From Deroplatys truncata (taxonomy: Eukaryota; Arthropoda; Insecta; Mantodea; Mantidae), in NCBI GenBank assembly GCA_030765065.1, contig CM060988.1:179531065-179595064 (forward strand): a stretch of DNA of 64,000 nucleotides. The letters are read 5' to 3'. Positions 1 to 64,000 of this stretch are shown piece after piece; the stretch's first letter is position 1, and each line of letters opens with the position of its first letter. The translations under genes were made by a program, and so were the position numbers. The notes beneath the pieces are model-generated. The model was given only the letters and a program-made list of their open reading frames with translations, was not told the origin of the DNA and did not search any database.

Positions 1-757
1 ACGCAAACTGTCGAGTGCAAAGATTCAGCGGCGGGGATATAGTAATCTATACTAGGTTCGTTAACGCGTAACTGTGAGCTGGTTACCTCTTTCTTTTGGT
101 CCCGCCTATATATTGCAATAAAAATTAAAAGGAAGGGAACAATAAGGGGCCATTCACAATGAAACTTAAGCATTAACGTAACAACGTAAAACTTAGACAT
201 AATCTCAACGTGATGTGTTACTCATATCGACAACTGCAGACTTCAACGCAGCCAATCGTAAGAGAGCGTTAAACAGCTGAGCTAATATGGCCACTTGCTA
301 ACTATCGAACAAAAGAGGTTATGTGCTTGTATCAAAATGTGCAAGAGCTAGCTACCCGGTTAAAGGACGTTGAACTCACAAAAAGCATCACCTGCAGTAA
401 CAATTTGTTTTGCTGCGGTTTTTATAGATACTCCAGTGATTTCTGGCCCTTGATACTACACAGAAAGTGTGTAAGCGAGTCAACACACTTGGCGACAGAA
501 ATGCCAGAATGATCACGTGATGAGAATTGCTCTGTGATTGGCTAGTTTCTTATTTGAAGTAGACTTAAACTTAAAGGTTTGTCCGATAACAGTAACGTAA
601 ACAGTAACGAGAACGGCAAGCAATGCAGCATACACGATTTTGGTTTACAACAGCCCGGCAACGAGAAAATGAAAAAGCATATCGATGATCATATGGATCA
701 CAAAGTGGAAAGTCGCATTCGGAATTCATTTGTTTTTAACTGATCAATGATATTTTT
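1..757. other. Unassigned non-coding sequence
   Basis: I see no supportable gene here. The only open frame (321-512) is short, has no recognisable domain and is probably chance. The stretch around 145-200 (GGGGCCATTCACAATG, then repeated AACGTAAC-like words) has the flavour of a MITE end, but no matching second end or target duplication was found. Confidence 0.5.
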
Positions 758-1610
758 ACTTTCTCTACTACGTATCGTAAGTAGGGGAATATAGTACTTC
801 ACCCAAAATCTGATGCCGAGATTTCACCGGAAATACATGTTTTGAGGCCGCTGATTAAAAAAACATGTTTAGAGAAACGTCCATGTGTGTGAACAGCATA
901 ACTCAAAAATGAAAAGTCAAATAAATACCAGACTTGGTATTTAGGTTCAATACCTTCCAAACATGCGACAAGAAGATTTTCAAGAAAATCCTCCTACCCC
1001 AGACCACACTTTACGTGGAATATTTTTTGAATTTTTTTATTTTCTAAGCATGGCTCTAACTATTTTGATTAAAATGCCATATACTAAAGGTATTTACATT
1101 ACAAATAAAATGTTTATCTTGAATTTTCTGGGAATAGCCTATGAAGTCCTCTTCATTCGGAAGGAATTTTGTATAATCTTCTATAACTGGTAAACGTTAA
1201 GCGATAGACGAAAACGTACTCCAAAAAAAATGTAGTTCTCTTTAAAACACGCACTTTATTTCAAATACTTTTTTTTTGTGACATAAGCTATTTCTGAGAT
1301 ATCCGTTATTAAAGGTTCGAGTTGTTCATTTCTTGGTCATTCTCTTTAACTTCTGTCAACATTCAGTTGTTTCTCGCGATGTCATGGAAACAGTATGGAA
1401 TTTTAAGGCCAGCATATAGCGTCCAGTTGTTAAACATTTGACTATCGCTGTTCCCTTTGTATCTTTAACGAAATGTGTAATGTAGGTATTTCCGCGAAGT
1501 TTATTTGAATTGAGTGTAATAGATAGAAAAATAAGCTTTAGTAGGAATAGCTTGTATACCCAATAAGCGATAGAGGATAGAGAAAGTCTTGTGAATGTAA
1601 ACAGATTTTT
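758..1610 (+). repeat. RX repeat (Helentron/HINE-like), divergent copy
   Basis: Starts at ACTTTCTCTACTACGTATCG and runs to GTAAACAGATTTTT. It has the RX order: 5' motif, a block ending in CCGGAAATACATGTTTTGAG, a short GT run, 'AGCATAACTCAAAAA', a long AT-rich middle, then the internal inverse motif AGAGAAAGTC near the 3' end. It belongs to a second subfamily also seen at 3041-3901, 30469-31323, 35555-36085 and 48545-49398, which differs from the 17-22 kb copies across the middle and 3' half. Non-coding. Confidence 0.8.
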
Positions 1611-1796
1611 TCATCTGCTTCCAATTTAAGCAACATAATGCGGGTTTAGTCAACATCAAAATTCGATAGAGAACATTATCTAAATGCAGATCCATTACAT
1701 TTCCGATTCCTCTAGTCGTACCAAGTTTTCATTCTTTTATTTAATGCCGCACATTAAAGTTGTTTATTGTTGTTTGTTAATTTTTACCGCTTTTTT

Positions 1797-2663
1797 CACT
1801 TTCTCTACTACGTGTAGTACTAAGTAGGGGACGTATTGTATTCCACCCAAAAATTCGATACTGAGATTTCACCGGAAATACATGTTTTGAGACCCCTGAA
1901 TCTAAAAAAAAAGCATTTTTGGAAACATGTCCGTGTTTGTGTCTGTGTGTCTGTCTGTGTACAGCATAACTCAGAAACGAACAGTCGGATAAACACCAAA
2001 CTTGGTATTTAGGTTCAGTATCTTCCAGAGATGCGACACAAAGGTTTACAAGAAAATTCTCCCACCCCAGATTACCCTTTACATGGAACATTTTTCGAAA
2101 ATTTGAATTTTCTCCAGAATGGCTCTAACGATTTTGATTACAATATCATATGTTTAAGATATTTTCATGACAAATAAAATGCATATCTTGAATTTTCTGG
2201 GAATGTCTCCAAAAGTATTCTTCATTGTGAACGACTTTTGCATAACAGGTAAACCTTAAGAGATAGACAAAATTTTACTACTCAAAAAATGTAGATCGCG
2301 TTAAAATACACAATTTATGTCGTATACATTTTTGTTGTTGAGTGAACCATTTTCGAGACATTGCTTGTTATTCCCTTAAATTTTCCAATACTTATACTTT
2401 TTCTCAAATGGGAATTCGTTATTCATGGTTTTTTTTGTCCTGGTAATGCAAAGAGAATGGAATACTGCACATAGCAAACAGTTCTTAAAATATTTGACTA
2501 TCGCTTAAAGCCTACCAATTCCCCTTGCATCTACAAGAAAACTAGCAATAAGATTAACATCTCGATATCTCGATTAACATGAAGCATATGGAGAATAAGC
2601 GTTTGTAAGAATAGTTTGTACAAGAGTAGAGAAAGTCATATGAGTGTAACACATCAGATTTTT
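1797..2663 (+). repeat. RX repeat (Helentron/HINE-like), near full length
   Basis: Starts CACTTTCTCTACTACGTGTA inside a T-run and ends ACACATCAGATTTTT. The central tract is a GT/GTCT microsatellite (about 1927-1962), followed by the conserved words AGCATAACTCAGAAACG and AAACTTGGTATTTAGG. The apparent 104-codon minus-strand frame at 1777-2091 is a by-product of this repeat and recurs in other copies. Confidence 0.85.
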
Positions 2664-2681
2664 CTAAAAAATCTTTTTTTT

Positions 2682-3000
2682 ATTCATGAGGCCTCAAAAC
2701 ATGCGTTTTCGTTATCGAATTTTTGGGTGTAATGCAATACCTTTTCTACCTACTGCGTACATGGTAGAGAAAGTAAAAATATGTGTTAAATTCACATGAT
2801 TTCCTCTATCCGTACTTCAACAGACTATTCTTACAATAACTTCTTCCTTTATCTACTTCATGTTAATCCAGGTAAACATGTAGAGAAATGGGTTTTGTTA
2901 CATATTTCATTCTAGGTACAATGGAATAAGAGAACACAACAGTAGGCTACGTAGCAATACGTAGTCAGTTCTTTTAAGGACGGTTTGCTATGTGATGGGT
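2682..3000 (-). repeat. RX repeat end fragments, minus orientation
   Basis: Bases 2682-2778 match the first ~95 bp of RX in reverse (ending AGAGAAAGTAAAAAT). Bases 2779-3000 match the 3' end of another reversed copy (TTCACATGATTTCC onward). The 2682 fragment abuts the 3' end of the plus copy at 1797-2663, as though that copy had inserted in an older reversed copy. The left half of that older copy is not recognisable. Confidence 0.65.
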
Positions 3001-3040
3001 TTGAATTTCTGTTCTTTTAGTATGACCATGAGGGGGGGGG

Positions 3041-3901
3041 GAATGATGTGATACATTCACATGACTTTTCTACTCTCTACCGTTTATTAGTGGGCATTAA
3101 AACTATTCTTACTAAAGGTTATTTTTACGTCTACTATATTTTAATCCAAATAAACCTTTGCAGAAATAGCTACATTACACATTTCGTTATAGATACAAAG
3201 AGAACAGCGATAGTCAAATGTTTAAGAACTGGACGCTATATGCTGGTCTTAAAATTCCATACTGTTTCCACGACATCGCGAGAAACAACTGAATGTTGAA
3301 AGGACTTAAGGGAATGATCAAGAAATGAACAATTCCAAGCTTTAATAACGGATATCTCAGAAATGGCTTATGCCACAAAAGACTTATTCGAAATAAATTG
3401 TGTGTTTTAAAAAGATCTATTTTCTTGTATAATATGTTTTCGTCTATCGCTTAAGGTTTACCAGTTATATAAGATTATGCAACACTTCCAAATGAAATGT
3501 ACTTCAGAGGCTATACCCAGAAAATTCAAGATATACATTTTATTTGTAATGCAAATATCTTTATTACGCGATGTTTTAATCAAAATCGTTAGAGCCATTC
3601 TTTAGAAAATCAAAATTTTCGGAAAATGTTCTGTGTAAAGTGTATTTGGGGTGGAGATTTTCTTAAAAATCTTGTGTCGCATCCTTGGAAGATATTAAAC
3701 TTAAATATTAAGTTTGGTATTTATCCGACTTTTCGTTTTTGTGTTATGCTGCTCACATACACACATGGGTATGTTTCCAAAAATGCTTTATTTGGATTCG
3801 GGGGCCTCAAAACATGTATTTCCGATGAAATCTCGATATCTAATTTTTGGATGGAATGCAATATCTCCTCTGCCTACTATGTACGTGGTAGAGAAAGTAA
3901 T
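3041..3901 (-). repeat. RX repeat, full-length minus copy, divergent subfamily
   Basis: Begins GATGTGATACATTCACATG (reverse of the RX 3' end) and ends GTAGAGAAAGTAA (reverse of the 5' motif). Its segment around 3180-3215 (CGTTATAGATACAAAGAG) is the uninterrupted version of the site where the fold-back element at 44109-45104 has inserted in another RX copy, so it serves as an empty site. Short open frames at 3626-4037 are repeat by-products. Confidence 0.85.
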
Positions 3902-3904
3902 AAG

Positions 3905-3986
3905 GTATAGTAAGAATAGTTTATATACCCATCAATATGGGACAGAGGGTAGAGAAACTCATGTGAATGTAACACATCAGATTTTT
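3905..3986 (+). repeat. RX repeat 3'-end fragment
   Basis: The last ~80 bp of RX in plus orientation, ending GTAACACATCAGATTTTT, sits immediately after the 5' end of the reversed copy 3041-3901. RX termini are repeatedly found joined to one another in this window. Confidence 0.7.
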
Positions 3987-4249
3987 CAGTTTATCTCACA
4001 CTATGTAGGGGAAGGAAGGGTAATGGCGCTCGCTTAAGGAAAACTTACTAAGAATTTCTCAAAATACACTTAAACATACAGGTTGCTGGCAAAACACGAT
4101 CACTGAACACCTTTTTTATACAAATGAAAAAGTTTTATTCGAAAAACATTATAGAGCTGGAACTAAAAAATAAACAATAAAACTATGCAATGAGTGAGAT
4201 TGCACGATACTTGGGGGTAATTGCGCTCGCTGTGGTCAGATCAATGGAT

Positions 4250-4453
4250 GCGCAAATCACGTTTATGATTTTGTGGTTTATATCCCCACTACAATCTTTA
4301 TGGGCCCAATTTGCTCAAATGGTACACCGGAACCAGATTTCATCGTTTCGACCAAACTCTTTATTTTCATTCTCTTCACAAGCAACAATTGAGTTTGGCA
4401 TGATACCGTCTAGTCCATCTCTTCTTCATCCATCTTCTGAAGAAGAACTTTAA
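4250..4453 (-). pseudogene. Pogo/Tigger-like transposase, C-terminal zinc-motif remnant
   Basis: Reading 4453 to 4250 on the minus strand gives a decayed frame containing GRNDEIWFRCTI, a stop, then ANWAHKDCSGD. The spacing C-x2-[stop in place of C]-x3-W-x-H-x2-C resembles the small zinc-binding tail found at the C terminus of some insect pogo/Tigger-like transposases, used in DNA or protein binding rather than catalysis. No DDE domain remains nearby, because the sequence upstream is replaced by the mariner-type insertion at 4786 and by decay. It lies inside the TA-flanked terminal repeats at 4008 and 6209. At least one in-frame stop makes it non-functional. Family assignment is an inference from motif spacing alone. 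Confidence 0.45.
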
Positions 4454-4785
4454 AAAAAACTGGCTTTTTGCTCTTTTGGTTTTCTTTACCCTAACATTTG
4501 ATGAAGTGGTCATTGCTCACCTGAGCGTCATTGCCCTCATGGCAATGTTGAAGTTCTTTACCTATAGTGAAGAAGTTACACAGTTTTAGATGATGTTTAA
4601 TATATATATATATATATAGGAATCTGTATGCATCCTCTAGATCAACATGATAACTGTCAAGTGCAGAAAATAATAATCACATATCTTTAGTTTTCTTCAC
4701 GTTGATTTCTATAAGAAATTCCTGCTGAAAATTTTTTGCACATTTACAACAAAACATCTCCCTCCGGATCCACCATTAAACTATA

Positions 4786-6083
4786 AGGTCTTTCAAACAA
4801 GAGTGTCATATCTTTGAACTTAAATAAAACACGTTCTATAAATGATAGAGGTTTATTTCTTCTTTTATTTTGGAACACAATTAATGTTATTACGTGTGGA
4901 AGAGAACATCAGTTAAGTGACCGCCGCGACTTCGAGGGTTGCGCGTGTACGATTGACCCAATTTTCAATGACAAAAACCGTAAATTAGGTCCAACTTCAC
5001 GAATAACACGCGTGATGTTGTTCATAAGATCATTTACTGTTTCTGGCTTGTTGGCATAAACTCTAGATTTAACATAACCCCACAAGAAGTAATCCAACGG
5101 TGTTAAATCACATGACCTTGGGGGCCAGTTAACATCATCACCACGGGAAATGTTGAAACCTCTGAACTTCTCCTTCAAAAGATCGATTGTTTCGAGAGCA
5201 GTATGACATTGGCACCATCTTGCTGGAACCAGATGTTTCCGAGATTCATACCATCCTATTGAGGCCAAAAATAGTCCCTTATAAGAACCCGGTATCTTTC
5301 TCCATTGACAGTTAGAGCTTCTCCATTTCCATCTTGAAAAAATATGCACCAATCATTCCATCATACCAAAATCCACATCACACAGTAACCTTTTGGAGAT
5401 GAAGTGATCGTTCTTGAATCTGCATTGGATTGTGATTGCTCCAATAGCGACAATTTTGTTTCTTAACACAACCATCCATCCAAAAGTGGGCTTCGTCGCT
5501 GAAGATGGTTTTTCGACAAAAATCCGGGTCAGCTTCCAATTGTTCCATAGCCCAGTCAGCGAATACACGGCGCAAACTATGGTCGTTGTGCTTTAGTTTT
5601 TGAGCTAACACCATTTTGTAAGCGTGAAACTTCAAGTCCAGATGCGGAATTCGCCAAGTTGTGGTCGGCGAAAGCCTCAATTCTTGCGTTCGACGAGCAA
5701 TTGACTTGTTTCCGTTCTCGCGTACACTCTCACGAACGGCGCCTATGTTTTCGTTGGAGCGCTTACGTCGATTACGCACAGACGTTCTTTGATCGCTGAG
5801 AGAAGCACTTCTTTCAAATTTATCGATCAAACGCCGAATCGTTCTCTCGCAGGGACGATTATGCACACCGTAAACTTCACGCAATACACGGAAGGTTTGG
5901 CGAACAGATAATCCATTTTGATAATAAATTTTCACAATTTCTACGCGTTGCTGAATGCTGTAACGTTCCATGGCTATTTGTCAATAACAACTGTAAATAC
6001 ATGAAAAAAAAAATGACTGCTGTAACTCAATAACAACGCCAGCTATCACATGTTAAAGATAGAACACTCTTGTTGAAAGACCC
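4786..6083 (-). mobile_element. Tc1/mariner-superfamily element with DUF4817-type transposase
   Basis: The terminal inverted repeats read AGGTCTTTCAAACAAGAGTG on the left and GGGTCTTTCAACAAGAGTG on the right (reverse-complemented), extending to about 30 bp. TA duplications lie at 4784-4785 and 6084-6085. It is 1298 bp long with a single transposase frame filling most of the interior on the minus strand. It is inserted in the older pogo-like element (4008-6209). A right-end fragment of the same family lies at 7750-7862. Confidence 0.9.
4909..5971 (-). pseudogene. DUF4817/DDE_3 mariner-superfamily transposase, frameshifted
   Basis: This transposase would bind the element's terminal repeats and cut and rejoin DNA in the nucleus. 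The ATG at 5971 opens MERYSIQQRVEIVKIYYQNG, the DUF4817 helix-turn-helix start of this family. The HTH region runs to about residue 110. The first catalytic Asp is in FSDEAHFW (about residue 160). A frameshift follows near 5400 and a stop near 5353. The second Asp region is out of frame (QDGAN can be read in a neighbouring frame). The third lies in RSCDLTPLDYFLWGYVKS near the C terminus. Total span is about 350 codons, the usual family length, so it is full length but broken by at least two frameshifts and a stop. The ends and TA duplications of the carrier element are intact, so it may still be mobilisable in trans. Confidence 0.9.
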
Positions 6084-6559
6084 TATACTACGAAGTTATA
6101 AAGACTGCCACACAAGTTCAGCATCTCTTGGACAGGTCAAACTTTCATCCAAACCGAAATACATACATAAGCGCCATTGCCCGGTGAGCGTGAATGCCCT
6201 CCGTTCCCCTAATAGCAACCATAAATGCATAATCTAAGACGTACAAATGTTTCTAGTCATAATAATTTAGTACATTTACTGTTGTGATTTTAGAAAATGA
6301 AATACGTTTTAGATACATAAAATCAATGTTTACGTTGCGGAAACTGTTTTTTAAGCTGCTAAAGCTGATTGTTTAGGGTCTATTTTAATAACTTTTTGGG
6401 GACCTAAAAATCCGAAGTCTAATGATTATATGTATATAGGACGCCGGGGTAATCATTGCTTGGTGGAAAGAGGCAATCCCCGAAGGTCATAGGCTACATA
6501 GGGGAGAGTTAGAGACGACGAGGAGGCAAATGACATGTTGCACTGTGTGTGTTGGTGCG

Positions 6560-7050
6560 CTTTGCCGTGGCGCAGTGGTTTGGATAGTCAGATTCACGGC
6601 CACCGAGTATGCATTAGTTAGAGCCGGTCGATGAGGTTGTGGTTTTTGGTCCATGTTGTGAAGTACCATTCACACACCGACATTCACGTATCTGGACCAA
6701 AGGATAGAGTGGAGAACATCTATACGATACACCGAACGAGAGAGCTCCGTGGTAATGTGTGAGGGAGGTCCCTGACCATGGGTTTTTTTCGTGGTTTATC
6801 CGGATCGTTAGGGGAATGCTGGAGAGGTTCTCCTTTTACCACTAATTTCCTGCCCCACCATTTCCTTTCATCTGTTTCAAAAATGGCGGTTTGTGTGTTC
6901 CGGCAGGACGGTGGAATGTGCGCTCTGGAAAGATTTCTCTCTGGCGTTTGTCGGGATTGCTGGGTAGAAGCCCGGCCCGAGTCCGAGAATACTGTACCAC
7001 CCGACCCGGGCCCGATTACTTAATTCTGTTTTAAATAAAATTATTTTGCA
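6560..7050 (+). repeat. tRNA-headed SINE (S3-like family), degraded
   Basis: TTGCCGTGGCGCAGTGGTT (6563 on) looks like a tRNA A-box head. The body from 6775 (CCATGGGTTTTTTTCG ... GGGGAATGCTGGAGAGG ... CATCTGTTTCA) is shared with the S3 copies at 12938, 47357 and 49722. It ends at an AT-rich tail leading into the (ATT)n run at 7051. Open frames here are by-products. Confidence 0.6.

Positions 7051-7120
<70 letters not shown>
7051..7120. repeat. (ATT)n microsatellite
   Basis: About 70 bp of perfect ATT repeat directly after the degraded SINE body. It probably grew from the SINE's 3' tail. It encodes the asparagine run in a spurious minus-strand frame. Confidence 0.97.
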
Positions 7121-7239
7121 GTCCACGAAGCGCAGCTGCCTACGGCGCGAAGGGATCTTTTCCCCTGCTGCAAGGCCTGGTAAGGGATACGCTCGGGTCC
7201 CTGCTACCAACTGAGGAGCCATACTGAAATACAGGGAGA

Positions 7240-7575
7240 GCAAAAAAACTACGAAACGGCTGCGCTGGTTGCCGTCTGCCGCTATCATAGAAAGGCGCGG
7301 ATGAAACCATACAACATTTTAAAACTACTTTTAAAGGCTTTACATACCAACTTTATGAAAGGAGATGCTGAAACTGGCCACCGTCATTGTCTATACATTT
7401 TTGGCGCCTCTTCAGGAAACTATCCATCACTCGCCGTAGTTCACGTTGAGAAATGATGGCAATTTCCTGGCAGATATTTTGTTTTAATTCTTCCAGGCTG
7501 TGTAGGTTTGTCTTGTACACTTTGTTTTAAGCTACCCCCGAGATAGAAATCGCGGGGGTTAGGTCGGGTTACCGA
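7240..7575 (-). pseudogene. DUF4817-type transposase C-terminal fragment with 3' element end
   Basis: Matches the arms of the fold-back element at 44109-45104, including TCTGCCGCTATCATAGAAAG and the sequence to its right. Read on the minus strand, 7570 to 7370 gives a catalytic-region remnant (PDLTPRDFYL-like) followed by a C-terminal segment containing SLEELKQNICQEI and ELRRVMDSFLKRRQKC, then a stop. This is the end of a DUF4817/DDE_3 transposase whose third catalytic Asp would be in the PDLTP motif. The outer terminal repeat at 7230-7255 is badly eroded. The rest of the element is missing: the sequence beyond 7620 does not match. The fragment is dead. Confidence 0.7.
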
Positions 7576-7749
7576 GGGGGCCACAAATCTCTACTAATAA
7601 TTCTGTCCTCAAACGCCTTTTTTTTCGAGTCAGTAGTTGAAGCCCGTGAATACAAATTTTCCCCCTGGTTTTAGAGAATTTTACCCTTTTCCAATAAGAC
7701 TCTACAACAATTCATACGACCAATATTTCGATGAGAACAATTGAAAGTG

Positions 7750-7862
7750 TTCCATGGCTACTTGTCAATAACAACTGTAACCACATGGAAAAAATGACTG
7801 CTGTAACAATAACAACGGCAGCTACCACATGTTAAAGATAGGGCACTCTTGTTGAAAGACCC
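7750..7862 (-). repeat. Right-end fragment of the 4786-6083 mariner-type family
   Basis: Near-identical to 5968-6083, including GTTCCATGGCTA, CAATAACAACTGTAA and the terminal GCACTCTTGTTGAAAGACCC. Only the transposase start codon region and the right terminal repeat survive. Confidence 0.85.
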
Positions 7863-7867
7863 TTTAT

Positions 7868-8026
7868 AACGAAATGTAGGTATAATGTAGCTATTTCTGT
7901 AAAGGCTTATCTCGATTAAAATGTATCAGATAGAAAAACAAGCTTTAGTAAGAATAACTTGTATACCCACTTATAAACGATAGAGAGTAGAGAAAGTCAT
8001 GTGTATGTATCACATCAGATTTTCCA
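7868..8026 (+). repeat. RX repeat 3'-end fragment
   Basis: Matches the last ~160 bp of RX (AAGCTTTAGTAAGAATAACTT ... AGAGAAAGTCATGTG ... CACATCAGATTTT). The 5' three-quarters are absent. Confidence 0.8.
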
Positions 8027-8479
8027 AATTAAGCCCGAGGGATTGGTCCGAAGGCCTGGCCCGAGCCAGTGCAGACCTCTCTCTACTGACTGGGGTCCTC
8101 TTCCTGGGAGCTGTCTCGTCTGCTACGGCACCCTGGCTTAGGCAAAGCTATCCGTTATGTTGGAATCGTTAAGGACACATCCTTGCTAGCGCACATCGTC
8201 GTCGGGTACTGGTCGCCCTTCGGGTCTCCTCTTCATCCATTCCTCCCAGGAGTTTTGAAATAAAAGATGATTCACTGATGTCTACTTGCGGCGCCGTGCT
8301 TCAGTTATTGGAGGCTCCTCCGTCTCCTATACGATACAGAGGAGTCACTGTTGACAAGAACCTAGCTAGAAACATGTGTATGGAATAATGAACCAGGCTT
8401 AGGTTGCGATCCAACCCCCTTTTTGTGTGTGCTAAATCACCGTTCTTACATGATACACCACCACAGGCGGTGGACACTG
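8027..8479. other. Moderately GC-rich unassigned interspersed sequence
   Basis: No reading frame of note. The composition differs from the AT-rich flanks, and the stretch to about 8285 (GCCCGAGCCAGTGC ... GAAATAAAAGATGATTC) looks like a retroelement 3' region, but no motif identifies it. Confidence 0.4.
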
Positions 8480-8770
8480 ATGATCGGGCTAAGGATCCGG
8501 GTCAACTTGCGGCGAGACGTCATTAATTGTTCTTTCACACAAGCCGTGTGTTGGACAGGGTTGGAAAGGTAGAATCAGATGACTGAAAAATTCAATGCCA
8601 TAGCCGGGATTTGAACCACGGATCTCCCGGTCTCCGTACGGTTGCTCCAACCACTGAGCTACCATGGTAACATGCCGGAACGCCATTAAATTCTCCAGCT
8701 GACTCGCATTTTTCCCGGTAAACCACAAGGAGATCTCAAATTGTATTGAGATGTCATACCCCAATGGCGA
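8480..8770 (-). repeat. tRNA-derived SINE (S4), minus orientation
   Basis: Reverse-complemented, 8668 to 8597 reads CCATGGTAGCTCAGTGGTTG ... GTGGTTCAAATCCCGG ... CTATGG. It has a 7-bp acceptor-like stem (CCATGGT with GCTATGG, two wobbles), an A box and a B box. The T-stem has a mismatch and the unit continues without a break into about 115 bp of body sequence toward 8480, so it is a SINE head and not a tRNA gene. Confidence 0.65.
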
Positions 8771-9260
8771 CTTACATTCTTTGTAAGTACTTAAGTCCCG
8801 GGCTTTTAGTTTACTTTGCCTTGGCTATGACTATATTATCTCAGTATGGGTTTGGATGACCTAAAGTTTGAGATAATTACCATTTGGATTCGTTTGTAAA
8901 TATAATAACCTTTTTAGACGGCATGGCCTAAAACTACGTAGTACATATGAGGTAAAAGCTTTAGATTATCACGCTTGTCTTTAGTGGTTTCAAGTCCAAT
9001 CACATGGCTTCGTCTGATTAGGTTTTACTTTTCATTATGTCCTTTTACATGATTAATTTCTCATAGCGCTCGCATTATCTGTTCACAATACAAAGCCTCA
9101 TACTTCAATTTATCGCAATTCATTGTGGAGTTAACCTATACTTTATATTGGCAGGTTTGTGCGTTATTTGAACCAAAATGTTATTTTTTATCTAGTATAA
9201 CCTAATAAATATTAAATGGCCTGCAATTTTTAATTAAGAAGAAACTGAAATGGAAGACGT
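8771..9260. other. Non-coding, nothing recognised
   Basis: AT-rich sequence without open frames of note or paired repeats. Confidence 0.5.
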
Positions 9261-9550
9261 GGCGGCGCCATGGCCGCGTGGTTAGACCGTTCGCCTCCCA
9301 CCGAGGCGGCCCGGTTTCAATCCCAGGGACCTGCATGTGGGATTTGTGGTGGACGAAGCGGCGTCTGGGCGGGTTTTCTCCGGCTTCTGCGGTTTCCCCC
9401 GCCATTCATTCCACCAACATTTCGTTTCATCTACTTCCTTCATCCCAGACCAGGCATTGGGCTGATCACCCATCCTGGATGTTCTGTCTGATCCTCGACG
9501 GGCCTCTGACCCCAGGCACCCGCTTGTAAGTCCTAGGGTGTGTAAGTCCT
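9261..9550 (+). repeat. tRNA-derived SINE, family S1
   Basis: The head GGCGGCGCCATGGCCGCGTG ... GTTTCAATCCC carries Pol III A-box and B-box sequence of tRNA-Ser/Leu type. The body (CATGTGGGATTTGTGGTGG ... CCCAGGCACCCGCTTGTAAG) matches the minus-strand copy at 62101-62494. Overlapping open frames on both strands are by-products of the SINE. Confidence 0.85.
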
Positions 9551-9886
9551 AACTTTCCACGTCCATCGGATTTCTAAATTATCCTATTGGTGGATTTTAT
9601 CACAACATTTCTGATTTTCTCGCAGAATTTGTATTTTTCCTTGCATCCTCCAATCACATGCTTAGCGTGGTACGCGACCTCGTATAACTTTACAACCTTC
9701 GACTCTGCTACCTTAAGCCCCTTACGCTGGCTGAACTCGCGTTTCGATTAGGTGAACAAAGATTTATAAAAGTTTCCTCTTCACTTTTGTTTTGTGTTGT
9801 GAAGCAGACCATTTTGTAAGTGGTTAACGGTATTTTAGCTGTGCCCTGGGCTAATACACAAGTCGCAAATTCAATATTTCCGTCTA

Positions 9887-10560
9887 ATGAACTATAAATG
9901 TTTATATAAGCAGCGCGACACCGACCACCATCTTACCGCCGCCTCAAGACGACCACACAGAATCAACCACACCAACCACGAGACAACATCTTCAGACAAC
10001 GCCCACGAGCCTTCAGAGCAACTGGGCGCTCTGGAGACCTCTGTTGCAACACTTCAAACCCAGCTTACTCAACAACAAACCAACTGGAACCTCTCACAGA
10101 ACATTACAACTCTCTCCGCAACTTCCTCTACAAAGACCTCAACAGCCAACTCACACAACTGCACCACAAATACCAGCAGCTCGATGAAGGATACGCATTG
10201 ATTCGTAACTCTGTCGAGCAACACGTTTTGATGGCAACAAATCCACCGAGGCAAAAACGCCGCTAAACTCCTCTCAAGCACCGTGCGCACAGAATCATCA
10301 TCGCTCACGCATCACCACATTCACCTTTACACCAGTTTGAAAATCGAATAAATAATGAAAACGTATTCCTTTCCCATCCTCGCCGCTCCCCGTGGGGACA
10401 GTCAGAGCCCTGGCACGGTCATGGCTGTCACCCGGACATCTCCTTCACCCACTGCCAGCGCAGTAAGCTGACAGTTTACCTTCCGCACCATTGGGGGTGC
10501 ACAGGCGGAACCCCAACACCTTTCTTATATATATTGTTATATTATTATTCACCAAACGAA
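9887..10560 (+). mobile_element. Unnamed element Y, plus copy
   Basis: Begins with a low-complexity Thr/Ser/Gln/Asn-rich frame (9887-10201) whose middle (LGALETSVATLQTQLTQQQ) has coiled-coil character. It ends with a block near 10384-10520 (CATGGCTGTCACCCGGACA, CCCACTGCCAGC, GGCGGAACCCCAACACCTTT) that is repeated in reverse at 11400-11600. The arrangement suggests a retroelement with a coiled-coil gag-like ORF1 and a 3' UTR, internally deleted. No RT motif is present. Family unknown. Confidence 0.45.
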
Positions 10561-10612
10561 ATGTTCTGCCACAAAATTGAGAGTGAAGTGAAGCATACTG
10601 CGCATCAAGTAA

Positions 10613-10922
10613 GTCGTCCTCCGTGGTGTAGTGGTTACCATGCTAGCCTCTAGTTCCCGAGGTCGCGGGCTCAAAACCGGTGGAGGGCGATGAATTTTTT
10701 GGGGGGCGTCAAAATCCTTAGAATGGCTTCCTTCGGAAGGGAAGTAAAGCCGGTGGTCCCGTGGCGTAGATTTACGACACGTAAAAAACGCTCAAGCCTG
10801 ATAAAGAGGCCTCTGAGCAAAATTACCGGTCTTTCACACCCAATATAGAATGGGACGCTAAGAACCACAACAGTTAAAGAGCGTCCATAAATAAAACTCA
10901 ATTCAATTGAATTTTAATTTTT
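10613..10922 (+). repeat. tRNA-derived SINE, family S2
   Basis: The head GTCGTCCTCCGTGGTGTAGT ... GGTCGCGGGCTCAAA has A and B boxes. The body has CCTTAGAATGGCTTCCTTCG and GGCCTCTGAGCAAAATTACC, with a tail ATAAATAAAACTCAATT. The same family occurs at 13108, 26597, 27245, 37756 (minus) and 45828 (minus). Confidence 0.9.
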
Positions 10923-11399
10923 GCAACGAGTAGGGTGGAGTAAGGCGCATTGGAGTGTTGTTTACCAGTGAGGCCGTGTACGACCCGCTTCGTGAATAGA
11001 CATACAATACGCTTGTGTCTCTCATTCCGGTGTCCTTTATTTTCCACCATCACTAGACTGTGCTGTTTACAGTAGTAAATAAAGCAGCGTATTGACGTCT
11101 TTGTTTACATCAACAGTACTGTGTTTACGGAACTCTATAGTAATATTGCACATACGTACATTGGTTGCTAACTTGTCCGGATCCTTAGGCTGCTGTTGAT
11201 ACATGAAATGAAGTGATTGTTGAGAAATGGAATTTGGAAAGGAAACGTTCCAGGGTATGTTTAGTGTACCTCCACCTTGCACTCACGAGTCCATCCTCAT
11301 GAGCTCGGCCAACCGTGTCGGTCGTCCACTTAATGTTACGCCTTTTTCAAGGCTCCGGCCAACCCGCAGATGCTGTATTGCGACGCAGAGCTATGGCCA
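10923..11399. other. Non-coding, nothing recognised
   Basis: No supportable gene. Short frames at 11067-11421 overlap on opposite strands and show no domain. Confidence 0.5.
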
Positions 11400-12150
11400 A
11401 GGTCTTTTTTTGGGAGGGTAGTGACAGGAATAGGAAGGTGACTTAAGGAGAGTTAATAGCAGAAATAAGGAAAGGTGTTGGGGTTCCGCCTTTGCACCCC
11501 CTGTTAGTGCGTAGGAATAACTGCCAGCTGGCAGTGGGTAAGGGAAAGGTGTCCCGGTGACAACCATGACCGGGCCCCTGACTGACATCCGGGGAGTTAC
11601 GGAAGGTGCTAGGGTTAACTTTATTTCGTAAAATATGGTGCTGTGCACGAGAGTGCTTGGTAGTGACCTAGAAGAGGCCACCGTGTTTACGGTTGTTGGT
11701 TGTGTAGTCTGGCGCGAGTCCGTGCTTGGAATTGCTGGAGATATGGTCTGACATACCCTGTGATTTGTGAGAGTTCTTCAGCTGCTAAGTATGAAGTGTA
11801 AGGCTGATCTTGTAGTTGTGTCGTCTATGTGGTTTGGATTCCTGTGGTTCGATATGTGAATGCCTGGTTGTTTTCAATTCTGATGAGCTTCCTCTGTATA
11901 GACTGGAGTGTTTCTGTGTTGTTCTGGTCGGTCTGTTCCTGAAATATGAGGCGTCTTTCCAGTGATTGGATGAGTGTGGAGCTGTTCAAATCTAGCAATG
12001 AAGGCTGTGTGGAGTTGGTGAAGGTCTTGTATGGTGGCATCAATTTGGGTGAGTCGAGCTTCGGCGCGTGTGTCTGTGATGGCGTTGGTGATGTGCTGTA
12101 TACCTGGTCCAAGCAAGCAACGATAACGCCGCTTGCCAACATAAATACCG
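11400..12150 (-). mobile_element. Unnamed element Y, minus copy
   Basis: Reverse-complemented, 11600-11400 matches the 3' block of the plus copy near 10384-10560, including CCCACTGCCAGC and GGCGGAACCCCAACACCTTT. Its upstream part (12142-11825, minus) again encodes a low-complexity frame with a coiled-coil-like stretch (LIQSLERRLIFQEQTDQNN). The two copies face each other about 0.8 kb apart. Length and order agree with one element family of about 0.7-0.75 kb. Confidence 0.45.
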
Positions 12151-12179
12151 GGCGCGCTATCGGGAGATAATTAGAACTT

Positions 12180-12870
12180 TCTATCTCCCCCTTCCTCCAG
12201 AGAGTGTGTTTAAATAGTTCTAGACGGATCCAAAACCTTCTGTGGAAGATTCCACAGCCTGTATAAGCGAGCGCTCTCGCGGGAATTCAGTCAGTGCCAG
12301 TTTAGGCCGTTGCAAATTGACAGCGAGTCGAGTGAGTTAGTTGAGTTGCGTCGGTCATCGAGCGAGCGACATCAAGAGCAATTCTCTGAGCGAGTTGGTG
12401 ACGGTTGTGGAGGTCTTGTGTTCGACGACTCCCGAGTGAAATGAACCGTCCGGCGTTAAGAGTCTCGTTCACGAAGGAAGTGAATTGACGGAGAATTGAA
12501 CTAGTTCACCGAAGTGAAGTGAACTCGCAGTGAAACTGAACTGATAAGAACTTAAAGCAGTGGCAGTGAGAACTGAGAGTAATCAGTGACAGTGATAAAA
12601 CTGGACGAAGTCACAATATGCTTGCGAGGTGTGGAGCTTGGCAGCAGACCCCTGGCTTCTCTCGCTACAGCTGATTGAGAATAGGGGCTCCGTCCATCCA
12701 TTAAGCACGAACCCTCGGCTGTGATAAATCGCCGGGGTGGAAATTTCTTGCACCAGACTGAATTTACTCGAGAACGCCCCTGTCAGAGCCCTGGGGGACT
12801 GCTTGTCCAGGAACTACCGCTTCAGGCGCTGTCGGATTCCATGCACGTCATGAGGGCACTATAATAAATC
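12180..12870 (+). promoter_or_regulatory. LTR-like segment with core promoter and poly(A) signals
   Basis: CTGTATAAGCGAGCG (TATA box near 12257) is followed about 30 bp later by TTCAGTCAGTGCC, an arthropod-type initiator. AATAAA-like sequence lies near 12862 (ATAATAAATC). Between them is a leader-like region rich in GTGA/GAGT words with no open frame. This is the signal layout of a retrotransposon LTR or 5' UTR, but no TG...CA borders or target duplication were identified. Confidence 0.35.
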
Positions 12871-12937
12871 AGCCTACAACTTATAAAGCTAAACGCAAGT
12901 ATTCCCCTCTTTAAATTCAAAATTTATACACGCACTT

Positions 12938-13760
12938 ACCGAGCGAGATGGCTCAGGCGGCAGTGTTTCGGCCCGCATTCGGAGGTAGCGGGCTCGAATC
13001 CCGCGGCCGACCTTCCTGACCCATGGGTTTTTTTGGGGTTTCCCGGGGTCGCTAGGCGAATGCTGGGAATTCATTACATCCTCCGAATTTCCTGTCCCTC
13101 CATTCTCGTCGTCCTCTGTGGTGTAGTGGTTACCATGCTAGCCTCTAGTTCCTGAGGTCACGGGTTCAAACCCAGCGGAGGGTGATGGATTTTTTTCGGA
13201 TGTAAAAATCCTTAGCATGCCTTCCTTCGGAAGGGAAGTAAAGCCGGTGGTCCGTGTCGTAGATTTACGTTACGTAAAAGAACCTCAAGGCTGATAAAGA
13301 AGCTTCTGAGCAAAATTACCAGTCTTTCTTGCCCAATATTGAATGGGACGCTCAAGACCACAGCAATTAAAGAGCGTCTATAAATAAGTAAAACTCAATT
13401 TAATTTACCTCCATTCTCATTTCACTTCATCTTTCATTTGCTTGGTCTCTTTCAGCGTTGCAAGTGTCAGCGGGAAGTCTCGTGTATGGCAGGGGAAAAA
13501 GATACTCTGTGGAAACCTCCGTCCCCCCCAGAATGGGGGCGGTGTCCCAGTTCCGGGCCCTCCAGAGGATGTGTAATTTCACGTGGGGAGGGAGTCGGCT
13601 GCACCAGCCACCACCCATGGAGTTCAAATCTGATCGATAGGTACCCTGCCCTCTGCTTGTCATGCCTCATGGTCCGACCGCCCTCTGTCTCCTCTCACCG
13701 CACCCTCCCGGGAGCGCCCCGACAGAGGCATATGTACTAAAGATCTATGTAGGTCGACGT
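12938..13760 (+). repeat. tRNA-derived SINE, family S3, interrupted by an S2 SINE
   Basis: The head ACCGAGCGAGATGGCTCAGG ... GGGCTCGAATCCCGC has Pol III A and B boxes. The body GACCCATGGGTTTTTTTGG ... GCGAATGCTGG runs to 13107 and resumes at 13419 (CATTTCACTTCATCTTTC onward). The interruption is an S2 SINE bounded by an 11-bp duplication CCTCCATTCTC. Confidence 0.8.
13108..13407 (+). repeat. tRNA-derived SINE, family S2, with target duplication
   Basis: Complete S2 copy (GTCGTCCTCTGTGGTGTAGT ... AAACTCAATTTAATTT). It is flanked by CCTCCATTCTC at 13097-13107 and 13408-13418, a clean target-site duplication inside an S3 SINE, so S2 was active after this S3 copy inserted. Confidence 0.92.
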
Positions 13761-13984
13761 ACTAAGTCCTCATACGTGCCGAATCCTATCCTATCCTACA
13801 CACTTGAATTTAGAACACTGAAAAAGACTGTAAAACCATTCGACCGTGTAACAAATTGTTTGGCGGTATTGTCTATTGTTTTATCTACACAAATATAGAT
13901 GTTAGTGTTCCATAAAGTAATGAAAACAGAAGGGCATGTCACAATAGGGCAAAAGAAACTTCACAACAACCTCCAGAAGAATAT

Positions 13985-14150
13985 TCACCGAGCGAGATGA
14001 CTCGGTGGTAACATCTGTGGCCTACATTCGGGAGGTCACGGGTTCAAATCAATTGGGCCCATCAATCTAACTGGATTTATTTCGTAGTTTCCCTCAGTTG
14101 CCACGGTAAATACGGGATCGGATATTTAATATCATCACCCAAAGCTCCAC
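13985..14150 (+). repeat. tRNA-derived SINE, family S3, short copy
   Basis: CACCGAGCGAGATGACTCGG ... GTCACGGGTTCAAATC gives the S3 head. The body is short and diverged. Confidence 0.75.
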
Positions 14151-14248
14151 TTTAAGTCTAAAACAATAGTAAAAATGAAAATAGATGGAAAGCGAATGCT
14201 CTGCTACCTGTCCACCGATAATGAAAGCAGGTGTACTCTAACGCCCCT

Positions 14249-14555
14249 AATGCCATCTGCCCGTCACGTGCCAAAGCAGACGCACACTTGCCTAGCACTA
14301 AAGTCTCCGTGGACACTTGTGTCGAGTCCTCCATCTGCCCCTCACGTATAGAAGCAGAGGTATAGTTGCCTAGCACAAAGGCCTGTGGACACGCGTCGAA
14401 GGTGCCATCTGCCCCTCACGTAAGAAGCAGAGGTACAGTTGCCATCACTAAGGCCTCTGTGGACACGTGTCGAAGCTGCGTCTGTCCGTCATGTATACAT
14501 GCAGAAGTACAGCTGCCTAGCACTAAGGCCTTTGTGGACACGTGGCGAAGCAAGA
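14249..14555. repeat. Minisatellite, ~76-bp unit, four copies
   Basis: Four consecutive units share CATCTGCCCCTCACGT, AGCAGAGGTA, TTGCCTAGCACTAA and GTGGACACGTGTCGAA. Unit lengths are roughly 73-80 bp with substitutions and small indels. The overlapping short open frames are not coding. Confidence 0.85.
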
Positions 14556-14800
14556 TTCTATGGTACAGAGATGAGACCTAGTAGAGTAACTGTCCACTAC
14601 ACATCAAGTCACGAGGTATCTCCTAATAGATCCATCGCGATATGGCCATATAGTTAAAGCGACGTAAAACAATAGAGATAACAAAAAGAACATTCCTAAT
14701 AACCAGGGTTAGGATTTTTAGGTGCAAATTTCAGATGAAAAAAGGAAGGGAAAAGGTGCTCAAATAAGGTGAAAAAAGGGACAGGTGCTGGTTTATTTAA

Positions 14801-15531
14801 GGGGATGCACAACTGAAATTGCTATTTTCTAAACTATCCATTCAATTAGGCTGAAATTTTAGCCAAATGTCAGTCTTCTTTAGATATAATCGTTTTGTGA
14901 ATTTCAATCCAAAATCTTAATTAGTTTTTAAGTTATTAATTTTCAAAATATAAAATTATGGTTATATGCAAAATGCAACACATGATGATTTTAAAAAAAA
15001 AAAAACTTAGGTTGCTTCTATGTCAAGGAACTACAAATCTGACATTTTTTTTCTACCATTCGTAGTTTAAGAGAAAAAGAAAGTTTTGCAGTTTTGTATT
15101 TGCATTTTCTTTCGTTTTTTGTTGTTGTTGTTGTATACGCTGTTATCTTCAAAAATTAGTAGCACAAAAACTATTCATTACACAGAAAAATTATATGACA
15201 GTTTTATTTATTTGGATTTTTGAAATAAGCATAAAAATGTCAATATGAATGGATGAAAACTACATCGTGTGGAACATTTTGAATATGCGGAAATGCTGAA
15301 AATAAGAAATGCCTTAAAATGAATTTTTAAAAATATAAACAGCTAGCAACAAATGTGCAAGGGTATTTAAAAAGTCTCGTAATGATCCTGAAGCGTTCGC
15401 TAGGTCAAAAATAAAAGTGGATTAAAAAACTACAGGCAATGGAGAATTTTTTGGGAACGTATTTTTTTTATTTGTTTATTTTTTTTTTTAGACTTTTTGA
15501 GATTTTGGGTTAATTTCAGTTGTGCATTCCC
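14801..15531. mobile_element. TTAA-flanked MITE, 731 bp
   Basis: GGGGATGCACAACTGAAATT at 14801 pairs with its reverse complement (GGGAATGCACAACTGAAATT) ending at 15531. TTAA flanks both ends (14797-14800, 15532-15535). The interior is AT-rich with no open frame. TTAA duplications are used by piggyBac, Kolobok and Sola3 elements. The GGG-starting end does not by itself tell which. Confidence 0.85.
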
Positions 15532-15688
15532 TTAACTAATTCAACGATTTCTCTTTCCTCTATTCTAATTTATTGAACTACAAACAAGTACATCAAATTA
15601 TCACTCATCAAAAGAAGGAAGAAACATGAAGCTGTTGTACTTCAAGACATTAAGCATCTCCACATTTTTAAAAGTAAGTCTGTTTCTA

Positions 15689-16652
15689 TTAGGAGATAGA
15701 ATGTTCTTTGTAGATCCTAAAGCTTCTTTCAACATCCACAGAAACCAGTGGGGCAAACCTTGTATTCACTCGGAATGGCAATTCTACAGATGTAGCGAAT
15801 TCCTCAATGTCTGGATTCTTCTGAAGACTAGATTCAAGTTTATCTTTGGCAAAGCCATCTGACTGCTCCCTCACGGATATAAAAATATCCCATTGTTTTT
15901 CCTTTTCCAGACTTTTTTCTTCCAATCGTTTAATAGCTGCAGGCAGGTTCTTGTAACTATGGACACTATATGGTTCTGTCTGCAAATTATGTATTTTCTC
16001 CGGTAACAGAAGTTGCCCTGCCTAGGAAATTACACCTGCGACGGATGGATCCAAAGAAAACACAAACTCTTTAATTTTGTCAAAATTCTCACACAACATA
16101 GCAGCACACTCATTCCAAGATCCCCAGCGAGTAATGACCGGGAAATTTGGAAGGGGCAGGCCAGTGATTTCCCTGTAGTAAACAACACGGCTCGGAGCTT
16201 TCAGTAGAATCTTCTTCAGGGCAGAGATGAATTGATTTGCGATGTGGTATTCGTTCCTTATGGATTCACAAACCCTGTGAAGGACATGAGCCAAGCATGT
16301 CACATGCTTCAAGTTAGGAAATAAAGGTTTCAATTGGTTAACAGCTGAAACCATGTATGGCGCCTCGTCCGTAACCACAAGAAGAGGTTTTTCAAACTCG
16401 ATACCAGTAGGCAAGAGTTTTTGGTAGAAGTCCATAATGGATTGCATTACTGTACTGGCATTGGCTTTCTGCAGTTCGTACATTTTTAACAACACGGGCT
16501 TAACTTTCTCCCCTGCTAAGGGAAAAACTAAAATGTTCAAAACATTTCGTTCCATTGAGTCTATGGTTTCATCCACAATGATTTCCACATCGCAATAAGA
16601 CACTTTTCCTTGATTCTTTCTATGGTTTCTTGGTAAACAGGCGCTATGTAGT
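15689..16652 (-). pseudogene. hAT transposase, catalytic and dimerisation part
   Basis: Minus-strand frame from the RX junction at 16652 to the stop at 15689. DVEIIVDETIDS holds the first catalytic Asp of the RNase-H-like core. VVTDEAPYMVSAVNQL and HVTCLAHVLHRVCE follow, matching the hAT insertion-domain region, then TRWGSWNECAAML. After a single in-frame TAG at 16022 the same frame continues into APLVSVDVERSFRIYKEHS, the hAT C-terminal dimerisation motif. One stop codon and the RX insertion at the N-terminal side inactivate it. The first ~35 codons of the open frame (upstream of 16652) are RX sequence and not transposase. The N-terminal part resumes at 18176-18430. hAT transposases cut and paste elements bearing their terminal repeats, and the matching repeats are at 14704 and 22876. 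Confidence 0.9.
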
Positions 16653-17260
16653 TTTTTACTTTCTCTACTACGTATAGTAAGTAGGGGAACTATGCATTCC
16701 ACCCAAAAATTCAATACCGAGATTTCACTGGAAATACTTGTTTTGAGACCCCCTGAATCCAAAAAAAATCATTTTTGGAAACATGTCAGAATGTGTCTGT
16801 GAACAGCATAACTAAAAAACGAACAGTCGGATAAACACCAAACTTGGTATTTAGGTTCAGTATCTTCCAGAGATGCGACACGAAGGTTTTCAAGAAAATC
16901 CCCCACCACAGATTACCCTTTACATGGAACATTTTTCGACAATTTTATTTTTCTCAAAAATGGCTCTAACGATTTTGATTAAAATATATGTTTAAGATAT
17001 TTTCATGATAAATGAATTGTATATCTCGAATTTTCTGGGAATGTCTCCAAAAGTATTCTTCATTGTGGACGACTTTTGTGTAACTGGTAAACCATAAGAG
17101 ATAGACAAAATGTTACTACACAAAAAATGTAGATCGCGTTAAAATACACAACTAATGTCATACATTTTTTTTTTTTTGAGTGAACCATTTTCGAGATATT
17201 GCTTGTTATTCCCTTAAATTTTTCAATACTTACTTTCTCAAATGGGAATTCGTTATTCAT
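16653..17260 (+). repeat. RX repeat, 3'-truncated, inside hAT transposase
   Basis: Starts ACTTTCTCTACTACGTATAG after a T-run in the hAT coding region and ends abruptly at CGTTATTCAT, where a second RX copy starts. Its 3' third is missing. Confidence 0.85.
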
Positions 17261-18175
17261 TTTTACTTTCTCTACTACGTATAATAAGAAGGGGAAGTAC
17301 TGTATTGCACCCAAAAATTCGATACCGAGATTTCACCGGAAATATATGTTTTGAGATCCCCTGAATCCAAAAAAAGCATTTTTGGAAACATGTCCGTGTG
17401 TGTGTGTGTGTGTGTGTCTGTGAACAGCATAACTCAGAAACGAACAGTTGGATAAACACCAAACTTGGTATTTAGGTTCAGTATCTTCCAGAGATGCGGC
17501 ACGAAGGTTTTCAAGAAAATCCCCCCACCCCAGATTACCCTTTACATGGAACATTTTTCGAAAATTTTAATTTTCTCAAAAATGCCTATAACGATTTTGA
17601 TTAAAATATTATATGTTTAAGATATTTTCATAACAAATAAAATGTATATCTTGAATTTTCTGGGATTGTCTCCATAAGTATTCTTCATTGTGAACGACTT
17701 TTGCATAACTGGTAAACCATAAGAGATAGACAAAATTTTACTACACAAAAAATGTAGATCGCGTTAAAATACACAATTTATGTCATATACATTTTTGTTG
17801 TTGAGTGAACCATTTTCGAGATATTGCTTGTTATTCCCTTAAATTTTTCAATACTTATTTTCTCAAATGGGAATTCGTTATTCATTTTTTTTGTCTTGGA
17901 TATGCAAAGAGTATTAATCTGTGGCAAAGGGAATGGTGCTGCACCTAGCAACCAGCTATTAAGAGATATGTATGTGTTTAAGGGCTACTGTATTTCTATA
18001 TTGCCCTTGTAAATATATAGTCCCCTTACATCTACAAGAAAATTAGCAATAGAATATGCAAATGAGTCTGCAAATGTTATCTCGATTAGCATGAAGTAGA
18101 TGGAGAATAAACGTTTGTACAAATAGTTTGTACAAGAGTAGAGAAAGTCATGTGAGTGCAACACATCAGATTTTT
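17261..18175 (+). repeat. RX repeat, full length, inside hAT transposase
   Basis: Starts ACTTTCTCTACTACGTATAA, has a GT/GTCT tract (17395-17422) and ends ACACATCAGA plus T-run at 18175, where hAT coding resumes. A useful reference copy (about 910 bp). Confidence 0.9.
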
Positions 18176-18430
18176 TTTCAAGAAATCCCTTGAAGGCTGG
18201 ATGGTTCACCTTATTGAGTGGAATTCCTGCTTGTGTTGCAGCTGCACACAAATAAATGTTTAATTCCTTCAAATTTTGACTTTTTAAAGAACTCTGTTGA
18301 AACGCATTTCGTAATAGAGGTTTGCCGTGATTTGTTTGCTTGATGAGTCTTGTTCATTTGATGCTTGGATTTGGAAATGTGTTGTTTGATGGGATCTCGC
18401 TGGTGTTTTTCATCTAACAAAATTGCTGAA
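18176..18430 (-). pseudogene. hAT transposase, N-terminal part
   Basis: Minus-strand reading shows LLDEKHQRDPIKQHISKSKH and then, in an overlapping frame, LCAAATQAGIPLNKVNHPAF followed by KGFLEK. The last part is the conserved N-terminal region that precedes the catalytic core in this hAT group. The frame breaks once around 18265 and then runs into the RX insertion at 18175. Joined with 16652-15689 it accounts for a full-length protein. The start codon lies near 18420-18430, or further upstream in decayed sequence. Confidence 0.8.
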
Positions 18431-19009
18431 TCTCAAATAGTACATCGCATAACATTCCATCTGTGTCTAGAAATCTTGTTTGAATTCCTCAGCCAGAACA
18501 ATAAATCGAGTACTGGACACCTTTGGCATGGTAAAATCTAGTACTAGTACACTCGTTTGGTGAGCTAACACTTGCTAATACAATGCGACTGTCACACAAC
18601 TCACTCTTGCGCCCATTCGCTGTCCACATTCTCTTATAACACCGCGACAATTGCCAGAATGTTCTCATTAATGCTGAACTTCAGTCTCAGCGATTTCTAG
18701 TACTTTCGAGCAGAACCCAGTCTTAATAATTCTCGGAACTGCGCGGGTGAGGTTACTGCCGTCTCAGTGTGTCCAGACTTCGCCCCACGCAAACAGATGA
18801 CGTCTCTCACAGTAACAAACTCACATTCACGAGCAGCAGGCTACTGATTCTAGTGGGATAGAATCACTCATTGTCAATTGCATTATTGCGGGCTACTTTA
18901 TAGCGGCAAAGCTAGAGAAAGAGGTTTAAGTCGAACACACAATTATTTTCCATTGTTGCGGGTTCCCGCGCGGCGTTTATTGAAAGAGGTAGGCTTACTA
19001 TTTGCACGT
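18431..19009. other. hAT 5' untranslated flank
   Basis: No open frame. By position this is the 5' non-coding part of the hAT, cut at 19010 by the MULE. The remainder resumes at 21065-21118. Confidence 0.6.
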
Positions 19010-19017
19010 ACACAGCA

Positions 19018-21056
19018 GGGTGCGGGACCGAAGCCTCCCGCGGTCAGAAAAATAGCCCCGGAGCCTCCCGGACCCTTAAAGGTCCTTAATTACATAGCCC
19101 CCAAGCCTCCCGGTCGAAACAGGTAAAAGTTCCAGTGTGGTGTTTATAATATTTGATGAAGCATTACGTACGGGTGGAAGAAGTTACATTTTTTTGCGTT
19201 TAACAAAGAAACACGGCTCTAGTACCAAAAGAAAATGAACCTCTAATGCTTAAATTTGAATTAGTGGTTGTTGTTCCAGTTCGTTTAGCGTTACTCAGGG
19301 TGCACCACGAGGAGGCAAACTGGCTGGCACCCCGAAAGATTCCACATTTATCAGCTTCGTCATTATTTCTATATTTTCTCTAATTTACTCTCAAAGTATC
19401 TACATTTAGATGCTTCGTTATTTTGACATTCTAAACCTATATCATGCAGTAATATGTATTTTTGTCTTTAAAATAAGCGGTGTTTTTCCTTTTAGATTTT
19501 ATTTCCATGTATTTCCAGGTTTGGTTCTATAAGAAATAGACTTCACGTATTCCATTCTTGAAATTTTTCCAGCTTTGAAATTTTCTACTTGCTGCATCGT
19601 GAGTTTCAGGTGTGGACAAGACCTTTCCTTTTTTCATTTGTTGATGAATTAATTGCAATTTTAGTATCCAGCTGAATTTGCTTCAGTACTTCAAGAAATC
19701 TATACAGATCTGGGCTGCAGGAGTAAAACTGATATTTGTATTTGTTGTGGAAACTTTCGCAAGCGTTGGTAGTTCTCTGTCTATTGCAACTTAGTTCTGC
19801 CCACATGAAAGGAGGAAAGAGTGCATTTTCGTCGATGTAAGTTTCCACTAAATAGTCGCAAAACATGTGTAGTTTTTCCGAGACAGGCATCACTGCCATG
19901 AAGTCTTCGGCAAAACAGTCACCAACCATATCAGGATCCAGCATTGGCAAACCAAATATGTAGTTCAGAAATTTTCCTATTTCATTTCTGGAATAGTAGT
20001 TATGTGCAAGTCCCAAGTTTTGTAACTTTCGCCACCAGCTTTGTGTTAGATAAACTTTACATCCTTGGGTTTTAACATCAGTCCACACTTCTCTTCTACC
20101 ATTCATGATGCTTTCTTCAAAGTCAGAAAACATTGTTGATGGAGAGAATTTCAGACCTAGCTTATTACATTTATCAACAACTGTTGAAAATACCTGCTGA
20201 TATGATGAAGTTTTCTTGTCCTTCAAAAAAGAAAATACTACTGGAATGTAATGTCCATTAACGAGCCCATGGATTGTAAATAGTTGGCAAAAAAGCCTTG
20301 TGGAATACTTGAAAGTTCCATCAAAATATTGTGTCTCATACTGACTGAGTACTCTGAGGTTTCCGGATTCACATACTCTTACAACGTTCTTCGCAGCATC
20401 GTTGTGTAGCAACAACTCGGCTCCATCTACAGTTTTCACATTTAATGTGTTCAGAACATCATGAACCCCATTTATACTTGTGGGTAATTTTGGCAGAATT
20501 TTCCGCCTAGCTTTGTATATGGACTTACGTAAACTGTGGACAACTCCAGTGGTTACTTCTTCCGTATTTTCTCTCTTCAGTTGCTGGTATATTAGTTTTG
20601 ATGGCCTTTCACATATATCTTCCGTAGCTTTTCCTCTTCAGATCACAAAGTACTTTCTGTCTCTGAATTTTGTCACTAGGTGGTGCCGCGTGGTTATAGT
20701 CCTCTTGAATATCCAGGACATCTATTTCTTCAATGGAAATGGTTTTAATAAAACTTTTGCAACTTTTAACATTGCACGTCCATCGCGCTACCCCACTTTT
20801 TAAACACTTCTGGAATCCGAAAGTGTAACCGTTCCGAAGTAGACTTTTCCTTCCTGTCCTACTCACCGTAATTTCAGTCGCGTTGGAAAACATGTTAACT
20901 GTGAACTAATTTGCCGTACACTGAAACAAATCAAGGAAAAAATTAGGCATACCCATTCCACCCTACCTGCTGGCTAATTACACTGGTTTCGCGGGAGGCT
21001 TGGGGGTTGTTACCTGCTAAGCTTACCTGGGTACGGGAGGCTTCGATCCTGCGCCC
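19018..21056 (-). mobile_element. MULE (FLYWCH-type) transposon, 2039 bp, complete ends
   Basis: Left end GGGTGCGGGACCGAAGCCTC; right end, reverse-complemented, GGGCGCAGGATCGAAGCCTC. Similarity continues through a second shared word (CCCCCAAGCCTCCCG near 19101 and in reverse near 20992) for about 100 bp of inverted repeat. A perfect 8-bp duplication ACACAGCA lies at 19010-19017 and 21057-21064. It is nested in the hAT element. The interior encodes a FLYWCH zinc finger and a MULE transposase domain on the minus strand. Confidence 0.93.
19606..20893 (-). pseudogene. FLYWCH zinc finger - MULE transposase
   Basis: The N-terminal frame starts at ATG 20893 (MFSNATEITVSRTGRKSLLR). The FLYWCH finger is GYTFGFQKCL ... 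RWTCNVKSCKSF ... DYNHAAPP, with Cys-x4/5-Cys and a His near the end (the usual last His is replaced). A frame break lies between 20609 and 20439. The MULE domain follows: QYFDGTFKYSTRLFCQLFTI (first Asp), TMFSDFEESIMNG, and TTNACESFHNKYKYQF near the C terminus. It ends at 19606. The order zinc finger then MULE DDE domain is normal for arthropod FLYWCH-MULEs. Only one obvious break means this is among the younger elements in the nest. The protein would act in the nucleus on the element ends at 19018 and 21056. Confidence 0.9.
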
Positions 21057-21118
21057 ACACAGCAAGCCGAGGAGAGTTAATTGAAATTTAAAGAATAAAT
21101 TGGAATGAAGCTTAAAAG

Positions 21119-22849
21119 AAAAAATCTGATGTGTTATACTCACATGACTTTCTTTACTCTTGTACAAACTATTTTTACAAAAGCTTATTCTCCATATGCT
21201 TCATGTTAATTGAGATATCGAGATGTCAATCTTATTGCTAATTTTCTTGTAGATGCAAGGGGAATTGGTAAGTTTTAAGCGATAGTCAAATATTTTAAGA
21301 GCTGGTTGCTATGTGGCGCATTCATTTCTCTTTACATGTCCAGAACATAAAAAAAAAGGAATAACGAATTTGAGAAAATGTTTAAGTATTGGAAAATGTA
21401 AGGGAATAACAAGCAATATCTCGAAAATGGTTCACTCAACAAAAAAAGTATATGACATAAATTGTGTATTTTAACGCGATCTACATTTTTTGTGTAGTAA
21501 AATTTTGTCTATTTCTTATGGTTTACCAGTTATGCAAAAGTCGTTCACAATGAATACTTTTGGAGACATTCCCAGGAAATTCGAGATATACATTTCATTT
21601 CTCATGACAATATCTTAAACATATGATATTTTAATCAAAATCGTTAGAGCCATTTTTGAGAAAATTAAAATTTTCGAAAAAAAGTTCCATGTAAAGGGTA
21701 GTCTGGGGTGGTGGGATTTTCTTGAAAACCTTCGTGTCGCATCTCTGGAAGATACTGAACCTAAATACCAAGTTTGGTGTTTATCCGACTGTTCGTTTTT
21801 GAGTTATGCTGTTCACACACACACACACGGACATGTTTCTAAGAATGCTTTTTTACTTTCTCTACTACGTATAGTAAGTAGGGGAAGTATTGCATTCCAC
21901 CCAAAAATTCGATACCGAGATTTCACCGGAAATACATGTTTTGAGACCTCCTGAATCCAAAAAAAGCATTTTTGGAAACATGTCCGTGTGTGTGTCTGTG
22001 TGTGTGTCTGTGTGTCTGTGTGTGTGTCTGTGTGTGTGTCTGTGAACAGCATAACTCAAAAACTAACAGTCGGATAAACACCAAACTTGGTATTTAGGTT
22101 CAGTATCTTCCAGAGATGCGACACGAAGGTTTTCAAGAAAATCCCCCCACCCCAGACTACCCTTTACATGGAACATTTTTCGAAAATTTTAATTTTCTCA
22201 AAAATGGCTCTAACGATTTTGATGAAAATATCATATGTTTAAGATAATGTCATGAGAAATGAAATGTATATCTCGAAATTTCTGGGAATGTCTCCAAAAG
22301 TATTCTTCATTATGAACGACTTTTGCATAACTGGTAAACCATAAGAGATAGACAAAATTTTACTACACAAAAAATGTAGATCGCGTTAAAATACACAACT
22401 TATATCATATACATTTTTTTTGTTGAGTGAACCGTTTTCGAGATATTGCTTGTTATTTCCTTAAATTTTCCAATACTTATAGTTTTTCTCCAATTCGTTA
22501 TTCATTTTTTTATGTCCTGGACATGCAAAGAGAATGGAATGCGCCACATAGCAACCAGCGATAAAATATTTGACTATCGCTTAAAAGCTACCATATTCCC
22601 CTTGCATCTACAAGAAAATTACAAATAAGATTGACATCTCGATATCTCGATTAATATGAAGCATATGGAGAATAGGCGTTTGTAAAAATAGATTGTACAA
22701 GAGTAGAGAAAGTCATGTGAGTGTAACACATCAGATTTTTTGGATTCAGGGGGTCTCAAAACATGTATTTCCGGTGAAAGCACGGAATCGAATTTTTGGG
22801 TGGAATACAATACTTCCCCTACTTACTATACGTAGTAGAGAAAGTAAAA
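21119..22849 (-). repeat. RX repeat, minus copy split by a second RX
   Basis: The reversed copy runs from AAAAAATCTGATGTG to AAGAATGCTTTTTT at 21851 and resumes at TGGATTCAGG (22741) through GTAGAGAAAGTAAAAA (22849). The split falls inside the T-run that in intact copies reads GCTTTTT(T)GGATTC. Confidence 0.9.
21852..22740 (+). repeat. RX repeat, full length, inserted in another RX
   Basis: Runs from ACTTTCTCTACTACGTATAG (21855) to ACACATCAGATTTTT. It has the longest GT/GTCT tract (21983-22043). Since the host copy is known on both sides, this copy defines RX borders and shows insertion within T-T without a longer target duplication. Confidence 0.92.
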
Positions 22850-22970
22850 AGTGCGCACCTAAAAATCCTAACCCTGCTAATAACACTTCATTTAGAGACA
22901 TGTATGGGAATCATATACTGCCAAGCATACTGCAGCATTGGATCAGACAAGTGACTGTGGATCACGGCAT

Positions 22971-23842
22971 TGTGTTACATTCACAGGAACTTTCTCTAGC
23001 CATTATCGTTTATTTTGATATATCGTGTACAGGATAAACGCTTGCATAAATAGTTACATTACACATTTCGTAATTATACAAAGAGAATAATGATGGTCAA
23101 CTGTTGATACAGGAAGATTGCATCACGATGAGGCGCTAGTTTGAAACAGAAGATGGTCGACATCTATGAAGCCGTTTACTTTACCTGCTTCGTCGTTGAG
23201 TCAAATCTTTTAAGCGCTGGTTGCTTTGTGGAGCATTCCATTCTCTTTGCATGTCCAGGACATAAAAAAATGAATAACGAATTTGAGAAAAAGTGTAAGT
23301 ATAGAAAATTTAAGGGAATAACAAGAAATATCTCGAAAATGGTTCACTTAACAAAAAAAATGTATGACATAAATTGTGTATTTTAACGCGATCTACATTT
23401 TTGTATAGTAAAATGTATCTCCTACAGTTTACAGTTATGCGAAAACCATTCAGAATGAAGAGGACTTATGGGGACATTCCCACAAAACTCAATTTCGTTT
23501 GCCATGAAAATATCTGAAATATACATTTTAATCAAACTCGTTAGAGCCATTTTTGAGAAAATCAAAATTTTGAAAAATGTTCCACGTAAAGGGTAGTCCG
23601 TGGTGGAGAGATTTTCTTGAAAATCTTCGTGTCACATCCTTGGAACATACTAAACTCAAATAATAAGTTTGGTATTTATCCAACTTTTCGTTTTTTAGTT
23701 ATGCTCAGACACACACGGACATGCTTCCAAAAATGCTTTATTTGGATTCATGGCACCTCAAAACATGTATTTTCGGTGAAAGCTAGGTATCGAACGTTTG
23801 GGTGAAATGCAAGACCTTTATGTACATGGTAGAGAAAGTAAA
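22971..23842 (-). repeat. RX repeat, minus copy, diverged
   Basis: Runs from TGTGTTACATTCACAGG to GGTAGAGAAAGTAAAAC. The middle is disturbed near 23100-23210. Short open frames here are repeat by-products. Confidence 0.8.
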
Positions 23843-24658
23843 ACTTCTGTTCGAAGCGAGGCTGTTCTCTTGTTACGGTTGCCAAGTTGGCGGAATTTCC
23901 GCTAAATTTGACGGATTTTACACATCACCAACGGGTGAAATTTTGCATTTAGCGGTCAACGGATTTTCTAACGGAGATATGGACTGTTGTCCACAATAAT
24001 ATTTTTCTGTTTAATTCAAAGTTTCAATTATATAATTAGAGACCAGATTTAGTGGGAAAAATCCTAGATGAAATTGCAACTTAATCTTTCCTCTTCCCAC
24101 ACACCCATTTCAGTCTACAGTAAGTGATGAAACGTGCATATTGCACAATACCACATGAAACATACTATCTACCTTCATGCCCTGCGAGAAATGTGTTTAT
24201 ATATAATGAGATAAACATATACACGTGATTATCGCAATATGAGTCGGTCAAAGTTATAACGCTATTGAAAAATAACGTGCATCTGAGTAGATGTTATTGC
24301 TTCGGTGTTATCTCTTGTGCCCAACCTTGTATATTTTCTAAGATACCATTACCTATACTTTCGTCTCCGCACTTCCTCAAGCTGGAGAGTCCATAAGATC
24401 AGAATATAACAAATGAATCAGTGCTGCTTGGGTTTCACTCTCCGATTACCTCTTACAGGTAAGTTATGAGAATGCTGCCATGTCATTATGTGTTTATTGT
24501 ACATGGGTGATGCTTAATGATCTCATTTCGATGTAGTGTTTCCCCTGCCTCAGCAGAACAATCGGTATAGTACATGTGTTTAAATTGTATATCTGTATGG
24601 TGTAGTTGACCGTGGCGAAATCAGTGGTTTGCTTTATTTTGTTATTAGTTGCGTCAAA

Positions 24659-26630
24659 ATGTCAAAACAAAAGGACAAAAAATACACCCAAAAGTTTAGA
24701 AAAGAGTGGCTTAGCAACAAACAATTGAAAGACTGGCTTGTTGAGATTCCCGCCGAACCTGCTAGTGCGCGTTGTCGATTTTGTCAGTGCAATTTAAACT
24801 CGCGTCTGTCCGATTTGTTGAATCATTCAAAAAGAAAAAAAAAACATGTAAAAGCTGAAGCGCCATTTTCTTCACAGGGACAGTTAAAATTGGATTCACA
24901 CGTAGTCTGGCATACCAATGAAGTTTCTATTACAGAAGTTTATTTGTGGCTAACCATTGCGCAATAAGGTCTGTGGAACACCTCTGCAGTCTCTCAAAAA
25001 GGTGTTTTAAGGGTGCTGACCATGTCTCTCAGATGTGTTTGCATAGAAGTGTAGTGGTGTGATTAAAAACATTCTTTATCCACACTTCAAGGCCAGTCTG
25101 AAAAAAGACATGGAGACGGATATTTCAGTGTACTTTTAGACGAATCCACGGACATTAGTGTCAGCAAACTGTTAGCTGCGTGTGTGGTGTACTTTTCTGA
25201 AGGCCAAGGTCACATTGTTTCCACATTCTTGGGGATGGTAGAGTTAGAAGAAGGCAATGCAGTGGCAATAACCAATGGTTTGAAATATTTGCTTAATGAG
25301 TATGGTTGTTTGAACATTCTTTTAATGCGCGGTTTGGGCACTGACAATGCAGTATGCATCAATAATGGTGTGTATCCGAATTTGAAAAGAGAAGTTCATC
25401 TTGTCTTAATTCCTTGTGTCTTTCATTCCGTGCAGCTGTCGGTATCTTCTCGGCAGCGGAATATTTGCCCCGAAATTTGGAGTTCTTGCTGTCGAAAACG
25501 TATTCTTGGTTTTCCAAGTCTTCGTCTCGTCAAATTGCTTACAGAAAGTTATTCAGTGCAATAAATGATGGAGCTAATCCACTTAAAATAGTTCAGAAGT
25601 GCAACACACGTTGGATGTCTAAGAGGCTATTTCTCGTGTTCTATCTCAGTGGTTTGAACTAAAAACGCACTTTGAAATAGCAGCACTTGATGAGAAATGC
25701 TATACTGCTCAACTTCTTTATAATATGTACAGTGATGACATAAACAAAATTTACCTCACTTTTCTGAAACCTTATTTGGAAGAATGTCAGCTGGTAAATA
25801 TGACATTTCAGTCAAATTCTGCCGACCAATCATGGCTTCTAAACGATGTTGATTTACTAATGAGCGGACTCGTTAGAAGAATTGTTGTACCAGGGTACAG
25901 AGGTGATCTTTTAACAGCTGATGTTCGTAAACATAAGTCGCCGAGAATATACTTACGTCATGAAGTCGAAGTCTTGCTGCAAGATATGAACAACACCAAC
26001 AAATTTCATCGGAGGTTGAAACTGTCATAAGGAAAAGATGTGAACATTTTCTTGTTTCTCTTGCTTCTGAGCTGCAACGCCGCTTGCCCAAAAATGTGAA
26101 GGTGTTGCAAAACGTGTCCTTAATTGCTCCGAGAGAATGCTTGCGAGTGATAAAAGAACCGATAGTATCGTTGGCCAAGGAAATGGGCAAAATTGACTTT
26201 CAGTGGTCGAAGCTCACTACCGTGCAGTGGAAAGAAATACACAACACAAATACAAATAAAGTCAGCGGCTTAAATCCTTTCCAAGAGCTTTCGGATCTGG
26301 CTATAATGCTTCTGGTTTTACCATGGTCTAATGCAGACATGGAAAGGGCATTTAGCCAGTTAAACTTGATAAAAACATAATTGCGTAACAGACTAACTAC
26401 TGTTATAGTGAACGCCATAATTAGCATAAGAGCTGGTCTTAATCCTCTGGGCAAGTGTTGCCATGATTACGAGCTGCCAGAGGATGTTCTCCGAGAAATC
26501 GGCACCATGAGAGCATACGCCACAGACATTTCTCCCAGTACTTCAGCAGTGGAAATAGAAGACACCCTGATGCAGGATGAGGAGGAAAATGAACTGCTGT
26601 GGCGAGGGCGATGGATTTTTTCAGGCGTAA
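24659..26630 (+). pseudogene. BED zinc finger hAT transposase, multiply frameshifted
   Basis: It opens with ATG 24659 (MSKQKDKKYTQKFRKEWLSN). The BED-type finger CRFCQCNL ... HSKRKKKH (C-x2-C ... H-x5-H) is at about residues 40-66. Frame changes follow. DESTDISVSK (near 25140) holds the first catalytic Asp. GTDNAVCINNG marks the second Asp region. CNTRWMSKR is the conserved RW motif. PWSNADMERAFSQLNLIKT, then LRNRLTTVIVNAI after a stop, is the C-terminal dimerisation block. Order and length match a complete hAT protein of about 600 residues, broken by at least four frameshifts or stops. An S2 SINE truncates the C-terminal end near 26600. Non-functional. Confidence 0.88.
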
Positions 26631-26836
26631 AAATCCTTAGCATGGCTTGCTTCGGAAGGGAAGTAAAGCCGGTGGTCCCGTGTCGTAGATTTACGGCACG
26701 TAAAAGAACCTCAAGCCTAATAAAGAGGCCTCTGAGCAAAATTACCGTCTTTCACGCCCAATATAGAATGGGACGCTAAGGACCATAGTAGTTAAAGAGC
26801 GTCCATAAATAAAACTCAATTTAATTTAATTTTGAA
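26597..26836 (+). repeat. tRNA-derived SINE, family S2, 5'-truncated
   Basis: S2 body from GGCGATGGATTTTTTC to ATAAATAAAACTCAATTT. TGAACT occurs just before the truncated start and just after the tail, a short candidate target duplication. It lies in the second hAT. Confidence 0.85.
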
Positions 26837-27054
26837 CTACATTAATATGGTGAGCGGTATCTAAACTTTTTAATAATAGCAATAAGAACAATAACGTACC
26901 ATGATGACGAAAAAATTTCTTTCTAAGTTACCAGTATAGGTACTTAAATTTCACTTTTAAGAGGGCAAACAACATCAATAATAAGATTTAGCGGATTTTA
27001 GCGGAATTTCAACTTTAGTTTAACGGAATAATTATTTCCGAGTTGGCAACGCTG

Positions 27055-27545
27055 TGTTGTTAGTGAGATTCTGCTTAGTCATGTTTCAATCCAGTTACGG
27101 CTCGTCTTAGTGAGAGCCGTAGCTAGGGAGGGTTTAAGGGGGGTTAGAAGCCCTCCCCCTTGCTAAATTAAAAGTACAATTAGTAGCAAAAATAGTTTCG
27201 TTAAAATAATAGCATTTTTTCTCTGCCTAATCGTATCACTAGTAGAGCATGTCCATGGTAGCCTCTACTTCACGAGGTCGCGGGTTCAAACCCCGCGGAG
27301 GACGATTAATTTTTTCGGGCGTAAAAATCCTTAGCGTGGCTTCCTTCGGAAGGAAGTAGAGCCGGTGGTTCATAGATTAACGCACGTAAAAGAACCTCAA
27401 GCCTGATAAAGAGACCTCTGAGCAAAATTACCGGTCTTTCACGCCCAATATAGAATGGGACGTTAAAGACCACAGCAGTTAAAGAGCGTCCATAAATAAA
27501 ACTTATTTTAATTTAACACTGCATGTCTTAGGCAATATCGCCAAA
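27055..27545 (+). repeat. Low-copy repeat shared with 35245-35510
   Basis: CTTAGTCATGTTTCAATCCA, CGTAGCTAGGGAGGG, GAAGCCCTCCCCC and GCATGTCTTAGGCAATATCG recur in the same order at 35295-35510, where no hAT or SINE interrupts them. It follows an RX 5' end in both places, so the two loci are copies of one larger repeat or a duplicated segment. Confidence 0.8.
27245..27515 (+). repeat. tRNA-derived SINE, family S2
   Basis: Slightly 5'-shortened S2 (GGTAGCCTCTACTTCACGAG ... GCGGGTTCAAACCCCGCGG ... ATAAATAAAACTTATTTTAA), inserted in the repeat above. The corresponding point at about 35470 has no SINE. Confidence 0.88.
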
Positions 27546-27730
27546 GGTGGGAGCAAGAGAAACTGTACTTCAGATGGCTTCTTAACCATGTTAAGATGTC
27601 GGGGGCCTGTTTTCGTTCAGGTGCTAAATTTCAGTGGTTTTCAAATGAGTGCAATGTCTCCCAGTTTAGAACATAACAGAAACTCAATTTTGTAGTGAAA
27701 TAAAATGGCCTGCAATGCTAATATAAAATA

Positions 27731-27761
27731 CGAGGGCTGTCTCAGAAGTACCCGACCTAAC

Positions 27762-27793
<32 letters not shown>

Positions 27794-29001
27794 GGAAAAA
27801 ACTTCTTTACATCTCTACATAGTCTCCTTTCAGCTCGATTCACTTTTCCCAGCGGTATTCAATAGCTTCGATACCCTGTTTATAGTGAGAACCGTCTAGT
27901 TCTGCAAAATAGTCATTAACTGCAAACTCCACCTCTTCATTGTTGGCAAATATTTTACTACCAAACCATTTCTTCAACTTTAGAAACAGAAAATAATCAG
28001 AGGGGACTAAGTCTGGCGAATAGGGTGCACGAGGAAGCAATTCGAACGTTAACTCATTGACTTTGTCCATGGCGATAATGGATGTGTGAACTAGTGCTTT
28101 GTCTTGATGAAACAACTTTCTTTTTCGCTAAATGCGATCGTTTTTGTTTGATTTCATCATTCAAACGCTGTAAATAAGTTTGCATAATACTCGCCATTAA
28201 TTGCTTTTCCTTTTTGAAAGATAATCAATGAAAATTATCCCACGCGCATTCCAAAAATCTGACGCCATGACCTTGCCTGCAGATGGAACTGTCTTGGAGC
28301 CGAGTCTCCTCTTTCAATCGACTGCTTTAACTGTTCCTTCGTCTCAGGTATGAAGTGATGGACCCATGTTTCATCCATGGTTATGAATCGACGCAAAAAT
28401 CCGGCTTTATTGCACCGAAACGTCTTCACGACGCTGCTTTAGTTCCATTGTGAGTAAACGCGGCACCCATTTTACGCACAGCTTTCTCATGTATAAATTT
28501 TCAGTTAGTGTGCGATGTACAGCACTTTTTGAAATGCCTACGATGTCTGCTAGCTCGCGCACCTTCAGTCGACGGTCATCCAATACCATTTTGAGGATTT
28601 TCTTCACAATTTGTGGCGTGCTCACCTCATTTGGTCGACCACTGCGATGTTCGTCTTGGCAGCTTGTACGGCCTCGCTTAAACTCTACCACCCAATATTT
28701 TACTGTTGTAAACGAAGGAGCAGACTCCCCAGAGTAGAATCTAGCTCAACTTTAATATTAGTTGGACTAAGACCTTTCAAATGAAAGTATTGTATCACGT
28801 AACGATGGTCAGTTTTATCTATGTTTACAAATTTGCTGAGAGCGTTCACTATTGATGGCTGCCTAACAATTACTTAACAACGTAGCATCGGCAAACTTCA
28901 AACTTAAGCTTTATAAGGTTGGTACCTTCTACCATAGTCATTTGTTTGAAACAACGACCGCTATATATACGTCAGGTCGGGTACTTCTGGGGCTGCCCTC
29001 G
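27731..29001 (-). mobile_element. mariner transposon, 1271 bp
   Basis: The left end CGAGGGCTGTCTCAGAAGTA and the right end, reverse-complemented, CGAGGGCAGCCCCAGAAGTA extend to about 30 bp of terminal inverted repeat. TA duplications lie at 27729-27730 and 29002-29003. A poly(A) run of about 28 bp sits just inside the left repeat (27762-27789). The interior carries a decayed mariner transposase. Confidence 0.93.
27836..28855 (-). pseudogene. mariner transposase (D,D34D type), decayed
   Basis: The N-terminal part near 28855-28700 reads VNIDKTDHRYVIQYFHLKGL in a broken frame. The paired HTH region in 28691-28407 contains VEFKRGRTSCQDEHRSGRP and GISKSAVHRTL, ending with WVPRLLT. The next frame has ITMDETWVHHF (first Asp). 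FHQDKALVHTS carries the second Asp. PYSPDLVPSDYFLF carries the third, 34 residues on, as expected for mariner. The frame ends ...IEYRWEK near 27840. At least three frame breaks are needed to span it. The length fits a ~345-residue mariner protein. Confidence 0.9.
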
Positions 29002-29039
29002 TACTTCCCAGTGGCCATTGATTCTCATGTCACAACACA

Positions 29040-29505
29040 TTTTCCGCTTAGAATACACAAAACTTCCTATTCTAATTTTATTTTCAATTACTGCACCTTA
29101 ATCTGTGAGTATAAAATCGAGCTATTTAAATATTCAAACTCCGAATTAATTCATAGTTTGAATTGTTATAAATTGTTTAAAAAATGGATCCCCATACATA
29201 ACCCCCTTAATATTTTTCCTGACTACGCCACTAGTCTTAGGTCTATTATAACGCTGGTGTTGGCGTGACAGACTCTTGTCAGCAGCGTGATCCACTCTCT
29301 GAAAACAATTTCTCCGTCGTGCTGTCTATAAATATCTCCGGTGACCTTGCAAGCAGTTCTATTGCTGTCAGCTGCAGCGATAAAGAGAAAAGCGGAATGG
29401 GCTGCTGCGTGCGTGTCAATTTAGAACACGTGACAGGGCTACGGCTTTGCGCTAACCCAGGTTTCCCTGTCACGGTTGTGAATAACAGAGGAGAAAATCT
29501 ATATT
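29040..29505. other. Non-coding, nothing recognised
   Basis: Short frames at 29265-29510 and 29279-29473 overlap on opposite strands. Neither has a recognisable domain. Confidence 0.5.
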
Positions 29506-29509
29506 ACTG

Positions 29510-30417
29510 AACTGTATTCACTCTTAGGTTGATCCACACCAAAACAAAACCCAGGTGACCAGTGCACCCTTATAACGTATTCTTCCGCCATTCGCACCAG
29601 AGATACCGTCATATTTTCACGACCATAACAGAATGCATGTAATACAAAGAGAACAGGGTCCGACAACTTAAACGATGACTAGCATACTCTGTTAGGTTTG
29701 AAGGTGATAAGATTGATATTTGCAACAAAATAAATATTTGTACATATAATAATAGTTAATTCTAAAAGAAACGAGCGAAAAAGAAAGTAACGGGTATGCG
29801 TTATCTTACATTTGTTCGCTCTCTGGAAGCGGTACTTTATCAACGTTGGCGGCTCATTTTTAAAAAAGAAATTCTATATTGTTACATCATTTGTATTCTG
29901 ACATTCTTGCATCGCGTATTCCACACGCTTTCTGTTTTTCCCGCGTGTAACCACTTTCCCGTTTCAGATTTTTCTTAACGAGCACTGTTTATACTTGTAC
30001 TCGAAACACCGATGAACTCAGAAGTTAATTTCACCATCTATTGTTTCTTTCACCATTAGTCAATGGTTTGCCCGCTTATGCTTTACGTAAGTCGACGAGT
30101 TGCAAGAGCAAATCACCGTCCGCCATGATACTAAACAGAAACTGCTGGTTTCTGGCTACAAACAATATTCTGAACATACCCGGAAGTCAGGTACTTATAT
30201 AAATTGCATGTTGGGACTTGTGGCTCTGTTTAACGTTACAAATTAGACTTTTAGGTATTTGTATAGAATATTATACCATTTAAGGATAAATTCATCCTAA
30301 AAGTTAGATTATTAGCAGTGGACTACTTTCCTGCACACATTGTTACAGTGTTGTACCAGAGTGCACTGTTCACGTGCGTTTGTTTTGGCGCGGATCAACC
30401 TAAGAGTGAATGCAGTT
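29510..30417. mobile_element. Non-autonomous element with ~57-bp terminal inverted repeats
   Basis: ATTCACTCTTAGGTTGATCC at 29516 and the same sequence in reverse complement ending near 30412. Similarity continues (CCAAAACAAA, then CAGTGCAC) for about 57 bp. The interior of about 0.8 kb has no open frame. The target duplication is unresolved: TA occurs close to both ends but not at matching distance. Confidence 0.75.
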
Positions 30418-30468
30418 TAGGCTAAACTTTTCCCAGAACATACCACATTCCTAAGGACATTGGAATGT

Positions 30469-31323
30469 AAAAAAATTCTGATGTGATATATTCACACGAC
30501 TTTCGCTTTTCTCTATCTTTATTAGTGGGTATACAAACTATTCTTACTAAAGCTATTTTTGCTATCTACTACATTTTAAGAATCCAAATAAACCTTTGCA
30601 GAGATAGCTACATTACACTTTTCGTTATAGACTCGTACAAAGAGAACAGCAATAGTCAAATGTTTAAGAACCTGACGCTGATATGCTGGCCATAAAATTC
30701 CATACTGTTTCTATGACATCACAGAAACAACTGAATGTTGAACAGGACTATAAGAGAATGACCAAATAATGAACAACTGGAACATTCATAACGGATATCT
30801 CAGAAATGGCTTACCGCACAAAAAAAAACCTTATTTGAAATAAATTGTTTTAATGAGATCTACATTATTATTATTTATTTATTTATTTATTTTTATATAG
30901 TAGGGTTTCCTCCATCGCTTAACGTTTACCAGTTATACAAGTTTATACAAAATTCCTTCCGAATAAAGGGTACTTCACAGGCTATTCCTAGAAAATTTAA
31001 AATATACATTTTATATGTCATGTAAATATATTTAATATATGATTTTTTAACAAAATCATTAGAGACATTTTTATAAAAAAAACTTCGAAAAATGTTCCAC
31101 GTGAAGATAGTTTGGGTCGGGGGGATTTTCTTCAAAACCTTCACGTCTGATCTTTGGAAGGTACTGAACCTAAATACAAAGTTTGATATTTATCCGACAT
31201 TTCGTTTTTGGGTTATGCTGTTCACAGTCACAAACACTCACCTTTTTCAAAAAATGCTTCTTTTTTTGGATTCATGATTTCCGGTGAAATCTCGGTGTCT
31301 AATTTTTGGGTGAAATGCCATAG
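30469..31323 (-). repeat. RX repeat, minus copy, divergent subfamily, 5' end lost
   Basis: Runs from AAAAAAATTCTGATGTG to GTCTAATTTTTGGGTGAAATG. The terminal ACTTTCTC motif is missing. The next bases (AAAACCTCTATATTTGGACA) look like the end of another DNA transposon, possibly pogo-like. Confidence 0.8.
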
Positions 31324-31632
31324 ACAATAAAACCTCTATATTTGGACATCCCTGTATGTTAGACACCTCATTACGTCGGACATATTTTTCTTGAACCGGA
31401 AAAATTCCGATGTTTTTACATGTCCAATACAAAGTGTGTTGGACACTCCAGAATCTGGAAGCTGGACACCCCTTATGGTTCTATCTTGGATAATTGTTCA
31501 GTTCTATTGTTATTTCTGCTATGCAATGTACTGTGTTCCTCTTACGAGAGTCTGTAAGGAATGTGTTGACATCAACAATTCTAGCGCTATCTGAGAAAGA
31601 TTACAGCTCTACTTTCAACATATCAACAAGTC

Positions 31633-31773
31633 TTAAGGCCTCTTAGAAAACATACGCTCTTGTGCTAATAATGCTGAATGACCAGTTCTTTTGTTTGCTT
31701 TCTCGTCACAGATTTTAACGTTAGCAAATATTTCTCGGGCTTGACTGTGTAGAGTTCCTTTCTTATTGGGCAT
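31633..31773 (-). pseudogene. DDE_3-type transposase, N-terminal HTH fragment
   Basis: Minus-strand frame MPNKKGTLHSQAREIFANVK continuing KICDEKANKR to a stop, 46 codons. The opening 'MP-K-KG...SQARE-I-NV' is characteristic of the N terminus of a group of insect DDE_3 transposases whose HTH precedes a DDE domain. Related pieces in this window are the HTH exon at 55316-55549 and the DDE part at 40926-41458. Nothing of the catalytic domain is adjacent. Probably a remnant of a TA-flanked element. Assignment is based on this motif alone. Confidence 0.5.
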
Positions 31774-32224
31774 TGTAAATAACTTTATAAATCACTAGAA
31801 AACACTTACACACTGTTATACAAGTGTTATACAAGTTCCAAGTGAAACACGCTGGGATACTAACGTTGCGCAATGTTTTCAATGTAGATAGTACATCTAT
31901 GACATTATCATGAGGTGCCACGTGGCACTAACCCCCCTCTCACTCTTCCGGAAAGCAGAACACTCCACAAACGTTTTCTCGTCAGAGGCTGTACCTGTTA
32001 GGGTGATACTCGACCTTTTGTGCTTTATAAGGATACAGTTCAGTTTAATGTGAAGTGTTTTTCCTTACAACTGTCAACCTCTTTCTATCTTCCTGGAATT
32101 ACCCATTTTGTCATTTTGTGTGTACCTCTATTGTGGCTAAATTTGACCAGGGGCGGTTCGTCCATAGCTGCAGCACTCCGACTTTAACAGACTACTTTTA
32201 TTTCCTCTTTTTCCAAAATTACAC

Positions 32225-32480
32225 CCTACATCAATTATTTTTTGCAGACAACCAAGCAATAATAACACAAGATATTGACGACGCTTCATACATGATGAGA
32301 AAATTAATTGAAGAATATAAAATGTGGGGACTTCATTATTAAGTTTAACAAAACAGAATCTTTATTATTAACAATAAACGCGGATGAAAAATTATAGGTT
32401 ATCAATGAGCAAGAAATTAGAATGATCAATGAATTTAAGTATTTAGGATCAATCATAGAAGCAGATGGAACTAGCAGATT
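32225..32480 (+). pseudogene. LINE reverse transcriptase fragment (palm motif)
   Basis: HQLFFADNQAIITQDIDDAS corresponds to the RT catalytic motif (F/Y-A-D-D), with the second Asp replaced by Asn. MMRKLIEEYKMWGL follows. After a frameshift come KFNKTESLLLTINADE and INEFKYLGSIIEADGTSRLK, the thumb-side motif common to RTE/jockey-like LINEs. It stops dead at 32480, where a reversed RX copy begins in an A-run. No endonuclease or upstream RT is visible. Only about 85 codons remain, broken and with a mutated catalytic site. Confidence 0.75.
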
Positions 32481-33321
32481 AAAAATCTGATGTGTTGCAC
32501 TCACATGACTTTCTCTACTCTTGTACAAACTATTTTTACAAACGCTTATTCTCCATATTCTTCATGTTAATCGAGATGTTAATCTTATTGCTAATTTTCT
32601 TGCAGATGCAAGGGGAATTGCTAGGCTTTAAGCGATAGTCAAATATTTTAAGAGCTGGTTGCTATGTGGAGTATTCCATTCTCTTTGTATTACCAGGAAA
32701 AAAAATAAATAACGAATTTCCATTTGAGAAAAAGTATAAGTATTGGAAAATTTAAGGGAATAACAAGCAATATTTCGAAAATGGTTCACTCAACAAAAAA
32801 AATGTATATGACATAAATTGTGTATTTTAACGCGATCTACATTTTTTGTGTAGTAAACGTTTGTCTATCTCTTATAGTTTACCAGTTATGCAAAAGTCGT
32901 TCACAATGAAGAATACTTTTGGAGACATTCCCAGAAAATTCGAGATATACAATTCATTTGCCATGAAAATGTCTTAAACTTGTGGTATTTTATTCAAAAT
33001 CGTTAGAGCCATTTTTGAGAAAATTAAAATTTTCGAAAAATGTTCCATGTAAAGGGTAATCTGGGGTGGGGGGATTTTCTTGAAAACCTTCGTGTCGCAT
33101 CTCTGGAAGATACTGAAACTAAATACCAAGTTTGGTGTTTATCCGACTGTTCGTTTCTGAGGTATGCTGTTCACAGACACACACACGGACATGTTTCCAA
33201 AAATGCTTTTTCTGGATTCAGGGGGTCTCAAAACATGTATTTCCGGTGAAATCTCGGTATCGAATTTTTGGGTGGAATACAATACTTCCCCTACTTACTA
33301 TACGTAGCAGAGAAAGTAAAA
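32481..33321 (-). repeat. RX repeat, full-length minus copy
   Basis: Runs from AAAAATCTGATGTGTTGCAC to TACGTAGCAGAGAAAGTAAA. It is inserted in a LINE RT fragment. Both RX termini are present. Confidence 0.92.
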
Positions 33322-34010
33322 CGTGGTGTCTGGTGCACCATGGGTCTCCCTGTAGAAGTATGTCCAATACGTAGCCGAGTGAATACAACTTGGTCTTTGC
33401 GGTTGAAATGATAGTGTTGAAATGTAGACATCGTGTAACTTGCTTCTAGATGTGGCTTCCCATGTTTGTCTTCATTGATTAATGCAAGTGTTTTTGATGA
33501 AGTTGATGAAGTCCGTATGTCCTGAGGGGGATGTTTGGTGGCTTCTTTGGCTGCCTGATCGGCTGATTCATGTCAAGACAGCACTTAGAATACTTTCGGT
33601 ACAACGGACGCAGATTGGCAACAGCTCTCTCTAATGTACAAGTAACGTATAAACTAGCATTTTGAGACAATATTGCTCAGAAGACTGTTAGATTAAAAGC
33701 AAGTACGGAACATTACTTCAGCTGTGATTATTTCACAAGTTTAGTTACAATATTCCATTCCTTTCACGCTCCACATCCTGCAACAGATACTTGCTCGACC
33801 AAAGTCATTAACTTAATTAACAATGTTAATATCGTCAATACAAGCGCAATCTCTTGTCTTATGTTTATACTGGCTATAAACAGCGACGCCCAACAATTAT
33901 GCAGAATAACAATAATTAAGTAAACACTCAAATTACTGGCGCATGGAGAAATAAAATTATACGTGGGTTGTAATGTAATGGAATATTTATTTTCATCCTT
34001 ATTACAATAA
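33322..34010. other. Non-coding, nothing recognised
   Basis: No supportable gene. Frames at 33479-33670 and 33764-34015 lack any domain. The right part may be the 3' UTR of the LINE fragment that follows on the minus strand. Confidence 0.5.
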
Positions 34011-34093
34011 TACAAATAAAACTTACATCTAAAGCTTAAATCTAGTGCTTCGGTTCTCTAGCTCTCCCACATTTAACCCTAGGGATAAAGCTA

Positions 34094-34510
34094 CTATACC
34101 ATCTCGCCACTTTCCAAACTGTGCCCATTCTGCTGTACCTTTCTTAAGCTCCTTATCCACTTATCCCTTGTGTTTCCTAAACATGTCCCCATCATTTTAA
34201 TTGTTTCTGCTTTTGTGCTTCCCAACATTCTTAATGCTACTGCTTCTTTATTTAGCTGGTCCCATTTTTTATTCCATATAACCTCTCTCCACCTTTTAAC
34301 CGTATCACATTCTATTAGCCTATGAAACGTACTACCCAATTCATCACACATAATACATCTCCACGAACAATTATATCCATTCCTTTTTAAAAATATTACT
34401 CCTGTGCGCATCCACGCAAGACCTATTCTACCAAATTGATTGAATATATCTACATACTTCTCCCTTCCCCAATTTCTTTTAACTGATTTATACAAGATCA
34501 ATGACCACAT
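34094..34510 (-). pseudogene. LINE ORF2 C-terminal fragment with CCHC-like motif
   Basis: The minus-strand frame of 138 codons reads GRIGLAWMRTGVIFLKRNGY, then WRCIMCDELGSTFHRLIECD, a C-x2-C-x6-H-x4-C motif typical of the end of several LINE ORF2 proteins, and later DKWIRSLRKVQQ. The same order (WMRTG, CELCGG...TEHYMTEC, KWIRKV) occurs at 57560-57870, so the two are one LINE family. Only the C terminus survives here, consistent with a 5'-truncated insertion. The open frame ends at 34094 with AATAAA-like signals on the minus strand beyond. Confidence 0.75.
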
Positions 34511-34549
34511 GGGTTATAGGAAAACGTATAGTTGATAATTCCTAATTCA

Positions 34550-35244
34550 AAAAATCTGATGTGTTGCACTCACATGACTTTCTCTACTCTTGTATAACTA
34601 TTTTTACAAAGGCTTATTCCCCGTCTACTTCATGTTAATCGAGATAAACATTTACAGAAACTATCTTATTGTTAATTTTCTTGTAGATGCAAGGGGAATT
34701 GGCAGGCTTTAAGCGACAGTCAAATGTTTTAAGAGCTGGTTGCTATGTGGAGCATTTAAAAACGAATAACGAATTCCCATTTGAGAAAAAGTGTAAGTAC
34801 TGGAAAATTCAAACAAACAACAAGGAATATCTCGGAAATGGTTCACTCGACTAAAATAAGAGTGTATATGATATAAATTGCGTATTTTATCGAGATCTAA
34901 ATTTTCTGTATAGTAAAATTTTTTCTAACCCTTACGGTTTAACAGCTATATGAAAGTAATTCAGAATGAAGAGAACTTTTGGGCACATTCCCAGAAAATT
35001 CAAGGTATACATTTCATTATGTCGTGTCGCATCATTGGAAGATACTAAACTGAAATACCAAGTTTCATATTTATCCAACTTTTTGTTTTTGAGTTATGCT
35101 GTTCACAGATAGACACACACGTGCATGTTTCCAAAAATTATATTTGGATTCAGGGCACCTCAAAACATGTATTTTCGATGTAATCTCGGTATCGAATTTT
35201 TAGGTGGAATGCAGTATCTTTATGTTCATGGTAGAGAAAGTAAA
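34550..35244 (-). repeat. RX repeat, minus copy with internal deletion
   Basis: Runs from AAAAAATCTGATGTGTTGCA to GGTAGAGAAAGTAAAA. A block around the CATTTTATTTG...TGGGGATTTTC region is missing near 35010-35035. Confidence 0.88.
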
Positions 35245-35530
35245 ATTGCTGCTCGAAGATAGGCTCTTGCTAGGCTCCCTTGTTAGGTTCCGGTTAGTCA
35301 TGTTTCGATCCAGTTTCCGCTCGTCTTAGTCAGAGACGTAGCTAGGGAGGGGTTTTGGGGGATTAGAAGCCCTCCCCCCTTGCTAAAATAAGAGTAAAAC
35401 TAGCTTCATTAATAAAAGCATCTTTTCTGGAACGAGATACTGTCTAATCGTATCACTGGTAAAGCTATGTTTACACAGCATGTCTTAGACAGTATCGCCA
35501 AAGGTGGCAGTAAAAAAAAAAGTAGTAAAA
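35245..35530 (+). repeat. Low-copy repeat shared with 23843-23875 and 27055-27545 (empty site)
   Basis: TGCTCGAAGATAGGCTC, TTAGTCATGTTTCGATCCAG, GAAGCCCTCCCCCC and GCATGTCTTAGACAGTATCG align with the sequences on both sides of the second hAT. CCCTTGTTAGG marks the hAT insertion point, here with a single copy of the target. Confidence 0.8.
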
Positions 35531-35554
35531 AATGAATCTTACGATTATTTGCAT

Positions 35555-36085
35555 AATATTAAAGATATATACATGACAAATAAGATGTTTATCTTGAATT
35601 CTCTGGGAATAACCTGTGAAGCGCACTTCATTTGGAAAACATTTCGTATAATCTTGTATAATTGGTAAACGTTAAGCGATAGACGAAAACGTACCAGAGA
35701 AAAAATGTAGATATCTTTAAAACACACAATTTACTTAAAATACGTTTTTCTGTGGCATTAGGCGTTTCTGAGATATCCGTTATTAAAGTTTGGAATTGCT
35801 CAATGGTTATTCTTTTAAAGTATCGTCAACATTCAATTGTTTCTCGCGATGTCATGGAAATAGTATGGAACATTAAAGCCAGCATATAGCTTCCAGTTCT
35901 TAAAACATTTGACTGTCACTGTTCTCTTTGTATCTATAACGAAACGTGTAACGTAGCTGTTTTTGCAAAGGTTTATTTGGATTAATGTGTAGTAGATATG
36001 AGCTTTAGTAAGAATAATTTGTATAACCACTAATAAACGATACACTAGGGTAGAGGAAGTCATGCGAATGTACATCAGATTTTTA
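35555..36085 (+). repeat. RX repeat, 5'-truncated, divergent subfamily
   Basis: Starts in the middle of RX (ATGACAAATAAGATGTTTATC) and runs to GAATGTACATCAGATTTTT. Confidence 0.8.
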
Positions 36086-36414
36086 AAGCAAATGTTTTAT
36101 ATAACCAACTCCACTGGTGCACCTCCAAATCAGAAGCTCACGAGCCGTCACTGATATTGACTGTTATTGTGCACCTTGTAACCATTAGCGCAGTTTAATG
36201 AGAGGGTTTTCCTTTGCAATTGTGAACCTATTTCCACTTCGTGGACCGTTGATCTTTTGTACACTGTACGTAACGATGTACTTTAAGTATTCAGTGAGGG
36301 GAAACTTTTTTCGTTGTTATAGCAGTAAACGGTAGATCTGCAGTGTGGAAGTCAGTCACTGTTGATGTGTTAACTTCAGAACGCAATTTTGTTCGGTTTG
36401 TGCAATGCATCGAT
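36086..36414. other. Non-coding, nothing recognised
   Basis: No open frame of note. It may be the 5' flank of the pogo-like fragment that follows. Confidence 0.4.
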
Positions 36415-36640
36415 ATGAGTAAGCGAAAGGTAGTGAAATTAACCACTGAAAAAAAAGAGAGAAGTTATTGATCGATTGTGCCAGGAAAGTTGCAGAAGTG
36501 TTCGGAATTTCTAAATCAACAGCTTCAAACATTAACTGCAATAGGACCTCAATTTTAAGTGCATGGGAACAAAATTGCAGGGGGAAAGAAAAAGGGTTCG
36601 TAAAGCTGTAAACGACAAACTGGATGACAAAGTACGAAGG
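36415..36640 (+). pseudogene. pogo/Tigger-like transposase, N-terminal CENP-B-type HTH fragment
   Basis: ATG 36415 opens MSKRKVVKLTTEKK. After a frameshift the reading REVIDRL ... KVAEVFGISKSTASNI gives the psq/CENP-B N-terminal HTH seen in pogo and Tigger transposases, then AWEQN and, in the next frame, ERKRVRKAVNDKLDDKV, the linker before the second HTH. It ends near 36640, where sequence linked to a LINE 3' end begins. No catalytic domain remains. At least two frame breaks. It is not evidently the missing half of the pogo-like element at 4008-6209. Confidence 0.65.
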
Positions 36641-36740
36641 CTTCCACGGCCGGAGTTAATCGATAAAATATTAAAATCTTCCGGGCTGGAAGGCCGTGGT
36701 CTAAGGCTGACGCCAGCCCGAAGAAGCGTTGTACGTGTAC

Positions 36741-37565
36741 CTACCCTTGTTTGGGGTTTACCCACTGGCAGGTAGCATAAGGTTTTGCAGGATGGCGGTA
36801 GAGACTGAGGTTGTGGGGGTGAAAGGAGGTAGTAATAAGCTCCTGCAGGTCAGGGTGCAACGGCCCTAGTGCACCGCTGGTGGAAGATTTTATCGAAAAA
36901 TTGTTTGGTTGTAATTTTGAATTTACCAAGCAACTCGTGGTAGGACTATAAAGGAGCTCAGGTTTTGCTGCTGGTTGGAGTTGCTCCTTGGTTACCGGGG
37001 GTGCCCGCAAGCCATGCGTGGGACCCGGTGACGCCTGAAGCGGCGTTCTCTGAGGTTATAGTCCCCTAGAGAACGAAGGAGGGCACTCCGATGGAATGGC
37101 AACTTGTATAGTCTATTGGCCCGGTGCCTAATTTCATCCTCCAGGTATGGAAGAGATGAGGCTTCGTGAAGTAGTCTCACGGGGAAAGCGCGGCATACAG
37201 AATAGATGGCCCGGAGGCCCCTATTTTGCACCCGCTGCAGTCGGAGCAGACTGGAGTCTGCGGCCATGCCCCAGATCTCGCAGGCGTACAGTAGGACGGG
37301 GATTATAAGTGCTCTAAAGAGGCGCAACTTGAGCGGTATCGGCATCACGGATCCCAGCATGGGGTACAGGGAGCCGCCATACCCCGACGCGAGAGATCCG
37401 CGATGTGATCCCGGAAAGTTAGACGCCTATCTAGCTGAACACTCAAATAGGAGTTGGAATTCCTCCTCTATCCTACGTCGGAGGTAGATAAATGAGGGGA
37501 AGTTGGCGGGGAAGCGGCGCAGTGTGAAGAGAATGGCGTGGCTTTTCTCCGGATTGATGGACAAT
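36741..37565 (-). pseudogene. Jockey-like LINE ORF2, C-terminal part
   Basis: Read from 37565 down: SINPEKSHAILFTLRRFPAN, LRRRIEEEFQLLFE, then (other frame) LDRRLTFRDHIADLSRRG, then the 122-codon frame 37360-36992 with IPLKLRLFRALIIPVLLYAC and EIWGMAADSSLLRLQRVQNR. The 'L-L-RALI-PVL-YA--IWG...L--LQ--QN--LR' pattern is the standard segment after the RT domain in jockey/R1-type LINEs. Two or three frameshifts separate the parts. Downstream (minus) sequence to about 36741 is probably 3' UTR. The RT catalytic core is absent, as expected for a 5'-truncated insertion. Confidence 0.8.
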
Positions 37566-37566
37566 C

Positions 37567-38552
37567 GCCAACTAAACAGATGTTCCGCAATTTATAGCTC
37601 ACGCCAAGGTCAAAACTGCCGCATAATTGTTGGGTCTGCAGTGGCGTGTTATCGCTGGTATCCACGTGGGATTGAGCTTAAAATTTTCTTCCTTTTTATT
37701 AAAGTTGTTGGAGTGTTTATAAATTTCAATTGCTTCTCTATGAAGTCTAGCGTGAAATTGAAATTGAGTGTTATTTCTGGACGCTCTTTAACTACTGTGG
37801 TTCTTAGCGTCCCATTCTATGTTGGGCGTGAAAGACCAGAAATTTTGCTCAGAGGCCTCTTATCAGGCTTGAGGTTCTTTTACGTGCCGTAACTCTACGA
37901 CACGGGACCACCGTCTTTACTTCCCTTCTGAGGGAAGCCATGCTAAGAATTTCTACGCCCGAAAAAAATCCATCACCCTCCGCCGGGTTTGAACCCCCGA
38001 ACTCGGGAACTAGACGCTAGCACGGTACCACTAGTCCACGGAGGACGTTGAAGTCTAGCGTGATAATATTTTGTTGAAGATAGTACTTGCGTATCTTGTT
38101 ATAGGATACGATGACCCATAGTAACAAAGTGTTCAGCGACTGCAGACCTATCTGTTCGTGCAAGGCGACAATGTGTTTATGCTACGTTTTGTTGTTCCGA
38201 TGTAAACAGAGCCGCATGTGTTCCAGGTGTATATAGAATACCTTGCACAAACAGATAGGTCTGCAGTCGCTGAACACTTCGTTATTATGGGTCATCGTAT
38301 CCTATAAGAAGACACGCAAGTACTATCTTCAACAAAATATTATCATGCTAAACTTCATAGAGAAGCCATTGAAATGTATAAGCACTCCAACAACTTTAAT
38401 AAAAAGGAAGAAAAATTTAAGCTCGATCGCACTTGGATACCAGCGATGGCACGCCACTGCAGACCTACCAATCATGCGGCAGTTTTGACCTTGGCGTGAG
38501 CTATAAATTGCGGAACATCTCTTGCCTAGTTGGGTAGTAGTATATTATGCAA
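37567..38552. mobile_element. Penelope-like GIY-YIG remnant in inverted duplication
   Basis: The left arm (minus, 38235 to 37567) and right arm (plus, 38236 to 38552) are head-to-head copies sharing GTTCAGCGACTGCAGACCTA, CATCGTATCCTATAA and AACTTTAATAAAAAGGAAG. Left-arm reading has CGSVYIGTTKRSINT, the YIG half of a GIY-YIG endonuclease, then RSAVAEHFVTMGHR and KEEKFKL-type sequence. The right arm continues from SAVAEHF through HREAIEMYKHSNNFNKKEEK. This is the C-terminal endonuclease of Penelope-like retroelements, which nicks target DNA for integration. Both arms are broken by stops and frameshifts, and no RT is present. An S2 SINE (37756-38048) interrupts the left arm. Confidence 0.8.
37756..38048 (-). 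repeat. tRNA-derived SINE, family S2, with 15-bp target duplication
   Basis: Reversed S2 copy (tail at left, CCTCCGTGG head at right). TGAAGTCTAGCGTGA is present at 37741-37755 and 38049-38063. It is inserted in the left Penelope-like arm, so it is younger than the palindrome. Confidence 0.95.
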
Positions 38553-38573
38553 GGAGACTATACTGGTAGTCAT

Positions 38574-38652
38574 TAAAACGCGAGTATTATTATTAACCGA
38601 GCGAGCGAAGCGAAACGAGGTTAATAATTATCATACGAGCGTTTTAATCACA
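38574..38652. repeat. Near-perfect hairpin sequence
   Basis: ATTAAAACGCGAGTATTATT (left arm) pairs with the reverse complement of the arm ending ATACGAGCGTTTTAAT. Arms are about 26-30 bp. The loop is built of GAGCGA/AGCGAA words. Probably a small fold-back MITE or a terminal structure of a larger element. Confidence 0.75.
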
Positions 38653-38676
38653 ATTATACTCAAGCTTCATACGACT

Positions 38677-38992
38677 GTTTATGCTCGACCATGTATCTAA
38701 ATTAAAGGTTTCATAAGTATTCGTTTCTGGTTTGAGTGATGCGTTACAATCGTTATTCTTTTATCTATGGTTACAATACAATGACCTTGTAGCACCTGCG
38801 TCAAACAAAGTTGCTACCGTTGTGAGACGTACTACTCAGAATAATCTATACTTGTGCTTTCACAGTGTTACGTGGTCACTTCTGATTGGTCGAGTACCAA
38901 TACTTTGATGAACAGGTGTACCTTAATGAGGTCCATTAAAGTACTGCTACCAGTCGTATAAATGCTACATTTTGACATGGTCGAGCATAAAC
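38677..38992. mobile_element. Small TIR element, 316 bp
   Basis: A perfect 18-bp inverted repeat GTTTATGCTCGACCATGT at 38677-38694 and, in reverse, at 38975-38992. There is no open frame between. The target duplication is unclear. Confidence 0.6.
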
Positions 38993-39631
38993 CTGTATTA
39001 TCGCACAAGTAAATCCGTAAATAAACGGATAGGTATTACTGGCGCAAAACTTCTGGAATGTGACCTTGATTGCCACTCCAGCTGCTGAGCCTAGGAATGG
39101 TTTATGTTTAGCTTAATCAACGAAAGCGATATACTACCGTTGCTTACTCACACTGCGTAACACATACAGTCTGCATAGAAAGTGTCCGCATCTTGTAATT
39201 TCAAAGAGATCAGTACGTAAATAGTGCTTATTTTATATTTGTAATATTTTGATGCAGTAATACAAATTACTTAAATGTAAATAATGATTGTAATATGAAT
39301 ATGCATTTTTATGTGACATTGATTTCAGATGTTTATTAATTGTAATTATTATTGGGAAATAAGTTTATACGGCCTTACTGAAACTGTCAATAATAGCGCG
39401 CAATAATGCAGAGAGGGGGGTGAGCTGTTTATCATTATTGGAAACGAGGAAGTTACGTAATGTTGGTGCGTTTTTCCGTTTAGAACCTTCTGGAATGTTT
39501 TCTCCCTAAAGCATATGTATTCATAATTTTCATTGGATATTAAAATAGACGCTAATGTTGGCGCGTTTTATTAGCCAATAGTAGTTCAGTTATAATCTTT
39601 AGGCGTATCTGGATGCAGGAGTATAAATAGG

Positions 39632-40300
39632 GTAGGTTAGAGGTAGCTTCATGCTCAGTTCATCGAAAATCTCAATACATTACACGTCGCCTTCAGTTGC
39701 TCAGTTCATCGAAAATCTCAATACATTACACGTCGCCTTCAGTTGCTCAGTTCATCGAAAATCTCAATACATTACACGTCGCCTTCAGTTGCTCAGTTCA
39801 TCAAAATTCTTTGTGCACTATAAGTCGTCTTCAGTTCGTCAGTTCGTCAAAATATTTGTATGAGATACGTCGGCTATAGATTCACAAGTTACGAAAATCT
39901 AAAGTATTATAAAGTTAATTATACACAAAGTTGAAGTACGTGAATTAAAAGTGATTAGTAATGAAGTTATTATAACAGTTTCAGTTTTGGCGAGTGTTAA
40001 GATCAATGTATAAATGTGATAGTTAACGTGTTCGACAATAAATGTGTAAAACAAATTTCTTCATCAGTGTAATTTTTGGATAAAAGATTCCTTTCCGTTT
40101 ACACAACCCTGATCAAGAGATATGTTCGACCAAATAGCTAGCCGGAGGACAGTAAACAAAACTTAAAATTCTTTCAAACACTAATACTACCACAAATTGC
40201 TAAAACTAGATGGAGCTACAAACCGAACAAATGAATGACGTCACTAGATGGCAACACGTGATGTAAACAAACATTATAAGTAATACCGCATCAAATTGGC
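39632..40300 (+). promoter_or_regulatory. Retrotransposon LTR 3' portion with TATA box and tandem repeats at the start site
   Basis: GTATAAATAGG at 39631-39641 is a strong TATA box. About 23 bp downstream begins a series of 46-bp tandem repeats whose first bases, TCAGTT, match an arthropod initiator. AATAAA lies at 40038. The segment leads to CATCA-AATTGGC near 40296-40303, an LTR-end/primer-site junction. The 5' border of the LTR was not found. Confidence 0.5.
39655..39885. repeat. 46-bp tandem repeat, five units
   Basis: Units at 39655, 39701 and 39747 are essentially identical (TCAGTTCATCGAAAATCTCA ... CCTTCAGTTGC). Units at 39793 and 39839 are diverged. No spacers. Confidence 0.95.
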
Positions 40301-40510
40301 TACCACAACGTGGGGCTCAACAATAAATATAAATAAATAACATTAAAGCTACATCAAATTGGCTCCCATACGTGGGGCAGTTAAAATTATGTAACCAAAC
40401 AAAACAAAAGCAGCACAATATAAGATCTTCAAGTTCTAATAATTTACGTAAAAACATATTACGTAAACATTAAAACTACTTCAAATTGGCACCCAGAACG
40501 TGGGGCAGAG
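40300..40510 (+). repeat. Three iterated LTR-end/primer-binding-site-like modules
   Basis: ATCAAATTGGCTACCACAAC-GTGGGGC, ATCAAATTGGCTCCCATAC-GTGGGGC and TTCAAATTGGCACCCAGAAC-GTGGGGC occur near 40304, 40353 and 40482. Each has the form LTR end (..TCA) plus a TTGGC-(N)CCC...GTGGGGC tract of the kind that pairs with a tRNA 3' end to prime reverse transcription. Confidence 0.7.
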
Positions 40511-40830
40511 TAACCAGGAAAGGAACACGATGACCAGGAAAGGATCAGAATAACCAGGAAGGGGCAGAATTAACCAGGAAGAAGTGAGATGACCAAAGGG
40601 GCGAATGGAGAAGTGAACTGAACTACAAGATGCAGATTCCAGAAACAACAAAAGGAACGACAGACTACGCGGATGATTGGACATCGTAATTCCGAGATTA
40701 CAAGGCAACAGGTGAATTCAATTACAAAAACATCGAGAAGACGCAGATTCCAGAAACAACTATAGGAACGACAGACTACGCGGATGATTGGACATCGTAA
40801 TTCCGAGATTACAAGGCAACAGGTGAATTA
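40501..40830 (+). repeat. Retrotransposon leader with tandem duplications
   Basis: TAACCAGGAA/GACCAGGAAAGG words recur four times in 40510-40585. A 109-bp period follows: GCAGATTCCAGAAACAAC ... AAGGCAACAGGTGAATT at 40631-40718 repeats nearly exactly at 40741-40828. Non-coding. Position after the primer-site modules suggests an LTR-element leader whose gag-pol body is missing. Confidence 0.75.
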
Positions 40831-40925
40831 CAACATCTAACAGTTGGAGTGACGAGTCGCATCAAAAAACAGGAGATTTTCATCAAGAAATGAATACAGA
40901 AAATTACATGAAGTGAATCAACACC

Positions 40926-41458
40926 ATGTTGATACCTAATATGCCTGCTGCGTCTGTTCTGGTTATCGACAATGCTTCACAATGCGTCAACATTCAAATT
41001 GACAAACCACCTACCTCAAATTCATTGAAAGAAGAAATGAGAGCTTGGTTACTTAGGCATAATATAGCTTTTGATGAAAGCATGAGTAAAACAAAGCTAT
41101 ATAACTTAATTAAAGCCAACAAACTGCTTCAGAAGTCTACATACTTGACCAGCTTTTAATACATGGCCATAATGTACTTAGACTGCCACCGTATCACCCA
41201 GATCTAAACCAAATAGAATTAATCTGGGCGGAAAAAATCGGTGACCTGCAGCGATTTGCAAGAATTGGAAGGCCGGAATGGGAAAATCTATTTCGACATG
41301 TTGAATAAATTGAGACTCATTATTTCGAAAAAGATGGAATTGCAGAAAATCAAATAGAAAGAATTCTCATCCAGGATGATGGAGCAGAAATTAGCGACAG
41401 GAGTGATTCCGCAGAAGAGGAAAGGCTGTCAGGTGTGGAAGAATTGGAGGCAGATTAT
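40926..41458 (+). pseudogene. DDE_3-type transposase, C-terminal catalytic part
   Basis: ATG 40926 opens with NMPAASVLVIDNASQCVN, where the Asp of VIDNAS is the second catalytic Asp of the DDE triad, then KPPTSNSLKEEMRAWLLRHN and KLYNLIKANK. A frameshift near 41150 leads to HGHNVLRLPPYHPDLNQIEL followed by IWAEK, with the third acidic position in 'HPDLNQIE'. An acidic C terminus (DDGAEISDRSDSAEEERL) ends at 41458. The first Asp and the N-terminal HTH are missing, and the 5' side is fused to LTR-leader sequence. HTH pieces of probably related proteins occur at 31633 and 55316. Inactive. Confidence 0.75.
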
Positions 41459-41675
41459 TGACAGTGTTTTTATATTAAGGGCTTCTTACAGCGGTGGATT
41501 TAAATATACTGTATATAACTATAAGTTTATCAGTGCGGCACAGTGTAGTACAATGCAGTGCATAACAGGTGTGCGGATATTTGACAACGACTGTCCCACC
41601 TCTCCCGCAGCATGCAGACGACCGGTCACCTCTGAACTGGTAACTAACTCGCTTCATAGCTGTCATTAAGATTTT

Positions 41676-43617
41676 CACATGTCTAGAACTGTTGCGCCAA
41701 TTATACCCACAGCGAAGATCTCCAGATCGGAAGAGCGTCTCCATCGCCGTCTGTGCACTCATGGGAAGTTTACATTTCCTGGTTTGGGGAGGGGACGACC
41801 AAGATGTAGGGGAGAAGATTCTGGATTCTGTGCACACGACTCCTTCTATCAGTACACGAAGGTTAGCGTTGCAAATGAAGGTTCCTCATGCAAGAGGAAC
41901 AGTTGTAGCCTTATCATTTGCAACGTGTACAGACCCTGTCACCAGCAGAATGCAGATTACCCTGCTCGATTGATGTGCAGTGGTTCGTGCAGTAGTGTAC
42001 TACAAATCCAAACTTTCCTGCCTTAGTGTGAAGATGTGTTTTTGTTCTATTGTTATTTGCCCCACGCTTTGGGAGCCAATTTGAAGAAGGTTTGTTGCTG
42101 CTATGTACGGAAAGCCGATTTGAAGTAGGAGTTGTATTGTAGTTCAAATGTTGGAGAGCCGAACTTGAAGTAGTTGCATCCGCACGTATGGTAAAAAGTT
42201 TCCGGTAGCCTTCGCCCCAAATGTTTAAAAAATATTAACTTTGTAATTTTGACTGTTTCTTTAAATATTATATATTTATGTTTGCCTCGGCTGCGTCAGT
42301 ATTTATTTTTAGAGACATGAATGTCTTAGCAGGGAGTGGTGCGACTGAAGAATGTAGGCTTACACAGATTATAATTTTACTTCACTCCTTTTATTAATGC
42401 TTGACACGATTTAAATAACACTTCACTGATATAGAGAGCTGTGAGATTCTTTTGTTAATTACTAGCACGTTTTAACACGTAAACTATTTTCGTCTCACAC
42501 TGAATACGTATTAAACTTCTCGAGGACGTGTCTCATGTCTGGTTAGGAACACTGTCTACTAGCAACTGACTTCTGAATTTGTAAATTTTTTCCTTTTCAA
42601 TTTCTGATTGGCTAATTCTAGTCCAAGAGAATACCTTGATTTAACTAAAGCTTTTTCTGGTTGCTGATTGGCTATTTTTATAAACTGTCACTAAAATTAC
42701 ATTATTGCGTCCAAGAATCACAAGTAACATTTAAACTTTCTAATTCATTATTGCCTCAAAGTTACCTCATTGTTAACTCATTGTTAGCAACTTTTAACCT
42801 ATTATTCTCACAGCTCCTACATTATTAAATTACGTAATACATTCACATAACATTATTACACATGTATACAATAATATAAACATATATAATGACTGTAATA
42901 TACACTTTTTATATATTGTTACATACACATATTGCTTTAAGGCGGGCTGTCATTGAATTTATATATTATATAATTTGACTGAAATCATTTAAGTGTTAAA
43001 AATACTGCCTCAATTGTTATTTACAGATGAAGCACAGTGCACACGAGATGGAATTACAAATTTTCACAATAGCATGTATGGGCATATGAAAACATTGTTC
43101 CATCTCATCACCAAGTGCGGTTCACTCTCAACATGTGGCCGGTATCATTGGAGATCGGTTAGTAAGCAGACCTACGGGGTAGGCGTACACAAACTTCCTG
43201 GAAAACACCATACCTCGTGTGTATGAAGACATTCCACTGAGCATTCGTCAACAAGCTCACTTCTTGCAAGAATGCGCTCCTGCACACTTCAGTCGTATCA
43301 CTCGCCGGTACTTGGATCGAAGGTTTCCTGGGTCGACGGATAGGGAGAGGTGGCCCAGTTGCTTGGCCAGCACGCTCACCTGATTCGAACCCTGTCGATT
43401 CCTACTATGGGGCCATTTAAAAGAGTTGGTGTATTCGTCTCCTTTGCCTGACATGAAATCCCTTCAGAATCGAATTGTGGCAGGTTGTGAGAAAATGCGC
43501 AGTACTCTTGGAATTTGGGATCGTGTTCGCAGGCCACGAGACGACGATGTGTGGCCTGTATTCAAGCAGGAGGTGGACATTCTAAACATCTTCTGTAAAG
43601 AAAGCTACCTGCGGTAA
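41676..43617 (+). pseudogene. DUF4817/DDE_3 mariner-superfamily transposase, split by a solo LTR
   Basis: The N-terminal part (41676-42028) reads ERLHRRLCTHGKFTFPGLGR, then RGRPR, STRRLALQMKVPHARGTVVA and ADYPARL, the HTH/linker segment of this family. The frame is cut at 42028 by an LTR and resumes at 43013 with LLFTDEAQCTRDGITNFHN (first catalytic Asp). A series of frameshifts leads to APAHFSRI-like, PVAWPARSPD-like and finally VYSSPLPDMKSLQNRIVAGC to a C terminus near 43617. The two halves meet precisely at the LTR target duplication, so they were one gene before the insertion. Many frame breaks make it old. Terminal repeats of the carrier element were not located. Confidence 0.75.
42029..43012 (-). 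mobile_element. Solo LTR, family L1, 984 bp
   Basis: In reverse complement it starts TGAGGCAGTATTTTTAACAC and ends ...CATCTTCA. Flanking 4-mers are AGTG (42025-42028) and ATTG (43013-43016), one mismatch. It is homologous along its length to 50651-51592 and 53626-54573. Near its 3' end (minus orientation) it holds TTGGCTCCCAAAGCGTGGGG, a primer-site-like module, plus two eroded repeats of it (near 42112 and 42155). No coding sequence. Confidence 0.85.
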
Positions 43618-43954
43618 GAAATAGCTTCCGGTGAATATCACTGTTTTAAGGCCATAACTCAGAAACCACGAATTTCCGAAACACATGTTGTAATGGACTT
43701 TTTTACTTTCTACATATGGGGAATGCATACCTGAAATTATGCCCTCTATTTTTTAAACATTCTTTATATGAAGGAGCGAATGGTGTTTAATGTAATGATT
43801 TAAAGTATTGGAAAAAAATAGCGTCTGTAAGCGTTACAACGAGTGTTCTATAAAATGTAGTGTTAAAGTTGAACGCGGGTGCATTATCAAGATTAACATT
43901 CTCCTTGCTTCGTGCTCCGTCATCTGCTTATAAGAGGATGTGTCCAAGTATAGA
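43618..43954. other. Transposon 3' flank, non-coding
   Basis: ATAACTCAGAAACCACGAAT near 43655 probably belongs to the 3' UTR of the preceding transposase. TTTTTTACTTTCTACATATG near 43695 faintly resembles an RX start. No gene. Confidence 0.4.
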
Positions 43955-44108
43955 AAAAAATTTGTGTTACGTTCACAAGACTTTCTCTAACCTCTATCGC
44001 TTATTAGAGGGTATATAAATTATTCTTATGAAAGTTTATCTTCCCTCTAGTTCACTTTAAACAAGATAAAGTTTTCAGAAATATAGCTGCATTACACATT
44101 ACGTTATA

Positions 44109-45104
44109 CAGAGTGAGCCAAAAGACTCCGAACCGCCTGCGCGATGGTTTTCCTGTCCGCGTCCCCGGCGCTAGTTGTCGTCTGCCACTATCATAGAAAG
44201 GCGCGGATGAAACCATACAACATTTTCAAAACTATTATTAAAGGCTTTACTTATCAACTTTATGAAAGGAGATACTGAATCTGGCCATCGTCGTTGTCCA
44301 TACATTTTTGGCACCTCTTTAGGAAACTATCCATTACTCGCCGTAGTTCACGTTGAGAAATTATTTAGTTTTAATTCTTCCAGTGTGTGTGGGGTTGCCT
44401 TGTACACTTCATGTTTTAAGTTATCCCGGAGGGGTATTTTATGAACAATATTACCGCCTGCGCGGTGTTTTTCCACATGATAAAACATGATAAGGCGCTG
44501 CTGATATAAAAAAAGTCACGCTGTTGTGATTTTGCTGTGCAGTGTGAAGTGCAGTGTTGAGTTGACAGTGATGTGATACAGTTCAGTTATTACGAATTAT
44601 TTATTATTTTGTCCTCTACTTAGTCACAAAGTATATTATGGCTCAATATGTTTTCTACTGCACAGCGTGTATTTATTTATGATTCGTATGTGTTAACTCG
44701 GCCAGCTCGCCAAGTGAAAGTACGATTTGCAGAGAGATTTTCAGGTGTAAAAGTTCCAGGCCGTACAACAATCCATGAACTTTACAGTAAATTTTAGACC
44801 ACAGGAAGTGTTCAGGCTAAGAAATCTAAAAGACGGGGTTCAGTTCTTACCGAAGAAACATTAGACAACATCGGTCATGATGGATAGTTTCCTAAAAAGG
44901 TGCCAAAAATGTATGGACAACGACGGTGGCCAGTTTCAGCATCTCCTTTCGTTAAGTTGGTAAGTAAAGCCTTTAAAAGTAGTTTTAAAAATGTTGTATG
45001 GTTTCATCCGCGCCTTTCTATGATAGTGGCAGACGACAACGAGCGCGAGGACGCGGACAGGAAAAACACCACGCAGGCGGTTCGGAGTCTTTTGGCTCAC
45101 TCTA
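44109..45104. mobile_element. Fold-back DUF4817-type element, 996 bp
   Basis: The ends CAGAGTGAGCCAAAAGACTC and, in reverse, TAGAGTGAGCCAAAAGACTC are near-perfect terminal repeats, extending with few differences for over 200 bp. TA duplications lie at 44107-44108 and 45105-45106. Both arms contain the transposase C terminus (MDSFLKRCQKCMDNDGGQ-like). A third, internal copy of the end (CCGCCTGCGCGGTGTTTTTC) at 44452 starts the HTH-encoding part. The order is inverted 3' end, 5' end with HTH, 3' end. Confidence 0.88.
44648..44887 (+). pseudogene. DUF4817 HTH domain of the fold-back element's transposase
   Basis: ATG 44648 opens MFSTAQRVFIYDSYVLTRPA, continuing VKVRFAERFSGVKVPGRTTI, the DUF4817 HTH domain that recognises element ends in this family. 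After HELYSKF an in-frame TAG stands where the family usually has Trp, followed by TTGSVQAKKSKRRGSVLTEE up to a stop at 44887. The DDE catalytic region is absent: the sequence passes directly into the 3' arm. At most it could encode a truncated DNA-binding peptide of about 52 residues, which would not transpose. Confidence 0.85.
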
Positions 45105-45493
45105 TAGATACAAAGGGAATAGCGATAGTCAAATGTTTAAGAACTGGAGGCTATATGCTGGTCTTAAAATTCTATATTCTTTCCATGCTATCACGAGAAA
45201 CAAGTGAAATTTACTGGATTTGAAAAGAATGGCTACTAAGTATTGAACAATTTGAACCGTTAATAATGGATATCTCGGAAACAGCTTTAATCCACAAAAA
45301 TTTATTTGAAATAAATTATGTGTTTTAAAGAGATCTGCATTTTTGTGTAGTACGTTTTCGTCTATCGTTTAATTATAGCAGTTATATAAGATTTTACAAA
45401 ATCCTTTCCGAATGAAGAGGACTTCACAGGCTATTCCCGGTAAATTCAAGATATGCATTTTATTTGTAGTAAAAATATCTTTAATATATGGTA

Positions 45494-45827
45494 GAAGTGA
45501 TTTAGCGGTGGGGACATCTCGCCACTGCGACCAACTTGATCCATTGTGACTACACCCCCTGAGAGACTGGGGTGAAGTGAAGGAGGTCGCAGGCAAACAG
45601 GCCCACAGAGACACATAGAAGTCCCTAATATTTCCAGGTTGAAACACCCGCTTCACCAACAGAAGCGAAGAATCCCCAGAGAGGGCGACGTGGGCGGGTC
45701 AACGCACCCTGGCATTCACGGGGAGAGATATTTACAAAGCGCAAACAACCATGCCATTGTCTGACATCAGCCGCACTGCGGTTCCCCGAAGACACTTCCT
45801 GAAACATGAGAGGGAGGAAAATGAAAC
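45494..45827. other. Unassigned insert in RX
   Basis: Moderately GC-rich (ACTACACCCCCTGAGAGACT, GGGCGACGTGGGCGGG) and unlike RX. It lies between the broken RX copy and an S2 SINE. No open frame with a domain. Origin unknown. Confidence 0.5.
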
Positions 45828-46096
45828 TGTTTCATTTGTGGACGCTCTTTAACTACTATGGCTCTTGGTGTCCCATTTTATTGGGCGTGCAAGTCCGGAA
45901 AGTTTGCTCAGAGGCCTCTTCATCAGGCTTGATATTCTTTTATGTGCCGTAAATCTACGACACGGGACCACCGGCTTTACTTCCCTTCCGAAAGAAGCCA
46001 TGCTAAGGATTTTTAGGCCCGAAAAAAATCCATCCTCTCCGCCGGGTTTGAACCCGCGACATTGGGAACTAGAGGCCCCTAGACCAAGTAGGACGA
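45828..46096 (-). repeat. tRNA-derived SINE, family S2, minus orientation
   Basis: Contains GGCCTCTTCATCAGGCTTGA, CCGGCTTTACTTCCCTTCCG and GGGTTTGAACCCGCGAC (B box in reverse). The head end is shortened at 46096. Confidence 0.88.
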
Positions 46097-46290
46097 CATG
46101 AGAAGAAGAGAGATGAAAGGATAGGAAATAAAGAAAAGGAGAAATCGTGGTAGAATACACCACCCCAGCATTCGCCTAGGCGACCAAAGGAAAACCATGA
46201 AAAACCCTATGAGGGCGGCAACCGAGAATCGAACACGCGATCTCCCGAATGCGGGCTACAGACGTTGCCGCTTAAGCCATCCCGCTCGGT
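46097..46290 (-). repeat. tRNA-derived SINE, family S3, minus orientation
   Basis: CCAGCATTCGCCTAGGCGAC (body), then GAATCGAACACGCGATCTCC and AGCCATCCCGCTCGGT (B and A boxes in reverse). Confidence 0.85.
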
Positions 46291-46574
46291 TTAATGCATG
46301 ATATTTAAATAAAAAATCCTTAGAGACATGTTTAAGAAAATAAAAGATTTCGAAAAATGCTCCATGTAAACAATAGTTGGGAGTAGGGTGGTGTTCTTGA
46401 AAATGTTGGTGTCGCAACTTTGGAAGATGCTGAACTTAAATACCAAGTTTGGTATTTATCCGACTTTTCGTTTTTGAGTTAAGCTATTCACAGACACACG
46501 CAAGACTTGCTTTCTAAAACTGCTTTGTTTTTTACTGTAAGTACGTAATAGAGAAAGTAAAAAAAAAAAAATAA

Positions 46575-46752
46575 TGTAAATAGAAGATTAAGCTTTTGTA
46601 AGAATAATTGCAGAAGAGCGAGCAGAGAAAGCCATGTGAATGCAACAAATAAGGCTTTTTTTAATTTGGGGGCCTCAAAACGTGCGCTTTCCATGAAATC
46701 TCTATATGGAATTTTTGGATGGAATGCTAGGGACGTGAGAGAGAATGTAAAA
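46575..46752. repeat. RX end fragments joined end to end
   Basis: 46575-46651 is the RX 3' end in plus orientation (AAGCTTTTGTAAGAATAATT ... AGAGAAAGCCATGTG). 46652-46752 is the RX 5' end in minus orientation (GGGGCCTCAAAACGTGCGC ... GAGAGAATGTAAAA). Confidence 0.7.
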
Positions 46753-47356
46753 CTATGATGCACGAGTGTTATTTGTTTTCCGCCCTGTTAGAGTCTGACT
46801 GCAGCCTGAGTGGAATTAAGTATGCATTAATCTAATCAAGCCTTGTTCCCCAGTTGTGTATTAATCAAAAGCACCTAACCTTTTTGTTAAAAGGCAGCCC
46901 TGGAGGGAGAGGAGGAAAGGGTATGGCGAGTAAGAGAGGCAGGGAGAGAAAGAGACAGGAGCTGGTCAGTTACTATTGATTTTAGAGTGTCTGTTTTGAG
47001 ATCGTGAGTGTTCAGTTACTGTATAGCTATCTAATCTTCCTGGGTGATCATTAAACGAGGGGTGGGGTGGAACTCTATTTGGTTGGAAAGTTTCTCGTTC
47101 CTGGTTTGTTTGTTTTCTTATGTCGTTTACACAAGCATGACCCAGCAGTCATGCGCAGCAACTCCAGACAGTTCCCTCGTCTGGTCTATGTATCTCGGCT
47201 GAAGAACCACGCGGCGGGTGGGGAATTGAGTGCCATGGTCAACGTTCGTTGACACCAGTGGCGGCTCCAACGATTTACATTTTTACTTTCCCGACCGCTT
47301 ACCTAGAGCTGTACTCTAGCGACAAGATTTTAATATAAATGCATATTTCTTCTCTG
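46753..47356. other. Non-coding, nothing recognised
   Basis: No supportable gene. Frames such as 47067-47252 have no domain and do not continue. Confidence 0.5.
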
Positions 47357-47590
47357 CATCGAGCGCAATGGCTCAGGGGCAACGTCTATGGTCCCAAGTT
47401 CGATCCCCGGCGATCGCCTACTCTAACTCATGGGTTTTTCTTGGGTTCCCCAGGGTCGACAGGCGAATGCTGGTTTCTTCTCTGTCACTATTTCCTATCC
47501 ATTATTTCCATTCATTCAATTTACTTTTCATCTTTCAGGAGTGTATAGTTGTGCCAGACAGACGGAACGGATGCGTTCTCAATGGAATAA
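47357..47590 (+). repeat. tRNA-derived SINE, family S3
   Basis: Head CATCGAGCGCAATGGCTCAG ... AAGTTCGATCCCCGG; body CTCATGGGTTTTTCTTGGG ... GGCGAATGCTGG ... TCATCTTTCAGGAGTG. A MITE follows directly inside its 3' part. Confidence 0.8.
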
Positions 47591-47592
47591 TA

Positions 47593-48070
47593 CAGGGCTA
47601 TTAAAAAAAGAAGGAACAGACTTTAAATATTTATTTCTAATGAACGGCAATAGATGGTGACAGATGGGATACATCACTGAATAGAGAAAAGTTCAAAATT
47701 TTATTTTATGTGTTTAAAATGAGCACCATTTGTTATGCGAGGACGACCAGTGCTTTTCCGTTTGTATACGCAACCATCTTTATTGTATCAATTGTAAATT
47801 TTTTATAACGAGGCGGCTCTTTGTTGAACTTAAAACTAAATGCACGCTGCAATGAAACAATGGATTCACTCTTTGCATAATGCAGCACACAAAACGACTT
47901 TTCCTGTGGCGTCGCCATTTTCTCGTAAACAAACCCAGCTTTAGGCACTGAATGGAAGGTCTAAAACTTTGAACTTTCCTGTATTCAATGATGTGTCTAT
48001 GTATTGCCATCTATTGTCGCTCATTAGAAATGAATGTTTAAATTTTGTTCCTTCTTTTTGAATAACCCTG
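47593..48070 (-). mobile_element. Deletion-derived DUF4817 mariner-type MITE, 478 bp
   Basis: The ends CAGGGCTATTAAAAAAAGAA and, in reverse, CAGGGTTATTCAAAAAGAAG continue as inverted repeats for roughly 110 bp. TA lies at 47591-47592 and 48071-48072. The minus-strand interior still reads MATPQEKSFCVLHYAKSESI and NKEPPRYK, the start of a DUF4817 transposase, then jumps to RKSTGRPR, so the middle has been deleted. Confidence 0.88.
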
Positions 48071-48072
48071 TA

Positions 48073-48544
48073 TTACCCGTGGACATCAGAAGGATGCTCA
48101 TCGCCCCCTCTCGGCGGCTTCAGCAGTAGGACGGGTCTGCGAGTTTGGAAATGTTAGGAACTTCCGCGCGTCTCTGTGGCCTGTCTGCCTAATGCCCTGT
48201 AGCCTTTGTGTAGTTCCTTCACTGCATCCTTTCCTCTTGGGGAAAGGGTGATAGGCACAATAGACCATGTAGGTCGCGGTGCACGAGCTGTCCCCCTCAG
48301 TTCAATTACATATTTCCTCTCTGCTGTCAGAAAATACGCTCACTTGGCATGTGACTGATGGCGGGGAATCAGGGCCAAAGATGCATCATCAGATACTATT
48401 TTAAGGGGGGGATTCAACATTTTGAGGAATACTAAAATGTTGAAATAAATTAACGTAATATAAACACGTTTATTACAATTTATAAACGTGTATTGTAATT
48501 GTTAACTTTAATTGTATCTTTAAGTTCGTTTATATACTAGCTCT
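48073..48544. other. Non-coding, nothing recognised
   Basis: Its left part may continue the S3 SINE interrupted at 47591. A short fold-back (AAACACGTTTATTACAATTTATAAACGTG) lies at 48463-48492, described here in pieces: arms CACGTTTAT and ATAAACGTG. No gene. Confidence 0.45.
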
Positions 48545-49398
48545 GAGGCGATGCATTCACATGACTTTCTCTATCCTCTATCGTTTATTAGTGAGTATAC
48601 AGACTACTCTTACCAAAGCTTATTTTTATATCTACTACATTTTAATCCAAACAAACCTTTCCAAAAATTACTACATTACACATTTCATTATAGTCACATG
48701 TTACATCGATAGTCAAATGTTTAAGAACTGGACGCTATGCGCTGGCCTTAAAATTCCATACTGTTTCCATGACATCGCGAGAAACAACTGAATGCTGAAA
48801 GGACTTAAAAGAATGACCAAGAAATGAACAATTAATAACGAATATCTCGGAAATAGCTTATGCTAAATAAAAGAACCTTATTTGAAATAAATTGTGTGTT
48901 TTAAAGAGATCTACATTTTTTTATGTAGTACGCTTTCGTCTATCCCTTAACGTTTACCAGTTATACAAGATTATCCAAAATTCGTTCCGAATGAAGAGGA
49001 CTTCAAATGGTATTCCGAGAAAATTCAAGATATAAATTGTCATGTACATATCTTTAACATCTTTATTTTTATCAAAATCGTTAGAGCCATTTTTTTAGAA
49101 AATCAAAACTTTCAGAAAATGTTCATGTAAAGGGTAGTTGGCTGGAGGGATTTTCTTGAAAATCTTCGTGTTCCATTATTGGAAGATACTAAATTTAAAC
49201 ACCAAGTTTAGTACTTATCCGATTATTCCTTTTTGAGTTATGCTGTTCACAGACACACCCACACACAGACATGTTTCCAAAAATGCTTTATTTGTATGCA
49301 GGGGGCCTCAAAACATGTATTTGCGGTAAAATCTCGGTATCGAATTTTTGGGTGGAATGCAATACGTTCTCTGCCTACTGGGTACATGGTAAAGTAAA
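48545..49398 (-). repeat. RX repeat, full-length minus copy, divergent subfamily
   Basis: Runs from GAGGCGATGCATTCACATGA to GGTACATGGTAAAGTAAAAA. The same subfamily as 758-1610 and 3041-3901. Confidence 0.88.
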
Positions 49399-49721
49399 AA
49401 GTAATTTCAAGCACAATTCATAATGTAGCATAATGGTACTTTTTGGAAGTGTATGAAAGGAACGATAACATTATAGATAGTTATGTAATTGTTCAGAACG
49501 TATAACGTTATTACACGTATTATATTGGTCTATTTAGATAGATACAATAGGATATACTGAAATACCAAGTATTAAAATACACCACCTGCCAAATATTATT
49601 GTTTCTAATTTGTTGCTGTAAATATTACGTTTTTTAAAAATGAATTTTAACTTTCCAATTACTTGCTTAAGCTTTTATTGTGTACCGATTCACAATAGCT
49701 ACTGTAGTACTTATAAAGCAG
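49399..49721. other. AT-rich, nothing recognised
   Basis: No repeats with a partner in the window and no coding signal. Confidence 0.5.
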
Positions 49722-50250
49722 AACAGGCGGTTTCGTTTGTGACCCGCATTCGGGATCGATCCCCGGCGACCACCTACTCTGGCCTATGGTGGTTTCTCCG
49801 GGTCGCCAGGCGAATGCTGGGGCGGTTCATCTTCTACCACGACTCTCCTCTCTCTCATTTCCTTCCTTGTCATCTGTTTCAGTGTTGTAGGACCAAGCGA
49901 CGGCGTTCGGCGGGTTGCGGCTGGGCGGTGGCTTGCGCTCTGTAAAGGTTTCTTCCCTGACGTCGCTGCGGTACTCCTCAGTTAGGTCTCTCCTTAGCGT
50001 GGGGCTCCGCTCCGGGGGACCCTGGAAGTTAATGGCTTGTGGGCAGGCCGTGCGGCGTCAGTTGCGTTCTATCTGGAAACGCATGCTTGCGCCAGTCGGC
50101 ATCCGGATTTAGTCGCCTTACAGGTCTCCCCCCCCCTCATCCTTCCCTCCAAGGGGTCACGTTGGAAACAAAAAGTGCTGACTGTCCTGCGCGTGGTGCT
50201 CTGCCCCCTCCGTGATACGTACCTTTACCTATAAGACAGCCCCTTTACGA
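49722..50250 (+). repeat. tRNA-derived SINE, family S3, long 3' body
   Basis: GACCCGCATTCGGGATCGAT gives the B-box side of the head (the A box is lost). The body CCAGGCGAATGCTGGGGCGG ... TCATCTGTTTCAGTGTTG matches 6775-6890 and 13419 on. The GC-rich continuation to about 50250 may be the family's long 3' part. Open frames here are by-products. Confidence 0.6.
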
Positions 50251-50646
50251 AGCTTTACAGCAACACAGAAAAGGGACTAAATAGTTGAAATTGGGCTCTC
50301 GGAAAAAATGGGAGGGATGCTTATCTTGGGGGGATGGGCACCCCTGCATGGGAGATAGGCCGTTACTAAATTTCCAACAATTTAAACAGTATTCTATGCT
50401 ACATATTGTACATATTTTGCCTGTCTTGTTAATAATTATAATATTTCGCAGTTTGCAAGTTATGCTGCATATTTGCTGGTTTTACGTCTATGTTTTATAA
50501 ATATAGCGTTATTTTATTCATGTTGTCTTCATATTTTATTTGCAAATACGATATTTCCGAATGATATATCCTTGTGCCAGTCTTGAAACTTGATACTGAA
50601 GGTAGCACACACGTAAAGCAATCAATAGGTCACGTCACATCGATGA
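50251..50646. other. Non-coding, nothing recognised
   Basis: AT-rich sequence with no supportable gene or paired repeat. Confidence 0.5.
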
Positions 50647-50650
50647 ATCC

Positions 50651-51592
50651 TGAGGCAGTATTTTTAACACTTAAATGATTTCAGTCTAATTATATAATAT
50701 AAATTCAATAACAGCCCGCCTTGAAGCAATATGTGTATGTAATAAATTGTAAAATGTATGTAACAGTCATTGCATATGCTTATATTATTGTATCCATGTG
50801 TAATAGTATTATGTGGATATATTACGTAATTTAATAATGTAGGACCTGTGAGAAATAGGTAAAAAATTGCTAACAATGAGGTAACCTTGAGGCAATAATG
50901 AGTTTGAAACTTTAGCAATACTACTTCTGATTCTTGGAAGCAATAATGTAATTTTAGTGACAGTTTATAAAATAGCCAATCAACAACCAGAAAAAGCTTT
51001 AGTTAAATGAAGGTATTCTATTGCAGTAGGATTAGTCAATCAGAAACTGAAATATAGCAAAATTTACAAATCTAGAAGTCAGTTGCCTGCAGACAGTGAT
51101 TGTAGCCGGATGCGTGATGCGTCCTCGAGAGATTTTATACGTATTTTGTGTGAGACAAAAATAGTTTACGTGTTAAAAGTGCAAGTATTTAATAAAAACA
51201 TCTCACAGCTCTCTATATCAGTGAAGTGTTATTTAAATCGTATCAAGCATTAATAAAAGGAGTGAAGTAAAATTATAATCTGTGTAAGCCTACATTCTTG
51301 TTGCACCACAACCCTGCTAAGAGAAGCGTGTCTCCAACAATAATACTGACGCAGCCGAGGCACACATAAATATATAATACTTAAAGAAACAGTCAAATTA
51401 CAAAGTTAATATTTTTTTTAAACGTGGGGCAAATAGCAATACAACCTACTTCAAACTGGCGCCCAAAGCGTGGGGCTAAAAATAAACTCCTATAACAAAA
51501 TATCTATTTCAAATTGGCTTCTGAAACTACATATCTTTCTCAAATTGACGCCCAAAGCGTGATGCAAATAACGTAACAAACCACCAACTTCA
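50651..51592 (+). mobile_element. Solo LTR, family L1, 942 bp
   Basis: Begins TGAGGCAGTATTTTTAACAC and ends CCACCAACTTCA. ATCC flanks both sides (50647-50650, 51593-51596), a 4-bp duplication as in Ty3/gypsy-type elements. AATAAAAG lies near 51254 as a poly(A) signal. Its last 170 bp contain two LTR-end/primer modules (ACTTCAAACTGGCGCCCAAA-GCGTGGGGC near 51450 and CTCAAATTGACGCCCAAA-GCGTG near 51538), an eroded one between, and a final ACTTCA at the true border. Confidence 0.88.
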
Positions 51593-51596
51593 ATCC

Positions 51597-52024
51597 CCAC
51601 CTTATCTTTTTGTTTTTTAATCTAGTCATAGCTGCATAAGAATACAGTAGCACCTGAACACCCTACATTTTGATACCTTGCAGATTTATTTGTTATTTTT
51701 TCTTTGAAAGCTATTAAATGTAACGTATGTGCCGTAGTTCAACAAGGTCTCTAGCACATCTTCACTTGTACACATTTTAAGGAGTTTCTGCGCATGCGCA
51801 GCTAATTATGACTAATTAATTTATGGCCAAATACATGCACGGGATCGAGAAGGCCATGGAAGCAAATATAGTATGCTTTATTTTACTCCTCGATTAAATC
51901 AAGTTATTCATTTAAATCACTGCAGCATAGTTCTATTTGAATAGTGGGTTTAAAACCAATTTGCTGTTATGTTCTCTGGCATAAATAGTTGATTTGTTTG
52001 TGTTATCGTTAGTGAGTAAGGTAA
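51597..52024. other. Probable 5' UTR of the jockey element plus unassigned sequence
   Basis: No open frame. GTTATCGTTAGTGAGTAAGGTAA precedes the ORF1 ATG at 52025. The 5' end of the LINE was not located. Confidence 0.4.
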
Positions 52025-52203
52025 ATGAACTCATCAGAACAATCTGCCTGCACCAAGAAGCCTAAACTAAACCACAAATCTCCATTTGCTTCTCACAACA
52101 GATTTTCCGTGTTAAATGAAGAGAAAATGGATGAAACAGCTAAAGAAGTAAGTATACATTCCAATGATACTTCTCATAATCTAAATAAGCCACCACCTAT
52201 ATA

Positions 52204-53446
52204 CGAGGGTGGATTGATAAGCCAGTGACTTTTTAAAGAAAATAACAATTTTTTCCAAAAAATAAATTGTATTTCTCAACATAGTCTCCTTTCAGTTCAA
52301 TACACCTTGTCCAACGTTTCTCCAATTTTTTTAATCCCTCCAAAAATATGATTTTTGGAAGTCTGCAAAATATGAGGTTATTTCTGCCATGATGCGTTCA
52401 CTGGACGTGAATTTCTTCCAAAGCAAGCAACATTTTCAGGTTTGCGAAGAGGAAGAAGCGTTCGGAGCCAAATCTGGAGAATATGGTGGGTGAGGTAGCA
52501 GTTCGTAGTTCAATTCCACAAATTTTGCAATGGCAATGGCTGACTTGTGTGCGGGTGCATTATCCTCGTGAAAGGGATCCTTTCTCATACCCAAAAATTC
52601 GTGCAGAATGTTATAAATCCGTTCACTCGAGATGTTTACAGTCTTGGTTATCTCGCGGATTTTCACTCGGCGGTCTTCGAACACAATATCGTGAACTTTG
52701 TTCACTATTTCTTCTGTTGTGACCAAAACCGGTGTCCTATGCGTACGGCATTTTTATAATAATTTATTCATTTATGATATTTACATTTTCTGGTTTAGTT
52801 TAACACTGGATATACACAGACAAATGGTTTCTTAAACAGAAGTGTGCACTAACATAAGATAGTAGTACCACTAATATTGATTAGGTAAAGAAGGGTGTTT
52901 AGTTTCCCTTTTGTTCCTCCTTGCTTTGGTCGTACTTCTATATAAGTTTAGTGGTTTACGTCAGATATACACCTGTGTAGTCTACAGCCGAAACGAGAGG
53001 AATGGTGTGAATCCACACCTTGTTTCCCATGGGCAAGAAAACTGTCTCTCTCACAACGGAGATATTCAACATAGGTGTTTAAATGGAGATGACCGTAGCT
53101 CGTAACAGCGTTAAGTGTTCGAACGGCCACATCGAAATTCTGTGAACCATGCCATGTGATGGAGCAAAGTCCCCATAATACTTGTTCAGCTTTTCTTCTG
53201 TTTCCTTCACCGTCTTACCACGCAAGAAGTAGTGCTTTATCAGAACACGAAATTCACTTTTCTCCATTTTCTACAAAGCAATGCACATCTGCTTATTTTA
53301 GACGCTCTCAACAATGTTCTAAGAAACAAATGACGAGAATTTCTGCGATTATATCCAGAATAGATGCAAGACTTGGGGGCAAGCAAGAAACTTGTGATTA
53401 GAACGCTATCTCTCGTCAAAGTCATGGACTTATTAATCCGCCCTCG
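52204..53446 (-). mobile_element. mariner transposon in jockey ORF1
   Basis: The ends CGAGGGTGGATTGATAAGCC and, in reverse, CGAGGGCGGATTAATAAGTC continue as inverted repeats (GTGACTTT / ATGACTTT). TA lies on the left (52202-52203); the right has CA, one substitution from TA. The interior carries two separated parts of a mariner transposase with about 360 bp of foreign sequence (52745-53100) between them. Confidence 0.88.
52436..53267 (-). pseudogene. mariner transposase with internal deletion and insertion
   Basis: The N terminus starts at ATG 53267, MEKSEFRVLIKHYFLRGKTV, the first helix region of a mariner transposase. It shifts frame near 53155 (EFRCGRSNT readable in a neighbouring frame). 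Then 52745-53100 is unrelated sequence. It resumes with VTTEEIVNKVHDIVFEDRRV and the second HTH (REITKTVNISSERIYNIL), then jumps in frame from HEFLGMRK to DPFHEDNAPAHKSAIAIAKF: about 85 residues, including the first catalytic Asp, are deleted. The second Asp (HEDNAPAH) and third (PYSPDLAP) are present. The C terminus is shifted. It could not be active, but its terminal repeats are preserved. Confidence 0.88.
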
Positions 53447-53625
53447 CACATAACCAAATTAGTGGACAATTTATAAACTTCTAATGTACCTAAAACAATT
53501 CAACATCGGACCGTACCAACACGCGACGGTCAGCGACAACAAGCTCAAATTAAATTGTGAAACAATAGAAGGCTACAGAAGTGTTACCAATTATCTGGGA
53601 AATAACAAAGCTGCATATTACAGGT

Positions 53626-54573
53626 TGAGAAAAGTTAGTTTTAGAAGGAGTTGTATTATATTTCAACTGTTGGGAACCGAACTTATAATTCGTTGCAACC
53701 CCACGTATAGTACCCGCTTTCCGGTAGCCTTCGCCCCAAATGTATTTTCAGGTGGTCTTTACACCAAGTTTAAAAATAATAGTTTTTTAATTTAACTGTT
53801 TCTTTAAATATTATATATTTATGTTTGCATCGGCTGCGTCAGTATTATTTTAGAGACATGCATATCTTGGCAGGGGGTGAGGCGACAAGACACAGACTAT
53901 TATTTTACTTCACTCCTTTATTAATACTTGATGCGATTTAAATAACACTTTACTGATATAGAGAGCTGTGAGATTCTTTTTATTAATTAATTACACTTTT
54001 TAACATGTAAACTTAATTTTCGCCTCACACGAATACGTATTAAATCTCTCGAGGACGCACAAGCAACGCATCCAGTTATGAGCACTGTTTGCAGGCAACA
54101 CGTCTGGTTATGAGCACTGTTTTTCAGGCAACTGAACTGATTTCAACCGTCTAAATTTGTAAATTTCTGTATTTCAAGTCTCTGATTGACTAATCCTACT
54201 CCAGTAGAATACCTTCATTTAACTAAAGCTTTTTCTTGTTGTTGATTGGCTATTTTTAAACTGTCTCAAAATTTACATTATTGCTGCTCTAATAATGACT
54301 AGTAGCATTTAAACTTCCTTACTCATTATTGCCTCAAGGTTACCTCATTGTTAGCAACTTTAAACCTGTTTCTCACAGCTCCTACATTATTAAATTACGT
54401 AATGCATTCATGTAACATTATTGAACATGTTTACAATAATATAAGCATATGCAATGACTGTTACATACATTTTACAAATTATTACATACACATATTGCTT
54501 CAAGGCGGGCTGTTATTGAATTTACATATTATAATTTGACTGAAATCATTTAAGTGTTAATAATACTGCCTCA
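53626..54573 (-). mobile_element. Solo LTR, family L1, in jockey ORF1
   Basis: In reverse complement it starts TGAGGCAGTATTATTAACAC and ends ..AACTTTTCTCA. AGGT is duplicated (53622-53625, 54574-54577). Removing the LTR and one AGGT rejoins jockey codons (AAYY-RFQ-MEIERSFR). Its primer-site modules are eroded (GGTTCCCAACAG and GGGGTTGCAACG in reverse near 53670-53705). Confidence 0.92.
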
Positions 54574-54699
54574 AGGTTTCAAATGGAAATTGAGAGAAGC
54601 TTCAGGGTTGCAGTCAGAGGACTGCATCCCTCATGCGATACCGGCATAATAATAGATGAACTGAAAGAACTAGGTTATCAACCTATACAAATGGTTCTA

Positions 54700-55806
54700 C
54701 TGTGTTTTTCAAATGGGATGATGTTTGTCCTTGAGCACGGTCAGAGCGGCAACCAATCCGCTGTTGTCATATTGCATTCGCCGTAAGCTAAGCATGACGT
54801 GCGCTAGGCGAATCTGTTTCTAATAAATATAATTTGCGCTAAGACAAAAATTCAAATTTTGCAAAAAGCAACCCACTAGAAGGTAGGGAGTAATTTTCGT
54901 AACACAACCGTAAAAACCACATATTTTTAGCTCAAATAGTTTTCATAATACAAACGAATAAACATACCCATATGTTATATCATAACCACGTAAGCACTGT
55001 AATGGTCACATTATTTGTATGTATGGATTATTGTATACATTATGTATGTATATTTGTAATTATATAGCACTACTGACTTGATGGTGATAAAGAATTATGT
55101 TGAAAAACCAAGGCGTTTGTTAAAGCTGAGAGAGAGCAAACAGCCCACCCAGCTCACTTGTGTTACTTGTAGAATGCTGAATCTGCAGAACGTGAGCCGT
55201 CACATGTTTATTATTGTGTGTTGTTTCTAAATCTGGGTTGGAGTTTATTTACCCCACACAGTTAATATCAGTATGCAGTTGTTCAGAGAGCAAGCAGCAA
55301 GAGTAAAATAGTGCAATGGCTTATTGTGGTGAATTTAGTGGCGAGTCAAAGAGGCAGGTATTGCGAAGTCAGGCTCGAAGTAATATTTAGGGTCTACTCG
55401 TTTTTTAAAAAATGCAACAATGAGGAACACAGAAATCAACTTGATTTCAAAAATCCTCAACAGGTTACTGCTAAAGCGTGTGGTGTCGGTAAAGCAAGTG
55501 TGTCTCGCATTTGCGGAGAGGCAAGATTAAATGCACAGGTAATTCATAACCTATAATTATATAACACTTAAAAAATATGTACGTAACATGCGAGTATATT
55601 CCCAATTATGAATTTAAACACCAGGAGAATTATAAAAGTTTAGAAAATTCAGTTTGGGTTGCTGTACTTCGACCATTCTAGCGCCAGGCCGATGTGTGAG
55701 TGAGAGGAAAATATGAAAAGAGTGGGGGTAACGAGGCGGCAACGCTGTGCACGCAAATGCACCTCATTCGCTGCAGCTCAGAACTCTTCCCATTTGAAAC
55801 TAATAG
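54700..55806 (+). mobile_element. TA-flanked DDE_3-type element in jockey ORF1, 1107 bp
   Basis: The ends CTGTGTTTTTCAAATGGGA and, in reverse, CTATTAGTTTCAAATGGGA are imperfect terminal repeats. TA lies at 54698-54699 and 55807-55808. Removal restores the jockey frame QMVLVHHPVTK. The interior holds an HTH-coding segment but no catalytic domain, so it is an internally deleted copy. Confidence 0.88.
55316..55549 (+). pseudogene. DDE_3-type transposase N-terminal HTH, possibly an exon
   Basis: ATG 55316 opens MAYCGEFSGESKRQVLRSQA and RSNI, then after a frameshift RVYSFFKKCNNEEHRNQLDF and NPQQVTAKACGVGKASVSRI followed by CGEARLNAQ. The middle is a helix-turn-helix (VTAKACGVGKASVSRI) of the type that precedes DDE domains in TA-inserting insect elements. 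The coding signal ends at CAG followed by GTAATT, a plausible splice donor, and no coding sequence follows within the element. The carrier's ends are at 54700 and 55806. It resembles the fragment at 31633-31773 and may be the HTH partner of the catalytic fragment at 40926-41458, though they are not copies of one locus. Inactive. Confidence 0.7.
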
Positions 55807-56097
55807 TAGTGCACCATCCAGTTACCAAGTTACCTTTACCTCTCTTTTTTCTTGACCTGAAACCAGGCCCAAAGATGAACAGATATACGAATTAAACGGC
55901 GCAGTTGTAAAAGTTGAACCACCAAAACCTAATTCAATATACAAATTGTCAATCCTATGGGCACAGCAAGAACTATTGCTACAAACCTGCTAGGTGTGTC
56001 AAGTGTGATGGTACACATCCAACATTCCGCCTATTTGTGTTAACTGCAAAGGAAATCATACCGCTAATTCCAGAGGCTGTCCTTACATGAATTCTGC

Positions 56098-57871
56098 GAA
56101 GAATGGGGAATTAAAGTAAATATAAATAAATAAAAAGTTATGATATTTAAAAGAGGAAATAAACTAAAAAAAGAAGAAAACCGGTAGATGGGAGGTTTAA
56201 AGTTAGAAGTTGTCAAGGAGTTTGATTATTTGGGGGTGAAGCAGTACGTTTTGAGTAGCTAAATAAAATTACAATCATAGTGAACATAGATATTAATAAC
56301 ACTAGGAATAGTATTGAAAATGACTGGGAAGCGAATGTTACTAAATGAGAAGGGTTAGACAGTGCCATCAGCGGCCGGAAACGGGTGATTTTTCCCTCTA
56401 TTGTTTAGAGTCCCGTTAGGTTGCTTGAAAAGCAGACGTGTAGGAAAGGGTCATGTTCGCCAAAACCCCGATAGCTTTAGGCATCCAATGAAAGAAGCTA
56501 GAAATCAGGTGATAGTGGAATGGGGAGATAGAAAAGTTGAAATAGAGAAACAGGAGAGTTTAGAAGACACACTTGGTCGTGGTAGTTCCTTGGAGATGGT
56601 TCTTAGAAAATGTGTCGGCGGATAGGTGCGATGATATGAAACGTAGCAGTAAGGGAATGCGCGTGTGTGTCGAAGTAATAGCATGAATAAAATTTTAAAA
56701 CGGTGACGGGAAATAAACGAGCAGGAAAACAAAACAGTCGTATTCACCACTAACCTGAGATCCAAGATCCATGCAAATCCCTGAGCTAGTACCGAACCCG
56801 GGACCATTCCTACAAATCCTGTGCCGCCCAATAGCCACATACCATCGCAAATTGGCCGCCTAGCGAGGTTCTAGAATAAAACCGACGGAGATACCACCGC
56901 AGGGGTGAGAATGAGAAGTAATGGTGAATGGGCGGCGCATAGCAGGAAGGTTATGGCTAAAGGAAAGGCGGCAATGATAGGAGTAAGGATGTGCAAATAC
57001 AAATTATAAATGCCAACTAAATGGATAGAAAGAATGTATGAAGCATTGGTAGAAGCAAGAATGCCATATGCAAGAGAAATTTGGGGGGGGGGATCTGAAT
57101 TAAACAAAAAAATAGATCAGAGCTATAGAATGTTTTGTAAAGAGCTATTGGGGTTACCAAGATCAGCACCAGGGGAAGTAGCATTAGTGGAATTAGGAAG
57201 AATAAGAAGAAAGGGAGTCATACTAGAAAGGATATTGAAATTTTGGTTTAGATGCATGAGAAAAGATGAAGGGGAAATTTTAAAGATATGCATGGAACAA
57301 CAAAAGGGTATGAAAACTAAAAATAGCTGGTGGATCGGGGTAGAAAAAATTATGGAGAAGATAGGAATGGGAGGTATTTGGAGAGCAGGAGAAAGAAATA
57401 GTAATGGCTTCCGGATAACAGTAAGAAACAGAGTGGAGGACATAGAAAGACAAGAGATCTGGTGAAGCTTAGAGAATAAAAAATCACTAGGGCTTTATAA
57501 ATTAGTAAACAGGAAATGGGGAAGAGAAGGGTGTGTGGATTATTGCAATAAGGAGGAAAAATAAGCGTTTGCATGGATGAGAACAGGATCATTGTATCTG
57601 AGAGGGCTAAGAGGCAGAGAAAACGAATTTGTGAATTATGCGGAGGTAGTGAAAGCACAGAGCATTATATGACAGAATGCAAAGAATTAGCAGAATGGAG
57701 ACAATACGTATGGGAGGAAAAATAGTAGCAATTAAAATGTTAACAAGAAAAGAAGATAAGAAAAATAAGAATATGGAGGAGTTTCTAAAGCAAGTAAAAG
57801 GGAAATGGATTAGAAAAGTAACAGAGATAAGAAAGGCAGAAGGGCAAAAGGAGGAGGGAGTGGATGGGTAA
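56098..57871 (+). pseudogene. LINE RT thumb and C-terminal region, broken
   Basis: EFCEEWGIKVNINK-stop-KVMIFKRGN, then LEVVKEFDYLGVK (56200-56260), is the RT segment after the catalytic YADD motif, which is itself missing. After an insert the frame resumes near 56930 with KVMAKGKAAMIGVRMCKYK and a 151-codon open frame from 57010 (ERMYEALVEARMPYAREIWG, KELLGLPRSAPGEVALVELG, ILKFWFRCMRKDE). After stops come FAWMRTGSLYLRGL, CELCGGSESTEHYMTEC (C-x2-C-x7-H-x4-C) and KWIRKVTEIRKAEGQ to a stop at 57871. The same C-terminal motifs are at 34094-34510. RT and endonuclease cores are absent, consistent with 5' truncation at integration. Confidence 0.78.
56745..56850 (-). repeat. tRNA-like SINE fragment (S5), minus orientation
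   Basis: Reverse-complemented: GGTCCCGGGTTCGGTACTAG (B-box-like), CAGGGATTTGCATGGATCTT. This is the post-head region of a common insect SINE type. The A-box side is eroded. Confidence 0.5.
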
Positions 57872-57992
57872 TAGGGATTAAAGGCAGCAAGCAAGGGATG
57901 TTTAGATGAGCCAGAAGGCCAGGGTGCCAGGCAAAAGGACTAGTGTAGTTGGCAAGAAAATTAGCACATTAGGTTAAGTTAGTTTATAAGTG

Positions 57993-58839
57993 AAATATTG
58001 TTACACTCACATGACTTTCTCTACTCTTGTACAAACTATTTTCACAAACGCTTATTCTCCATATGCTTCATGTTAATCGAGATGTTAATCTTATTGCTAA
58101 TTTTCTTGTAGGTGCAAGGGGAATATGGTAGGCTTTAAGCGATAGTCAAATATTTTAAGAGCTGGTTGCTATGTCGAGTATTCCATTCTCTTTACATTAC
58201 CAGGACAAAAAAAATGAACAACGAATTCCTATTTGAGAAAACATATAAGTATTTTAAGGGAATAACAAGCAATATCTTGAAAATGGTTCACTCAAAAAAA
58301 AAAAAAAAAAAAAAAAACGTATATGACATAAATTGTGTATTTTAACGCGATCTACATTTTTGTGTAGTAAAATTTTGTCTATCTCTTATGGTTTACCAGT
58401 TATGCAAAAGTCGTTCACAATGAAGAATACTTTTGGAGACATTCCCAGAAAATTCAAGATATACATTTTATTTGTTTTGAAAGTATCTTAAATATATGGT
58501 ATTTTAATCAAAATCGTTAGAGCCATTTTTGAGAAAATTAAATTTTTCGGAAAATGTTCCATGTAAAGGGTAATCTGGAGTGGGGGATTTTCTTGAAAAC
58601 CTTCGTGTCGCATCTCTGGAAGATACTGAACCTAAACACCAAGTTTGGTGTTAATCCGACTGTTCGTTTCTGAGTTATGCTGTTCACAGACACAGACACA
58701 CACACGGACATGTATCCAAAAATACCTTTTTTGGATTCAGGAGGCCTCAAAACATGTATTTCTGATGAAACCTCGGTACCGAATTTTTGGGTGGAATACA
58801 ATACTTTCCCTACTTACTATACGTAGTAGAGAAAGTAAA
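57993..58839 (-). repeat. RX repeat, minus copy in a LINE 3' region
   Basis: Runs from TGTTACACTCACATGACTTT (terminal AAAAATCTGATG lost) to TACGTAGTAGAGAAAGTAAA. It holds an A-run of 24 at 58295-58317. Close in sequence to 32481-33321. Confidence 0.9.
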
Positions 58840-59134
58840 AAGGTTGTGTATGAAAAAATGTACAAAGCATCAAAGTACAGAGGCTGTCCACTGCATACAC
58901 AACTGCAAAGATCAACTCAGTTAAACTCTTGTTATGCAAAACTAACTGCTCACAATAATGTGCCTGTCTATGAATCATATGTAAGAAATGAACCACAGCA
59001 CAATTTATTTAGTAAGGTTCAGGGTAAGAACTCATACTCAACATAATTCATACTCTAGTTATGCTGATGCTGTTAAACAAAATGTTACAAATATAAGCCG
59101 TAATGATACACTGTGCAAGCTTATGGTTAAAATA

Positions 59135-60444
59135 CGAGGGCGGATCGAAAAGTAACGCACAATATTTTTTTACAAGAAAGTTTAATAGTTAAAACAACAA
59201 CATAAATAAAAAATGAACTTACACCTTTTACCTACTTTTCGACATAGTCACTAAGTTGTTCAACACATTTCTCCCATCTCAATACCAGTTTCAATATGCT
59301 CTGTTCGTAGAAGTCCGTTTCCTTGGAGTATAGCCATCTGCGGACTGCTGATTTCACTTCTGCATCTGTCGCAAAGCGTTGGCCGGCCAGGAATTTCTTC
59401 ATGGGACCAAACAGATGAAAGTCCGACGATGCAAGGTCCGGACTGTATGGTGGATGCTGGAGCACCTCCCAACCAAATTTGGTGATTTTCTGACTAACAG
59501 TAGCAGCAACATGGGGACGAGCATTGTCATGAAGAATTTTGACAGCGTCAGCATTCGTGTTGTGGCGTTTGTCACGAAGGGCACGATGCAACTTCACCAA
59601 AGTTTTCATGTAGGCTGCAGCATAGTGGTCCCGTGTTCAGCAAAGTCCACCAATACACCATGCATATCCCAAAACGCCGTCACAAGCACTTTTCTAGCAG
59701 ATTGAGTCACTTTGAATGTTTTCTTCACTGGGGAACCAGCATGTTTCCATTCCATACTTGCCTGCTTGGTTTCGGGAGTGTAGTGGTATGCCCACGACTC
59801 ATCACCAGTGACTATTCCCTTCAGAAAGTCATGCCCTTCTGCGGTGTACCGCGTTAGGTGATCCAAGCTCATCGTCATTCGCTGGCCCTTGTGGTTGTCT
59901 GTTAGGTTCTTAGGCACCCAGCGAGCGCTAACTTTACGAAATTTCAACCTGTCGTGAACAATATCGTACACTGCACCATAGGAAATGTTGAATTGTTGCG
60001 ATAAGGTTCGCAGTTGCACACGCCGGTCGTTCAAAATTGCCGCCTCAATGCTTCTGACATTCTGCGGAATTGCAGCTGTTACCGGCCTCCCGGAGCGTGG
60101 CGAATCACTAAGGTTCACTCGGCCCTCTAGGAAGAATGGACACCACCTGGAGACATTGCTACGGTTCATACATACCACGCATGTACCTGTGAATATCACT
60201 CGGTTTACGTACTTTGGCCCACAAATATCGAACCACACCTCTCTGCTCTTCACACGTGGACGACGGTAACATGCGCGCCATCTGTGTTGCGTAGTTCACG
60301 CTTCTCTCACTAAAGCTGTACATGAAACAAAAAATACCCTCTGTAGTGAAAACTTCAAACTACATCTGTGTGAAATTGCAACATCGCAGCTGCAATACCA
60401 AGGCAGAAAAAAATTATTGTGCGTTACTTTTCGATCCGCCCTCG
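59135..60444 (-). mobile_element. mariner transposon, 1310 bp, well preserved
   Basis: CGAGGGCGGATCGAAAAGTA at the left and, in reverse, exactly the same at the right: about 28 bp of matching terminal repeat (through ACGCACAATA). TA duplications lie at 59133-59134 and 60445-60446. The best preserved DNA transposon in the window. It is inserted in the last codons of jockey ORF1. Confidence 0.95.
59232..60281 (-). pseudogene. mariner transposase, near full length, two frameshifts
   Basis: The start at ATG 60281 gives MARMLPSSTCEEQRGVVRYL, the proper mariner N terminus; the longer frame from 60253 is out of register until about 60185. After a frameshift near there, NVSRWCPFFLEGRVNLSDSP, RSGRP and the second HTH (QFNISYGAVYDIVHDRL) follow, then WVPKNLT. 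First Asp in IVTGDESWAYHY. A second frameshift near 59615 (after AEHGTTM) leads to ILHDNARPHVAATV (second Asp) and PYSPDLASSDFHLFG (third Asp, 34 residues later: D,D34D). It ends at the stop at 59232. About 350 residues in total, the normal mariner length. Every catalytic residue is present, so only the two frameshifts obviously inactivate it. Confidence 0.95.
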
Positions 60445-60612
60445 TAGATTCACTGATCTGTATTATACTTCCACTCATTAATACATTGCAACAGGTGATA
60501 CCCGCGTTGCTTAAAACAAAATGAATTCCGGCCAACCAATAAACATCTGCACATGGAACAGCAAAGGCATAAATAACAAATAGCATGAATTGAAACTCTT
60601 TCTACACACATA

Positions 60613-60963
60613 CTGTTGGACAACGAGAAGAAGGCGAGCGGGGCCTGAGGGGTGAGCGGGGTTCTGTAACTGTTTATCTGCTCACGTACTGTCGATTGTT
60701 TACTACGTTTACTACGAAATGCGTTTATGTGTGCAAATGAACCACCCATACTGCCAGATTTGATAAAAGTAGAACAGCAACCGCCGTAATAGGTGTTAAC
60801 GCATTGGCTCTTGCCATGGGTGAGCACTTGACAACACTGTGTAGTAGTTTATAACCTCCTTAACATACTTATCGTATCCACACGGCGAGCGTAAATATGA
60901 TACGGACGCAGGAAAGTGTTGATGTTACACATTCCTCTCGCTTGCCTTCTGGTGGTTTATCAG
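60613..60963. mobile_element. TA-flanked MITE in jockey ORF2, 351 bp
   Basis: CTGTTGGACAACGAGAAGAA left, and in reverse CTGATAAACCACCAGAAGGC right, sharing AGAAGGC(G/A)AGCG. TA lies at 60611-60612 and 60964-60965. Removal rejoins jockey codons FLHTY-NIDVLLA. No open frame. Confidence 0.82.
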
Positions 60964-62100
60964 TACAACATAGACGTTCTATTAGCTAGCAAACCAAGCT
61001 AGCTCCACATATTTACTTCAACGTACTAAGATATGCCATTTAAGAGATGACTATTTTAGCAATAAAAGGAAGGAAGGAGCAGCCATTCTTGTTAAAACAT
61101 CCCTTACACACGAAGAACTTCCTCCATTAATAGAAAGTACTTTCGAAATATATCGAAAATTCATCTATATAAATAACAAAAATATCAAATTGGTTCATTC
61201 TATTCTGCACCAGAAAATAAACTTACAGCAGCAAACTTCTGGGCATTTGAACACGACATGAGTACACACTACTTGCTATGAGGAGATTTTAACTGCCAAC
61301 ACCCTAGGTGAGGGTCCAACGTTACCAGTCCAAGAGGGCGTATTCTTAGTAAAGTCTCGGACCAACTCTCATTTGAATTCATTCATACAATAGAACCAAC
61401 TTATTATCCTACAGCAGGACAGACAGCTGCTATTTTTGATTTTTTCATTGTTAAACATGCTGCAAACTTGTGTTCCTTTCCGTCTGTACTTACATATGAG
61501 CTTAGTTCAGACTACTTTTCAGTACTCATTTCAGTACATTCTGTTATTGGAAGCAACAATAACACTAATAATACTTTAATAAGACATCCTTTTGAATGGA
61601 ATTGCTATACGTACATCTTGGACAAAATAACTAATTTAAAAATGCCATTGAAAGCTGCATCAACATGGCTGCAAACATCACCATACATTAAAAACTTATT
61701 GAAGAAAAAAAGGCTTGTCGCAAACTCTGGGGAAAGAACCAAATGTCCACAGCATATAATCGCGCCACTCGTCAGCTCCACAATTCTCTTAAGGAGAAAC
61801 ATGCACCGTAACATTGCTATGCAAAATACACTATTCTTTAGATACCAGTGATGGCTCACTTTGGAAGAAAACTAAATCTCTAACAAAACAACTTCGTATC
61901 AACAACACATGGTATACTACATCAGAAGAAAAAGATTATATTTTCTCAGATATCCTTCAAGAACAATTCAAACCTAACCCTCCTGGAAACTCGCAGTTTA
62001 ATGAGCAAATAAGTGAAGACATTTCTAAACCACTGCAGCTATCTTCCAACTCCATACACTTCACCCCAACTCAAGTCCGCAATGCAATAAACAGAATATC

Positions 62101-62494
62101 ATTCATTCATTCATTCATTCATGCATTATCTGTTTACCCTCCTCTTATGTTTGACTTACACCCCCAGGACTTACAAGCGGGTGCCTGGGGTCAGAGGCCC
62201 GTCGAGGAGCAGACACTCATGGATCACACAGAGCATCCAGGATGGGTGATCAGCCCGATGCCTGGTAAGAGATGAAGGAAGTAGATGAAACGAAATGTTG
62301 GTGAAATGGATGAAAGGAAAGGTGATGATGGAGCAGTTGGCGGAATGAATGTCGGGGGAAACCGGAGAACCCGGAGAAAACCCGCCCAGACACCGCTTCG
62401 TCCACCACAAATCCCACATGCAGGTCCCTGGGATTGAACTCGGGCCGCCTCGGTGGGAGGCGAGCGGTCTAACCACTCGGCCACGGCGCCGCCT
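62101..62494 (-). repeat. tRNA-derived SINE, family S1, with 14-bp target duplication
   Basis: The head at right, in reverse GGCGGCGCCGTGGCCGAGTG ... GAGTTCAATCCC, has clean A and B boxes; an (ATTC)n tail lies at left. ATAAACAGAATATC lies at 62087-62100 and 62495-62508. It contains an extra ~45 bp (around 62300-62345) relative to the copy at 9261. Overlapping open frames are by-products. Confidence 0.96.
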
Positions 62495-63023
62495 ATAAAC
62501 AGAATATCAGAAAAGAAATCTCCTGGTCACGATATGATTACCGCACTTCTGCTTAAAGATCCCCCAAGAAAACTTTGGTACTGTTAACACAAATATTCAA
62601 TGCAGTAATTCAAGTAACCTACTTCCCTACAACATGGAAGTATGCAAAAATACTAATGATACCAAAACCAGATAAACCAAAATCAGATCATTATTCATAT
62701 CGTGCTATTAGTCTCTAACAATTTTCTCCAACGTGTTTGAAAGTTTGTTTCCTCCTCATGTGCTTAGACCATTGCAGGCCCTCATACCGCAAACTCAGTT
62801 TGGCTTTAGACCCAACGATTCTTGTTCTCAGCAGTTGCATCGAGTGGTGGATATAATACTGGATACTTTTAAAAAAAGTGTTCCTGGCTACTGAAAAAGC
62901 TTTTGACACGGTGTGGCGTGCCGGATTCTTACACAAAATTAAACATGTCAGTGACACTATTTACCTAGTAATTAAGTCTTATCTCTCAAGAAGAACTTTT
63001 TCCGTGAAATGCAATGGTTATAT

Positions 63024-63573
63024 TGTGGCGTATTATTAATTTTATTGTCATTACCAGACGCACTGTTGTGCTGTATTGTTGCTATCAGACGTAGCATTGT
63101 TGTGTTTCTTTAGTAATATTTCGGCTTAACGGTGTTTCCTTTCGGTGGGGACCACGCCAAAGGGAAAGATCTTGACGCCAACCCTGTCTGGCTTCGGCTA
63201 GACACGGTTGGTGGGGGTAAGATAGCGTCACTCCAATGCAAGTGTTCGTTGGAGCCAGACGTGTGTGTGGCCGGTCTACGGTTTAGTAACAACTTCCTCC
63301 ATCCTTTTTCCTTTGTTCAAGATGTAGAGACGCCAGACGTGTTGTGAATAAATATCAGGTATGTAAAGGTAATGTGCGTTATTTAATTTTTCAGTATAGC
63401 ATAAAACCTACGCCTTCTCCTTAATTCCATACCAAGGTCCCGACATTTGCTGCCAGCGAGTTACGCCACCTCATGTGCGTGTTGGGGTGATGTAAATTAA
63501 TTCCTTCTTCTGTAACCTTTTGGCCTTCACCCCAACATGTAACATTTTTGGTGGAGGCGCCGGGTATGTAACA
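63024..63573 (+). mobile_element. Solo LTR, family L2, in jockey RT
   Basis: Starts TGTGGCGTATTATTAATTTT and ends GGGTATGTAACA. ATAT flanks both sides (63020-63023, 63574-63577). GAATAAATATC near 63347 is a poly(A) signal. Inside are primer-site-like tracts: CCCGACA-TTTGCTGCCAGCGAG near 63440, and ATGTAACA-TTTTTGGTGGAGGCGCCGGG near 63536 followed by a second ATGTAACA at the border. Unrelated in sequence to family L1. The short frames inside are not genes. Confidence 0.8.
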
Positions 63574-64000
63574 ATATACGCCTCGTATTTTCCGAAAAGT
63601 GACAATCTAATTATATCGCAGTACGCAGACGAAATAGCTATTCTCAGCAAAGGTGACAGTCACACAACAATCAACACTCTCAAAAAAAGTGTGTTCAAAA
63701 TAGATGAATGCTGCAAAAAGTGGAGGATTAAAATGAATCCCAAAAGTCCAGTTTAGTTACATTTACTTACAAAACAAGAACTAGCAGAAACATAATCATA
63801 TTAAATAATGAAATTATCCGCAAGCTGAGTCTGTCAAATATTTGGGATTAACATTAGACACAAAACTAACCTAGAATCCACACATCTCCTCTTTGGTTAC
63901 AAGACTGAGGCACATACTTCATCAATTGAAATATCTCATCAAAGGTTGTTCACCTCCACTACTGCATCTCAAATGCGGGTGCTCAATTTGGGGCTCAGCT

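What the first reader, a model, noticed from the sequence alone, without database searches (positions are those of the whole stretch)
52025..64000. One jockey LINE dissected by eight insertions with readable order
ORF1 and ORF2 fragments of a single jockey-type LINE are spread over 12 kb. The gaps are complete elements with target duplications: mariner, solo LTR L1 (AGGT), DDE_3 element (TA), LINE (12 bp), mariner (TA), MITE (TA), SINE (14 bp) and solo LTR L2 (ATAT). At five or more joints, removing insert plus one duplication restores an uninterrupted jockey frame. This gives exact insertion sites and a relative chronology of eight families at one place.
Basis: partly seen in the sequence, partly recalled or inferred. 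Interest (0 to 1): 0.8.

Follow-up and report, generated by a model that had tools for sequence, protein, structure and literature searches.

The report
Old jumping gene broken by others
A dead jockey-type mobile element of about 4 kb has been split into pieces by eight later insertions of other mobile elements, and a ninth lies just beyond the window; this is ordinary genome history, unusual here only for how many insertions hit one copy.

Summary
Window 51841-64000 is one copy of a ~4.0-kb jockey-type LINE. Copy L044 of the same 4.29-Gb genome is uninterrupted and collinear with every piece. At seven of eight joints other copies show the exact empty site, in 4 to 36 of 37 copies by joint. 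At the eighth (L2) the duplication ATAT is present, but ~70 bp of LINE beside it are missing only here. A ninth insert (LTR, ATAT) lies just past the window. Corrections: the LINE starts at 51841. Mariner 1 carries a nested 360-bp repeat. The second LINE is 5'-truncated and carries two nested inserts. L2 is an LTR plus a stub, not a clean solo LTR. The claimed order is only partly readable: the eight lie side by side, so nesting gives only jockey before all eight, and host inserts before their guests. Divergence suggests an older set (L2, mariner 1, L1, LINE2, mariner 2) and a younger one (SINE, DDE_3, MITE). The copy is not older than its sisters, yet shows about 24 times their counted insertion density; that figure is an upper one because the sister count is biased low. 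A known kind of structure.

The parts
51841..52203 (+). jockey LINE piece 1: 5' UTR and start of ORF1 (ATG at 52025), ends with target TA
   Evidence: collinear with L039, L042, L044, 85-89%
52204..53446 (-). mariner 1, internally deleted (family unit about 885 bp), duplication TA/CA; interrupted by a nested repeat
   Evidence: transposase pieces HTH_48 (above cut-off) and DDE_3 (below cut-off)
52752..53111 (.). 360-bp repeat nested in mariner 1 (class not determined, duplication not resolved)
   Evidence: 39 of 39 other listed mariner 1 copies have the halves -4 to 45 bp apart, 363 bp here; own repeat family with common ends, up to 96%
53449..53625 (+). jockey piece 2 (ORF1)
53626..54573 (+). 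LTR L1 without internal part; duplication AGGT
   Evidence: family matches
54578..54699 (+). jockey piece 3 (ORF1)
54700..55806 (.).
   Evidence: no Pfam match for its 96-aa ORF
55809..56082 (+). jockey piece 4 (ORF1, PRE_C2HC/zinc-knuckle region)
56083..58877 (+). LINE2, 5'-truncated non-LTR element, 12-bp duplication CAGAGGCTGTCC; carries two nested inserts
56240..56901 (.). insert nested in LINE2, 7-bp duplication GGGGTGA; class not determined, not searched on its own
   Evidence: 35 of 39 other listed LINE2 copies have both sides adjacent, 25 of them with exactly a 7-bp overlap (ends)
57999..58843 (.). 0.85-kb high-copy element nested in the LINE2 3' UTR (subterminal inverted repeat ACTTTCTCTACT), class not determined
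58890..59134 (+). jockey piece 5 (ORF1)
59135..60444 (-). mariner 2, 1310 bp, 38-bp terminal inverted repeats with one mismatch, duplication TA
60447..60612 (+). jockey piece 6 (end of ORF1, start of ORF2)
60613..60963 (.). MITE, 351 bp, duplication TA; 94-96% to 39 relatives
60966..62100 (+). jockey piece 7 (ORF2 endonuclease region), with an ~80-bp deletion at 61651-61656
62101..62494 (-). SINE, 394 bp, 14-bp duplication ATAAACAGAATATC; 95-97% to 39 relatives
62509..63023 (+). jockey piece 8 (ORF2 reverse transcriptase)
63024..63573 (+). L2: LTR (63024-63544) + 20 bp of primer-binding-site-like sequence (recalled) + 9-bp end of a second LTR; duplication ATAT; ~70 bp of LINE missing on its left
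63578..64000 (+). jockey piece 9 (ORF2), continues beyond the window to ~64861 with a ninth insert (LTR, ATAT) at 64202-64709

Best explanation
A jockey-type LINE inserted once at this place and died. Three further inserts lie inside these (one in mariner 1, two in LINE2) and came later still. Shown: one LINE, exact empty sites at eight of nine joints, nesting. Inferred: the mechanisms, from duplications and element type, and the order among the eight.
For: L044 is collinear with all pieces and lacks the inserts; seven other copies align essentially end to end in one match. Empty sites at seven of eight in-window joints and at the ninth. Insert families recur elsewhere with matching ends for mariner 1, mariner 2, MITE, DDE_3 and SINE. 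Nested guests shown by contiguous relatives and, for the one in mariner 1, by its own family. Divergence agrees with nesting: terminal branch jockey 0.064, mariner 2 0.039, 0.85-kb element 0.043.
Against: The L2 joint has no clean empty site: ~70 bp of LINE are gone beside the duplication, in none of 37 other copies. Family ends agree only partly for L1 (8 of 39 matches start within 7 bp of its start) and for L2 (24 of 39 end at 63544, not 63573). The insertion number is an outlier against sister copies of equal age, which plain random insertion does not explain.
Confidence: 0.95

Rival explanations
1. The pieces are remnants of several different LINE copies that happen to lie in order.
For: Identity of the pieces to L044 varies from 79 to 92%.
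Against: Pieces are all on the + strand, collinear, overlap by no more than 17 bp (duplications plus chance), and the joints restore sequence found unbroken in other copies.
Confidence: 0.01
2. The density of inserts marks an insertion hotspot or an especially permissive region rather than chance.
For: 8 inserts in 3,445 LINE bp here against 10 in 101,862 bp over 37 sister copies, while the copy has near-median age (rank 16 of 36 terminal branches). The 0.85-kb element alone matches at about a dozen places in this window, some partial.
Against: The finding was picked because it is dissected. The sister count is a lower bound: searches rank by match and the window copy itself is absent from the 40 scored of 395 candidates; inserts longer than the fetched flanks are missed; one search shows further inserts outside the loci (in C6:32.9, C16:35.8, C16:146.6, C6:122.6 Mb) and, one of about 1.0 kb in C16:490.6.
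Confidence: 0.3
3. At the L2 site the LTR element and the ~70-bp LINE deletion are one event or mechanistically linked.
For: The deletion ends at the left ATAT copy and is seen in none of 37 other copies (largest gap there 28 bp); L2 itself lacks nearly all of its internal part and second LTR.
Against: ATAT is intact on both sides, as expected of ordinary integration; the ninth LTR with the same duplication has no such deletion. An earlier or later independent deletion is possible.
Confidence: 0.35

Closest known systems
Transposition-in-transposition (TinT) and interruption analysis (PMC3014933, PMC2517846; abstracts and outlines seen)
   Same: Older elements interrupted by younger ones, with direction giving relative age
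   Different: Those methods use genome-wide counts of who interrupts whom; here one locus with eight side-by-side inserts gives almost no order among them
Nested LTR retrotransposons of plant genomes (PMC6911290; search listing and start of abstract seen)
   Same: Elements inserted in elements, here up to three layers
   Different: Here the host is a non-LTR element and most inserts are DNA transposons, a SINE and LTR remnants
Jockey-type non-LTR retrotransposons
   Same: ORF1 with PRE_C2HC, ORF2 with endonuclease and reverse transcriptase in relatives of this copy
   Different: This copy is dead, with deletions and nine inserts; clade placement by tree not done

Membership tests
Jockey-type LINE | ORF1 with PRE_C2HC | tested here: met
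   L044 ORF1 piece PF07530 E 4.3e-07, above its cut-off; window piece only E 0.12 and an ORF1 piece of L043 no match
Jockey-type LINE | ORF1 zinc knuckles | tested here: inconclusive
   zf-CCHC_4 E 0.087 in L044, below its cut-off
Jockey-type LINE | ORF2 endonuclease of the Exo_endo_phos type | tested here: met
   L043 ORF2 piece PF14529 E 3.8e-15; window pieces gave no match
Jockey-type LINE | ORF2 reverse transcriptase | tested here: met
   L044 PF00078 E 1.3e-13; window pieces E 0.00044 and 0.18, below the cut-off
Jockey-type LINE | position in the jockey clade of an RT tree | not tested
Jockey-type LINE | target duplication around this copy | tested here: inconclusive
   3' end runs into GT/AT repeats near 64861 in extended coordinates; no duplication identified by eye
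mariner (mariner 2) | TA duplication, terminal inverted repeats, mariner transposase | tested here: met
   38-bp inverted repeats, Transposase_1 E 2.5e-08, empty TA site
Solo LTR (L2) | exactly one LTR between duplications | tested here: not met
   24 of 39 other matches end exactly at 63544, 28 within 2 bp, the longest at 63563; window keeps 20 + 9 bp more before ATAT
Solo LTR (L1) | exactly one LTR between duplications | tested here: inconclusive
   AGGT on both sides and empty site; 28 of 39 matches end within 6 bp of its end but only 8 of 39 start within 7 bp of its start; no parent with two LTRs was examined
SINE | long duplication, high copy number, simple-repeat tail | tested here: met
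   14-bp duplication, 3543 candidates, TCAT tail
SINE | head derived from tRNA, 7SL or 5S RNA | tested here: inconclusive
   no Rfam match at E 0.1 and no tRNA call

The most novel reading that the evidence does not exclude
This stretch of contig C14 is a genuine insertion hotspot or refuge: a LINE copy of ordinary age has collected over twenty times the counted insertion density of its sisters, from at least eight families with different target rules, so the cause would be local chromatin or relaxed selection and not target sequence.
Probability: 0.2. Interest if true: 0.4.

Novelty: new member of a known kind. Interest (0 to 1): 0.2.

Why it matters
It is a clean case with exact empty sites for seven in-window insertions plus a ninth outside, and three nested ones, usable to study insertion preferences and relative ages in a 4.29-Gb genome. 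It does not by itself give a chronology of eight families. If the excess of insertions over same-age sister copies survives an unbiased census, it would point to regional control of where mobile elements persist.

Tried and rejected
Patchwork of different LINEs: rejected by empty sites. LINE copies carrying the inserts when they moved: rejected, L044 and seven further near-full copies lack them. Older age of this copy as the reason for many inserts: rejected, its terminal branch is near the median (two of 37 sister copies were dropped from that tree for having under 1,200 aligned bases). Fewer interruptions on C16 than elsewhere (the pattern reported for L1 on the X in mammals, PMC2517846 abstract): not seen, 6 in 62,107 bp against 4 in 39,755 bp. 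A tRNA head for the SINE: not found. A solved-structure sequence match for an endonuclease piece: none at E 0.01. A family for the 96-aa ORF in the DDE_3 element: no Pfam match at E 1. Dating by consensus was not done; for the LTRs only identities were read. A short-query census of the LINE (58873-59132), planned for unbiased interruption counts, did not complete. Paper searches on nested insertions with jockey in insects, on LINEs and the X chromosome, and on nested elements and genome size (listings only) showed no listed paper closer to this case.
Full report
What was checked. The window is C14:179531065-179595064 of a 4.29-Gb genome held without a name. Two pieces of the supposed LINE were searched in it, and six copies were fetched with longer flanks. 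Together with the loci returned by the searches this gives 37 other copies.

One LINE. Blastn of window 51501-64000 against the six longer copies shows pieces in the same order in each, LINE pieces at 72 to 93% identity apart from 23-25-bp matches at 100%. Copy L044 is uninterrupted from its position 955 to beyond 4579, and window pieces 51841-52204, 53448-53620, 54577-54702, 55807-56082, 58873-59134, 60445-60613, 60964-62101, 62495-63019 and 63573-63973 follow each other along it. The other five differ: L039, L040 and L041 carry inserts of their own, L042 has a large deletion, and L041 and L043 start later in the element. With L044 as query, seven other copies align in one match from near its start to near its end: C6:12.2, C16:545.6, C16:172.3, C16:278.5 (from 100), C16:436.2, C16:608.7 and, to position 3676 only, C10:139.2 Mb. 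Relatives carry PRE_C2HC in ORF1 (L044), an endonuclease (L043) and a reverse transcriptase (L044), the architecture of jockey-type elements (recalled); no RT tree was made.

Joints. For each joint, 60 bp of left flank with one duplication copy and 60 bp of right flank were joined and searched in the 37 copies. Copies spanning the joint by at least 20 bp on both sides: mariner 1, 4; L1, 6; DDE_3, 8; LINE2, 14; mariner 2, 21; MITE, 22; SINE, 36; L2, 0; ninth LTR, 33. Copies with any match were 5, 6, 13, 16, 24, 24, 36, 37 and 34; the low numbers at the 5' end are due to truncated copies and 1.5-kb flanks. Gap-free within 8 bp of the joint: 4, 6, 7, 12, 20, 19, 32, 0 and 29. Duplications are TA (right copy CA) for mariner 1, AGGT, TA, CAGAGGCTGTCC, TA, TA, ATAAACAGAATATC, ATAT and, for the ninth, ATAT.

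The L2 joint. All 37 copies have sequence here that the window lacks, about 70 bp in L044; the largest gap in any of them is 28 bp. In L044 it encodes the GVPQG stretch of the RT (motif recalled). ATAT is nevertheless present on both sides of L2. Of 39 other L2 matches 24 end exactly at window 63544 and 28 within 2 bp, where the sequence reads CATGTAACA; in the window 20 bp of primer-binding-site-like sequence and TATGTAACA follow before ATAT. So L2 is a remnant of an LTR element reduced by an internal deletion, not by clean LTR-LTR recombination (inference). Whether the neighbouring LINE deletion came before, with or after the insertion is open.

A ninth insert. Sequence past the window shows LINE to 64201, an LTR at 64202-64709 with ATAT on both sides, then LINE again to about 64861. 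Its last part is 78% identical to L2 over 87 bp, and both start TGTGGCGT.

Nested guests. In 39 of 39 other listed mariner 1 copies the halves lie -4 to 45 bp apart, while the window has 363 bp between them; that stretch is itself a repeat with common ends elsewhere, up to 96% identical. Of 39 other listed LINE2 copies 35 show both sides of window 56240-56901 next to each other, 25 with exactly a 7-bp overlap and 10 with -5 to 18 bp, so this is an insert with a GGGGTGA duplication. A 0.85-kb element at 57999-58843 interrupts the LINE2 3' end: locus L057 holds the uninterrupted LINE2 tail, itself inserted in another jockey copy. The 0.85-kb element occurs alone in the jockey copy L040 and matches at about a dozen places in the window, some partial.

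Order. None of the eight lies within another, so structure gives only: jockey before each of the eight; mariner 1 before its guest; LINE2 before its two guests. Divergence adds a coarse ranking. Best identity to a relative (gaps counted): DDE_3 97, SINE 97, MITE 96, mariner 2 91 (300-bp query), LINE2 91 (main part), L1 90 (part; 89 over most of it), mariner 1 89, L2 88%. The first three are young; the other five cannot be ordered safely, since only the 40 best of 729 to 12,359 candidates were scored. Terminal branches: jockey window copy 0.064 (36 copies in the tree, 0.030 to 0.118, rank 16), 0.85-kb element 0.043 with 13 relatives, mariner 2 0.039 with 7 relatives. These agree with the nesting.

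How unusual. Over 37 other copies, 10 inserts longer than 80 bp were seen in 101,862 LINE bp (0.098 per kb), at most two per copy, against 8 in 3,445 bp here. A Poisson tail of 3e-9 follows but must not be taken at face value. This locus was picked for being dissected. The searches rank by match and under-sample dissected copies, as shown by the window copy's absence (40 scored of 395). Inserts longer than the flanks are missed: one search shows more inserts outside the loci (a second one in C6:32.9; two in C16:35.8; one each in C16:146.6 and C6:122.6, copies not), and together put one of 1,006 bp in C16:490.6. Two pieces on C16 at 331.98 and 332.01 Mb may be one copy split by about 36 kb. Even so no other copy in these calls showed more than two. 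The copy's age does not explain the excess.

Verdict. A real and well-preserved case of nested mobile elements. The kind is well known, and methods built on it exist (PMC3014933 and PMC2517846, abstracts and outlines seen). What remains open is why this one copy was hit so often, and the compound event at L2.

Noticed in passing
G000 contig C16 (707 of 4,290 Mb), copies listed: The jockey family is concentrated on C16: 24 of 38 distinct places (query copy included; two of them 36 kb apart could be one split copy) and 22 of 37, with 16.5% expected by length. The MITE is too (19 of 39 best matches), while mariner 1 and L2 are not (2 of 39 each). These are best-match lists, not full counts. C16 may be a sex chromosome; not tested.
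   Followed up: partly
window 64202-64709 in extended coordinates (L075 about 402-909): A ninth insert, an LTR related to L2, sits in the same LINE with the same ATAT duplication, 0.6 kb from L2.
   Followed up: yes
window 63020-63023 and 63574-63577: About 70 bp of LINE are missing exactly at the L2 insertion site and in none of 37 other copies.
   Followed up: partly
L040 (C13:100.66 Mb) and C6:122.62 Mb, LINE position about 2995: Two jockey copies carry an ~0.8-kb insert at the same position; in L040 it is the 0.85-kb element, in an A-run. The other was not read. Repeated targeting of A-runs or shared descent.
   Followed up: no
window 1793-2651, 16653-18163, 21132-22851, 32493-33321 and others: The 0.85-kb element with subterminal ACTTTCTCTACT repeats is very frequent in this window, in both orientations, with copies next to or inside each other.
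   Followed up: partly
C6:127.32-127.48 Mb: Four jockey copies spaced about 51 to 57 kb apart on C6, two of them sister copies in the tree, look like a segmental duplication.
   Followed up: no
window 50651-51433 and 42124-43013: Two further LTRs related to L1 (81% and 77%), the first inverted, lie upstream in the window.
   Followed up: no
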